DNA from: Owenia fusiformis
Taxonomy: Eukaryota > Annelida > Polychaeta > Sabellida > Oweniidae
NCBI GenBank assembly: GCA_903813345.2
Contig: CAIIXF020000005.1
Span: forward strand, 34,041,375 to 34,105,374
Reading direction: 5' to 3'
Length of the DNA: 64,000 nt
The notes beneath the pieces are model-generated. The model was not told where the DNA came from. It searched no databases and was given only the letters and a program-made list of their open reading frames with translations. Below are positions 1 through 64,000 of the stretch, one piece after another. Each line of letters starts with the position of its first letter. The stretch's first letter is position 1. Position numbers and translations under genes: made by a program.

Positions 1-700
1 AAAACTCAACAAACTTGGAAGATTTATTTTTTCAAGAGAAAAGGATTGGTATCAATATGGAGAACTGCATTCAACAATGTTTTTCTCTTTAACCAATCAT
101 TGAAAACATTCTGTAATAAAACATGGTATTTTATGTAATTCTGACTGATTGACAAGAATTTAATGCGAAAATTATTTAGAAATATTTTTTTACATAATTG
201 TTTTTGTTAACATTTTTTGTTTTTTTAGTGCAATTGTTTTTGCTCCTTTGTACCAATTCTTGAGAATGAAATAAAATGTCTTTCCGAACCTTGTTGGAAC
301 AAAAAAGCATACACAACATGTTTTTAGACCTCTCAATATTATAGTTATACAAAGGAATATTTGGTTGATTTTAAAAAAGTGTTCAAAAAATTAAAACTAA
401 ATCCCCCCAACTCTGGAAACATGATACCAAGATAAAAAGAAGTGTTTGATGTGTTTTCTAAAACAATATAGATGAAAGTATTCAAATTATATTGTAACCA
501 AACAAAATATGACCATTAAATTGACGATGTGTTAAATTTTTAGATTTTTCTTATGACTGGTTTAAGAGAAACGTGTGTTCAAAAAGTTCTCCATATCGAT
601 ACCATTCCTTTACAACTGAATTGCCAAATGAATAGGCGCAGTGCATGGCAAAATGTTTTAAGTTATCTAGTATTTTTTTGAACTGATACCCTTTTAAGAT
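1..700. repeat. Dispersed repeat interrupted by a TIR element
   Basis: Bases 1-42 and 609-about 690 match 39,065-about 39,180, where the same sequence is continuous. The family is therefore dispersed, and this copy is split by the insertion at 43-608. Part of its right flank (about 740-860) also resembles 48,975-49,305 inside the CACTA-like element. No coding potential is seen. The left end lies outside the window, so family and full length are unknown. Confidence 0.7.
43..608. mobile_element. 566-bp nonautonomous TIR element, Spy-like (no target duplication)
   Basis: The ends form imperfect terminal inverted repeats of about 24 bp with 22 matches. The left begins GGATTGGTATCAATATGG; the right end, read in reverse complement, begins GGAATGGTATCGATATGG. 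The flanks are AAAA on the left and TTT on the right. The related copy at 39,065-39,180 carries GAGAAAATTTACAACTG with no insert, so the element sits exactly between AAA and TTT with no target-site duplication. That is the behaviour reported for Spy transposons (relatives of PIF/Harbinger). No transposase is encoded. Spy membership is inferred from target behaviour only. Confidence 0.6.
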
Positions 701-1184
701 ATGAGATCTATTAAGAAAGGCGCATCATCACCAACGTGCAAAAGAAAATGTTTTTGCTATAAATCACCAGTAAGAAACTGGATATTATATCTCTGGAGAA
801 TGAAAAATGGGAAAATTTGGAGTCATAAGAATAAATTCAAGTAACATGTCATATCATCTCTTATATACACGTAAACTATTTTACAATAGTTCACGGTGTT
901 CCAGATGGAATTACTTCTAGCCAAGAATTGGCTTGAGATTCGAGTAAGATTTAGCAAGCCTAAAGAAAGTGACTGTTACTTACCTTCCATTGTATCTGTA
1001 TCAGCTTTGTTTTATCAGCAATGAAGAAAAAGCATAACATAAAGCACAAAATCAAAGAGAAATTAAATTAGGTGTCAATATTGATAATTTCCTTGTAAGT
1101 TCTGGAACCTGGATTGTTAATAAGATAGGGCCGTGATTCTTGACATATTTTGGTAGTAATCATTTTAACCCCTCATATTTACAG
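701..1184. other. Sequence upstream of NCAPG exon 1
   Basis: No ORF or RNA gene is seen here. A polypyrimidine-rich stretch ends in ACAG directly before the ATG at 1185. The first coding exon therefore looks spliced to an untranslated exon further upstream, which I could not identify. No TATA box is convincing. Confidence 0.4.
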
Positions 1185-4100
1185 ATGGTGAAACAAACGC
1201 TGAAAGACATTTTCACAGAATGCCAAAGAGGGCTCCAGAGTCATGGAAAACTCATCAAGTCTCTTAAAAAAATATATGATTCTGTAAGTACTGATTTGCA
1301 TGTTTATTCTTAAATGAAAAATACAAACCATATATTTATTTATAAGATAGTGTGGATGGAAAAATATATAGAAATAGAATTACAAACTTATACTAAGCTT
1401 CATACTAAGCATCCTCCTTAAAGTTGCCATATCAGATCATGTGATTTAGAATGACTCCATGGTAACTGTAAAAAAAACATTTTCAGATGAACCTTGATGA
1501 TTTTTGGAATGAATTCCAAGGACTTTTAAAATACTCTATGATAGTATTTAAACGGGAGCCAGCAGTAGAACGCACATTGGACTTCGTTGCTAAATTTACA
1601 ACGTCTCTCTCGGTGCAAGCAAAGGAGAATGAAAAACCAGAGGAGGCAAAGGAAGGCGAAGAGCAGTCTTTGGCAGAAGAGATGGAAGAGGAAAACAAAC
1701 TCCTCTTGAAGTTGTTTGGGTTTCTGTTAGAGGTAAAATATATCATTTATATATCAATTTTCTTATCTTGGTTACAATCAAACAATACCACTGTATAACA
1801 TGATGTTACAACTCCCACTTTATTATATATATTGAAAAAAAATTGGCATTTCACCTTTTTACATCAAAGTTATATGGGTAATATCTTTCAGTCCCACAAT
1901 GCAAGAGATCGAGCTGTTCGATTCCGATGTTGTCAGATGATAAACAAACTACTGAACAACTTAGGTGAGAATGCTCAGATTGACGATGACCTTTATGATA
2001 AAGTATATGAGAGTATGTTGAGGAGGTTACGGGACAAGTTTCCCATAGTTCGTGTACAAGCTGTCACTGCTCTAGCCAGGCTGCAGGACCCACAAGACAA
2101 AGATTGCCCAGTCATAGAAGGTATGATGTTGAGATTATTTATTTACATTTCAATACGTTTGTACATAGATTGAAGGAATTAGAAAACTTGATCTATTCAC
2201 TCTAGTCCCTTTTAGGGAACAAGACACTCAAAAAGAATTATTAAGACCACATGATCCAGATTACATAGAATAAGTGAATTCATGGTGACATATTATGAAA
2301 GTGAAAATAATTAAGTTGATTCCATAATTAAACTCCAGTTTATATTTGTTTATTTCAGCCTATTTGTTCCTGCTGGGCTCAGATCCAAATCCTGATGTAA
2401 GACGTGCAGTTCTTTCATACATTGCATGCTCCACTAAGACACTTCCTGCCATCTTGGAACGTACACGTGATGCCAAGGAATCTGTAAGGAAGCTGGCCTA
2501 CCAAGTGATTGCAGAGAAGGTTCACATCAAAGCCCTGACTATAGCTCAGAGGGTTCGATTGCTTCAAGATGGATTAAATGACCGCACAGGTATGGCTCAT
2601 TACAATCTAATATGCACTGACTTTGCTGTTTGGGGCCATCTCAATTTTGGAATTGTGGCTTTTGTACTTCAGTATCTGCAAGATTATTTGAAATTGTCTT
2701 TCATTTGTTGATTAGTTTTCTTAAAAAGATATTTAAGTTACACCTAGCTGAATCAGCTAGGCTTATTTTTCAATTCCATCCAAATCATTTTTTTAATGTA
2801 AATCACGTTTTTCTTCAATTTTACCTCCAGACTTGGTAAAGGATGCCTGCAAAGGAAAACTGCTGCAGTCTTGGCTCAGGGTGTGGGGAGGAAATGTCCT
2901 TGACCTCCTCAAATGCTTGGATGTTGAGAATTCCATGGAAACCTGTCAGATTGCACTGAAAGCTCTGTTTGAGAAAATACCTGTTGAAGAGCTTGTTCAG
3001 AACTTTGATCTCGTTAATGAACAGTGAGTATGTCATGGATAGAACATAAAAACTGTCCTCTGCCTCTGTATCAGACTGTTTAACAGAAGTGTGACTGAAT
3101 TGAAGAGATTGTACCCTGATTCTTCTATTTTGTTTAATAGGAATATGATAAAGGCTTAGAAACTGCCCCCTGAATCTGAACTATTTTGTTTTACAGGCAA
3201 CATTGATAGCATTCAACTTTTCCCTGAATCTGTACTATATTGTTTTACGTAGGAGTGTAACAGAGTTTAGGAAATTGTCCCCAGAATCTATTATTTTGTT
3301 TTAAAAGGAGTGTGCTCGAGTTTAAGAAACTGTCCCCTGAATCTGTACTATATTGGAGATGTCTGTGTGAACACATTAAATCACTTGGAGATTCAGCAGA
3401 AGAGCAACTAGACAAGATCCTACCCAATGGCACTGCATTTTGTAGCTACATAGAAAGGTACATTGTTGATTACTTTAGGATATCTTAGCATTAAGCAGCA
3501 AATCTTTTTTATATTTTTACATAAGATACTCATACACGCATCTGAAACGAGAGGCTATGAAGGAAAAGTTACTGCTATATGTTTAAATCATTTTCAGATA
3601 TTTTATTTGTATTTTGTATGCTTTGTGTCTAATGTCCCATTCACATTTGATCAAAAGCCACCATGTGGTGGCTGTAGCTTCACCAAATTGAGAGAAATAT
3701 GCAGCAAAAATATAGGGATAAGCCGTTCGATCTAGATTTTCTATATCGATTTTGTGATGCTAGGGCCACCATACATCCCCCAAAGAGCAAATGTGACTGA
3801 GGCTGAAAACTGTACCATATTATTAACAAATAAATTTGCATTTAATTGAATGTTTTCAGTGTTAGAAGTACAATGAAAGAGAACATAAGCAGTAACACTG
3901 ATGAGAATATGGACCAGGAGTTGATCAATGAATACATTCTTCACCAGCTTCTTACACTGGCTGGAGTGCTCGATCTATCAGATGAGGTTGGAAGGTAAGA
4001 AATACCACTGCTCTTGATATAGACCAGAGCAATACAACGTTGATTGCCATGCAGGAAACCCATATAATAATAATCATAATTCTTATTATCAAAATTTATG

Positions 4101-7100
4101 ATGCATTACAGACTTGCCAACCTCCCGTTTTTTACAGGAATCTCCCGTAAATGTTTTGTTTTTCCGTAAAAAATACCAAACTCACGTACCGTTTCTCCCG
4201 TAAAAACTCCCGTAAACTCCTGTACCGTATTTCTACTAAAATCTCCGGTAATTTTTTTAAAAGTATGGCCGTAAAATCTCCCGTGTTTTTGCTGAAATCT
4301 CCCATAAAATCTCCCGTATTCTGGTATAACTCCCGTAAAATCTCCCATATTCTTGGTATTACTCCCTTAAAATCTCCCGTTTTCTGGTATAACTCCCATA
4401 AAATCTCCCGTATTCTTGGTATAACTCCCGTAAAATCTCTGTTTTTTTGCTGTCGAAATCTACCGTATTTAAAAGGAATTTGACAAATTTGTGACCTTGA
4501 TTATTGCAGGCACGCTTCTTTCTTTTACTCCAAGAAGGATTGGCTCCCATGGTTCACTATCGATACTTTCATAAATAACTTAAATGTACTTCATTCCCAC
4601 CATGATTCAGATTGCTTTACTGCGAACAGTTCGGTATAAGTTTGCACACCAAATGTCCACAAACGGGAGCCAGTTCATATTCTGTCAAACTTCTGTCGGG
4701 AGAATACATTTTGTTTTTATATGGCGCTAAACAAAATATTCCTGCAATATAAGGCACATTATGGATGGGGACTGCTGTCAAATAATGAACGTAAGTGACA
4801 TCTATTTTAGATTATAAGTTCTAATTAATTTATTAACTGCGCATGCGTCATAATAATTTCAACCAATTAAATCGCTGAATTTAATGCTTATGCGCCTTAA
4901 AAACTCCAGTTTTTTCAAAATCTACTGTAAAAACTCTCGTTTTTTCAAGATCTAGAGTAAAAACTCCCGTTTTTCAGAAATCTACCGTAAAAACTCCCGT
5001 TTTTTTCAAAATCTACCGTAAAAACTCCAGTTTTTTCAGAAATCTACCGTAAAAACTCCAGTTTTTTCAGAAATCTACCGTAAAAACTCCAGTTTTTTCA
5101 AAAATCTACCGTAAAAACTCCTGTTTTTTCCGAAATCTACCGTATAAACTCCCGTTTTTTCAGAAATCTACCGTAAAAACTCCCGTTTTTTAAAATCTAC
5201 AGCAAAAACTCCCATTTTTTCAAAACCTACTGTAAAAACTCCTGTTTTTTCAGAACCTACCGCAAAAACTCCCGTTTTTCTGAAATCTTGCGTAAAAAAA
5301 GTCACGTTTTTTAAAATGTACCGCGAAAAATACCTTTTTTAAAAAATCTCCCGTAAAAACTCCTGTTTTTTCAAAATCTCCCGTAAAAACTCCCGTTTTT
5401 TCAAAATTCACCGCAAAAACTCCCTTTTTTTTAAATCTCCCGTAAAAACTCCTTTTTTTCAAAAAACTACCGGATTTTGAAAAAAACTCCCGTAAAAGTA
5501 CCGCAATTTTTTTTAAATCTCCCGAAAATTTTTCATTTTAGGTTGGCAAGTCTGCATTATTAAATAATTTGAGTAATTGTAGTGAAAATCAAATTTTTAT
5601 CTCCAAACTATTTTTTCAGAAAAAGTCTCAACAAATTGATCAGAGAAATGTTGGTGTGTACTACAACCAGTCATACCCTTGTTGAACCATTGATCTTACG
5701 CCTACATACCATTCACCCAGATGATAATCTTCGAATCAGTAATCTTGTGGAGGTGATCTCTGAGATCAGACAACCTATAACTACTATAGAGGACTCTATG
5801 TCTGCTGATGAACAAAGGAAACTTGATCTAAAGGTGAGAAAAATTTACTGTCATATCTGAAACGCAAAATAAGAATTGTGATTTTTTAGAATGAATAGTG
5901 ATATATTTGATGGCAGATCTTATGATCGCACATTAAAAGTGCTATGTTGGTATCATCTTGTGTTGCTGGGTGTGTGGGTGAAACAAATCTTATCATGAAA
6001 ATTCCGGGAAAAGCACTCATCTGTTCTACTTGAAATTTTTATAGATGCAACAGCAGACTAATGCCAAAATCTGATTATGTTTTGGGCATGCTGGGTAAAT
6101 TACATAGACTATGTGATATTTATCATTATCTTTTTTATTATCTAATTGTCGATACATTTAACCACAAAAATTGTAATTGACTGTTATTTTAGATGGATAA
6201 AAAAATTGCCTTACATGTAAGTCAATCATTTATATATGTATATAATTATATACATCAGTGAACATCATTAAACATAACCTCACATGCAAGTTAGATAATC
6301 TCTTGAGATGTGAATAATATTCTCAATTACACATGAGTCAGCCTCAAGTATGTGTATTTCACTGCTTAGGTTAAATGGAAATTATGGATTAAATATTTCA
6401 GTGTGAGCTTTTAGAACATAAGGTCTATCTTGGAATACTTTGGACATGCTTGGTGTCCTAAATCATCTAAAAAAATAAAACAAAATGTATTTTAAAAAGC
6501 TTGTGACCATGTATATAATATTGTAGTTCCATCATCCATTTATTCTAAAATTTTTATACACAAAACAGAATAGATGCACATGCTTAAGCTTCCCCCACAG
6601 TCCTGTTTACTTATATATCCCATACCTTGACCTAGAAATTGCTTCCTCTGCCACTCTAGCAGATGTATTATATTTGCCGCAAGATATTCCCAATATCCTG
6701 AACCTCAGTCATATAGCATAATCTAGTTGGTGTTGGGATATATATATCAAGTAATTAAAAATTGTGGAGTTATTCAACATCACATTAAAGCTCATAATTT
6801 TTGAGACCCTCATCTTGGAGGGAGAAGCCAAGGATTTTATAGACCAGGGTTTTACAGTTGATGGTACTGTATTAAGTGTGATTATAAAAGCCATTTTTAT
6901 ATTTTTATCCAAAGCTTGCTGGTGTAAGAGTGGAGTTGAACCAACTACGTGAGGAACTGGATGACTGTATAAAGAACCAGGAGTTTGGCAAGGCAGCTGA
7001 GATTAAGGCCAGAATAACTGAACTAGATGCATCTAAGGCTTCCATCTTGGATGAGGGGGTACCAAAGACACAGGAGATCAGGGAGGAAAAGGTGAGTTTA

Positions 7101-10100
7101 TCTGTGGACATCTAACTATTGTATATTCCATAGAGTCTGATTCATGAAATTGAGTAGTATGTTGTCTGTTACAATATTTGGGTTGAAAAACTTTGTGAGT
7201 GAAATTTCATGAATTTTCAGTTACACTCTCAACATGTAGAGTCATCAGAATCAGAAAAAAGGATTTAAAAGTTTATTTAAAGTAGGCTACTGCATTACAT
7301 GGGAAATTGAGGATTTTAAATTTTTTAAAACTTTAGAACATTTGTTCACATCAGGACCAAGTAGTAGGACCTTTTCAATAATACAAAGTATTTTTAATTG
7401 TGGGAGAAAAGTTTGATATTTGTAACATACATAACTGAACTAAGAGATAAAAACTGGTTAATACTGTTAAAATAGATATTACAGTTTTTAGAAAAGTGTA
7501 TTTTGCTTATAGAATGACCCTGGTACTCTGCTAAAGTGTCTTACAATCACAACATGCATGTTACAAGATGTCTCCATGAAGTCCCTTTCACCAACACTGC
7601 AGACTTTGATGGAAACACTGGTATGTGCATTTTTCCTTATAAACATATTTTACTATTTTTGTGGAAATATTTAATGCACTATAGTCTATTGTAGCCCTCC
7701 ATGGACTGCAGTGAATCAAAAATAATACATTTGGTTTCTGGTTTTACACAAATAAAAGGGTTTTGTTTCCATATACATGTAGTATAATTGATAGTATTCC
7801 TCCCAGAATTTTTTTTCTTTTGATTTCTCAGTTAACTCATTTTGACTAAAATATTTTAAACTGGACAAAACACTCCAGTAATACCAATGATAACTATGTT
7901 TGATTTAATTGGTTTATATTATAACGCAGATTCTGCCATGTATACCAAATGAGGACCCTGCTGTGCGTAACCAGGCTGTGAAGGCACTTGGTCTCTCTTG
8001 TCTACTGAGCAAAGACACTGCAAGGGCCCATTTGCTACTCTTCATGCAGGTAAGAAAGGTTGAGTTGAACATGCACTGTATGTGTTTTATTTTAAGATAA
8101 GTACTTCACTGTTAGTGCAGGTTTAGAAAATAATACAACACAATAGATCTGAAATATTTTAACACAAACTTTGTTTATTTAGGAACAATAATAAATTCTC
8201 TTTTCATATTAGTTATCACTCGCTCACTTTTAAAACTACAGTACATGTACTAGAATTTCTTAAGATACAGCGTTAAAAGGCTGTCCAATCAAATCCAGCT
8301 AGAATGTAGTAGCTGTTTCACATTTGCTCTTGGTGTGCAATTGATTTCCATATTGTTATTTTTCAAAAAATCAAAAAAATCTGACTTATTGTTTCAGATT
8401 TCGCGTGTTGATGCCTGTGAGGTTCAGATCACTGCCTTACATGTTATATTTGACCTGCTTCACACATTTGGCATGGAATCATTTGATGTTGATGAGGATG
8501 AAGAGGAAAATGCAGAAGATGTGGAACTCCCAAAAGGTGAGGAGTGTTTTAAAATGACAAGAACGGAAATGACAGGAATTAGCAAGGAATTAAGTAAACA
8601 GACATGTAGCCATGAAAACCGTAAATAGAAATGGCAAAAAAATCATCACTCATTCAACTTTCTGAAGAAATGAGAATTTCATTGATTGTTTTTAGTAAAC
8701 TAATAGCATTTACTTTAGCATAATAATTACAGCAGTTATATATTTTCTATAGTGAACTATAGTCTATTGGTTTTACAGAAGAAGCTGATGAAAGGTCTGA
8801 GGTGGAGAGTACAACGTCATCAACTGAGAAAATGCATGCTGGCAAGACCACCAAGAGCATATTGTCTATCCTGATTGGGCTGCTGGATGAGGAGGTAGGA
8901 ATAAAGATATTCAGTCGGTGTTCTAATTTACCTTTTAATGACTAATAGAGATAAAGACTCTCTACACTAGTGTTCTGAAAGTTTTTCTTAACTGAGCAGG
9001 CTTATTCATGAATTGCAAAATGTGACAAGTTATCTGTTACTTCTAGAAATGGGCTTATGTGAAATTCATTGCATCTTTCAGGGAACTGAGATTCGTACTG
9101 CAGCAGCTGAGGGTCTCGCAAAGCTCCTACTTAGTGGTAGAGTTCTTTCCAGTAAGCTCTTGTCCCGCTTGATACTGCTCTGGTACAACCCAGTTACTGA
9201 AGGAGACTCCCACCTGAGACATTGCCTGGGAGCATTCTTCCCTATGTTTGCATTTGCTGGAAGGTAAGTAACTGTCTGTGTTTAATGATTGACAGTTTCT
9301 TCTGAAAAATGTGATGATGGTCAGTTTTACAAAATGAAATTGTGTAAATGAAGACACTGGTGTCACCTGTGATATGTCTTTCCCTGCATTTTTATAGATC
9401 TAACCAAGAACTGGTTGCTGAGTGTTTCACGCCAACTCTCAGGACACTGTTCAATGCCCCTGCCACAAGTCCCCTAGCAGAAGTTAATGTCAACAATGTC
9501 TCTGAGCTACTTGTCCAGCTGACCAGTGCTAAACATCTTATGAACAATAACAACTCAGCTCTCCTTCAGGTAGGTTTGCATTCAAGAAACTTCTGATAAG
9601 TCACTTGTATATCATGTGATCAATCATGAAAGATTTCATTGGTTAACTTAAGTCATGAGATTGATCAACAATGTCTTAATTGGTTAACTAGCAATCATTC
9701 TTAGCTGGAAACTTCATTTGTGACCCCAAATTCTTAGATCTGTGTACGATTCTTACTATAATATTTTCATTCCAGGAGACATCTCTTCATGATGACATTG
9801 CCATTAGAGTTTGCAATGATATCCTTGAAGAGCCCAACTCGTTCAATGTTCGCAATCTATGCAAAATCCTCAACAGTTTAGAGCTGACACCAACCAATGC
9901 TACAAATAACAAAGACCTGAAAGTGCTTGCTGATCAGATGGTGGCGGTAAGTTATGAAGTGTTGTAGCAACTGAGTAGTTGAGACATTGAAAATTGATTT
10001 GCACCCGATTGAAAATTTCCTTGCATCAAGTTCAAAATTGCTTGAATTCAGTTGAATTCAAAATATATTCAAACTTAGTTGAGAAATTGGAATTTTGTTA

Positions 10101-13100
10101 AAATAGTGGGATATTTTGGTATATTTGGTAATTTCTCGGGCAGAATAGGGAAAATGAGACATTTGAAATCAGTTGAGAAGCAATTAAAAATGTTGTATGA
10201 TTTTTCTTCAGTATACTGAGATAAAGTATATTTTTATTTATTATATTTATTCATTACTTAGGAGGTGAAAGATAAGCAGTGCGCCAAGACCCTTGAGAAG
10301 TTCCAGAAATCTTTAACTGACATGATTTCTTTAAATGAGTCCCAAATTGAGAGGTCTGTCCAAGAAGTCAACAAAGATAAACAGGTATGTTTTTATCATC
10401 AAGTTTATTTTTATAAAAAAAATGAAATAAAATAAAAAAATCAAGTTTATTTTTATCAAAGTGCCATATTGTTGTCTTGTCTTTGGACAATCTAGGCGCC
10501 ACACAAATCTTGTCATCTAAACTTCGGAAAAACCACTCATCGTTCAATTTTACAGATGCAAGAGCAGATTAGGAGCAATGTCTGATTTGGTTTGGGCATT
10601 CTTTTGAAATTGCATGGTGGCTATTTTGCAATATTTATCATAAATAATGTGTGTCACTTCAAAACTTATTTTAAACTGAAAAATATGTTTTCTGTACTAA
10701 AATTGAATTCAAAAGTATATGAAAAACTCTTAACGTTGAACCTAATATATATCTTCCTCAGGTGGAAAGTGTAACCACTAATCAAGATGAGGAACCTGAA
10801 GCAGAGAGAAATGAAGCTGCAGAAGATAAAGACAATCAGAAGAAGGATGCAGAAGAAGGTAAGTAGTGAACACACATGAGAAAAGATCATGGTGCACTGC
10901 ATAGTGCATATGTATAGTATATCCAAGCAAAGTAGGTAATAGGAGGTAATAGAATAAACTGACATTTGTATAAGTTCTGTTTTTGCTTTTTTTTCACAGA
11001 TCAGTCCACTGGAACGCAAGTTGAAGCTAAATCCGTGGAGGAAGGTGAAACTGAACCAGATGAGGGTGTTCCAACTGCAGTTGAAGCTTCGAAGGACGAT
11101 GCAACTGAACCTGTGGAAGTTGAAAAAGATGCCCCACTTGAAAGTAGTCAAGAGGTAAACTATCCTTCACCTTCAAAGTTAATGTCACATGGTGAGCTAT
11201 TACAAAAAAAGAGTGTATATTACATAAAGAATGGATGCATATCACAGTCACCATTTATATCTTTAACATTTATAAAGTGAATCATGTTAGTGATCAGTTT
11301 TGCTTTATATACACTTAACTCATTATGGGTAGGAATGTGTAATAAAGTTAATAAATCTAAATCCTAGAGAACCCCCACACCTCCACAGAGTGACCTTTTG
11401 TCTAAAAATCAATTTCCTATAATAATATATATATAAATATAAAGTATAGGGTGTTTCATTTTTGGAATTTTTTTCTGATCAAGTTGTTATTCATACATTA
11501 TGATCTATGGTTAGTAGGGACCGCACAAAAAAATGTCAGCCAAATCGGACATTGTTTGCCTCACCCCATCAAGCCATCTTCATTTGACACATTTTAGCAT
11601 GAATACATTAGATTCAATTATGAAACATGTACTTTATTGAAAACTGACATATAAATTAGTCCTATATTCTAGTGATATAATGAATTACAATGTCAAGTGA
11701 CATTTGAAGATGTTTTGAATGCATTGATTTGCTTTCTATTGATACATGTTTCTAACTTTATGCTGCAAAAAGATAAAATTGATGACGCCCACTTTCTTAT
11801 ATTTTTCCAGGGGTAGGGCACTATAACGTGTTATTAAAAATATGAAATAGTACTTAGTCATTATAATAGTTGCATTAAAATATCACCTATTTTATATGTC
11901 AGTTTTCAATTTAGTACATGTTTCATAAGTGAATCTAATGTATTCATGCTAAATGTGTCAAATAAAGATGGCTTGAGGGGGTGAGGCAAACGATGTCCGA
12001 TTTGGCTGACATATAATTGTAATGTTTGTTAAACGACAAAAAAACTACCACCACCGGCCAGTGATAACAAAAGAATTGCCAGTGTTGTCACTAACAACTT
12101 CTTGTCCAAGGTGTTGTCCTTTTGGTTTCTAACTTAGTATGAGATATTGTTGCATCTTAGTATAGATGTATACCAGTGCCAGATTTACAGATGAGGGTAA
12201 TCTCATAGTCTATCAAATTCATCTTCCTGTATGTTACATAAGTCAAAATAAATGTAAATATATAAGTACATGTCTCAAAGTGGTGGAAATAAAGAAAAAT
12301 TAACATATTAAGGGACCATATTGATACAATCATTTTTCATATAAAAAATTTATGATGATAATTATATTTTAGGTTGACTGGCTTCAGTTGAACCCAATGG
12401 ATAAAAAATGGTTCATTTTGTAAGAGTCATATCCGTACTATGAGTCTTATTTTCCATTATCAAACTTTATTTTAATTATTACTTCCTATTTTGAATATGG
12501 TATACAAACTTGATAAGGCAGATGATTTCAAGATTATAAGGGTTTTAATATGAGGTAGAACTAGTTTCACAGGAAAGAAATGAATAGAATCAAATGTCAC
12601 ATGATCGTGGATTGTGTTCATTTGTGTTTGTTATGTCCATTTAACTTCTTGCTGACATTCTTGTATGATAACACCTGTGTATAATGAACACTGATTGCAA
12701 TGTTTCTCTGTAGCCTTTGATGCTTTCTTACATATAATACCTCAATTATGTAAATTATTATTGTATTCAGACTCCTAGAGAGACAAACTATTTCTCTGCA
12801 ATTCTAAGAAAAAATGGAAAAATTATCCATTCAGATCCACCTCTCCTTTAATCAGTCATTATCATTTATATTTATAGAGTGACACTTATAAGACCGCTGA
12901 TGATGGGAATGATTCAAGTTCCTCAGAAAGTCCTGCCAGGAAAACAGCAAGGAAGACACCCTCTAGGAAAGGTAAGTGAATTGGCCGGTGTAAAAGGGTA
13001 GGAGGTCCTATCAAATTATGGTCCTACTCTCCATTGATTTATATGGTGACCTAAATACAACGCTTTCCCTCATTACCTTATACGCAATCGGGGCCAGTAA

Positions 13101-16100
13101 GGGCCGTTAACAAAGGGGACCATAATTCCTGGGGGACCATCATTTCTTTCACACCGGATCACTGATCTCAGAGTGCTATAATTATAGATGCATGATAAGT
13201 TGATTACACATCACATGACTAATTTAAGCTGTCACTTGTGTCAAAAACATTAAAGTAAAATCTGTCTTAGTGAACATATCTCTTTAGTAAACACCTGTCT
13301 CTTGTGGACATGCTTCCTCCGCAGTCACACTCTACTGACTTCTGTATAGATTACAGTACCCTCTCTGTTACAGTAAACATGCATCTACAAACATCTACTG
13401 CAAAAAAATGTTCATTATACAATACATGTACACAAGTTTTACTGCATGCTTTCAAATTGTCTTATATATTTGAGTTAATAGAAAATGAAAGCATTGATGA
13501 ATGTAAATATGTATTTCCAGGTGAACCAGAGACAGCCACTCCAGGCAGTGTTACAAGGAGATCCAGTAGACTCTCAAAGTCCAACACACCAGCCCCCTCC
13601 CCTGTATCAACATCCACAATAGCCACTTTATCTTCCCAAAAAACAGGCTCCAAACTCAAAACAAATGCTGATTCCAAAACAAAAAAAGTCCCACCCAAAA
13701 ATGATTCTAAATCAACTCCTAAAGGGAATACTAAAGCTGCAGCCAAACCTACTGTTCCTAAGACCGGTCCCAAAGCTGCAGTTAGGTCTAGCACAACGGG
13801 AGCTGCAAAATCTGCCCCTGCACCAGTCTCAAAGGCTGCCAATAAGCCTGCACCTGAGCTGGAAGAAGGAGAAAGGTAAGTTGAGTTGAAAGTAGGACTG
13901 GGACTGTGACCATGATCATAGTGAAGATGTAGTGAGCTTATTATGTGGTCAGTTGAAGATGGCCATGCTCACCCAACGTGAAAAAATCTTAAAATTAAAG
14001 GTTATTCCTTGCCATGCCATTTCTATCCTGATATTATAGCTATAATCATATATTCATTTAAAAATGGCGGCCATTTTAGTGCGATTTTACAGTAATTTAG
14101 GTACAATGTGTAAAACTGTAATAGCAATATGTTTTAAATGTAAAAAAATTATGTAGGACATTTATAAAGCTAGAAATGTAGATATCAAAGAAGGAAATAG
14201 TAGCCATCTTAAAAAATGGTGGCCTTTACTCGCTTTTTTACGATTTTTGTTGTAACTCGAAAAGTAGTGGAGCGATTTTGTTCATATTTGGTATGTGAAT
14301 ACAATGACCATGGCACACTGTCTAATGACACTTTTGGTAGAAGGCGGCCATTTTTCAAAAAGGCCGCCATTTTAACGTATTTTATTATAACTTGAAAAGT
14401 AGTGGAGCGATTTTGTTCATATTTGGTATGTAAAAACTAGAAGCAGGGCACACTGTCTATTGACACTTTTGGTACAAGGTGGCCATTTTGAAAATTTTTT
14501 GCTATATTCTTTGTTTGTAAAATGCCAGCCATGGCTGTTCGATGGGATTTGCTATGCTTTGGCATTGCTGTTGTCTAGTTTAATGTATGTACATTAACCC
14601 CCCAGGCAGATATATACAAATGTTTCCATAGTGTGTGTCATATATCATTTTACAGCTTATCTAAGGTTACATTGATTTGCCAAATATTATGGTTCAACTC
14701 ACAAATCTGAAAAAGTTACAGGCATTTCAAAACTTAGTGTTCGGTCAAATTTAAGTTCAGTTTAGTATCCTAGAAACAGTTCTGACCTGAATTTGGCTAA
14801 AAGTAAAACTCTTCTGCTGCTTTCAACATGGCCTAGGGAGACACACTATGCATCTTTTATTTCCCAATTTGTAATTGGAGTTTATAATTGAAAATAAAGT
14901 AACTTCAAGCAGCTATATGAGTTTACATTAGGTCTATTTGCCTTGCAATTATGAATTTTATCAAAACATTTTTAATATAAAACGAATTGCATTAGCTTAC
15001 TTGTGAACATTTCATAGGCATTCGATACTATATCAAAATATTTCTAACATGAGAAATGAGTTTTATGTTATTAACCAGAGCAGTATCAGCACATTTACCA
15101 ATTAGTAATTACATGTAGTTGCAATGTTATTTGTTGGAAATACACTGTATATTAAATGTAGTTTTAATGCTACTTAAGCTACTCAATTAATGAGCAATTG
15201 CAACTGTTGTAGCTCAGGGTTCATTTTGGAGCTTTTCTTTGCACTATGATTAATATTCTTTTATGATCACACTGGATGTGATTTCATATTCAGAAAATAG
15301 TTGACTTCAGAAAAATTATACTCCAGATGTATTATATCCTGATGTGCAGTTGTTTGTTTGTTTGTTTGTTTATGTATTCTATTCAAGCTACAATTGGTAA
15401 GTCAACATAATTTGGAAATCGTAGAACTAAGAATCCCAATTTCAACTTTTCTTGACTGAAATATCTCAAATTATTAAAAAATTATTATTATGACTATGAA
15501 CAAACTTTGGGATTGAAAGTAAAATAACATGAGAGATTACATGCTATCTAATGAACTAAAACGATCCTTTTAAGTTGCAATAATTTTATTATGGTCTAAA
15601 TTTTGAAACCATGAAAAGAATAGAAATTAGACGTTTCGTTCATTTCTCAGTAGATAGTCAGTGATGCTAAATTTATTGTAAAGTCCAATGTAAGGCAAAC
15701 TATTTTGGGTTTTCCTATTTTCTTCTTGGTAAAACTGTACCAATCCAGTCGTCAATATTCAACATATTCCAGAAGACTGAAGATAAGCTGATATGGATTG
15801 ATGGGCCATTGCATTTGACATCTCTCCGATCAATGGTGAGGAACATACGCTTTGCTTGCCCTGGATACAGCTTATCAAGCTGTCTAGTGCGCTACATAAG
15901 CCCAAGGAGCTCAATGACTGATGGAATATATTCATGCATTCTGTATCTACACTTGCCACACAGCTGCCTGCAAATAAGACAAAATTTCATCAGACTAAAA
16001 TACAAATAAACAAGGCATTAACATGCAGATTGTCAATAGCCGCAATTTGTTACAGCCGCCGAACACCAACCGCGGAATGCCATCGCAAATGGTAACACAA

Positions 16101-19100
16101 AATTTAGAAAAACCAATGTTTAAACAGTATTCTGTAATTCAAAATTACATATACTCACTTTCCGCTGCTGATCCGCTTAGTCCAATAGCATTACCAACGT
16201 CTGGAATACAACATCTCTGTTATATCTTTCAAACATCTAGTTAACCATTTACATTAATATTAAGAAATATATAAGAATATAAATTAAATAAGTGTTACTT
16301 GCAGTTCCAGCCTGCACTTCGGATAAATAGGAAATTAAATCTTAGACATTCTGACTACTAAACGGAAATCTAACCTCAATATACAAGTGTTTATAATATC
16401 TCTCTAATTTCTTAATTTTTTTTAATTTTTCATTTAATGATCAACCCTCGTAATGAATATGCACTTACTAGATCCAACTACAAGTGGTGAAAGTCCAGTC
16501 AGTCCGATATCCTGGCTGCTACATGCACCTGCTTTCCTCAATCGTCCGGCCATGAACACGATTGCACGTCCTTTTGTGATATAGTCAGATGTGCATTCTG
16601 GGTATTGGGATGCACATTGGACCAAATCTGTTCACCACAGAAATGTAAAAACACGTGTTTTAAAATTCTAACATCTCGTCAAAATATTTAAACCTGATGT
16701 TACACACAGTTTCTCTTACAGATTCTCGGTCATATTTTGCGTAGTTCTCTTAAAATCATAAAAATATATATAATGTTTTGTAATTTGGCGTAGTATTTGC
16801 CTCTCATGTCTAATAGCTAAATGCACCAATGAGAACAATGTACCTCTCATAAGATCACAGTTCGCCCCATTGTTCAATCCGTTGGAAAAAGCCTGGAAGC
16901 ATTGCTGCACATTAACGGAAGAACATGTATCTCGGCGAATAAATATAGGTCTGATCGTAGTTCTTACAGATGCACACAATATCGTCTCAGTCAAAAATAT
17001 TAGGCTCCCCAGGGCAGGTAGTAGTTTCTTTGTGGACATCTTGTTCCCTGAATAAAGATCTGTATGCAATTGCAATTAGAATCAAAATTGAAATTCAACT
17101 TTGTGTTAACAAAGTCTCTTAATTAGCATTTTATATATAATTGATAAATGATAACGTTTTTATTCATCATCTGGAAACATTATAAAATCATTCTGGTCGA
17201 AGCGTGTCAGTTTGTCTTTTAAAGAAAGTAAAAAATAACATTACTTTGTTCGGTTTATCAAAACAAACGTGAAAGAGCATTTTAAAAAGTCTAAGATTAT
17301 CCTGATAAAATTATTCGGATAAAAACGCGTCTATGAAACACACATTCTCAACTTTGTATAGTAATTATATAATATATTCCTTACCTGCTTTGTATAGTAC
17401 AACTTGAAGGTAGATTTTGTTTGAGAAATCTTTGAAAGTTGGTACACTTATTACACTATATATACTATGTGAATATATTAATAACCTCTGAATCTTACTA
17501 CCATCTATTATCTTTAGCATCGATCTATTAACGATTCAAAGTTCAGCTGTTAAATTAGTATTCTAATATCACAACATTATTTGATTTTGTGTTACAATGT
17601 GCACATTGCAGCTGTATTTTCTTTCTTATATTCTGGTTTATCAATTAATAATCGAAAATGTTATTGTTGAATATGGTTACCTAGTTTACCAGGCACAGTC
17701 ACTGTTTTTATGTCACCACCAAAAGTGGTGACATATTGTTATGGTCTCCGTTTTTTTGCGACGGCGGTTGGCGTCCGGCGGTTGGTGGTTGGAGGTTGGC
17801 GTCCGGTGTGTAACAATTTCTTACAACTTCCTATAACTTAACAAATACTGTTTAGACTGACTTCAATTTTTTTCTAAATCATCTACATGTTCTCAGAAGT
17901 TCAAATCTGACTTTAGATTTGACATTTGACCTTCAATGACCTTCTCGAGGTCAAAAAGGTCTTTTTTCAACTTGCTTCACATTGACTAAATTTTTTTTTC
18001 AAAATCATCTACATGTTCTCAGAAATTCAAATCTGACTTTAGATTTGACTTTAGATTTGACATTTGACCTTCAAATCTGACTTTAGATTTGACATTTGAC
18101 CTTCAATGACCTTCTCAAGGTCAAAAAAGGTCAAAAAGGTCTGTTTTCAACTTGCTTCAAATTGACTAAAAAAAATTTTCAAAATCATCTACGTGTTCTC
18201 AGAAATTCAAATCTGACTTTAGATTTGACTTAAGATTTGACATTTGACCTTCAATGACCTTCTCAAAGTCAAAAAAGGTCAAAAAGGTCTTTTTTCAACT
18301 TGCTTCAAATTGACTAAATTTTTTTTTCAAAATCATCTACATGTTCTCAGAAATTAAAAACTGACTTTACATTTGACATTTGACCTTCAATGACCTTCTC
18401 AATGTCAAAAAAGGTCAAAAAGGTATTTTTTCATCTTGCTTCAAATTGACTAAAAAATTTTTTAAATCATCTACATGTTCTCAGAAATTCAAATATGACT
18501 TTAGATTTGACATTTGACCTTCAATGACCTTCTCAAGGTCAAAAAAGGTCAAAAAGGTATTTTTTCAACTTGCTTCAAATTGACTAATTTTTTTTTCAAA
18601 ATCATCTACATGTTCTCAGAAATTCAAATCTGACTTTAGATTTGACATTTGACCTTTAATGAACTTCTCAAGGTCAAAAAAGGTCAAAAAGGTCTGTTTT
18701 CAACTTGCTTCAAATTGACCAAATTTTTTATTCATTTCAAGATTGGCTACAAATTCTCAGAAGTTGACTAAGATTAGAACTCATAATACTGTTAACAACG
18801 AGGTGGTGACATTTTGTCCTGTAGTGCCTTGTTACACATTGCAGCAGTATTTGGGATATTATGGCTCATTATTCAACAATTTGAATATTTCTTTGAAATT
18901 TATTTTTCAAAATCATATAAATAAGGGTTATGTACTGGGAGATTTTGGATATGGGGCTTTTCCAGAGGGATATATGCGTGTACCTGAGGGACCGCAGGGA
19001 CCAAAAGTAGATATGCGTATCTCACGAGGGATAAGCACCATATCCAAACCGACCATGCATAACTGCTTTATCTTATACCCAGTGGAGTTTTCTAAAATCA

Positions 19101-22100
19101 GGATAGGGGATATATCTTACCAGCTTATCTCCCTAAAACTCTCCTTGGCATAGGATAAACACATGTACATAATAGTGATAAAAACACCCCAGGGGGTGTA
19201 TGACTTATGACAATCTAAAAATATTAAAACGGCGTATTGATATGTTGTTAATCTTATATGAAAATTTGTTTCAATCCCAAAGGTACATTTATCATTGGTG
19301 TTACAATCATGAATGTGTCATCCAAATATAAGTTATGAAAGTCAAACTGGTCAATAACATTATACAGGGTGTTCCAAAAGTAACAGGACTGGTGCTGGCA
19401 TTTTGTCAAATCTGTATGGAGTGTCTTCAGATTTACACAAATTGTACTTTGATGTATTACAACTAAAATTGTGAAGTTTCAGAAAAAAATATAAAATGTG
19501 GGTAGAGTTATGGTTACTATAGTAACATGACATCACAATACCCGGGGCAACTTTTTCATGAAAATGTGATATCCAAAATTTTTGTATGACTGAAGAAAGT
19601 ATCGAATTCACCTATTACAACACAACATTTCTTGTTTGTTTTATTAGTTGTTTTGTTGTAATGGTGTTGCTTTACAACTCCGCTACAAGTATGATTTCAT
19701 AATAATAATATCTATTTACTAATTTACTTTCCTGGAATATCACTATGTATAACAGTTTGCACAATTAACGATTGAGTTTTTGAAAAAACGCAATTTGAAG
19801 CCAGTCATTCAACTTGATAACGTGCCTTCCCGCAAGTCAGCATTAAAGACCACTGCCGCTATAGAAGAGCTAGGTGTTGATGTCTAAAACCATGCACCAT
19901 ACTCTTATGATCATTCAGTATCTAATTTTTACTTATATGGAGAATGGAATCCTAATCAGCGCGGTATGACCTTTAAAGATGAGAATGACCTGCTCCTAGT
20001 TGTCCAATGGACCCTGCGTGACATGTCCTCAGATTGGTTCACTTTTGTGTTTGAATCATGGATCCAGAGTGCTATTCTTATACTGATCAAAGAGGAGCCT
20101 ACTTTGCAAAGTGAGGATACATAGGAATATCAACTGATGTAAAGCAAATCTAATTTTCACCAGCTGAATTGTTGCATTCAACTTTTATATGGGTTGTTCA
20201 AAATGCTTAAAGTCTGAAATTTTCTGGGTGGAATGTTGCCCCGGGTATTGTGATGTCATGTTACCATAGCAACCATAACTCTACCCGAATTTCATAATAT
20301 TTTTTGAAACTATACAGTTTTAGTGACAATACATGAAAGTACATTATGTAAAATTTTCAAGACGATTGGTGCATATTTAACAAAATACCAGCACCAGTCC
20401 TGTTACTTTTGGAACACCCTGTAATGTATAAAAGGATATAAGAAAGTATTTGAATGATGTAAAAAGATAAATGTAAAAAGGTACATCTGTTAAAAAAGTC
20501 CTAATAAGAATACTATATCTAGACTAATTATATGTTTTTCAAAAAACTCGCTTTAAAATCAAAAAGTTTTTGAATTTTTGGTTGAGTCTGGAGTTGAATT
20601 TCAGATTATACCCCCTCGAGTTTTAATGCTTATTTTGCCATAGCTGGTTCTAAATTTGAAAATTATCAGTCTGTCTTGTGTTGTTACTAAATATTAACAA
20701 CAAATCTTCGAAGATGGCAGCCTATTGGAACTGAGCACTACATTTTTAAGTGATCAATATTGACCATATCAAACATTTTCTTGTGTTTTGCTAAACATGG
20801 AAAGTATCTAAATGGTTATAGCTACCATATTTAAGGAGAGACATGGCATGACAAGGAATATACCTTAAAGGCACTTTCTCAAAGTGATATACCACTTAAC
20901 CCAGCTTTATCTCCAGTTTTATAATGACCCAAAAATCAAAAAACAGATGATAGATAAAATAATGTTCAATCTTTTGTACACATGTTAGAGACAGCCTAGA
21001 TTAACAATTGATTATGTTTTGGGCAGTCATCTTGTTAACTTAGCCATTTTAGGTGTTTTTCAATAATTCAATGTCATCACCATCTCAAAATTCTGTTTAT
21101 CAAATTCTCTTTAATTTGTACACGCATTAGAGGCTAGCAACTTCTCTAATATTAGGTGGCTATATGGTTGTGTAATTTTATCCATATACTGTATCATGTA
21201 CCTTGATTAATAACATAGGATAAGCATAAGTTTATTTTAATTAGCAAACCTTTGCATGACATACCTGCATATACATACTGCATATAAGTCTTCAGCTTAT
21301 ATGTTGTATTGATTGATCATAATATAATCCTAATTTATTATCCCATCAAACAAAGCTCTGAGGGATATATGGAACGCCTCTGTCCGTCCGTCCATCTGGG
21401 CAATAACACAAATACCGTTGTCCAGATCTTTTCATGTTTTGTACACATGCCTTATGGGTGTAGAAGCTCTGCTCGAAAACTGATTTTCAAAATGGCCGCT
21501 CATTTAAAAATGTATGTGGCCATTTTTATGTGTGTTTAATTTGACCATTTTTGCTATAATTGAATAAGTAGTGGAAGGATTTTGTAAAAATGAGATTCGC
21601 TATGCTTTGCTGTTAATGTTATCGATGTTTTTTCAATAAAAGTTTGCCATGATCTACATTTTGGGGGGTTTTAAGGAAGGCGAGTGAGATCAGGCACCTT
21701 TAATAAAAGTGTTTGAAACATATTCACAATTATTTTAGTGACAGTGAAGATGTGTTTTCTCCAACAACCGTAACACCCCTTAGGCGCTCCAGCAGAAAGC
21801 GACAGGGAGACAAAAATGTTGCTGTATCTGCATCTCCTAAGCTTCGTTTAACAGAGGTTTTATCTGGTAATGAAGGACAGAGTGAGAGTGATTCACCAGT
21901 GAGAAAGGTCCGCCCGAAAAGGTGAGTAGACTAACAACATAGCCTATACTAATAATGCAATCCTGAATAATTTTCTTATTACCACCAATGCATCTCTTAC
22001 AACCAGCATTAAAAGAAGTTATGAAGTTCCACTAGTTATAATTTTCATAATAAACTGTATCCTAATATCTTAATTATAGTAAGTAATAAATAAAAACTCT

Positions 22101-22252
22101 ATCGTTTCTGATTTATGTTAGTAGATTTCAATGTGAAATATACTATGTAAAACGCCAAGCCAGTGTAGCAGAAACACTTCATATTATTTTTTGCTTCCAG
22201 GTCTTCCAGGAATGCAAAGGTACTTGGTGAAACAAATAGTAAGAAAAAATGA
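1185..22252 (+). CDS. NCAPG: Condensin complex subunit 3 (CAP-G), 23 coding exons
   Basis: HEAT-repeat non-SMC subunit of condensin I, which compacts mitotic chromosomes with SMC2, SMC4, the kleisin NCAPH and NCAPD2. Coding exons: 1185-1283, 1487-1732, 1892-2120, 2359-2589, 2831-3023, 3308-3457, 3860-3994, 5620-5833, 6915-7091, 7513-7620, 7930-8049, 8398-8536, 8779-8894, 9082-9263, 9398-9569, 9776-9946, 10262-10384, 10762-10858, 11000-11154, 12878-12971, 13521-13875, 21739-21921, 22201-22252. All junctions are GT/AG with agreeing phases, giving 1,246 aa. Family hallmarks are KREPAVERTLDF, ENAQIDDDLYDK, NPDVRRAVLSYIA, RKLAYQVIAEKVH, LILLWYNPVTEGD and RHCLGAFFP. A UVR-like helix pair lies near residues 515-550. 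From about residue 935 the tail is acidic, then Lys/Pro/Ala-rich and probably disordered; it makes the protein longer than the roughly 1,015-aa human one. The start ATG is the first codon of its exon and aligns with the family N-terminus. Boundaries are by eye; identity is secure. Confidence 0.95.
3040..3360 (+). repeat. Tandem decayed copies of the exon 6 splice acceptor and start
   Basis: Five to six degenerate units of about 55 bp precede and include the start of exon 6. Each has a T-rich tract ending in an AG-like acceptor, followed by a version of the exon start and the phrase CCCTGAATCTGTACTATAT. Units begin near 3040, 3078, 3134, 3190, 3242 and 3298. Only the last leads into the full open exon at 3308. 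The upstream units carry changed acceptors and frame disruptions. Confidence 0.75.
3632..3803. repeat. Short dispersed repeat in NCAPG intron 6
   Basis: The stretch GAGAGAAATATGCAGCA and the following roughly 60 bp, including ATCGATTTTGTGA, recur in diverged form at 30,633-30,700. The outer edges carry CATTCACATTTG and CAAATGTGACTG, a weak inverted pair similar to the termini of the element at 30,739-31,198. It is probably a small relic of the same or a related family. There is no coding content. Confidence 0.45.
4109..5554. mobile_element. 1,446-bp nonautonomous DNA transposon with tandem-repeat core (intron 7)
   Basis: The ends are perfect 15-bp terminal inverted repeats (CAGACTTGCCAACCT at 4109-4123 and its complement at 5540-5554). 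They are flanked by a 5-bp target duplication CATTA at 4104-4108 and 5555-5559. The interior is almost wholly degenerate tandem units of about 31 bp built around TACCGTAAAAACTCCCG plus a T-run. No transposase is present. The CAG...CTG ends recall hAT elements, but a 5-bp duplication is short for that superfamily, so family is left open. The short ORFs in it are repeat artefacts. Confidence 0.85.
5834..6914. other. NCAPG intron 8 with one diverged dispersed repeat
   Basis: Bases about 5,930-6,130 resemble 10,465-10,640. Shared pieces include a CACTCATC...TTTTACAGATGCAA-like phrase and TTTGGGCAT followed by a tract rich in AT. Neither copy has clear ends or coding capacity. The rest of the intron is AT-rich with nothing recognisable. 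The intron between exons 9 and 10 (7,092-7,512) and that between exons 10 and 11 (7,621-7,929) also show nothing recognisable. Confidence 0.4.
8050..9081. other. NCAPG introns around exons 12-13
   Basis: I see nothing recognisable in the noncoding parts of this stretch (8,050-8,397, 8,537-8,778, 8,895-9,081) apart from splice sites. The ORF that appears to extend exon 12 past 8,536 is intron read-through. Confidence 0.4.
9947..10761. other. NCAPG introns flanking exon 17
   Basis: The first intron (9,947-10,261) is AT-rich with repeated ATTGAAT/TTGAAAT words and no clear element. The second (10,385-10,761) starts with a duplicated ATCAAGTTTATTTTTAT word around an A-rich run. It then holds the diverged dispersed repeat shared with 5,930-6,130. 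Confidence 0.4.
11534..12011. mobile_element. Long-armed foldback/MITE in NCAPG intron 19
   Basis: Two arms of about 125 nt (11,534-about 11,660 and about 11,885-12,011) are inverted copies with only scattered differences. Both start TGTCAGCCAAATCGGACAT when read inward. The loop of about 225 nt has no ORF. RNA from this intron could fold into a long hairpin. I could not find a convincing target duplication; the left flank is an A-run and the right is TATAATTG. Superfamily unknown. Confidence 0.8.
12045..12165 (-). pseudogene. Fossil promoter and signal-peptide exon of a ZP gene
   Basis: Read on the minus strand, this matches the start of ZP gene A. The 5' UTR block near 12,112-12,139 matches 28,815-28,842 at about 25 of 28 positions (GTGTTGTCCT, then TTGGTTT and TAACT). 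It is followed by a signal-peptide-like reading LLVTTLAILLLSLAG, against MFVTTLGIVLLSLAAG in gene A. The ATG is replaced by TTG and the splice donor is weak (GTGGTG). No other ZP exon is nearby, so this looks like a remnant of a third ZP copy, antisense in NCAPG. Confidence 0.6.
12166..12877. other. Remainder of NCAPG intron 19
   Basis: AT-rich sequence with no recognisable gene, repeat or conserved site other than the 3' splice acceptor before 12,878. Confidence 0.4.
12989..13153. mobile_element. 165-bp Ginger1-like MITE, copy 1
   Basis: The termini are TGTAAAAG and, reversed, TGTGAAAG, fitting the TGTNR rule of Ginger elements. Imperfect inverted repeats of about 37 bp contain ATTATGGTCC near both inner ends. 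Perfect CCGG target duplications lie at 12,985-12,988 and 13,154-13,157. CCGG and CCGT are the duplications described for Ginger1. It lies 17 bp downstream of the splice donor of exon 20. No coding capacity. A second copy is at 29,740-29,888. Confidence 0.8.
14050..14580. repeat. Dispersed repeat with 135-bp tandem duplication
   Basis: The phrase AAAAGTAGTGGAGCGATTTT recurs at 14,260 and 14,395 with the following text (CATATTTGGTATGT, CACACTGTCTA, GACACTTTTGGTA, GGCCATTTT), giving two 135-bp tandem units. A diverged relative lies at 21,480-21,640, which shares the TTTGCTATGCTTTGG-like end. No ORF. It is probably part of a repeat family whose start is the hairpin described at 21,330. Confidence 0.6.
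14581..15671. other. Noncoding part of NCAPG intron 21
   Basis: AT-rich, with a short (TTTG)n run near 15,350-15,372. No gene, RNA or mobile element recognised. Confidence 0.4.
15672..15677 (-). terminator. Poly(A) signal of the nested cysteine-rich gene
   Basis: AATAAA on the minus strand, about 80 nt after the stop codon at 15,759. Position and hexamer fit a normal cleavage signal. Confidence 0.5.
15759..17039 (-). CDS. Secreted protein with two six-cysteine repeats, nested antisense in NCAPG
   Basis: Four coding exons on the minus strand: 17039-16844, 16627-16469, 16200-16159 and 15967-15759. All introns are phase 1 with GT/AG ends (GTACAT, GTAAGT, GTGAGT donors). The product is 201 aa. 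It opens with a typical signal peptide (MSTKKLLPALGSLIFLTETI...), then two homologous modules. In both, cysteines are spaced C-x7-C-x13-C-x8-C-x6/7-C-x23/26-C, separated by a Gly/Ser/Ala-rich linker encoded by the 42-nt third exon. I do not recognise the family; small secreted cysteine-rich proteins like this are common in molluscs. A noncoding first exon is likely, ending at donor 17,385 and joining an acceptor near 17,049, with a TATA box upstream. Model strongly supported by phases and by the internal repeat; function unknown. Confidence 0.8.
17457..17464 (-). promoter_or_regulatory. TATA box for the nested cysteine-rich gene
   Basis: TATATATA on the minus strand. A start about 30 nt downstream (near 17,430) would give a short noncoding exon ending at a good donor, CAG|GTAAGG, at 17,385. 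A matching acceptor, TTATTCAG, lies nine bases before the ATG. TSS not proven. Confidence 0.5.
17713..18815. repeat. Minisatellite element rich in TGACCT/AGGTCA
   Basis: It opens with a palindrome, ATGTCACCAC then GTGGTGACAT (about 17,709-17,733), and closes near 18,801-18,815 with GGTGGTGACATTTTG, suggesting one mobile unit. The core (about 17,870-18,760) holds six to seven units of 110-180 bp. Each unit contains ATCTACATGTTCTCAGAA, TTTGACATTTGACC and AAGGTCAAAAAAGGTCAAAA. Long runs of TGACCT/AGGTCA half-sites in both orientations follow. No coding sequence. Confidence 0.75.
18816..19364. other. Intron stretch with an unsupported 136-codon ORF
   Basis: An open frame runs 18,743-19,153 on the plus strand and includes GYGAFPEGYMRVPEGPQGP. 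It overlaps the end of the minisatellite and has no start context, splice logic or recognised domain. I treat it as chance or an eroded fragment. Confidence 0.3.
19365..20421 (+). mobile_element. Decayed mariner-like element with intact termini
   Basis: Terminal inverted repeats longer than 30 bp begin CAGGGTGTTCCAAAAGTAAC at both ends and are flanked by TA (19,363-19,364 and 20,422-20,423). About 1.06 kb, shorter than a usual 1.3-kb mariner. A transposase C-terminal remnant is readable at about 19,810-20,124. TIR similarity is high, so the ends are better preserved than the coding part. Confidence 0.88.
19810..20124 (+). pseudogene. Mariner transposase C-terminal remnant
   Basis: The reading LDNVPSRKSA is the HDNA-type second catalytic Asp region. 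HAPYSYDHSVSNFYLYGEW corresponds to the family's YSPDLAPSD(Y/F)xLF motif, but the last catalytic Asp position reads Asn. A TAA interrupts the frame between the two motifs. The tail includes TFKDENDLL and WTLRDMSSDWF. It cannot encode an active enzyme. Confidence 0.8.
20424..21738. other. End of NCAPG intron 21 with diverged repeat relics
   Basis: Near 21,339 a TATCCCATCAAACAAAGCTCTGAGGGATA hairpin-like motif is followed by repeated GTCC (CCGTCCGTCC). Similar hairpins occur at 23,425 and 40,369. Bases about 20,690-21,120 contain TTTTGGGCA and GCCATTTT words like the repeats at 5,930, 10,465 and 23,640. No gene is seen. Confidence 0.45.
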
Positions 22253-22664
22253 ACAAGGGATATTCAGCATTAAGGTGTGTACATTGGATTCTTGTGTGGC
22301 ACACATACCCTTCTTCTACAATACATGGACCAAAAGATTTGGGCTTGGCTTGGCTAAGTTCTCTACCATCACATATTGGAAGCCAGCTTTCGTTTTGGGG
22401 GACTGATGTTGAAACACGACCCAGTGTCTTACTAATTAAGGATGCATTTACACTCTTATTTGCTCCCTTAATTTCAATCAAGTGATACATTTTACATTTG
22501 TATAACAAAGTTAGTGTTGTGTGGATGGCTCATTACGTTGAGGTGATTAGACATTTATGCTCGTGAAATTTGAATTTTGTGAAAATGTGAACTAGTGGTG
22601 TCAACATTTCCTTGATGTTGAGAATAGAAATTGTTTGCTTTGTGTATTTATGAATGCATATATA
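22253..22664 (+). other. Probable NCAPG 3' UTR
   Basis: This follows the TGA at 22,250-22,252. Bases up to about 22,410 are conserved in the partial duplicate at 30,440-30,605, supporting that they belong to the ancestral transcript. A possible AATAAA is at 23,221-23,226, beyond the MITE at 22,665; a nearer atypical signal cannot be excluded. Confidence 0.5.
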
Positions 22665-23174
22665 CTGTAGATTGGGTTAATTTGGCGCCCGCTTTAATTT
22701 GGCGAATTTGGCGAAATTGAAAAATTCGCCAATATAAATCTCCGCCAAAATTTAGAATGAATCCCCGGGAATCATCTAGGGTATTTCGTCCAGTGTATTT
22801 AGGTCACTTCCGGTTTATTTTTTCCAAAAATATGAAAAAATGTCTCTCATAAATTGGCTCAGAACTGGTCAGTCACTCATTTATACTCAGGGAAAAGTAG
22901 CAGCATCGATTGAGGTGTAAAATGTAAAGGATGATCTCACAAAAATGTACAAATGTGGTGAATATCGCCAGTGGTCCTCAAAAGAAAAAATGAACATAGC
23001 CAAACATGCCCATTTACATGGTAATTCGCAAACAGCGCGTAAGTTTAACCAAAGCCCATGGTTTAACATTCCATTAACATTTTTTTTGCATATCCGCCAA
23101 ATTAAATAGCCGCCAATATGCCAAAAATGGCAAAATCGCCAAATTAAGTAGCGCCAAATTAACCCAATCTACAG
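22665..23174. mobile_element. 510-bp TA-flanked MITE, copy 1
   Basis: Terminal inverted repeats of about 23 bp (CTGTAGATTGGGTTAATTTGG...) are flanked by TA at 22,663-22,664 and 23,175-23,176. Inner sequence is full of GGCGAA/TTCGCC and GCCAAATT words. Copy 2 at 51,248-51,524 shares the ends and the central GCAGCATCGAT...GGATGATCTCACAAAA block. No ORF of note. TA duplication suggests Tc1/mariner mobilisation. Confidence 0.85.
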
Positions 23175-23176
23175 TA

Positions 23177-24197
23177 ATTGAAGGCATTGTGATTGTTAAA
23201 TATGAATATAATATTAAAACAATAAAAACTGTAGTCGTAGAAAATGTGCGTTGTCTGTTTTTGGCTCACGTTTGTCCTTCTGTCTGTCCATATATTCATC
23301 CATTAGTTGCTCCCTTGGTACGTGAAATCAAATATTTTTCCGTCCCAGGATTAAAGTGTTGTGTCAAAATGGCATTAATGAAAACACTGAATGACACATG
23401 CATCAATTCTGTTTTCTTCATTATTATCCCAACGAACGAAGTTCGGTAGGGATATAGTGAAGCCCTCTGGATTTGCAATTTTCTGATCTTGTCAAAGTAT
23501 GGTTATATATTAAACTCATAGATGGTAAATACTACATTGTGACATATACTGATTCATGAATTTAATGTTCGTTGGGATTATGCTACTCCGTGAAGTTGCA
23601 GATATCTAGTTTATTTATTCAAGTGTAGAACTGGTTAGGTTTTGGGCATTCTTGGTAAATGTTAAAGCAGCCATTTTGGATTTTCTTTCCCAAAATCTTG
23701 TCATTTCCAGTCAAACCATTTGAGGGATCTCATTTAAAATTTTAGTGATGGTTCTACGTATGGAAGTTGCTTTCATACATAGAAATATCTTGCTTTCTGG
23801 CAGCCATTTTGAGAAGTTTTTTAGATGATCATCGCAATTGCAGAAAACAATCTAACAGAATTGCTTAAAATGTTACGTGTTAAATAAGAGAAGTTCTAAA
23901 GCTGCCCCACACCGCATATTTTGATGAAATGTTGTCCACCATGTGTCTTGTTTTAGTATTATTCCCAGGTTTTCAATACGAGGTTTATTCAAGAGAACTC
24001 TTAATTAAAAAGCAATTGAAAGTATTTGTACGGACATTTCACTTAAAAGACACATGGGCTTTAATTTAATGCAAAGGATTTCTAGCAAAGGACGTATTCT
24101 AGTATTTCTAAGCCATATTAAACTCAATGTTGGCCACTATACAAGTTAAATTAAATACAAAAGTCAGAACTTATTTGCATAATAGTTAGGATATATA
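23177..24197. repeat. Intergenic sequence with hairpin-type dispersed repeat
   Basis: Bases 23,425-23,456 form a hairpin centred on CGAACGAAGTTCG inside TATCCC...GGGATA. GTTCGTTGGGATTATG follows at 23,566. The family is also seen at 21,339 and 40,369. Bases 23,640-23,830 share TTTTGGGCATTC and GCCATTTT with other local relics. No gene. Confidence 0.5.
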
Positions 24198-24203
24198 TTT
24201 ATT
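24198..24203 (-). terminator. Poly(A) signal of ZP gene A
   Basis: AATAAA on the minus strand, about 210 nt downstream of the stop. The surrounding 3' flank is homologous to the 3' flank of the paralogous exon 9 near 31,870-31,920. Confidence 0.5.
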
Positions 24204-24414
24204 GGAGAAAACCAAAGTATGGATACTTTAATAAGGCTATATTAACTTAATTAATTAATTTATATTAACTCAAGTCCATGTTCAAATGATAGATCAGTTT
24301 CCATTCTTAGCTCTTCCTCTTAGCTGAGTAATGTTCCCTTGTTGCGTTGTGACATTGCAGTGTATTGGATGTTGTATTTTGTATCCACGTCATTCAGTCG
24401 AATTCATGTACGGT

Positions 24415-27400
24415 TTAGAAGGCATTATCTGGTACGCTGTGGTAGTGAGAAGGCTGTCTCTTTCGGATCCTGCGCACCACTAAAGCCACAACAAGGGTGA
24501 TGTTCAAAGCCAAGGCTACCATACACAGCAGTGCAACAGGCCATGACGTCTTACCTATGGTAAAATATAGAAAATTGTGTAAAAACATTGTTTTTGGTGT
24601 TTACCTTTTTGATCATACATCGACCAATTTCTTAATGAATTATTTATCTCCAAGACATGACATATATGATATACATTTTGCTTCCATGTGCATTTTTCCA
24701 ATGCGAAACCCGTTTTAAAGCAAGAATTGATGAATAGATGAATAATTGACTATTCCTAAGTTATCTTTATTTGGGTTTCCATTTGCTTTAATGTATCTGA
24801 AAATGTTCATCATAAAATGGGCTAGTTAAGGGTTGGAAATATCTAAATTCTGATTCAGTTTATTTTCTGATATTTTAGGAACAGAAGAATCATTTTCATT
24901 CTCATAATATTTGAGAATATACATAAACCCAAAATCAAAGGAAGTAAGCCATAAAGAACCACCCGATCAATGAATTAATAAATTAAAATAAACTGTCTCA
25001 CCAAATGCCTCTCTAACAGAGAATGACTTCTCTGTTTGTTCCAGGGTGATTGCATCACTGGAAATAGGGATGCTCCTAACCATTCTGTCTTGTGCAACCA
25101 ACCCTTGTTTCTGAGCCTCGTATACACTTCTTTTACTGATCAAGGAACTGTTTCCAAAGATTTGAGCCGGACTTACGAGTGTTGCATTATATAGACTTCT
25201 CTTCAAACGAGCGCCTTCAACACATTTCTACAAACAAAATTTTATACATTGGGAACATATATCACTGAACTCTTCAGAATGCAAACATATAAAGAATTTC
25301 CTACTTGGATGTGTCGGATACAAAGTTTCTTTCGAGGTAAATATAAATATGTGTAAATCTCCTGGGTCTGCAAGGTTTCGAATGAAAAACACATATTTCC
25401 CAATGGGTAAATCCTGTATCCAATACCGACTGTGCATGACTTTATATTATATCTCATGGGGTTCCAAAATTCAAGACTTTTAGTATTGATTTTACAAAAA
25501 AAGATCCTTAGCCTAATTTTTTTAATTCAATAGAGAAGGGCCGGACAGCTGTTTGTCCCAAAACTATCGGTGTATTCCCTTAAATAATTGATAATTCTGC
25601 AAATATGAAATTAACTTATTACTCTTAAAACTGATAAAATAATTGCGCCCTCATATCATTAACCTTTTCAACTTCCTGATAATGAAACATATTTATACTG
25701 CAATTGAAACAAACAAAAAATAGTAGAATTACATTTTTACAAATATGTTGTTACCTTTTTTGGTTGGTTACATGCTCCAGTTTTGTCATCATCTTTACAA
25801 ACGGCAGCCTGACAATGGAGGTAGATCTCTTTGATATCTCCAGTGAACTGGAAGGCCAGGAATCCAAATTTGTATTGAGTTCCTGATGATCGTACAGTGA
25901 ATACAGTGTCATCTTTGAAACAACTGAAAAACAAAACAAGCATTATGACAACATTGCGTATTAAGACAAACTAGTACAATGTACATGATATATGACAACT
26001 CGGTTGGTTTGATGATTCCTTTGATTTTTAGAGAGCTTTTGTAGCTCTGCTTTTTAAATCCTGTTCTTTTTATTACCTGTCTTCAATGAGTGAGTAGGTG
26101 TTGATAGCATTCTTTCTGTCCTCACTTGGAGATGCAAAACAATTCTGGACTCCCATTTTCAAACCAGAATTGTCAGCATCTGTCAATCGCACGTCAGCAA
26201 AAACATTCTCAGTTGTAGCAATCTAAAACAGTTAAGATCGTGTTTACAGTTGTTTCTCAGCCTCTGTAACAGTAACAGTTTTCATTTTGCTGAGTAACAC
26301 ACAGAGAAGTGTCCTGTAATCATTAATTGAATAGACCAATCCAAATTATGCCATCTAATGGTTATGATGTCATTCTTACAATTTCAGTGCAGAAATAGGA
26401 TTAAAATATTGCTAATTTTCAAAAACTTCTTTTAATTTTGTTTCCAAACATTGCTGCTGCCTGTAAAGTATGACATCATAAATACATGTATAGCCAATAT
26501 ACCCTAGTTTCCTTGGTTCACAAACAGGGGTCAGGATTTATTGGAAAGGTCTATTATACCGTAATGCTGGAATCAATTCTAAAAGCATTCAGATTACATA
26601 AATTACAAAAAATTATGACAGATTTCTATACCTCTTTTTCAGGAGAGAGAACCCTTGAGGTGTTTGCATTTTCATAGAGTTTCAAAGTAAATGTAAACTC
26701 TCCCATTTTCTCATCTCTGTACGATACTTTCCTGCAGAAAACAAAATATCATGTTTTATGTAAATCCCGTTTAAGACAAATGTTATGTTACAGGCTATCA
26801 ATAAAGTTCACAAATCACCCAAATTAATATTTCAAGATATTATATTAAACCTGGATGAATTATAGAACAAAGACGCGCAATTACATAACTAAGGGTCAAA
26901 TGATTATAACATGTATTAAAACTAATGTTCAAAATATTGTTGTAGTAGTAGCAGCGGAATAAAAACGTCCACATTTTCAAATTCCCATTAAATTGTGCGA
27001 AATACACAAAATCAATGACAAATGCATGTTAGAAATTAAAAATTGAAGTTCAACTTAATGAGTTGACAATTTTTTGTATGTGGATAAAATGAAAGGTCAA
27101 CATAAATAGAAAAAAAGCAAGGAGCTCCTGCGTATCGAATAGTATTACTTTTTGTATTTTATATTATTTATTTGGCTATAAACTGTATAATATAATATCA
27201 CATTTTCCACCTTGGTAAATTTTTTCTAGTTTTGGAATACAAGCTTACCCCCTTGTTGCAACAAATTTAGCTGGTTCAATTTCAGCCAATCTGTCATATT
27301 TGCATATAACGTCCAGGGCAAACTGACTCTTTCTGATGATGACTCCATTCTTAGCTGGCGCACTACCTCCAATAATTTTAGCTTCATACATTATGTCATC

Positions 27401-28791
27401 TTGATTTTCCTACAATGGTAACAGTATAATCATTGACATTTTGTGACATTTCAATTTGATTTCAATCACATTACTTCAAAAGTGATTTGTTTACTAAGCT
27501 AGTAACTGTATACAGTGTAGTGTCTTGTTTAGTTTAATAAAATGATATACCGTCAAAGTGAAGCATTCCGAAAGGGACATTTCTCCATTGAATACTCCAA
27601 GGCCTCCATTGTAGTCAATCTTGCAGTCAGTGTTGCCTTCAACGTGTAGGGGTTCACCGATGTTGAGATTTTCTTTTGTGATAATTGAAGAAGGAACTAG
27701 GATGTCGATGTTAAGGTCGGCTGAACAATTTACATGGCCTGCACCAAGGCTTGTAATAGGGGCTGTTCCATGAAATAAATTCAAAATGTGTTTATTCAGC
27801 AATGCTTGCAATGGGAATTGAACCATAAAAACAAGGCATAACATGACATGACAAAATGTCACCACCTGCAAATGGTTACAATTTATTTTTTAGACCTGAA
27901 TGTGTATTTTCAATTAATGTTAACTAAACTAAAATCAAAATAACCGTCAATTTTTCATTTTATAGAATATGGTTCTATTTTCCTCGGAAAGACTGTTTGA
28001 AATAACTTACCAACAATCGAAGAAGTACTGTAATATCGTCTGGTTGATGTTGGGGCAATCACGGTCGTCCTAGGTCGATAACTGGATCGTTTTGGAATTA
28101 CAGTGGTTGGCAGAGGTCGATAACTGGTTCGTTTTGGAATAACAGTGGTTGTCATGCGTCGAGTTGAACTTGGCAGCCGAGTTGTTGGTAGCTGAGGTGT
28201 TGGCAGCCGAGTTGTTGGTAGCTGAGTTGTTGGCAGTTGAAGTTGAGTTGTCTGTTGAGGTTTTACTGGAAATGAAAGAAACATGTATGACACATATGAG
28301 ACAGCTTTTGCGCATGCGATACACACGCTACCATCCTCTAAACACTGCAAATAAAATCGAATATAATAAGTCTCAGTTTGTTTGTAATAATTTCATTATG
28401 CTGAACACCCGACCCAATGTACATCTTTGGCAGAGTATTATTATTTGAGGAATAACTAATATCGAAGTTAAAATTGTTGCTTCGTAAATCATCCCAAGAA
28501 CAATGTATTTTCATGAAGACACCCATTGTATGTTAAACTTTCATTTGAGAAACGATTTATTTTCCCATTTTAGGTACAATTTCAAAAGTGATTCCTGCAT
28601 GACGATGAAAATATTTTCAAAAGCCAAGCGTTATTAAATAAGTTATCGCCGAATTGAAAATGGACGTCGCTCGACCCACCTAGTATAATGTTATAAAGCT
28701 CATTAGTAATGCATTGTTGTATAGCTTATTTCAAAATAAACTTACCCGCCGCCAATGAAAGCAGAACGATTCCTAACGTTGTCACAAACAT
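24415..28791 (-). CDS. ZP-domain transmembrane protein with Thr/Pro-rich repeats (ZP gene A)
   Basis: Nine exons: 28791-28746, 28265-28011, 27762-27551, 27409-27249, 26731-26632, 26222-26077, 25923-25755, 25227-25002, 24554-24415. Phases agree, giving 484 aa. Order: signal peptide (MFVTTLGIVLLSLAAG); LPTTQ/LPTTR repeats plus two 14-residue PKR(T/S)SYRP repeats (about 17-100); ZP-N with four Cys (VNCSADL, TDCKID, SECFTL, VICKYD); ZP-C with QNCFASP, YSLIEDSCFKDDTV and IYLHCQAAVC; furin-type RLKRS near residue 373; transmembrane helix about 443-465; basic tail ending SVPDNAF. Such proteins are cleaved and polymerise into extracellular coats or matrices. Egg vitelline coat is one possibility; tissue cannot be read from sequence. 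Confidence 0.92.
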
Positions 28792-28862
28792 TTTTCTTCT
28801 TTTTCTGCTCCGATGTGTTGTCCTGTTGGTTTGTAACTGAGTGTTTGACAAAATAGCATACA

Positions 28863-28871
28863 TTTATATAG
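28863..28871 (-). promoter_or_regulatory. TATA box of ZP gene A
   Basis: TATATAAAT-type box on the minus strand, about 75 bp upstream of the ATG at 28,791. A start near 28,838 (TCAAACA context) would give a 5' UTR of about 45 nt. The 5' UTR and box region are partly conserved in the fossil copy at 12,112-12,165. Confidence 0.55.
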
Positions 28872-28879
28872 CAATATTT

Positions 28880-29690
28880 CGGCATACCAGTATCGAATAA
28901 ACCTAAAGCCTATTGTATGGGCTTTCTTGTTATTAATTATTTCCGGTCGAGAAAATAATTAATGAGGGTACCTGAAATTAATTTGATTAAAACTGTAAAA
29001 GGTAAAATTACTTATCCTATATTTATGCACATGTGCCAACATTTTTATGTAAACCTATTTTCAGACTTTTACATACTAGTAAATAAAAATATCATTCAAA
29101 AAGTCTAAAACCTCACAAAGTTAAATTTGACTGCTGGAAAAGAAAGCCTTCTTTGAATCACAATCTGTTGAACTTACTACCTCTAATTGTATTTTTAATG
29201 ATTCCAAATATTTCCTCTTTTATGATATGCAAAGTGTAAAAAAACTTTTACTTTTGAATAAATCGGAAAATCACATTTGGATAACAGGTCTTTGTAATTT
29301 TTAAGATCCACATATGGTCTACCCCGGAATTTCAAAAGTTAGCATTACAGTATGACTTCCTATTATTTCTAACAACTTGGGGACACCTAGTTAATAAGCA
29401 TGGGTATTTGAAGACACCGAGAAGCAGCAATAACTCTAGATTTATAAGTAGTATAGACTAAAGGGTCTTTATGTCAATAAATAATAAATAAAATATAAAG
29501 TAAATATGTAATAAATTTGCCCAATTTTGTGGCAATGTTCTCATTTCTCTTTTGGTTTAATCCTGTATGTATTAAGCTAGACAATCCAAGTGGCCAGTCT
29601 TGACTATTTCAACTTTGCTTGCATTAACCTTAACATATGTCTTATGACAATCATTTTGATTTGAAACATCTAACTCTGCAATAATAACAG
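28880..29690. other. Intergenic AT-rich DNA
   Basis: Between the ZP gene A promoter and the NCAPG partial duplicate. I see no ORF, repeat end or RNA signature. Confidence 0.4.
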
Positions 29691-29699
29691 AGAAAGATA

Positions 29700-30610
29700 A
29701 AGACAAAGCTGCAGCTAAACCTACTGTTCATAAGACCGGTGTGAAAGAATTTATGGTCCCTCAGGGATTATGGTCCCCCTTTTTAAAGGCCATTACTGGC
29801 CCTGATTGTGTATTATAATAAGGGAAAGAGGTAACCATATAAATCAATGGATACACCATAAATTAATAGGACCTCCTACCCTTTTACATCGGACCCAAAG
29901 CTGCAGTTAGGTCTAGCACAAGGGGCGTTGCCAAACCAGTCTCTAAGGCTACCATTAAAACTGCACCCGAGCTGAAGGAGGGAGAAAGCGTAGCTGGGTG
30001 AGTTCATTGTGGTCACTGTAGCCTGGTGTAATTTCAACCCTTTAAATGGATTTTTTTCATGTTTTCTTTATTTCATGATAATAAGTCATACAATACAGTA
30101 GTATTTTTACAATAGTAAAAAAGAGTAGTACCTATATTGTGTCAACCATTCGTCAATTTTCTCACCCTCATTTCAACAGATTCCCTTCCCCAAGATAATA
30201 TCGAACTTCTCTATTTCGATGTTGTTGAATTCCACATGCATGTCTTACAACAACATACGACATATGGTCTATTGCAGCTGCAGCATGCAACCAGCATGAA
30301 CACATTTGGAAATTAAAACCACCTCTCCTAAATTTCCACCAATAATAATTTACCATGCTAAACTCTTCAATCCAAAAGTATATTATTTCTAAAGCGAATG
30401 TTTTAGATGAGAACAAGAAATGAGAGCCAATGTATGAACCTTTGAAAGGTGTTGAAGCAAATAGTAAGAAAAAAAGAACAAGGGATAGATCCCTGTGTGG
30501 CACAAACTCCTCAATAAATAGACGAGCCCAGAAGATTTGGACCTTGGCTAATACTCTGCAGTCACATATTGGAAGCCAGCTTTTGTTTTGGGGGACTGGA
30601 ATGTTGAACA
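29700..30610 (+). pseudogene. NCAPG: Partial NCAPG duplicate (parts of exons 21 and 23)
   Basis: Bases 29,706-29,735 plus 29,893-29,999 match the Lys/Ala/Pro-rich end of NCAPG exon 21 (CTGCAGC(T/C)AAACCTACTGTTC, GCTGCAGTTAGGTCTAGCAC). Bases 30,440-30,605 match the last exon and 3' UTR (GCAAATAGTAAGAAAAAAAG, CACATATTGGAAGCCAGCTT). Exon 22 is not found. A Ginger1-like MITE splits the first part. In the second part the NCAPG stop TGA reads AGA. Intron-like sequence remains between the parts, so this is a segmental copy, not a processed one. Not expected to be functional. Confidence 0.8.
29740..29888. mobile_element. 149-bp Ginger1-like MITE, copy 2
   Basis: Inverted relative to copy 1 at 12,989-13,153. 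It begins TGTGAAAG and ends CTTTTACA. Target duplications are CCGG (29,736-29,739) and a mutated TCGG (29,889-29,892). The parental exon at 13,762-13,772 reads ACCGGTCCC with a single CCGG, which is the empty site. Confidence 0.8.
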
Positions 30611-30738
30611 TCTACGGCGGCCGTACATCCCAAAACCGAGAGAAGTATGCAGCATAGGAATAAGCAGGACGATGTAGATTTCCTACATCGATTTTGTGAA
30701 ACTATGACCGTTGTACGGTCGCCGTGGAGAAAATGTTA

Positions 30739-31198
30739 CACCCCAGTCACATTTGTCGTACGAAGGGCGTGCGTCGACCACAGATCAATTAAATCAGTGT
30801 ATTTCTGCGGCAAGCGTAGGAAAACTACGCTCGCCTTGCAGCCTCCGTACGGCGTATCCAGTTTTTTACAGGCCGCAGGGTCGCCGTAGAAATTATAACT
30901 CGGAGTTATAATATTTGTTCATTTCTGAGGTCCCCGTAGAAATCAACTGGCTCAACAAGATTGAATCATTATTTGTCAATGTTTCACGATCACTTTTCAT
31001 TTGATATTACATCCTAGCACTATGAATAACATTTATAAATTGTCCCGATGTAAATAAAATGAAAAAAGTTTTACTTATCAACAGAAATTTAAAATTCACC
31101 GTGCGGCTGCCGTGGGAAATGTGACTGCGAGCGTAGAAATGTTACTGGCCGCAGAAATGATAGACCGCAAGGTCGCCGTAGGAAATGTGACTGGGGTG
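30739..31198. mobile_element. 460-bp TIR element with TTA target duplication
   Basis: The ends are CACCCCAGTCACATTT and its complement, flanked by TTA at 30,736-30,738 and 31,199-31,201. The interior repeats the motif GTCGCCGTAGAAAT and variants near both ends. GC content is visibly higher than in the surroundings. The TTA duplication fits PIF/Harbinger, while the CAC start and subterminal motifs also fit CACTA. No transposase. Confidence 0.8.
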
Positions 31199-31201
31199 TT
31201 A

Positions 31202-31879
31202 CTGAGGCTTTACTTTCCTCGGTCCGACATATTTAGTTGCCTATAACAGTTCAAATTTAGCTTTATATATAATCATTATGATAATACTTAAGTAGCAAAT
31301 TAACATTCACAAATTCAAGTAAACATATTTTGACTTGTAAATGTCTTTGTTTTGTTTTATGGATCATTAGTTAAAGCAAGCCAAAACATATAGATTTGAA
31401 ATCAATTGTCATATTCTAATGTTCAAACTGTTAGGTCAAGATTATACTTGTAACAAGCTAAAGAAATCCTTTCTAGGCTTTGCTGAAAAATAAGGAATTG
31501 TTATAAGGAATTGAAACCTCCGTGTGCTTTCATTTGGCACTTTTTAATGTGGATCCTGGCTATGGCATTAACGGTTGAGAAACCGGGACCGAAAACAGAA
31601 ATAGTTATTAGTATTGACTGTTAGTATTGACTGTCAATTTTTCATCTACGTGTATTGAAATGACCTCAGTATGAATAAAAAGCTCCTTGGTGTTCTGGTC
31701 CAGGATTGTGACATTGGTTCTCGATTAGATGGGAGAAGGGGCTGTTAGACATTATTTCTTTAAGGTTAGATCATGTTTTTGGATAAAGGGTTTATTTTTC
31801 TTATGACAGGTTTACACTTAGAATTTGCTTATCTTGCTATGTTTCTTTCTTTCAAGAAATATCAAACACAAAAGACGGA
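31202..31879. other. Intergenic sequence, nothing recognised
   Basis: No ORF, repeat end or RNA gene found. Confidence 0.4.
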
Positions 31880-31885
31880 TTTATT
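31880..31885 (-). terminator. Candidate poly(A) signal of ZP gene B
   Basis: AATAAA on the minus strand, in a block homologous to the 3' flank of gene A (TTATTTGCA, AATAGTTA, GGATATAT). It lies about 690 nt after the stop at 32,570, with unique sequence between. Confidence 0.4.
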
Positions 31886-32569
31886 TGCAGAATAGTTAAG
31901 GATATATTTTTAACAAAGAATAAGTACAAATTATTCAAGATAAAAGTTAAAGGGGCAAATAGCCCAATAATAGAAAGCTTCTAAATTCAGAATAACCTGT
32001 TAATAACACCATCAATAGATTTTGTTAAAATTGCCTATTGAAACTTTAAAGGCGCATGCGCCCTTGTTATTTCCAGTCATGTGCGTGCGCGCATTTGTTC
32101 AAACTTTGGTGTTTTCAGAAAATCAGCTTTATATCATCAAAGACTTTTGATGGTGTGTATTGCTGGTTGGTGCTCATCAAAATAGTATTGGTGAAATTAT
32201 GACTATGAAAATTTAACAAAATATTCATCAAGTGAAGAGAAGTTAAAATCGTTTGACAGAGTAATATTTTAAGAAAAATTTTAGAAGTCGAAGTAATAAG
32301 ATACATTAAGTTCTCAAGTCCGTTTCCAAATAGAGCAGTTCTTACTGGTCTCTCAGCTGTAAGTTGTTTCCATGTTGAGATGGTATTTGTGAAACAATGC
32401 ATGTTTTTTTTTTTTAACTGTATAATTATATGTAAATGTCTTGTAATTGATTTTGTGAGGAAACCAAGTGTTTGGTTTGAAACACAATAAAATCTTGAAT
32501 CTTGTTATATTACAGTGTATTGGATGTAGTATTCTGTATACACCCCATTCAGTCAAATTCATGTACGGT

Positions 32570-35500
32570 TTAGAAGGCATTATCTGGTACACTGTGATAG
32601 TGAGAAGGCTGTCTCTTTCGGATCCTACGCACAACTAAAGCCACAACAAGGGTGATGTTCAAAGCCAGGGCTACCATACACAGCAGTGCAACAGGCCATG
32701 ACGTCTTACCTATGGTAAAATAATAAAATTGTGTCAAATATTGCATGTTATGAGGTATCGTTCATTATAAAGTACCATTTGTTTTCTAATTGTTTTCTTG
32801 TATATTGAATTTCCAATGCAAAACTGCTTTGAAGCAACAATTGATGAACAAATGCAATAACCGTTACTTTATTGGTTTTCCATAATGCTTTTACATGTTT
32901 TTTTTTTATGGTTCATTTATTGAAATCATATATATATAATACATTAACAGGGCCTAGGCGAAAGCATTATTGGCCCTGTGAGAATACAACATACAAATTA
33001 TTACAGATGGCTTTTTGTTGAAACAACTGATTAAATGTTATAAATTGATAATTCAAATAATTTCCATTATTTTACAGAGAAAGTTAGTAAAAATCTTAAA
33101 TACACAACCTTTGATTTTGTTATTCACTAAATTATCTCCAAACAAAAGTGTATTGGTCTTTTGTTCTAAAGTGCATCCAATTAAAAAGAAATGGTTCAGT
33201 TCTGGCATCACCCTAAGCTCCCCCCAAAGTTCTTCTCTTTCTTTAACTAACAGCGGGCAATTGAAGATAAGGTGTTTTGAAGTTTGTTGTCTGTAGCCAC
33301 ATAAGCATTTTGGACTTTCTACATCTCTAAAATTATGTAAGAAAAAATGGCCAGAGAAAATAAAATCACATCTAATACGATTTAAGAATATTTCACTCTT
33401 TCGTGATAGTTCTAACTGAGATGTAGGTAATGGTAAATTTTTATCTTTAAGATGAGTTTTGACACTTCTCTTAAAACTAGCAAAACTTTTACTTTCTTTT
33501 TGATCAGTTGGGAGCTTTTCCCATAAACGTATTGCTCTAGTAACTGGGGATTTGGAAAAGGAGCCAATTGGCTTTGGGGCAGTAAAATGTCTAATCCTTC
33601 TAAGATTCACATTTTGTACCGGATTTCTATGCTGGTCAAAAATTCTTTGAAGGTATGAGGGGACAGTCTTGTTTTTAACCTGGTACATTAACTTTAAGTA
33701 TTTTTCATCTGTTCTAGTAGACAGTTCATTCCAATTTAATGATTTAAATAATTTAGTTTTTGACGTTCCTCGAATACACCCACTTATTAGTAAGGCAGCT
33801 CTATAATGCACCTGATCAAGTTTAGCAAGGTCATATTTAGTCGCTTTTTCAAATAAAATACTTCCATATTCCATTTTGGGGAGTATAAATGACAGATACA
33901 TTTTTTCTAAATGTTTTGATCTTATTTTGTTTTTTAGAGCTTTCAAAGGATTTAACATTGTGTTACATTTATCAATAGTTTCTAGTATATGAGGCCTAAA
34001 AGATAAGTGTTCATCTAATATTATTCCTAAGTGTTTGTGGTCACTTGATCTGTTAATTTTTTCATTGCTTAAAAAGACAGGCGGGTGTTGAAGGTATTTC
34101 CTTCTTGATCCCTTAAAAATAATTTCTACACTTTTTGAGGGTTTAAAAATTGACTTCCATTTAAGGGACCATTCTGAAAGTTTATCTATGTCAGATTGAA
34201 AATTTCTGTGGAGATCAAAAATATTTTTGTTTCTGTCACAAGGAAAAAAGATGGAGCTGTCGTCAGCATAAAGATATAATTGGCTATGATTAAGAACCTC
34301 ATTAAGGTCATTTATGTACAGGAGGAAGCAAAGTGGTCCAATTATTGATCCTTGAGGTATTGAACTGTTGATAAAAGCATCTGGGGAACGTTCTGAGAAC
34401 TCCCCATTTACTTTGACTTGGAGACATCTATTTGTCAAGTAAGACTTAATCAGGTTAATAATGGTATCAGAAAAACCATATGATTTTAACTTTTTTTAAC
34501 AGCAAATAATGCGGAACAGCGTCATACGCAGATTCTATATCTAAAAAAATTCCTCTGACGTCACAGTTATTATCTATTTGCTCATCAATCATGTTTACTA
34601 TTGTTATTAATTGTTTTTCAGTACTATGACCCGGAAGAAACCCGGATTGATTTTGATAGATCAGATTGTTTTCAATGACATATTTGAACATATTGTTGTA
34701 TATCAATCGTTCAAATATTTTTGAAACATTGTTTAACAGAGTAATTGGTCTGTAATTTTTGGGGTCACATTTGGAACCTTTATTTTTGAAAATTGGAACG
34801 ACAGTTCCTAGTTTCCAGGAACTTGGAAATGTGTTAAATTCTATAACTTTTTTGAAAAGATCAAATAATGGTTGGTCTATACTGTCGCAACACATTTTCA
34901 ACATTTTATTTGTTATTCCGTCTGGTCCACCTTGCTTGGTAGTATTAAGGTCACACAAAATTTTATTAACATCTTGTTTTGAAAAGTCAATACTTTCTAA
35001 GATTTGATCTGTTTTTGATGGAATATTTGGAGAGTCAAGTTCATCAAAATTGTGATGGAATTTGGTCAGAAATTGTTGCAAAAGTAAATCTGCATTTTCT
35101 TTGTTGTTTTTTGCCAAAATGTCCGTTTTTGTCAACATAGGAATATCTGAACAGAACTTTTTACCAAGTAATTTCTTGATTGCGATCCAATAAAATTTAC
35201 TATTTGATGAGTTTGCTTCCAAGTTAGTACAAATAGATTCATGATAGGACAATTTGGCTTTTGTGATTGCATTACTAACTACATCTGATTGGACTTTGAA
35301 TTTTTCATAATTTTCAGTTGTGTGGTCAGTTTTTAGTTTCCTATAGAGCTTATCACGTTTATTAATTGAACTCTTGACTTCCTTTGTAAGCCAAGGCATA
35401 TCTTTGCTTTTTAAAACTTTTATTTTCCTGGGAATATGATCACTAAATATTGATAAAACAGTTGATGTAAAAATCTCAGTCATATTATCTATGTCTGTTA

Positions 35501-38344
35501 AAGCAAAGATGTTTTCCCAGTTATACTGAGATATTGCTCTATTAAGATGAAACACATTGCAATCCTGATATTGCCAAGTTGTTCTAACAGTATTTGAATC
35601 AGTGTTTGCAGTTTTGAGATTTAGTTTGCTGTAAATGCAAGAATGGTCAGATCCTATAGGCGATTTAGTACAAGTTTCCAAGACATATCCTGGAGAGTCA
35701 CAGAAAAATAAGTCCAAGCATGAACGACTATTTTTCACACATCTAGTTGGTTCTTTCACTAACTGAGAGAGAGAATTCTCGACTGAAATATCATAAAGCC
35801 TTGTTCCTTCAGCGGTATTTATGTCTTTTTCCCACCAGTGGGCACTACGAGCATTAAAATCACCTGTACAGAATATCCCATCTGATTTAACTTTAGTCGC
35901 CTTTTTTATATTATTGTTAAGGTAATTAAAATAGTTGTCGCGATTTCTGGCATTTTGTGATGGCGACCGATAGAATGTTCCATACAAAAAGGACTTATTT
36001 TCAACAGTGACTTCAATCCACCGGCACTCGATATTTGGATCATTTAAATCATCTCTGACTTTAAATTTCAAAGAGTCCTTTATATAGACAATAATGCCAC
36101 GACCTTTAGAATCATACAGTGACTGATCTAATTTATGAAAGCCTATTATATCATATTTTGATATATCTAATTTGTTACCAGTTTCACACAGACTCACAAT
36201 TGAAATATTTTCTTGTTTAACCAATAACTTAAGACTTTCAAACCTGTTTCCATTGTCGGCTGAGAGACTGTTAATATTTGTAAACAGAATATTCACATTT
36301 TCGGTATAATTGTTTGGGCCTGGATTTGGTTTTATGTCAAATGCTAATAGGAGAAGTTGTCTTAACACATCTTCATGAAATGCTAGATTTAGAAAAATTG
36401 AACTTCCTGGTATTAATAGAAAACAACTCATTGTGAAAACAAACATGCATATAGACCTTGGATTAATTTGATGTTTTGAAGGTAATTGTACAACCCAGAG
36501 TGCTATCAATGGTGTTACAAAAGATAACATTTTTGCAATTATAAAGATGGCAAATAGTATTTCCAAATGCATATTTAAAAGCAAGTGTTGAAAGAAGCTA
36601 CATATTAAGATTATAAGAGGAAGATTACAACAATTGCTGGAAATATGCAACATACTAATAATGAGCCAATTTGAAAATAATGTGTTCACTCTAGGGCTGT
36701 TTCCTATTTTGCTGACATGGTTAAATCCAAGATTATTAAATGCACATATTCTTCCCCGCCAAAGGGTTAATTCAATGCACATCAAAGATGTAGTTTGTGG
36801 GAACCCAGGATAATGCCAGACTGAAGTAATTTTCTACATGGATGCAAATATAAAGACTATACATGACAGTAAAAGAATATTATCTGTCTCCCTGGATAAA
36901 TAAGTCAACATTCAAACATGTATTGACTTAATTTGACTCTTACTTAAGGTTCTAGTCGATAGGCTGATTGCTGACCTTATTTAGAGTCATAGCAACATAA
37001 TACCATATCATTTTCAAGGATTCACATAAATTCAGTGAGCTGGAAACTGCTTTTAGATGCCAATTATATACTTTATCATTCCATGAATTGATTCATGCCT
37101 CTCCAGTGTGAACATTTTGTACACATGTAAATAGTAACCAATAGGAAAGTACCCCAATACCAACTCACTGAAGTTTGAAAAAACCTTGTAATAGCTCACC
37201 ATACACAAAAGTTATATATAGGGTATATAATACCAATTCAATGCAACTTAAAGTTTATAAAAAGAGACTTGACCAATAAAAACAATATGACCTTTGCTTC
37301 AAAGGGCAGTGTCACCATGGCATTGGAATGTATGTAATACAGAGTAACTGTATATGCGTTGACAGTTATGCATCAGGTGTCAAAAGAATCAAAACAAAGA
37401 GAAATAAGTTAATATACATGTAACTTCATGAAAGAAAAAAGCAAATGCAGTATTATTAGAAGATTATAACAACAATGATTATCATGAGCGATAATAGTTT
37501 CATTTGCACTGAGAATGAAACAAAGAAAATATAAAATGTCCTATCTGCAGTTCATTATTGAATGTGTATGCAAAATATAAGGTTTAACTGTAGAGTAACT
37601 TTTCTACTGTACTACAATACATGATTTTTGTACTGTATTTTACCTGTAAATACATGTTTTATGCATCTGAAAGTGTTCATCATAAAGAGTGCTGGTTATG
37701 TGATTAGATCTAGTAGAATCTGATTTAGCTTATTTACTGATATTATATGAACAGAAGAATCATGTTCTTAACCTATTTTTTATATTATAGAACTATTTGA
37801 TAATGTACGTAAACCCAAATCAAAATAGAAGTACAACATGTGTACCAAAAAGAATCACCAAATAAATGAATTACAGTTAAATAAACTTTGTCTCACCAAA
37901 TGCCTCTCTGACAGAGAATGACTTTTCAGGTTGTTCCAGGGTGATTGCATCACTGGAAATAGGGATGCTCCTAATCATTCTGTCTTGTGGAGCTAACTGT
38001 TCTGTCCCTGCCTCATATACACTTCTTTCAGATCGCGGCACACCATGTCGGAACTGGGCTGGAGGTGGAACTCCTGGTGGGAACGCAACATAATGTCGGA
38101 ACTGAGGTGGAACTGGAACTCCTGGTGGGAATTTGGGTGGAAAACCTGGATGAATGGGTTTTCGTACAAAGTACACCTTTCGCACAGGGTGAATAGTTGC
38201 CTTTGCTTTACGTCTGGCCTCTTCTAAACGATTGGCATGTGCTTTACGCCTGGCCTCTTCCAAACGATTGGCCTCTGCTAAACGACTGGCCTCTGCTAAA
38301 CGACTGGTCTGTGCTAAACTACCGGCTTGTGCTAAACCGCATTT
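32570..38344 (-). CDS. ZP gene B, last two exons (furin-region variant and transmembrane/tail)
   Basis: Exon 8 is 38344-37897 (448 nt; same entry and exit phases as gene A exon 8). Exon 9 is 32709-32570 (140 nt, as in gene A), with the transmembrane helix and tail ending SVPDNAF. Exon 8 keeps the gene A end (RSIPISSDAITLEQ, KSFSVREAFG). Its front is replaced by six-to-seven-residue repeats (RLAEAS, RLEEARRKAHAN) and a Pro-rich part with two copies of PPGVP...QFRH. The clear RLKRS furin site of gene A is absent; nearby basic sites (RRK, PRSERS) are less convincing. These exons most likely continue exons 2-7 at 59,245-62,085. A LINE occupies intron 8. A truncated separate copy is the alternative. 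Confidence 0.75.
33053..34438 (-). CDS. LINE ORF, C-terminal part (reverse transcriptase core and zinc knuckle)
   Basis: 461 codons continuing the LINE polyprotein in another frame. It contains the reverse transcriptase catalytic region (SIPQGSIIGPLCFLLYINDL, then YLYADDSSIFF with the YADD box), thumb and connection sequence (PVTRAIRLWEKLP) typical of the CR1/Jockey group, and a C-terminal CLCGYRQQTSKHLIFNC, a C-x-C-x8-H-x4-C zinc-knuckle-like motif near residue 385. The frame is displaced from the upstream ORF by an indel around 34,440-34,500, so as written no single protein spans both. Confidence 0.88.
   Translation of the reverse strand: MTNRCLQVKVNGEFSERSPDAFINSSIPQGSIIGPLCFLLYINDLNEVLNHSQLYLYADDSSIFFPCDRNKNIFDLHRNFQSDIDKLSEWSLKWKSIFKPSKSVEIIFKGSRRKYLQHPPVFLSNEKINRSSDHKHLGIILDEHLSFRPHILETIDKCNTMLNPLKALKNKIRSKHLEKMYLSFILPKMEYGSILFEKATKYDLAKLDQVHYRAALLISGCIRGTSKTKLFKSLNWNELSTRTDEKYLKLMYQVKNKTVPSYLQRIFDQHRNPVQNVNLRRIRHFTAPKPIGSFSKSPVTRAIRLWEKLPTDQKESKSFASFKRSVKTHLKDKNLPLPTSQLELSRKSEIFLNRIRCDFIFSGHFFLHNFRDVESPKCLCGYRQQTSKHLIFNCPLLVKEREELWGELRVMPELNHFFLIGCTLEQKTNTLLFGDNLVNNKIKGCVFKIFTNFLCKIMEII
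34467..36785 (-). CDS. LINE ORF, N-terminal part (hydrophobic leader, 2A-like motif, AP endonuclease, RT fingers)
   Basis: 772 codons. Residues 1-148 are strongly hydrophobic with three to four potential membrane segments. DIKPNPGP at residues 150-157 matches the 2A-peptide consensus except for Lys at the usual Glu. The endonuclease follows (NILFTNINSL, SLCETGN, GTFYRSPS, CTGDFNARSAHW, PIGSDHSCIYSKL), with the expected Glu, GDFN and SDH residues. Then the RT N-terminal region (PDGITNKML, NYRPITLLNNVSKIFERL, SGFLPGHSTEKQL, FLDIESAYDAVPH). The frame stops after the last motif; RT continues in the next ORF. Start codon uncertain because 5' UTR and ORF1 are not distinguished. Confidence 0.88.
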   Translation of the reverse strand: MMCIELTLWRGRICAFNNLGFNHVSKIGNSPRVNTLFSNWLIISMLHISSNCCNLPLIILICSFFQHLLLNMHLEILFAIFIIAKMLSFVTPLIALWVVQLPSKHQINPRSICMFVFTMSCFLLIPGSSIFLNLAFHEDVLRQLLLLAFDIKPNPGPNNYTENVNILFTNINSLSADNGNRFESLKLLVKQENISIVSLCETGNKLDISKYDIIGFHKLDQSLYDSKGRGIIVYIKDSLKFKVRDDLNDPNIECRWIEVTVENKSFLYGTFYRSPSQNARNRDNYFNYLNNNIKKATKVKSDGIFCTGDFNARSAHWWEKDINTAEGTRLYDISVENSLSQLVKEPTRCVKNSRSCLDLFFCDSPGYVLETCTKSPIGSDHSCIYSKLNLKTANTDSNTVRTTWQYQDCNVFHLNRAISQYNWENIFALTDIDNMTEIFTSTVLSIFSDHIPRKIKVLKSKDMPWLTKEVKSSINKRDKLYRKLKTDHTTENYEKFKVQSDVVSNAITKAKLSYHESICTNLEANSSNSKFYWIAIKKLLGKKFCSDIPMLTKTDILAKNNKENADLLLQQFLTKFHHNFDELDSPNIPSKTDQILESIDFSKQDVNKILCDLNTTKQGGPDGITNKMLKMCCDSIDQPLFDLFKKVIEFNTFPSSWKLGTVVPIFKNKGSKCDPKNYRPITLLNNVSKIFERLIYNNMFKYVIENNLIYQNQSGFLPGHSTEKQLITIVNMIDEQIDNNCDVRGIFLDIESAYDAVPHYLLLKKVKIIWFF

Positions 38345-39029
38345 CTACAAAATAATTTCATACAAGACAAAATATATTAGCTAATAGACTCTTCAAAATG
38401 CAAATATATATGGAATGGGTACTGGGAGGTGTTGGATACAGTCTTTTCTGGGGTAAATATGCGTAACTCCTGCGGGTCCGCAGGGTTTCGAAGGAGGTGC
38501 ACATATTTTTCAAAAAATACATATATTTTTGACATTCACCGAAGTGGTCTTGACTAGTGGCCCTAGTTAATAATAATAACGGGCCTTGAAAATTGTGCTT
38601 GTTTCCATTGAGCCCCATGTTAATTCACCAATCTTCAAAAGACCCCTTGCAGAACAGTTCTAGAATTATAAAGTTCATATACAGGGTGGGCCAAAAAACA
38701 ATACCCAAGTTCAAAGATAAATATCATATGATAATGATTCATATAATATATCTTAAACCTTGCCATATATCATTTTAAAGATGAATCATTTCATAACAAT
38801 ATGAGACCACCCGATTGAAAACTGTTGCTTTCATGAAGAGTTAGAGGCTAGAAATGACACCAGGGATGTCACGAGCCACCAAAAAATTATTCGCTACATG
38901 CGGAGTTTCAAATTGTGGAAAATGGAGGGAAATTTGAACTTTGGCCCCTTCAAAATATATACATTTATACAAGTTTAGTCCAAAATAACACCAATAACAC
39001 TTATATCCACGTCCGGTGAACGTACAAAA
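38345..39029. other. Intron 7 of ZP gene B, proximal part
   Basis: Bases 38,345-38,530 are homologous to gene A intron 7 near 25,228-25,440. An isolated mariner-type terminus (TACAGGGTGGGCCAAAAAAC) starts at 38,681, with no partner end found. Confidence 0.5.
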
Positions 39030-39260
39030 TGGATGGAGGGGGGATTAGGCGATTTCTGCAAGAAAACTCAACAAATTTGGAAGATTTATTTGTTTAAGAG
39101 AAAATTTACAACTGAATTGCCAAATGAATAGGCGCAGTGCATGGCAAAATACGTTAGGTCATCTGGTATTGTTTGGGTACTGAGTTTAGTTTTTTTTCAA
39201 ATACACGAGTTCTTGTGAATTTATTCCATCGTAAAGACATATAAATCCCCCCTCCATCCA
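39030..39260. mobile_element. 231-bp small TIR element
   Basis: Inverted ends TGGATGGAGGGGGGATT (39,030-39,046) and complement (39,244-39,260). It contains the uninterrupted version of the repeat at 1-700. A similar G-rich/C-rich inverted pair bounds 49,122-49,345 inside the CACTA-like element. Target duplication not clear. No ORF. Confidence 0.6.
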
Positions 39261-39669
39261 ATATTAATTTATTTCGATTATTTTTTGTATAACGCATGAA
39301 AACTAACTTTAAAAAGTGAGCAATGTCATTAGTATTGTCCCTTATACCTTATACCAAACGAAAAAAACTAGAGTGGTAGAGTAGTCCAAGATCACTCTTC
39401 GAAAAGTTATGCTCCCAAGGTAAAACGTCGTTCCCTTAGGGATAAAAAGGCATATGCATTTTTAAATTTTTTAACGTGAATTTACCCCTGCCATGGGCCT
39501 GAAAGTTTGAAAATTTTGGGTAAGAAGACAAAATAAGTTTATTTTCTTGGTTCAAATGAATGCAGTGGGTAACACTAAATTGTATCTAATACACATCAAC
39601 CGACTTTGCCTGATAGAACAATAAGTAGAAATATGTACAATATTTGATGAATTCAAAACAACTACTAAG

Positions 39670-40350
39670 GTCACACCGGAAAAGCCTGACAACGGTAAAG
39701 TCAGATACCGTTGCCCCAAATGGCGGACGTAACCGTCGCTTCAACTCTTTAATCACCTGGTCCTCGTTACATGGGACTTTATCGTCGCTTATTCTGTGCA
39801 TATGTTAAGCTCGTGTGATTATACAAAATTCCAATTTCTATCAAATGGGGTCGCGAATTGCCACAATATAGCGTCTTGGATATCATCAAAGACAACGGAA
39901 TCTGAATTTGAAATGATTTACAAAGACAACGGCATATGGTAAGATGTGACAACGGACTATGGTGGATGTATTGCATTGGAGCATAGGAAAATGACAACGG
40001 TAAATAGACACTTTACCCTTTTCTTTACATATACCGTTGTCAAATATAACCGTTGTCACCTCGATTTTACATCACATTTGACCCACACCTACCGTTGTCA
40101 TTTATACAGTATCAGTTGTCCTGTATCATATTCCGATCGGTAAAATTAAAGGCTTTATTTTGATGGTAGAACATATTTAAATTTATGATCAGTAGAAAAA
40201 CACTTTGAGTGATTGCTGTACCAAAGGAATTTAATCTAGTCGCTCTATTAAACATACAGTTCATGAAAATCCAATTGTAGCGACGGTTATGTTCGCCATT
40301 TGTGACAACAGTATCTGACTTTACCGTTGTCAGGCTATTCCATTGTGAAG
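39670..40350. mobile_element. 680-bp TIR element with scattered GACAACGGTA motif
   Basis: Inverted arms of about 65-70 bp (39,670-39,740 and 40,279-40,350) share GCCTGACAACGGTAAAGTC and AAATGGCG. GACAACGG occurs about six times in the left half and its complement CCGTTGTC about four times in the right half, like binding sites arranged symmetrically around the centre. No transposase. Target duplication not resolved. Confidence 0.7.
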
Positions 40351-40911
40351 GTAGCTAGACAATATGATTATCCCACCAACGGAATTCGTAGGGATATAGA
40401 GAAGCCTGCCTGCTATCATTGACTGCAACTTTTAAACACCACTACTTCGGTACATATCAAAAATACATGTATTAATGATACTTTGGTCAAAAATGGTGTT
40501 TTATATACAGCATGTGCAATTCTGAGTTTTAGTGCCGTAACACTACACAACCGGAGATAGCAGGAGAAATTAATCCTACCAACTCTAAGTGCAATACATT
40601 TTCCTGCACGTTTTGCACCTAGAACTGCAGTAGCTAGGTGCAGTGTGGGATACATTTGGTTTGAACATCAAAGCTAAATCTCACGAGCCTTGTGGTTGTG
40701 CCCTGAGTGCCATGTATCCACATGTATGCAGTCCCATAAATGATTGTTAGTTCTGCAAATATGAAACTAAACATTTTATTCTTTTAGCTGACAGAAACTC
40801 ATAGTTTATTAGTAGACTATGCAGGACTAAACCAAACGCTGCAGATGTTAAATCTAAAAAATTAACGGGCATATTTATTATTTTCTAAATCTTCTTGTAC
40901 ATTACGAAACA
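40351..40911. repeat. Hairpin-type repeat and duplicated ZP intron-7 segment
   Basis: TATCCCACCAACGG...TTCGTAGGGATA at 40,370 belongs to the hairpin family seen at 21,339 and 23,425. Bases 40,725-40,800 (GTTAGTTCTGCAAATATGAAACTAAAC) match 59,095-59,150 and gene A at 25,580-25,620. In the latter two cases this block lies just downstream of ZP exon 7. Confidence 0.6.
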
Positions 40912-42854
40912 AACTAGACATGTAAATTGAACAAGTTCAATTTAAGACTCCAGATTTAAAACTTTTTTAAGCTGAGTCATCCAAAATACTGTAAGCTGAG
41001 CCATTCAGAATAAGCTGAGTCATCCAGAATACAGACATTTAGACAACTCTTAAGTAGCTTATCTTCGTCTACATTGGCTTAACATGGGGATATCATAATA
41101 TCGACTTTTCGAGACTTCAAACAGCTATAACTATCTAACCAGAATTTGGGTCGAAATTTGGTTTGCAGATTCGAATTTCTGAGAAAATTCTACGTTTGTG
41201 TCATAACTCATACATTAAATTTTGAGAACTTTTTATGTTGACCTACTTTCCGGACGCCATTCCTCAAAATCGGTAAGAGTAATCAAAAAAGACAGTTACA
41301 ATAATGAAAGGACTGTCTTTAAGCTACATGCTGAAAAAAAGATAAAGGAATAATGCCGAATAGTGACAAAGATAATTGACATAACATGGGATATCAAAAT
41401 ACCAATTTTTTAATTTTTCAAAACGCCATTACTTCCAAACCAGGTGTCGGATTGAAATTTGATTTGCAGATTCGGATTCCTGAGAAAATTCTACCCTTAA
41501 TTCATAACTCATACGTTAAATTTGGAGAAACTTTCATGTTGACCTACTTTTCGGACACTATATCTCAAAAGTGGGTCAAAATACTTTCTGACGGCAAAAG
41601 GCTAACACTATTAGCACACTCTTTGCTACCTGTATACAAAATTTTGAAGCAAATAATTAAAGTGTAGTGTCAGAATCGCAAAAATAAGTTAAAACTATAA
41701 ATTTGACCTAGATTTTGACCCAGGCATTTTGGTGACCAAATTGTGAAGCTAGCTAGCTTTTGAGGTCCCTTTCTTTTATAGGCTTTCATTATGTGAAGCT
41801 GTACTCAGTCTTTATCTCGTATTTTACACTTCAAAGAAATCTTTTTTCCCGTTGGCATAACATGGGGCACCAAATTTAGCGATTTTTGAGCTTTCAAAAT
41901 GACATAACTTCCGAACCGGCAGTCGGATTGAAATTTGGTTTGCAGATTTGGATTCCTGAGAAAATTCTACCCTTAATTCATAACTCATACGTTAAATTTG
42001 GAGAACTTTTTAGTTTGACCTACTTTTCGGACACCATATCTCAAAAGTGGGTCAAAATACTTTCTGACGGCAAAAGGCTAACACTATTAGCACACTCTTG
42101 GCTACATGTATACAAAATTTCGAAGAATATAATTAATATGTAGTGTCAGAATCGCAAAAATAAAAAAAAACTTTGAATTTGACCTAGATTTTGACCTAGG
42201 CATTTTGGTGTCCAAATTTTTATGAAAACAAGGTCTTGTGGTCCCTTTCTTTTATGGGCTTCCATTATGTTTAACTGTGCTAAGTCTATATCTCGTATTT
42301 TACACTTCAAAAAAATATTTTTTCCCATTGAATTAACATGGGGCACCAAATTTAGCGATTTTTGAATTTTCAAAACGCCATAACTTCTGAACCGGAAGTC
42401 AGATCGAAATTTCGTTTTCAGATTCGGAATCCTGAGAAAATTTCCTATAAGACTGATATCCTGGACATTGGATTCGGAGAAATATTTTTTGGACCTCGTT
42501 TTCGGACACTGATATCTCGAAATCGGTTTGAGATACCAAAAAACTAAATCGACCCTAGGTTTTCTACTTTTTTATGAGGAACACAATGAAAAAAACCAGG
42601 ATCAAAAATATTGAAGGACGACCGAGATAATGGGAAAAAGTGACAAAGTACTGGATTTGACCTAGTTCTTGACCTTTGACCTAGATAAAAATTTGACCTA
42701 ATTTCCCAGAAAGCCGGATACAGTCTTAAGTTAACCATGTAAGTTGGATTAAGTAAGCTGTTATAGTTGACGAGAAATTTGGTAAGGAGGAAGAAAAAAG
42801 AATAACTAGATTTGTGAAATTGAACAAGTTCAATTTAAGACTCCAGATTTATTT

Positions 42855-43092
42855 TACCTAGATAGATCAGTAAAGAGCTGAGTAAGTAACTGAGTAATTA
42901 GCTGAGTAAGTACCTTAGTAGTAGTTGAGTAAGTAGCTGAGTAAGTAACTGAGTAAAAAGCTGAGTAGGTAGCTGAGTAAGTAGCTGAGTAAGTACCCGA
43001 GTTAGTAGCTGAGTAAGTTGCTAAGTAAGTAATAACTAATTAAGTAATTGAGTAAGTAGTCAAATAAGTAGCTGAGTAGGTAGAGAGGTAAA
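42855..43092. repeat. 12-bp minisatellite GCTGAGTAAGTA (unit 2)
   Basis: Degenerate tandem copies of GCTGAGTAAGTA. Equivalent tracts occur at 46,605-46,862 and 48,512-48,700. The tract is placed right after the unit's 5' palindrome. Confidence 0.8.
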
Positions 43093-46000
43093 GTAGGGTA
43101 TGCAGGAATTTTTGAAAGTATATTTGATCAATCTGCATCGTGAATACTGGCAAGTGCGAATTTCAAACTTCAAAATGGCGTAGAATCTAAACCTGGGGTC
43201 GGATTGCAATTTTTGCTACAAGTATACAAAATTTCGGAGAATATCATTGAAGTGTAGTGTCAGAATCGCAAAATAAGAAAAAACTATGAATTTGACCTAG
43301 ATTTTTTAAACTAGGTATTTTGTTGTCCAAACTTTGAAGGAACGTAGCTTTTGAGGTCCCCTTGTTCTATGGGCTTTCATTATGTTTAGCTGTACTCATT
43401 CTATATCTCGTATTTTTACACTTCAAAAAATTATTCGGTCCCAATGATTTAACATGGGGCACCAAATTTAGCGATTTTTGAGATCTCAAAACGCCATAAC
43501 TTCAGAACAAGTAGTCGGATCGAAATTTGGTTTGCAGATCTAGATTTCTGAGAAAATTCTACCCTTAATTCATAACTCATACGTTAATTTTGGAAAACTT
43601 TTTACTTTGGTCTACTTTTTGGACACCATATCTCAAAAGTGGGTCAAAATACTTTCTGACGGCAAAACGCTAACACTATTAGCATACTCTTTGCTACCTG
43701 TATACAAAATTTTAAAGCAAATCATTTAAATATAGTGTCAGAATCGCAAAAATAAGGGAAAACTATAAATTTGACCTAGATTTTGACCTAGGCATTTTGG
43801 TGTCCAAATTTTGGAGCTAAGTAGCCTTCGAGGTCCCCTTCTTTAATAGGCTTTCATTAAATTAAGCTGTACTCAGTCTATATCTTGTATTTTACACTTC
43901 AAAAAAATCTTTTTTCCCATTGCCATAACATGGGGCACCAAATTTAGCGATTTTTGAGCTATCAAAACGACATAAATTCCAAACCAAAAGCCGGATTGAA
44001 ATTTGGTTTGCAGATTTGGATTCCTGAGAAAATTCTACCCTTAATTCATAACTCATACGTTAAATTTGGAGAACTTTTTAGTTTGACCTACTTTTCGGAC
44101 ACCATATCTCAAAAGTGGGTCAAAATACTTCCTGACGGCAAAAGGCTAACACTATTAGCACACTCTTGGCTACATGTACACAAATTTTTGAAGAATATAA
44201 TTAATCTGTAGTGTCAGAATCGCAAAAATAAGGAAAAACTTTGAATTTGACCTAGATTTTGACCTAGGCATTTTGGTGTCCAAATTCTTATGAAAAGAAG
44301 GTCTTGTGGTCCCTTTCTTTTATGGGCTTCCATTATGTTTAGCTGTGCTTAGTCTATATCTCGTATTTTACACTTCAAAAAAATATTTTTTCCCATTGAA
44401 TTAACATGGGGCACCAAATTTAGCGATTTTTGAATTTTCAAAACGCCATAACTTCTGAACCGGAAGTCAGATCGAAATTCGATTTTCAGATTCGGAATCC
44501 TGAGAAAATTTCCCATAAGACTAATATCCTAGACATTGGATTCGGTGAAATTTTTTTTGGACCTCGTTTTCGGACACTGATATCTCGAAATCGGTTTGAG
44601 ATACCAAAAAACTAAATCGACCCTAGGTTTTCTACTTTTTTATGAGGAACACAATGAAAAAAACCAGGATCAAAAATATTGAAGGACGACCGAGATAATG
44701 GGAAAAAGTGACAAAGTACTGGATTTGACCTAGTTCTTGACCTTTGACCTAGATAAAAATTTGACCTAATTTCCCAGAAAGCCAGATACATTCCCTAGTT
44801 AATCATGTAAGCAGCTTAAAGTAAGCTCTTCTAGTTGGTGAGAAATCTGGGAAGGAGGAAGAAGAATAATAACTAGACATGTAAATTGAACAAGTTCAAT
44901 TTAAGACTCCAGATTTAATACTTTTTTTTAAGCTGAGTCATCCAGAATACTTGTAAGCTGAGTCATCCAGAATAAGCTGATCGAGTCAGCTAGAATTTAG
45001 ACATTTAGACAACTCTCAATTTTTTATCTTCGACTCCATTGGCTTAACATCGGGATATCATCATATCGACTTTTCGAGACTTCAAACCGCTATAACTATC
45101 TAACCAGAAGTTAGATTGAAATTTAGTTTAAAGATTCGGACTCCTGAGAAAATTCTACCCTTAATTCATAACTCATATGTAAAATTTGGAGAATTTTTTA
45201 TTTTGACCTACTTTTCGGACACCATATCTCAAAAGTGGGTCAAAATACTCTCTGACGGCAAAAGGCTAACACTATTAGCCCACTCTTTGCTACCTGTATA
45301 CAAAATTTTGAAGCAAATCCTAAAAGTGTAGTGCCAGAATCGCAAAAATAAGGAAAAACTATGTATTTGACCTAGATTTTGACCTAGGGATTTTGGTGTC
45401 CAAATTTTAAAGCTAGATAGCCTTCCAGGTCCCCTTCATTTATAGACTTTCAGAATCTTAAGCTGTACTCAGTCTTTATCTGGTATTTTACACTTCAAAA
45501 AAATCTTTTTTCTCATTGACATAACATGGGGCACCAAAATTAGCGATTTTTGAGCTTTCAAAACGCCATAACTTCCCAACGAAAAGTCGGATTGAAATTT
45601 GGTTTGCAGATTCGGATTCCTGAGAAAATTCTATACTTAACTCATAGCTCATATGTTAAATTATGAGAAATTTTTATTTTGACCTACTTTTCGGACACCA
45701 TATCTCAAAAGTGGGTCAAAATACTTTCTGACGGCAAAAGGCTAACACTATTAGTACACTCTTTGCTACCTGTATACAAAATTTTGAAGCAAATTATTAA
45801 AGTGTAGTGTCAGAATCGTAAAAATAAGGAAAAACTATGAATTTGACCTAGATTTTGACCTAGGCATTTTGGTGTCCAAATTTTGAATTTAGGTAGCTTT
45901 TGAGGTCCCCTTCTTTTATAGGCATTCATTATGTTAAGCTGTGCTCAGTCTATATCTTGTATTTTACACTTCGAAAAAGTCTTTTTTCCCATTGGCTTAA

Positions 46001-46440
46001 CATGGGCACCAAATTTAGCGATTTCAAAACGCTATAGCTTCCGAACCGGAAGTCGGATCAAAATTTGGTTTGCAGATTTGGATTCCTGAGGAAATTTTAC
46101 ACTTATTTTATGACTCATACGTTGAATTTGGAGATATTTTTCGTTTGACCTACTTTCCGGACGCAATATCTCAAAATCGGTAGAGGTAATTAAAAAACTG
46201 ATAACTCACTGTCGAATTGTCTTTTTCTTGGCTACACGGTAAAAAAAAAATTTTGAAAAAATATTGAAAAATGACAAAGATAATTCACAAAATGATAATT
46301 TGACCTAGATTTTGACCTTTGACCTAGATAAAAATTTGACCTAATTTCCGGGAAACTAGGTCTCATTGCCTTTTTAACTATGTAAGCAGATTTCAGAAAG
46401 TCCCTCTAGTTGCTGAGAAAACGCGGAAAGAAAGAATAAT

Positions 46441-46554
46441 AAGAAAACTGGCAAAAGCAATAGACTCCAGATTTTCAATCTGGAGTCTAATAATAATAAT
46501 AAAGAAAACTGGCAAAAGCAATAGACTCCAGATTTTCATCTGGAGTCTAATAAT
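46441..46554. repeat. Two tandem hairpins closing array unit 3
   Basis: Two copies of AAAACTGGCAAAAGCAAT followed by GACTCCAGAT-loop-ATCTGGAGTC, then TAATAATAA. The next unit begins immediately afterwards with AACTAGA. Confidence 0.8.
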
Positions 46555-46604
46555 AACTAGATTGGTAAATTGAACAGAGTTCAATTTAAGACTCCAGATT
46601 GATT

Positions 46605-46862
46605 TACTTGAGTAAAGAGCTGAGTAGGAAGCTGAGTACGTAGATGAGTAGGTAGCTGAGTAAGTAGCTGAGTAAGTAGCTGAGTATGTAGCTGAGTAAG
46701 TAGCTGAGTAAGTAATTGAGTAAGTAGCTGAGTAGGTAGCTGAGTAAGCAGCTGAGTAGGTAGCTGAGTAAGTAGCTGAGTAAGTAGCTAAGTAAGTAAT
46801 AACTGATTAAGTAATTGAGTAATTAGTAGTCAAATAAGTAGCTGAGTAGGTAGGGAGGTAAA
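46605..46862. repeat. 12-bp minisatellite GCTGAGTAAGTA (unit 4)
   Basis: About 20 degenerate copies of the same 12-mer as in unit 2. Confidence 0.8.
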
Positions 46863-48511
46863 GTAGGGTATGTAGGAATTTTTGAAAGTATATTTGATCA
46901 ATATGCATCGTGAATACTGGCAAGTGCGAATTTCAAACTTAAAAATGGCGTAAAATCTTAACTGGGGGTCGGATTGCAATTTTAATTGAAGATCCGGATT
47001 CCCGAGAAAATTCTACCCTTAATTCAAAACTCATACGTTCAATTTGGAGAACTTTTTATTTTGACCTACTTTTCGGACACCATATCTCAAAAGTGGGTCA
47101 AAATACTTTCTGACGGCAAAAGGCTCTCACTATTAGCACACTCTTTGCTACCTGTATACAAAATTTTGAAGCAAATCCTAAAAGTATAGTGCCAGAATCG
47201 CAAAAATAAGGAAAAACTATGAATTTGACCTAGATTTTGACCTAGGCATTTTGGTGTCCAAATATTTAAACTAGGTAGCTTTTGAGGTCCCCTTCTTTTA
47301 TAAGAATTCATTATCTTAAGCTGTACTCAATCTATATCTCGTATTTTACACTTCAAAAAAATCTTTTTTCCTTGACTTTCTATCAGGATACCATCAGATC
47401 GATTTTCCGAAATTTCAAAACGCCATAACTTCCGAACCGGAAGTTGGATCGAAATTTGATTTAAAGATTCGGATTCCTGACAAAATTCTACCCCTAATTC
47501 ATAATTCATACGTTAAATTTGGCGAATTTTTATTTTGACCTAATTTTTGGACACGCCATAACTTTGGAACCGGAAGTCGGATCGAAATTTGGTTTGCAGA
47601 TTCGGATTCCTGAGAAAATTCTACATTTAATTCATAATTCATATGTTAAATTTGGAGAATTTTTTATTTTGACCTACTTTTCGGACACCATATCTCAAAA
47701 GTGGGTCAAAATACTCTCTGACGGCAAAAGGCTAACACTATTAGCACACTCTTTGCTACCTGTATACAGAATTTTGAAGCAAATCCTAAAAGTGTAGTGC
47801 CAGAATCGCAAAAATAAGGAAAAACTCTGAATTTGACCTAGATTTTGACCTAGGCATTTTGCTGTCCAAATTTTAATGCTAGATAGCCTTAGAGGTCCCC
47901 TTCTTTTATAGGCTTTCATTATGTTAAGCTGTACTCAGTCTATATCTCGTATTTTACACTTCGAAGAAGTCTTTTTCCCTATTGACTTAACATGGGGCAC
48001 CAAATTTAGCGATTTTGAGATTTCAAAACGCTATAACTTCTGAACCGGAAGTCGGATCGAAATTTTGTTTGCAGATTCGGATTCCTGAGATAATTCTACA
48101 CTTATTTGATAATTTACACGTTGAATTTGGAGAACTTTTTATGTTCTGACCTACATTTCGGACGTAATTTCTCAAAATCGGTAAGAGTAATCAAAAAACG
48201 ATCGATTTGCCTTTCGGAATTAGCTTTTTTTCTAAGGAACATGATGAAAAAAACCCGGAGCAAAAATACCGAAGGACGACTGAGAAAACTTGTAAAATAG
48301 TGAAAACCCACGATTTGACCTAGTTCTTGACCTTTGACCTAGATAAACATTTGACCTAATTTCCCAGAAACTAGGTTTCATAACCTAGTTGACTATATTA
48401 GCAGATTTAAGTAAGTCCTTCTAGTTGCTGAGAAAAAGTGTTCGGAAAGAAAGAAAGAATAACTAGATTGGTAAATTGAACAAAGTTCAATTTAAGACTC
48501 CAGATTGATTT

Positions 48512-48728
48512 ACTTGAGTAGGTAGCTGAGTAAGTAACTGAGTAGCAAGCTGAGTAAGTAGATGATTAAGTAATTGAGTGAGTAGCTGAGTAGGTAGCTG
48601 AGAAGGAAGCTGAGTAAGCAGCTGAGTAGGTAGCTGAGTAAGTAGCTGAGTAAGTAGCCGAGAAGTAGGTAGCTAAGTAGGTAGCCGAGTAGGTATGTAG
48701 GTAGGTAGGTAGGTAGGTAGGTAGGTAG
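48512..48728. repeat. 12-bp minisatellite running into (GTAG)n (unit 5)
   Basis: GCTGAGTAAGTA-type repeats decay into GTAG repeats at 48,695-48,728. The GTAG tract is cut by the element at 48,729 and resumes at 54,279. The Tyr/Leu-rich ORF across it is a repeat artefact. Confidence 0.8.
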
Positions 48729-49345
48729 CACAGCGAAAAATGGTATAGTATCCGATAGTTTCCGTTGGTATCTCAAATCCCGTATATTTGTAGTATCCTG
48801 GAATATCCTAAAATATACCGATACTTCAAATATTCGGAAATATCCTTGAAAGAATATTTGTGGATACTTTAAATATCAAACTTTCAACATATCCGAATTA
48901 AGGATATTCCAGGATACTTGAAGCCCACGTATCCAAAAATATTTTTGAGTATCCGTATCATTAAAACATATGAACAATGTTTTTGCTATAAATCAAACAA
49001 CAAAGGCCTACATGACCTGAAGCAAATACTTGTAAGTTACGTATCATAACTAAATTAATGCAATCCTTATGAAATAAGTTTCTTTATGTTGTATATAAAA
49101 TAATCAAATATAATTAAAATGAGACGGGGGGGGGGGCGGAGGGGGAGTAAATGTCTATAAAGTGAAAATCCTTTACAAGAATTCTTGTATTTGAGAAATG
49201 AACTCAGTAACTTAGTAATGTCTACACCTCTAAGAATGAAAAATTGGGAAATTTTGAATCAATCGGACTTTTAAGTATCATCTCTTGTCTTATATACATA
49301 TAGTCCCCACTCCGTCCCCCCCCCCCTCCGTCCCACTTTCACGAT

Positions 49346-51060
49346 CACCGGGCGTGAAAAAGAAGTCTGCTTCAAGGCCTCGGAGACGGTATTCTATCCG
49401 TATTTGTACTTTCCCGGGTTTTCTCATCGTTATATTACACTGGAAGAAATGACTAAAATCTCAGAAAGAGGCTGACTTCCGATCGTTAAATTTTTCAAAA
49501 AGAAGAAGGGAAAACGTAATATAAATCGTCCAAAATCTATCGTTTTATTTGTGCATCTCAATATATAATATTGACGCTGAAGATCTTTAGTTATCGAAGA
49601 TTTTGTTTATTTGGACGATAACGACAATTACAATGGTAAACTTCACTTTCAACTGAGACAGAGACCCAATGCATTGATCATTTTGATAATGGGGAAATTT
49701 TCATACACCATCTCCTACATCATTGCGATATGGACTTTCCTGAGACTCGATGAGGAGCGGGATTGGGAGATATATGTTATGAGATTCACCACACCATAGG
49801 CTCTACCAAACCTATGCCACCGCCATACATTTACAAGGGATGAAGCGTAGAAAAGAGTCTGTGTGGGCCAATGCTTTGAAGGTATATAATTTTCATGCAT
49901 ACATTTTGTCACATCTTATTTTTCCACGATGAATTCTTCCTTTCGCCTACATCTTTTATATTTTCACAAATAGAAATATTCCTCAAGCGCGAACATCAGT
50001 TCTGACATTACAAACTAAGAATAAGATCCTTTCACGCGAACCACGATTCTCACACCACGATGCAAAATTCTTATTCGCAATCCACCATTTCCTCGCTCCC
50101 AAACATAATTATGTCTTCACTCGCCCACAGAGATCCGACATCACAAACAATTTGTACATTGTGCATCTATGTGTGGTTCGCAATGTCGCATCTCTGTGCA
50201 CAAGTGAAAAAATATGTTCGGGAGCGACGAAATGGTGGTTCAGTTCCCAAGCAAAGGTTTCACATTCTCGATATGAGAATCGTGATTCGCATGCCAGGCC
50301 CCTGACTTCCACTTGACAATATGCTATGTTACTTTGTGTTGCTTGGTGTCACAAATTCATCCATTTATTGTGATTCCATGAATTTCCAAGCTTTGAAAAT
50401 GTGTGACATTATACATATTCCATTTCAATGTTGTTACAGGATGACACTTCATCTGAAGAAATGGACTGAACAAGGACACCATTAGCTTCATACACAAATC
50501 ACTGAGTACTGACGACTGAGGGCGGAAGTAAAGATGCAGCTGAAGTCCAAGTAAGGGATTATGGGTAGGCCTGTATCATCTATCATTACCCCTAGAGTAT
50601 GAATGGGGGTGTATATGTAGTTCGAGTAAACATACTTTACTAAGGATTATGATAGATGTAGATGTAAAGATCCATCTTGTCAAAATACATAGAAACAAGT
50701 GTAAATAAAATATATGATTTTCCATGTTTTGTTATAACCATCATGTATAATTAGCACTGATTATCTCATATTACAAAGGAGATAAAATATCAAATTATGC
50801 ATCACTACACTCCCAATAAGTCAAGATATCATTCAGCAATAGTAATTTTTTAGTTAAACAAGGATATTGAGACATATAGCCACCATCCACTAGGGGTGGA
50901 GGTGTTTCCAAAACTAGTAGCATGCAAAAGTTACCATGAGTACAGTATTAAGTATGTATTTATGAGTTTGACTATATAACAGAATAAAAACATGTGTACA
51001 TTTTTATTTTCTTGTTACAATAAAAAAAAAGAATGTACAATAAAGTCTTTCTATTTCAGG
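49346..51060 (+). other. Possible captured gene fragments inside the CACTA-like element
   Basis: GC-richer sequence around 49,310-49,450 looks promoter-like. A frame ending at 49,881 reads MKRRKESVWANALK before a GTATAT donor. In matching phase, TGTTACAG at 50,433-50,440 precedes DDTSSEEMD and a stop. This would be a short C-terminal exon pair, but I found no start or upstream exons and do not recognise the protein. Weak. Confidence 0.25.
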
Positions 51061-51247
51061 ACACTATACCCACTACCCATTGACCAGGCGGAAAAAGACA
51101 ATTTGCAGAGAGAGAGAGAGAGAGAGTGCAGCTCATGTACATTGTAGAACAGAACAAAGTTTATATGTGAACAATATTTGTGAGGAGAGAATGTGGATAG
51201 GATGTTGATTTCACAAATCGTGAAGACATTCAGTCGTTCATGGATAA

Positions 51248-51524
51248 TATAGATTGGGTTAATTTGGCGCTCGCTTTAATTTGGCGAAATTGAAAACTTC
51301 GCCAAAATAAATCTTCGCCAAAATTTGATACTCAGGGAAAAACTAGAAAGGAAAAGCGCGGTATAGTAGCAGCATCGATCGAGGTGCAAATGTGAAGGAT
51401 GATCTCACAAAACTGTACAAATGTGGTGAATATCTCTGCATATCCGCCAAATTAAATAGCCGCCAATGTGCCAAAAATGGCAACATCGCCAAATTGAGTA
51501 ACACCAAATTAACCCAATCTACAG
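51248..51524. mobile_element. TA-type MITE, copy 2 (internally deleted)
   Basis: Same termini as 22,665-23,174 (AGATTGGGTTAATTTGGCGC and complement), but about 277 bp long. The left terminus has lost part of CTGTAG. Shared core GCAGCATCGAT and GGATGATCTCACAAAA. Confidence 0.8.
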
Positions 51525-51549
51525 TAGTTCTATTCATCTACAAAGAAAG

Positions 51550-53690
51550 GCACACACATTACACACAACTCTGTTCTAGTATCAAGGGGCAGATTTATTA
51601 AAATCATACATCTCCAAGAATAACCACACACATTACACGCAACTTTGTTCTAGTTTCGGTTCGGAGGAGGGAAAGATTTATTAAAATTACACATCTCTAA
51701 GAATAGCTACACACATATAACACTTAACTCTGTTCTACTATCCGGGGGATTTATTAAAATCATACATCTCCAAGAATAGCCACATATATATTACACGCAA
51801 CTCTGTTCTAGTATCAGGGGGCAGATTAATTAAAATCATTCATCTCCAAGAATAGTCACACACATATTACACACAACTCTGTTCTTGTGTCAGGTTTGAA
51901 GATTTAAAATGATCACACATCTCCAAGAATAGCCACATACATATTACACACAACTCTGTCCTTGTGTCAGGTGTGAAGATTTATAATGATCACACATCTC
52001 CAAGAATAGCCACACACATATTACACACAACTCTGTTCTTATGTCAGGTGTGAAGATTTATAATGATCACACATCTCCAAGAATAGCCACATACATATTA
52101 CACACAACTCTGTTCTTGTGTCAGGTGTGAAGATTTATAATGATCACACATCTCCAAGAATAGCCACACACATATTACACACAACTCTGTTCTTATGTCA
52201 GGTGTGAAGATTTATAATGATCACACATCTCCAAGAATAGCCACATACATATTACACACAACTCTGTTCTTGTGTCAGGTGTGAAGATTTATAATGATCA
52301 CACATCTCCAAGAATAGCCACATACATATTACACTCAACTCAGTTCTACTATCAGGGGGATTTATTAAAATCATACAACTCCAGGAATAGCCACATACAT
52401 ATTACACACAACTCTGTTCTTGTGTCAGGTGTGAAGATTTATAATGATCACACATCTCCAAGAATAGCCACACACATATTACACTCAACTCTTTTTTATG
52501 TCAGGTGTGAAGATTTATGATGATCACACATCTCCAAGAATAGCCACATACATATTACACACAACTCTGTTCTTGTGTCAGGTGTGAAGATTTATGATGA
52601 TCACACATCTCCAAGAATAGCCACACACATATTACACACAACTCTTTTTTTATGTCAGGTGTGAAGATTTATAATGATCACACATCTCCAAGAATAGCTA
52701 CATACATATTACACACAACTCTGTTCTTGTGTCAGGTGTGAAGAATTATAATGATCACATATCTCCAAGAATAGCCACATACATATTACACTCAACTCTG
52801 TTCTACTATCAGGGGATTTATTAAAATCATGCATCTCAAAGAATAGCCACATTCACATTACACACAACTCTGTCCTTGCGTCAGGTGTGAAGATTCATTA
52901 AAATCACACATCTCCAAGAATAGCCACACGCATATTACACACAACTCTGTTCTTATGTTAGGTGTGAAGATTTAAAATGATCACACATCTCGAAGAATAG
53001 CTACATACATATTACACACAACTCTGCTCTAGAATGGGGGGGGGGATTTATTAAAATCATACATCTCTAAGAATAGCCACACACACATTACACACAACTC
53101 TGTCCTTGTGTCAGGTGTGAAGATTTATAAAGACCACACATCTCCAAGAATAGCCACATACATATTAAACACAACTCTGTTCTAGAATCGGGGGGGGGAG
53201 AGATTTATTAAAATCATACATTTCCAAGAATAGCCACACGCATAAAACACACAACTCTGTCCTTGTGTCAGGTGTGAAAATTTATAAAGATCACACATCT
53301 CTAGGAATAGCCACACACACATATTACACACAACTCTATTCTTGTGTTGTGTGTGAAGATTTATTAAAATCACACATCTCAAAGAATAGCCACACACATA
53401 TTACACATAACTCTGTTCTTGTACCAGAGCAGGGAGATTTATCAAAATCACACATCTCCAAGAATAGCCACACACATATTACACATAACTCTGTTCTTGT
53501 ATCAGGGGGAGGGGAAGAATTATTAAAAGCACACATCTCCAAGAAAAGCCACCCATATATAACGCACAACTCTCTTCTTGTATCAGGGGGAAGATTTGTT
53601 TTAATCACACATCTCCAAGAATAGCAACGCACACATTGCAGTACACACAACTACAGATTAAAATTACACATCCCCGAGAATTGCCACACA
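51550..53690. repeat. 77-bp minisatellite, about 28 units
   Basis: Unit built from CACATCTCCAAGAATAGCCA, ACATATTACACACAACTCTG, TTCTTGTGTCAGG and TGTGAAGATTTATAATGAT. Central units are nearly identical; edge units are diverged, with G-runs replacing part of the unit. 77 is not a multiple of three, so ORFs across it are not coding. Confidence 0.92.
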
Positions 53691-53710
53691 CATTGATCAC
53701 ACAATAATAT

Positions 53711-53797
53711 GGCAGCCACAGCAGTACCTAAAACGAAGAAGGTCAAAGTAGAACAACATCCCAAGTTCCTTGAACTGGTCTATACGTCCTTGTGATC
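53711..53797 (+). pseudogene. Possible histone H1-like N-terminal fragment
   Basis: A 28-codon frame reads MAATAVPKTKKVKVEQ then HPKFLELVYTSL and stop. It resembles the start of a linker histone globular domain (HP...MV..AI) after a Lys-rich tail, then is truncated. AATAAA follows at about 53,857. Short, so chance resemblance is possible. Confidence 0.25.
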
Positions 53798-54278
53798 TGA
53801 TGTTTTTATTCTTACATGTATTGTACATTTCATTTGCATTTAATGTATTAATTTAATAAAATAATGAACTGTACATAATGTAAATGCCTCTTTTCGTGTT
53901 TAGTTTTTGGGTAATGTGAACGAAAATATCCTTGCTGTATATGTAAAAAATCCCGACCGTATTAATGAATATCCCGAAAATATTCAGAAAGTATTCATAA
54001 ATATCCGGAAAAATGGTTGAATATTCAGCCGTATTTGTGAGTAACCGAATCATATATTAGTCGTATCCCTAAGAATACGTGAAAAAACGAGATGTATATC
54101 AGTAGTATCCAGAACTGTGGATATTTCAGGATATCAGTGTTCCGTCTCTCAATAATATCCGTGAATCTCCAAATTCGAGATACTCATCGTATTTATCACG
54201 GATTCTTAAGGATACGTTCCATATTCCTATAATATCTCGCAAGTATCCAGGCAGGATTCATTATCATTTTTCGCTGTG

Positions 54279-54475
54279 TAGGTAGGTAGGTAGGTAGGTA
54301 GGTAGGTAGGTAGGTAGGTAGGTAGGTAGGTAGGTAGGTAGGTAGGTAGGTAGGTAGGTAGGTAGGTAGGTAGGTAGGTAGGTAGGTAGGTAGGTAGGTA
54401 GGTAGGTAGGTAGGTAGGTAGGTAGGTAGGTAGGTAGGTAGGTAGGTAGGTAGGTAAGTAGGTAGGTAAGTAGGA
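54279..54475. repeat. (GTAG)n microsatellite, about 48 copies
   Basis: Near-perfect GTAG tetranucleotide tract directly after the CACTA-like element, interrupted only by GTAA variants at the far end. Confidence 0.95.
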
Positions 54476-56089
54476 ATTTTTGACCGAAAGTCGGATTGAA
54501 ATTTGGTTTGCAGATTCAGATTCCTGGGAAAATTCTACCCTTATTTCATAACTCATACATTAAATTTCGAGATTTTTTTATTTTGACCCACTTTTAGGAC
54601 GCCATATCTCAAAAATGGGTCAAAATACTTTCTGACGGCAAAAGGCTATCACTATTAGCACACTCTTTTTTACCTGTATACAAAATCTTGAAGAAAATCC
54701 TAAAAGTGTAGTGCCAGAATCGTAAAAATAAGGAAAAACTATGAATTTGACCTAGATTTTGACCTAGGCATTTTGGTGTCTAAATATTGAAACTAGGTAG
54801 CTTTTGAGGTCCCCTTCTTTTATAGGAATTCATTATCTTAAGCTGTACTCAGTCTATATCTCGTATTTTACACTTCAAAAAAAAATTTTTTCCTTGACTT
54901 TCTATCAGGATACCATCAGATCGATTTTTCTCGAAATTTCAAAACGCCATAACTTCCAAACCGGAAGTCGGATCGAAATTTGGTTTGGAGATTTGGATTC
55001 CAGAGAAAATTCTTCCCTTAATTCATAACTTATATGTTAAATTTGGTGAATTTTTATTTTGACCTACTTTTTGGACACGCCATAACTTCTAAACCGGAAG
55101 TCGGATTGAAATTTGGTTTGCAGATTCGGATTCCTTGGAAAATTCTACCCTTAATTCATAGCTCATACGTTAAATTTGGAGAACTTTTCATTTTGACCTA
55201 CTTTTCGGACACCATATCTCAAAAGTGGGTCAAAATACTTTCTGACGGCAAAAGGCTAACACTATTAGCACACTCTTGGCTACCTGTATACAAAATTTTG
55301 AAGCAAATTATTAAAGTGTAGTGTCAGAATCGCAAAAATAAGAAAATACTATAAATTTGACCTAGATTTTGACCTAGGCATTTTGCTGTCCAAATTTTAA
55401 AGCTAGATAGCCTTCGAGGTCCCCTTCTTTTAAAGGCTTTCATTATGTTAAGCTATACTCAGTCTATATCTCGTATTTTACACTTAGAAGAAGTCTTTTT
55501 CCCCATTGACTTAACATGGGGCACCAAATTTAGCGATTTTGAGATTTCAAAACGCTATAACTTCCGAACCGGAAGTCGGATCGAAATTTTGTTTGCAGAT
55601 TCGGATTCCTGAGATAATTCTACACTTATTTGATAATTTACACGTTGAAATTGGAGAACTTTTTATGTTCTGACCTACTTTTCGGACGTCATTTCTCAAA
55701 ATCGGTAAGAGTAATCAAAAAACGATTTGCCTTTCGGAATTAGCTTTTTTTCTAAGGAACATGATGAAAAAACCCGGAGCAAAAATACCGAAGGACGACT
55801 GAGAAAACTTGTAAAATAGTGAAAAGCCACGATTTGACCTAGTTCTTGACCTTTGACCTAGATAAACATTTGACCTAATTTCCCAGAAACTAGGTTTCAT
55901 TACCTAGTTGACTATGTTAGCAGATTTAAGTAAGTCCTTCTAGTTGCTGAGAAAAAGTGTTCAGAAAGAAAGAAAGAAAGAATAACTAGACTTTGGAAAT
56001 TGAACGAAGTTCAATTTCAGACTCCAGATTTAGACCATTTTTAGCCGAGTCATCCAGAATAAGCCGAGTCATCCAGAATAAGATGGATG

Positions 56090-56268
56090 AATAAAATAGG
56101 AAGGTAGGATAGGATTGAATAGGAAGGAACGATAGGATAGAATAAGAAAGAAGGATAGGATAGAACAGAATAGGAAGAAAGGATATGATAGGAGAGGATA
56201 GGAAGGAAAAGATACGAAGGAAGGATAGATAGGAAGGATAGGATAGGATAAGATCAGATAGGAAGGAT
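56090..56268. repeat. GGATA/GGAAG simple-sequence tract
   Basis: Purine-rich mixed pentamer repeats (GGATAGGATA, GGAAGGA) in array unit 6, in the position taken by the 12-bp minisatellite in other units. Confidence 0.85.
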
Positions 56269-57714
56269 GGACAAATTTTTCAATATTTTCAACTTCTGTA
56301 CTCTTGACTTTCTATCAGGATACCATCAGATCGATTTTCCGAAATTGAGCTTTCAAAACGCCATAACTTTCGAACCGGAAGTCGGATCGAAATTTGCTTT
56401 GCAGACTCAGATTCCTGAGAAAATTTTACCCTTAATTCATAACTCATATGTTGAATTTGGAGAACTTTTTATTTTGACCTACTTTTCAGACAATATATCT
56501 CAAAAGTGGGTTGAAATACTTTCTGACGGCAAAGGCTAGCACTATGAGCACACTCTTTCCTACCTGTATACAAAATTTTGAAGCAAATCATTTAAACATA
56601 GTGTCAGAATCGCAAAAATAAGGAAAAACTATGAATTTGACCTAGATTTTGACCTAGGGATTTTGGTGTCCAAATTTTGAAGTTAGGTAGCCTTCGAGGT
56701 CCCCTTCTTTTATAGGCTTTACTTAGCTGTACTTAGTCTATATCTCGTATTTTACACTTCAAAAAAATCTTTTTTCCCATTGACATAACATGGGGCACCA
56801 AATTTAGCGATTTTTGAGTTTTCAAAATGTCATAACTTCCGAACCGAAAGTCGGATCGAAATTTAATTTGCAGATTCGGATTTCTGAGAAAATTCTATAC
56901 TTAATTCATAACCCAAACGTTAAATTTGGAGAATTTTTTATTTTGACCTACTTTTCGGACACCATATCTCAAAAGCGGGTCAAAAAACTTTCTGACGGCA
57001 AAAGGCTAACACTATAAGCACACTCTTGGCTACATGTATACAAAAGTTCGAAGAATATAATTAATCTGTAGTGTCAGAATCGCAAAAATAAGGAAAAACT
57101 TTGAATTTGACCTAGATTTTGACCTAGGCATTTTGGTGTCCAAATTTTTATGAAAAAAAGGTTTTGAGGTCCCTTTCATTTATGGGCTTCCATTAAGTTT
57201 AGCTGGGCTTAGTCTATATCTCGTATTTTACACTTCAAAAAAATATTTTTTCCCATTGAATTAACATGGGGCACCAAATTTAGCGATTTTTGAATTTTCA
57301 AAATGCCATAACTTCTGAACCGGAAGTCAGATCTAAATTTAGTTTTCAGATTCGGAATCCTGAGAAAATTTCCTATAAGACTGATATCCTGGACATTGGA
57401 TTCGGAGAACTTTTTTTGGACCTCATTTTCGGACACTGATATCTCGAAATCGGTTTGAGATACTTAAAAACTAAATCGACCCTAGATTTTCTACTTTTGT
57501 ATGAGGAACACAATGAAAAAAACCCGGATCGAAAATATTGAAGGACGACTGAGAAAATCGAAAAAAGTGACAAAGTACTGGATTTGACCCAGATCCTGAC
57601 CTTTGACCTAGATAAAAATTTGACCCAATTTCCCACCAACTAGATACTGAACCTAAATGAACTGTATAATGGTATTAACTGGATTACTTACAGTTACTGA
57701 AAAAACTCTTAAAG

Positions 57715-57955
57715 AATAATAAGAAGAAGAATAATAAGAATACTGGCAAAAACAATAGACTCCAGATTGACATCTGGAGTCTAATAATAAGAAAACTGGC
57801 AAAAGCAATAGACTCCAGATGAAATCTGGAGTCTAATAATAATAATAATAAGAAAACTGGCAAAAGCAATAGACTCCAGATTTTCATCTGGAGTCTAATA
57901 AGAAAACAGGCAAAAACAATAGACTCCAGATTTTCAATCTGGAGTCTAATAATAA
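57715..57955. repeat. Four tandem hairpins at the right end of the array
   Basis: Four units of 45-60 bp: AATAATAAGAAAACTGGCAA, an A-rich link, then GACTCCAGAT-loop(3-5)-ATCTGGAGTC and TAATAAT. Stems are 9-11 bp. The stem sequence is the same ACTCCAGAT that stands after the 5' palindrome of every array unit. Confidence 0.85.
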
Positions 57956-59244
57956 ACCTAGGCTAACAGCACGGCACTGTGTTTGAGAACAAACTAGCTC
58001 ACTCTGAAGTTCATCGTGAAGCAGATGAGACGTTTATTGTTTATGAATGGTAGTTTCAAGCACATTTGAGAGACGGGAGTGCCCCGTGTCTCAAGTTACT
58101 AACTTTGGTTACATCCACAGGATGGGTCAAATAATTATAACCAAGATTATAATTTCCGCTTGATTCACTTATGAATATCATCCTCCTAGGCAGGTTTCCA
58201 GAATCCGTACCTCCTTCCCCCTGTCATAAGCAGTTAGCATTTCCACTATTAAGAACTCGCAATAGCAGAAGTGTTGCCATCTTTTATTCAGCTTTTAATT
58301 TGGGCTAGAGTTGTATTCACTTACCGTGCTAAAATCTTGGAAAAGTGGCTTAATTTCATGATTTATCAAAGTGTGTTAGTTGAATCTGTATAAAACTTGA
58401 ATGTTATACCACATGATGACCCTGTTTATGTACATGTTGTGATTAAACATGCAAATGTTGATTGACATACAAATAATTCAAGGTTTTAAAGAATTTTAGC
58501 ATTGCATCTATGGATATTTGGCCCAAGTTTTTTTAAATTGTCCTAGAAAATTATTCAAATTACATAACTGTGTAAATCAAAGCTATTATAGGAGAAAGCA
58601 TTTTACTAAATTCATTAGAGGTCTAATATGCAAGTCTCTGAAAATCTCACAAAAAACGAGATCTAGCGAGATTTGAAAAGCTATATGGAAACTATACTAT
58701 TTGATTCACTGTCGCAACACTGCGACAGCAATCATGTATACGTTATTTGCGCATAATTTAGATCACTTGATTCAATTTAATCGAGCGCTTCCAACTTGGT
58801 TTTAGCATGGGGTAAAAAGAAAGAAGATATAATGAATTTTGAAGCCCTGTGATCGGAGGATGATGAATATGAATGAGATCATTTGAATAAGTATACATTG
58901 AACAACCCTTGTATATTCTGTTCCTCGCGATTTAAAGTTACTATTTCTAGCCCTACCTAGTTTGATTGTTTACAATAAGTTAATCATATCAATTTGAATG
59001 TTACATTTTTGATGTTATGCTGTAAAACTTTTATATGGTATTATATATTTCATGTGCCTTGTGACCCTATTGCCATATACAGGGGTACAAATTCCCATAG
59101 ATAATTGATAGTTCTGCAAATATGAAAATAAACGTTTTTACTTATAAGTTAACAGAAATGTATTTATCTAATTCATGGAACAGGTCTAATAAAATCTTTA
59201 CTGTAGAATTATATTTTCACAAATATGTGGTTAATTAGTGGATA
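57956..59244. other. Intron 7 of ZP gene B, distal part
   Basis: Mostly unrecognised. A small hairpin CTGTCGCA-ACAC-TGCGACAG lies near 58,709-58,728. Bases 59,090-59,244 are homologous to gene A intron 7 next to exon 7 and to 40,725-40,800. Confidence 0.45.
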
Positions 59245-62085
59245 CCTTATTCGGTTGGTCACATGCTCCAGTTCTGTCACCAACTTTACAAACGGCAGCC
59301 TGACAATGGAGGTAGATACGCTTGATATCTCCAGTGAACTGAAAGGCCAGGAATCCAAATTTGTATTGAGTTCCAGATGATCGAACAGTAAACACAGTAC
59401 TATCTTTGAAACATCTGAAAATCAAAATAACAATTATGAAACTATACTCAGTTCCAGATGATCAAATTTCAAAACAAAATGTATTGAATAGTTAAGTATT
59501 TTTTTCTTTCAGCATTTTTGATATTTGACTTAGCTGGCTTGATATGATTCCTTTGATTATTCGTGAACTTTGGTAGCTATATTTTTCGAATGATTTTTTT
59601 GATTTTCTCATTACCTTTTCTCGATAAGGGAGTATGTGTTGATAGCATTCTTTCTGTCACTGCTAGGAGACGCAAAACAATTCTGGACTCCCATTTTCAA
59701 ACCAGAATTGTCAGCATCTGTCATTCGCACATCAGCATATACTCTCTCAGTTGTGGCAACCTAAAACAGTTGAAATAAAAATGTATAATGACTTCTGAGC
59801 ATTTTTTCTATAAGTCCTTGTTAATAATTTAAATGATATTTCACTATCAGAAGTAATAGCACACAGAGAAGTATGGGTTTTACTATTGTAATCTAAAGCT
59901 ATTTTAGTATACCTTTGTGTGCGTTAGACACAAATAGATAATTAACTAAAAAAGGTAAGGTCAAGAATCTGCTTCTCACCATATAATTTGGTAATATAGG
60001 AAACGATTTGACATTTCTGGGCATTATTTTTTCAATTTAGGGCCTATTGGTAAGAAATTGGGCCAACATTTTCAGCCATTCCTCCCTCCTTTTGATTTTC
60101 AGATCAGCCCCTAAACCCCGAGATTATTTAGATAACATAAATTGTGATATAAAATAGATATCTGTACCTCTTTTTCAGGAGAGAGAACCTCTGTGGTGTT
60201 TGCACTGTCATAGAGTTTCAGAGTAAATGTAAACTCTCCCATTTCCTCATCTTTGTAGGAGACTCTCCTGAAGAACCCAAGATGAATAAGGAATTGACAT
60301 TTCAGTCAAATAAAATTTTAAAGGGGCAATTAATATTTCTGCCCCTCCCATTCAAAATGTTTTTAACTTGGCAGAATTAAGCTTTTAGATTTAAAACATG
60401 GACATGCAACATTTTCACATGTGTTAAAACTTATATTCAAAATATGTTTGCAGTTGAAACAATAAAGCACAGGAATTTCATAAATTTTTGGTCAAAATGA
60501 ACAAAATATGTGTGGATAAATTGTTAAGGTAAACACAATCATGCTTTTCGTAATGTATTACTTCACTGTTAGGAAGATGTTTCCTTTTATAAAATCCATT
60601 CATGTGAATGCTATCTTACCCTCTAGTGGCAACAAATTTAGCTGGTTCAATTTCAGCCAATCTGTCATATTTACACATAACAGCCAAGGCAAACTGACTC
60701 TTTCTGATGATGACTCCATTCTTAGCTGGCGCATTACCTCCAATGATTTTTGCTTCATACATTATGCTATCTTGATTTTCCTACAATGGTAACAGTATTA
60801 TCATCAGCATTTTTGTGATATATTTTCTATTTTATAAGAATCACTCACACTTCGATTACTTATTAACTAATCTAGTTTTATAAAGTGTGTTATACAAAAA
60901 ATGATATACCGTCAGAGTAAAGCATTTTGAAAGGGGCATTTCTCCAGCGAAAATTCCAAGACCTCCATTGTAGTCAATCTTACAGTCCCTGTTGCCCTCA
61001 ACATGGAGAGGTTCACCAATATTGAGATTTTCTTTTGTGATAATTGAAGAAGGCACTAGGATGTCGATGTTAAGGTCGGCTGAACAATTTACATGGCCTG
61101 CACCAAGGCTTGTAATAGGGGCTGTTCCATGAAATAAATCAAATAGAAAAGCATTTTTATGTTGCAGATTTTTAGTTCTTCCAGTTAACTGCAATTTTAT
61201 TTCATTGTCTATCCGCAAGATTTACACTTAAACTAAGCCTCAGTTATTTATTCAATTTTCACCAACATTAAAGCTGCTTCGACTTACAGTTACACTTTCC
61301 AGGTGTTTGACTTCGCTTCTTAAAAGAGAGCTTCATATATCTATAGCATGTGGTGTACGCGTATTCACATGTAACTCTACTTTATAACTTACCAACAGGT
61401 ATAGTCAAAGAGCTAGCAGTACTATACTCTCGTCTGGTTGGTGTTGGAGCAATCACGGTCGTCCTTGGTTGAAAACTAGAACTTTTTGGAACAGCAATGG
61501 TTGGCAGATGTCGAAAACTGGAACTTCTTGGAAGAGCACTGGTTGTCAGATGTTTATAACTGGAACTTCTTGGAATAGCACTGCTTTTCAGTGGTCGATA
61601 GCTGGAACTTCTTGGAATAGCACTGCTTTTCAGTGGTCGATAACTGGAACTTCTTGGAATAGCACTGCTTTTCAGTGGTCGATAACTGGAACTTCTTGGA
61701 ATAGCGCTGCTTGTTAAACTTCGAGTTGAACTTGGTAGTTGAGTTGTTTGCAGCTGAGTTGTGTGTAGCTGAGTTGTTGGCAGCTGAGTTGTTTGTAGCT
61801 GAGTTGTTGGTAGCTGAGTTGTTTGTAGCTGAGTTGTTGGCAGCTGAGTTGTTGGTAGGTGAGTTGTTTGTAGCTGAGTTGTTGGCAGCTGAGTTGTTGG
61901 CAGCTGAGTTGTTGGTAGGTGAGTTGTTTGTAGCTGAGTTGTTGGCAGCTGAGTTGTTTGTAGCTGAGTTGTTGGCAGCTGAGTTGTTGGTAGGTGAGTT
62001 GTTTGTAGCTGAGTTGTTTGTAGCTGAGTTGTTGGTAGCTGCGTTGTTGGCAATTGAGTTGTCTGTTGAAAATCTTCTGGGTTTG
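59245..62085 (-). CDS. ZP-domain gene B, exons 2-7 (mucin-like repeats and ZP domain)
   Basis: Exons 62085-61393, 61121-60910, 60780-60620, 60267-60168, 59760-59615, 59413-59245. Five of six have exactly the gene A lengths and all phases agree. Exon 2 is expanded to 693 nt against 255 in gene A: about 25 pentapeptide repeats LPTTQ/LQTTQ, then six 14-residue units (PRSSSYRPLKSSAI type). The ZP-N/ZP-C domain keeps the cysteines (VNCSADL, RDCKID, SKCFTL, IYLHCQAAVC, GACDQP). Exon 7 ends in phase 0, matching exon 8 at 38,344, so one gene with a 20.9-kb intron is plausible. The signal-peptide exon was not found up to 64,000. Confidence 0.88.
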
Positions 62086-62422
62086 CTAAAACATGTGTGG
62101 AACATCTGAGCTTGTATTCGCAAATACAACTAACGGCTAGCGGCTACTGGATTAACGCCTGTCGGCTACCGGATCGACTTACTATTTTATGTGTAACTCA
62201 TTTAAATACGAATAGTACCTGCCACTATTCCACCCATATATTCGCGAACACAAGGTTAGTCATCGCGGCTTTTTCACAAGTAAATACACATATCACAATA
62301 TTGTGTATCAGTTGCGAACCACATCAAGGTGAAGTAAAGTTGACTCACTTGGTCAAGCTTGCATATTCTTCACACCCATTTTCTTAAACGTCGTAGCACC
62401 GGAAGTTTACGACGTTATAAGT
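62086..62422. other. Sequence upstream of ZP gene B exon 2
   Basis: Corresponds to intron 1 by position. No match to the gene A signal-peptide exon or its conserved 5' UTR was found. Nothing else recognised. Confidence 0.4.
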
Positions 62423-63003
62423 TTGTAAGTACTCATCTATTTCGACGTTTTGACAGAATATGGTTCTTTCCCTTTCGTAGAAACATTGATCATACCATGC
62501 AGGTATACCTTTTGTATCACTGCGTCCCAACATTTCGTCTGAACACTAGAACTTCTCAAACCTTCAAGAAAGCACGACAATTTCTTGAAAAAAGATAATT
62601 TTTCACGAAAACCATAATACTTTCTACAATTTTAGCCCTATCATCTTGGAACATGATAATAATAACAATACAATTTTATATATCATCCCGACAATCCAGC
62701 TTCCCAAATCAATGAAAAAAATCCGAAAAATTATTTTTTCTTTGAAAGTATACGCCGTTAGGACGTTCATCCATTCATCAAGATCGGCCCTTCAGTGCTT
62801 TCATAGCAACTCTTGTAATGCAATGAATTACTCTTGGGCCAATGATACGTTCATCATGACATAGTTACTTCATTGTTACTTCGTTTTAGACAGTGTTCAG
62901 ACGAAATGTTGATGCGTAGTGATACTAGAGGTATATCTGCTTGGTATGATCAATGCTTCCACGTCAAAACGTCGAAATAAATGAGTAGGCCTACTTACAA
63001 AGC
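62423..63003. mobile_element. Long inverted repeat (foldback element)
   Basis: Arms of about 120-130 nt (62,423-62,553 and 62,882-63,003) are inverted copies. Shared text includes TTTGTAAGTA, TATTTCGACGTTTTGAC, CATTGATCATACCA and CAACATTTCGTCTGAAC. The spacer of about 330 nt has no gene. Target duplication not resolved. Confidence 0.75.
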
Positions 63004-63185
63004 CCCCGCCGAAAATACAACGTATAACGTATTGGTATTTCGGTCTTGCGACACATAAGAGATTTGGTGTGACATGTGTGATTCTTCCTAGAAATTCGAG
63101 AATAATTTGTTCATTCAATGTTAATTTTGTTTTGTAAGTTTGATTTTAATCTGCTCATTGGGTCAAAAACTACAGATTCCCAAGT

Positions 63186-63233
63186 GAGCACCTCTCCTCT
63201 CTTCACCCATTTGAATAGAGAGGAGAGGTGCTC
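63186..63233. repeat. Perfect 16-bp stem hairpin
   Basis: GAGCACCTCTCCTCTC (63,186-63,201) and its exact complement (63,218-63,233) around a 16-nt loop. Flanks show no terminator or RNA-gene features. Confidence 0.7.
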
Positions 63234-63435
63234 CATTGGCGCATGCTTTGTAAGGTACTGTCCTTTCAATGATCTTTGCTTGAGAATATGCTTGAATAAT
63301 TCTTTTTTTTTTATTGAATCAAACATAAATTAATACATTAAACAAGGCAAAGATAAAATATTAAACCACTTTCACACCACCTCCATTCATTCAGACATTC
63401 GCAACAGTCATACCCAGAATTTCCGGTATATATGG

Positions 63436-64000
63436 GGTGTCTCAAAAAATGTACCCAAAAGTATATCAACAGCATAGACAAACCAATCAATATTTTCAGA
63501 CATTTTTTGCATGGTCTTGTAGATAAAAGATGAAAGTTTTTTTCCCCTATAGATAGTTTTTAATTCAGTTTTGCCATTTTGATACTTTAACCCGTTACCT
63601 TTTACACCACATATTCGATGTAACCTCGTATTTCGATGACAGTCTGCGTCCTTACTACTACATTGTTCATCACATTTGATATTTCTGGTGGAATGTTTAG
63701 ATTTCTCTTCGGATGCTGGTCTTAAGTTGTTCTAGGTCTCTTAGCTTGGGTTTAGCATAAAAATGGTCCTTCAAATAGCCTCAGAGAAAAAAGTATGGGC
63801 TGTCAAATATGGTGAATAGGGAGGCCCTCACAATGTCTTATAGCCTCCTTATACAGAGAGGTCAGAGGTTCAAGGAACTGCATTGGTTGGGATTCTAGTG
63901 TAACCTTTGTTGTGTGTATCAATTTGAGACCACTGTGTTTTCATTTGGATATCATTTGGTCTCCAAGCTAGCCTGCCTAACTCTGGAAGGTAACTACTGA
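63436..64000 (-). mobile_element. Second decayed mariner-like element, cut by window edge
   Basis: Terminus GGGGTGTCTCAAAAAATGTA after TATATA at 63,430-63,436. On the minus strand, fragments read PPYSP, then in another frame GYLKDHFYAKPKLRDLEQLK, corresponding to the D(F/Y)FLWGYLK region of mariner transposases. Frameshifts, stops and missing acidic residues show it is dead. The N-terminal half lies beyond 64,000. Confidence 0.7.

Follow-up and report, generated by a model that had tools for sequence, protein, structure and literature searches.

The window, the whole stretch of 64,000 nucleotides that was analysed, contains a short non-coding element twice. Both copies have TGT...ACA ends, and they are placed in opposite orientations in the surroundings of an NCAPG-region gene. 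The features are listed below by position, with the basis of each in brackets.

12985..12988, no strand: left target site duplication of copy 1, CCGG (sequence)
12989..13153, + strand: MITE copy 1, 165 bp, starting TGTAAAAGGG and ending TTTCACA (sequence)
12989..13030, + strand: 5' imperfect terminal inverted repeat (TIR) of copy 1 (alignment of ends)
13112..13153, - strand: 3' imperfect TIR of copy 1 (alignment of ends)
13154..13157, no strand: right target site duplication of copy 1, CCGG (sequence)
13521..13875, + strand: parental exon of the NCAPG-region gene, holding the empty site (limits by eye from AG/GT)
13764..13767, no strand: empty paralogous target, single CCGG (sequence and alignment)
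29705..29988, + strand: copied exon with MITE copy 2 inside (29705-29740 at 94%, 29890-29988 at 77%)
29736..29739, no strand: target site duplication of copy 2, CCGG (sequence)
29740..29888, - strand: MITE copy 2, 149 bp, diverged (80% identity to copy 1)
29889..29892, no strand: other target site duplication of copy 2, now TCGG by mutation (sequence)

Upstream of the parental exon, Pfam Cnd3 is matched by five open frames (7,909-9,967), four of them above the cut-off. Copy 1 probably lies in an intron of this gene, its duplication beginning about 13 bp past a consensus 5' splice site predicted by eye at 12,972. The earlier note had described two short elements with TGTNR ends and CCGG flanks, the second inverted, and was accurate in coordinates, ends and orientations; its placing of copy 2 inside a copied NCAPG exon, with one CCGG in the parental exon, is likewise borne out by the matching flanks.

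Size, structure and ends of the family

An internal 18-mer of the element has 943 matches, many of them dispersed copies, in the 498 Mb host genome. Exactly 165 bp is the length of 30 of 52 aligned rows; three sequence groups, the smallest of which includes copy 2, take in 48 of 54 aligned rows, with a mean divergence of only 2.4-3.2% from their own majority sequence; the longest open frame of the majority sequence is 38 aa. The element is short, homogeneous in size, present in high copy number and without coding capacity, as MITEs are, with a TIR that is imperfect; as a MITE family it is fairly young.

In both window copies, as in sampled ones, the 5' end reads TGTAA and the reverse complement of the 3' end TGTGA, each conforming to TGTNR; some sampled copies have TGTAA at both ends. 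The TIR is about 40 bp long: the two ends are identical at 13 of their first 20 bases (65%, by eye), after which a 10-bp inner block, ATTATGGTCC, is common to both arms. Its alignment score was reached by 2 of 5000 dinucleotide shuffles.

Target duplication and target preference

Copy 2 was compared with the exon stretch 13,733-13,810, its flanks matching on one side at 94% (36 bp) and on the other at 77% (111 bp); the empty site has one CCGG, the filled site CCGG and TCGG. In a second pair, L028/L030 against L040:4972-5091, 119 of 120 bases are identical, the empty site carrying one 4-mer, CCAG, and the filled site CCGG on both sides. A third, diverged pair is formed by the joined flanks of L003 and by L033, which agree at 66 of 90 bases, L033 having a single CCGG. 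Other comparisons were rejected: L088 against L033 and L080 (too diverged for judgement); L075 against L030 (the match is another MITE); and the Gypsy-borne L002 insertion, set aside because its relative L058 is deleted across the site and the exact sequence of the empty site had 0 matches in the genome. The element is inserted as a unit. By two clean filled/empty pairs, and by several copies whose left and right flanks vary in step, CCGG is confirmed as a true 4-bp target duplication outside the TIR, as the earlier note had held.

CCGG followed by the element's first 20 bases has 527 exact genome matches against 0 for a reversed control pattern, so the association is not due to chance; CCGG itself occupies 0.14% of positions in sampled sequence. 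Among the first 30 of these 527 loci, chosen for a left CCGG, 18 have CCGG as the right flank too, 7 have a 4-mer one step away from it and 1 has ATCA, while in 4 the 3' end could not be placed within 900 bp; the end-finder used here favoured matching flanks by a small bonus, and the loci are not fully independent, since two pairs have common flanks. In 49 copies with distinct flanks, the left and right 4-mers are identical in 26 (22 CCGG, 2 CCGT, 1 CTGG, 1 AGGG), one base apart in 15, and different at two or more places in 8, which are read as decay or lost ends and which detract from the Ginger1 signature proposed in the earlier note. In the CTGG/CTGG and AGGG/AGGG copies, as in those with CCGT, left and right flanks vary in step. 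Where the left flank is other than CCGG (19 of the 49), 4 pairs are identical, a number reached by 0 of 10,000 shuffles.

CCGT stands on both sides at three loci (L078, L084, L086) and on the left in 4 of 20 examined out of 50 matches; ACGG stands on the left in 9 of 45 matches (left flanks only). Beside 527 CCGG matches, these minority targets seem rarer here than the 24% published for Ginger1. Two copies of a larger repeat, whose left 300 bases have 4 differences, carry elements of different groups (groups 5 and 2, differing at 18 of 165 bases) at one and the same CCGG; this fits the expectation of a strongly sequence-specific target.

Search for an autonomous partner

The genome check suggested in the earlier note, a search with the element's ends, gave many copies flanked by CCGG or CCGT; the accompanying autonomous element, sharing the ends and coding for a Ginger integrase, was not found among the integrase, OTU and Ulp1 matches examined. 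In the integrase searches, scores were obtained for 150 of 782 Pfam rve candidates, 130 of 810 candidates of a GIN1 query and 150 of 887 of a Ginger-like core query. The matches listed are dominated by Gypsy-like ones: nine of 30 rve loci were translated and are Gypsy-like by eye, with reverse transcriptase or RNase H visible in seven and integrase alone visible in the stretch, again by eye, in L054 and L068, the former with an envelope-like frame downstream; the integrase locus L116 is Gypsy-like by eye; and a short integrase match at C10:4393211 was discarded as a partner, sitting behind a Gypsy-type zinc finger. No MITE match was present in the 30 rve loci. Of 85 integrase rows set against 122 listed ends on C1 and C2, C2:16138617 alone has an end within 10 kb, the complete MITE L079 being 5.6 kb away; the end lists comprise the first 100 of the 527 matches and two further sets, so that the comparison spans part of the genome.

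A Ginger1 transposase is expected to be Gypsy-integrase-like, with GPY/F and an OTU or Ulp1 domain. From 58 OTU matches listed, three upstream regions were examined; L123 and L124 are without integrase by eye, and L122, with no frame of 150 aa, is uninformative. The single one examined of 10 Ulp1 matches listed is MULE-like by eye and was rejected.

In 40 matches of the 20-base end, GGTCC is succeeded by A (21), C (16) or G (3) instead of T; 20 of these were examined together with L039. The nine GGTCCA copies examined (8 and L039) have one common, different body, and their upstream flanks are near-identical in the four checked (L039, L113-L115); this longer class is therefore not an autonomous partner: it is a truncated MITE end that has been amplified as part of another repeat. 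L110 (GGTCCG), where the 217 bases read past the end lack the MITE body, is a candidate autonomous partner. L012, L032, L104 and L105 lose the MITE body part-way. A facing pair 7.1 kb apart in L042, considered as one long element, consists of two separate MITE pieces with no open frame of more than 147 aa between the facing ends.

The Ginger1 reading and its alternatives

Published Ginger1 elements have TGTNR termini, 4-bp duplications of CCGG (75%) or CCGT/ACGG (24%) and TIRs of 40-270 bp [Bao, Kapitonov and Jurka 2010, PMC2836005]. Window and sampled copies share the termini and the CCGG duplication with a CCGT/ACGG minority, seemingly below 24%, and their TIR, imperfect and about 40 bp long, stands at the bottom of that range. 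As TGTNR ends with CCGG and minority CCGT targets are the Ginger1 signature, the element is best read as a Ginger1-type MITE, probably (about 0.8) mobilised in trans by a Gypsy-integrase-like transposase. The name Ginger1-like is supported; membership by transposase is unproven, since the autonomous element described above was not found. Ginger1 itself is about 2.6-7 kb long and encodes a transposase, whereas the MITE has 165 bp and none; for Branchiostoma floridae a few non-autonomous copies sharing these ends are on record [PMC2836005], against many hundreds of matches here. No Ginger MITE of an annelid, nor the present family, was found in titles and abstract openings of the open-access papers listed; coral MITEs with TTAA [PMC2872659] and 98 Ginger elements of molluscs [PMC10294476] have been described, and a term search of PMC12863088, PMC11292947 and PMC11371463 gave no mention of Ginger ends. 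This is a real new family of known kind.

Under the Ginger1 reading, a transposase would bind the TGTNR...ATTATGGTCC arms, cut out or copy the element, and join it with a 4-bp stagger across CCGG or, more rarely, CCGT, host repair of this stagger then leaving the 4-bp duplication; we infer the enzyme, its binding to the arms, and cut-and-paste over another route.

That CCGG is the repeat's own end, the flanks being no duplication, would account for most sampled flanks being CCGG or one step away on both sides; it has practically no probability left and is already refuted by the empty sites, which carry one 4-mer, CCGT/CCGT, CTGG/CTGG and AGGG/AGGG pairs also existing. A MITE of another or undescribed cut-and-paste superfamily, having acquired a CCGG target and TGT...ACA ends, is unlikely: no Ginger1 transposase was identified among the matches examined and the TIRs are weak and asymmetric, but both diagnostic features of Ginger1 are present, the minor CCGT target included. 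We know of no other superfamily that combines TGTNR ends with CCGG/CCGT targets. Ginger2/TDD has TGTNR ends and 4-bp duplications but prefers AT-rich RTATAY [PMC2836005], in place of the CCGG seen here; IS481EU has TGT...ACA ends and some 4-bp duplications, but is reported from parabasalids and also makes duplications of about 15 and about 25 bp [PMC10045372], none of which were seen by eye in the flanks of 30 loci.

That the element is a solo LTR, or a very short LTR element, from a Gypsy-like retrotransposon is improbable, although Gypsy-like elements abound in the host genome and their LTRs likewise start TGT, end ACA and make short duplications, Ginger1 ends reportedly following the same TGTNR pattern [PMC2836005]. 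The MITE differs in its inverted arms, with a score so seldom reached by shuffles, and its strict CCGG target; no retrotransposon interior was linked to MITE copies in the loci examined, the 30 rve loci included. LTR elements do not usually insert at strict 4-bp targets. A second match is present in 12 of 60 long MITE-matching loci: opposite directions in six (L005, L007, L026, L042, L075, L091); head-to-tail neighbours in four (L038, L080, L083, L092); one interrupted single copy in L040; and, in L002, two same-direction copies 1.4 kb apart, the upstream one, cut by the locus edge, with its own right CCGG and the other with CCGG on both sides, unlike an LTR pair. Recurring same-direction pairs 3.4 kb apart, considered as LTRs, proved to belong to one larger repeat, seen in three copies and carrying two insertions, one of which has CCGG on both its own sides. 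No full-length element with the MITE as direct LTRs around pol was recognised in the 60 loci. It is very improbable that the genome lacks a working Ginger1 transposase and that another integrase, of the abundant Gypsy elements or domesticated, mobilises the MITE; if true, this would make it a DNA element parasitising a retrotransposon-type enzyme.

The target duplication of this family can be read unambiguously, and since CCGG contains CpG, a link between insertion and DNA methylation is testable. Without such a link or a confirmed Ginger1 partner, there is nothing out of the ordinary about this repeat family. According to Bao, Kapitonov and Jurka, it is unknown how Ginger1 is excised [PMC2836005]; if a Ginger1 partner is confirmed, the family would offer many natural substrates for studying the way in which an integrase of retroviral type turned into a cut-and-paste transposase.

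Window copies and their target sites

The element (165 bp in its reference form) is present in two copies in the window, both placed from the sequence.

12,989-13,153: MITE copy 1, CCGG on both sides
29,740-29,888: MITE copy 2, in opposite orientation to copy 1, flanks CCGG and TCGG

The coordinates of importance in the earlier note were all correct. The copies share 80% identity (sequence comparison) and lie on contig C5 of the 498 Mb host genome, where the window spans 34,041,375-34,105,374. Copy 1 reads by eye as lying just within an intron of a gene matching the condensin subunit domain Cnd3; this domain was matched by five open frames within 7,909-9,967 (four of five exceeding the cut-off), in agreement with the name NCAPG proposed earlier for the gene. 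Copy 2 is inserted in a diverged copy of the exon 13,521-13,875. The empty site in the parental exon reads AAGA-CCGG-TCCCAAAGC; the filled site in the copied exon reads AAGA-CCGG-(element)-TCGG-ACCCAAAGC.

For further filled and empty pairs, joined flanks of sampled copies were compared with all sequence fetched until then. In two sampled host loci, L028 and L030, elements occupy one site (near 1,500) of a larger repeat, and the same site is empty in a third locus (L040:4972-5091; 119 of 120 bases match), which has a single 4-mer there, CCAG. A third, diverged filled/empty match (L003 to L033, 66/90 bases) keeps a single CCGG; other spanning matches were too diverged to judge or of other kinds. 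The single 4-mer in the empty sites of the window exon pair and of L040 against L028/L030 independently confirms the earlier claim that CCGG is a true duplication. The larger repeat carries inverted matches of ~200 nt.

Between the L028 and L030 elements 18 of 165 bases are unlike, and each element falls into a group of its own; their left flanks show 4 differences in 300 bases, and their right flanks 67/300 by an ungapped count of little meaning because of an indel on that side. Differing elements beside near-alike left flanks point to two insertions at one CCGG (repeated targeting) or to gene conversion between copies.

Element structure and flank statistics

The element ends read TGTAAAAGGGTAGGAGGTCC and, on the other strand, TGTGAAAGAAATGATGGTCC, followed at each end by a ATTATGGTCC block. 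In gapped alignment the two 42-base ends score 35 (shuffle mean 17.8), a score reached by 2 of 5,000 shuffles. Open frames in the majority sequence are 38 aa long at most, and the exact length of 165 bp is found in 30 of 52 aligned sampled rows. Average-linkage clustering of 54 rows (the 52 sampled, the reference, which repeats locus L001, and copy 2) gave three clusters of 32, 13 and 3 rows, with mean divergence from their own majority of 3.2%, 2.4% and 2.6%, respectively, and six single rows. Three loci (L080, L083, L092) hold head-to-tail MITE dimers with the common junction CATT|TGT, the first copy being without its last bases and the second beginning directly; the downstream flank is common to L083 and L092.

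Genome-wide, the exact 20-mer (first 20 bases of the element) follows CCGG 527 times and a 4-mer with non-C start but G end 45 times (9 being ACGG), and the 20-mer plus T follows a 4-mer without final G 50 times; these counts leave out CNNG 4-mers other than CCGG, and they exceed the number of independent insertions because some copies travel inside other repeats.

Flanks were read in sets partly selected by flank, so that the proportions do not stand for frequencies in the genome as a whole. The top eight loci of the first search (L001-L008) lean to CCGG because the ranking query held both CCGG flanks: five are CCGG/CCGG, the rest CCGG/CCTG, CTGG/CTGG and CAGG/CCGG. A further 30 loci (L009-L038) were chosen because they have CCGG on the left; on the right, 18 of them have CCGG, seven a 4-mer one step from it (CCTG 2, CCAG 2, CTGG 1, TCGG 1, CCGA 1) and one ATCA, and in four the 3' end was not located. 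Twenty copies were read out of the 50 matches with a left flank not ending in G: three are CCGT/CCGT (two by script, the third, L084, by eye), six have 4-mers that agree at all but one position, and in the remaining 11 no more than two positions agree, an end being lost or displaced in several of these. After an end-match filter the pooled set comprised 49 copies whose flanks are distinct; copies were dropped if they had no clear 3' end, lay near the edge of a locus or repeated the flanks of another. Left and right 4-mers are identical in 26, one place off in 15, and two, three and four places off in 3, 3 and 2. Four identical pairs occur among the 19 pooled copies with a non-CCGG left flank, a number attained in 0 of 10,000 shuffles.

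Transposase search and other repeats

Pfam rve was searched in the host genome (150 scored of 782 candidates), as were two other integrase queries (130 scored of 810; 150 scored of 887). The printed integrase loci (nine of 30 fetched rve loci, plus L116) are Gypsy-like by eye; in two of the nine, no reverse transcriptase or RNase H is visible in the stretch. For the OTU family there were 58 matches, of which 33 fall in uninterrupted open frames of 2,554-3,377 aa (for example on C158, C515, C13 and C500); several of these frames hold two OTU matches 1.5 kb apart, and together they probably form a large family of mobile or virus-like genes. In three further regions examined upstream of OTU, no integrase was seen by eye in two, and the third is without any long frame. 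Ulp1 gave 10 matches, one of them in a 928-aa frame that, judged by eye, codes for a MULE-like transposase in which a SWIM-type finger is combined with a Ulp1-like tail. The transposase of the element was not found among the integrase, OTU and Ulp1 matches examined; a partner could be scarce, split by introns, degraded or somewhat different at its ends, or there may be none.

C1:9,450,200-9,452,600: L121, Ulp1 match in one 928-aa frame
C10:4,050,667-4,050,907: L110, single CCGG and 20-base end, next 217 bases unlike the MITE body

Copies whose 20-base end leads into another body looked promising as partner and were rejected, those checked being a truncated end within another repeat. Such a fossil MITE end of 20 bp is part of a separate repeat family (L039, L113, L114, L115), and CCGG accompanies it in each of the four copies checked.

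Other repeats of the window are as follows.

41,059-48,145 and 54,365-57,728: repeat units of ~476 bp in two blocks; simple arrays of GTAG and of AGCTGAGTAAGT lie nearby
51,551-53,637: 77-bp minisatellite, ~27 copies; a 457-bp period is called there too
11,525-11,659 / 11,887-12,020: inverted repeat, ~135-nt arms, 92% identity; perhaps another small element
19,363-19,554 / 20,232-20,423; 39,671-39,744 / 40,275-40,348; 62,476-62,547 / 62,892-62,963: inverted-repeat pairs, arms 72-192 nt, spacers 344-677 nt; possibly other small DNA transposons

Classification

The passages of the founding paper concerned (PMC2836005) give for Ginger1 TGTNR ends, 4-bp duplications of CCGG (75%) and CCGT/ACGG (24%), TIRs of ~40-270 bp and an element length of ~2.6-7 kb, and for Ginger2 a preferred target RTATAY, which does not fit the CCGG target of the MITE. 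The main structural rival is a Gypsy solo LTR, because TGT...ACA ends and short duplications are common to both; the MITE, however, has inverted arms and a strict target, and no recognisable LTR pair was present in the loci fetched. Judged by its end and target signatures, Ginger1 is the best available label. The Ginger1-like assignment of the earlier note stands on the TGTNR ends and CCGG target, with TIR length borderline; the transposase was not found in the matches examined. The founding paper (PMC2836005) already mentions copies of Ginger1 that are non-autonomous, so the MITE is a new family within a known type of element and not a type of its own.
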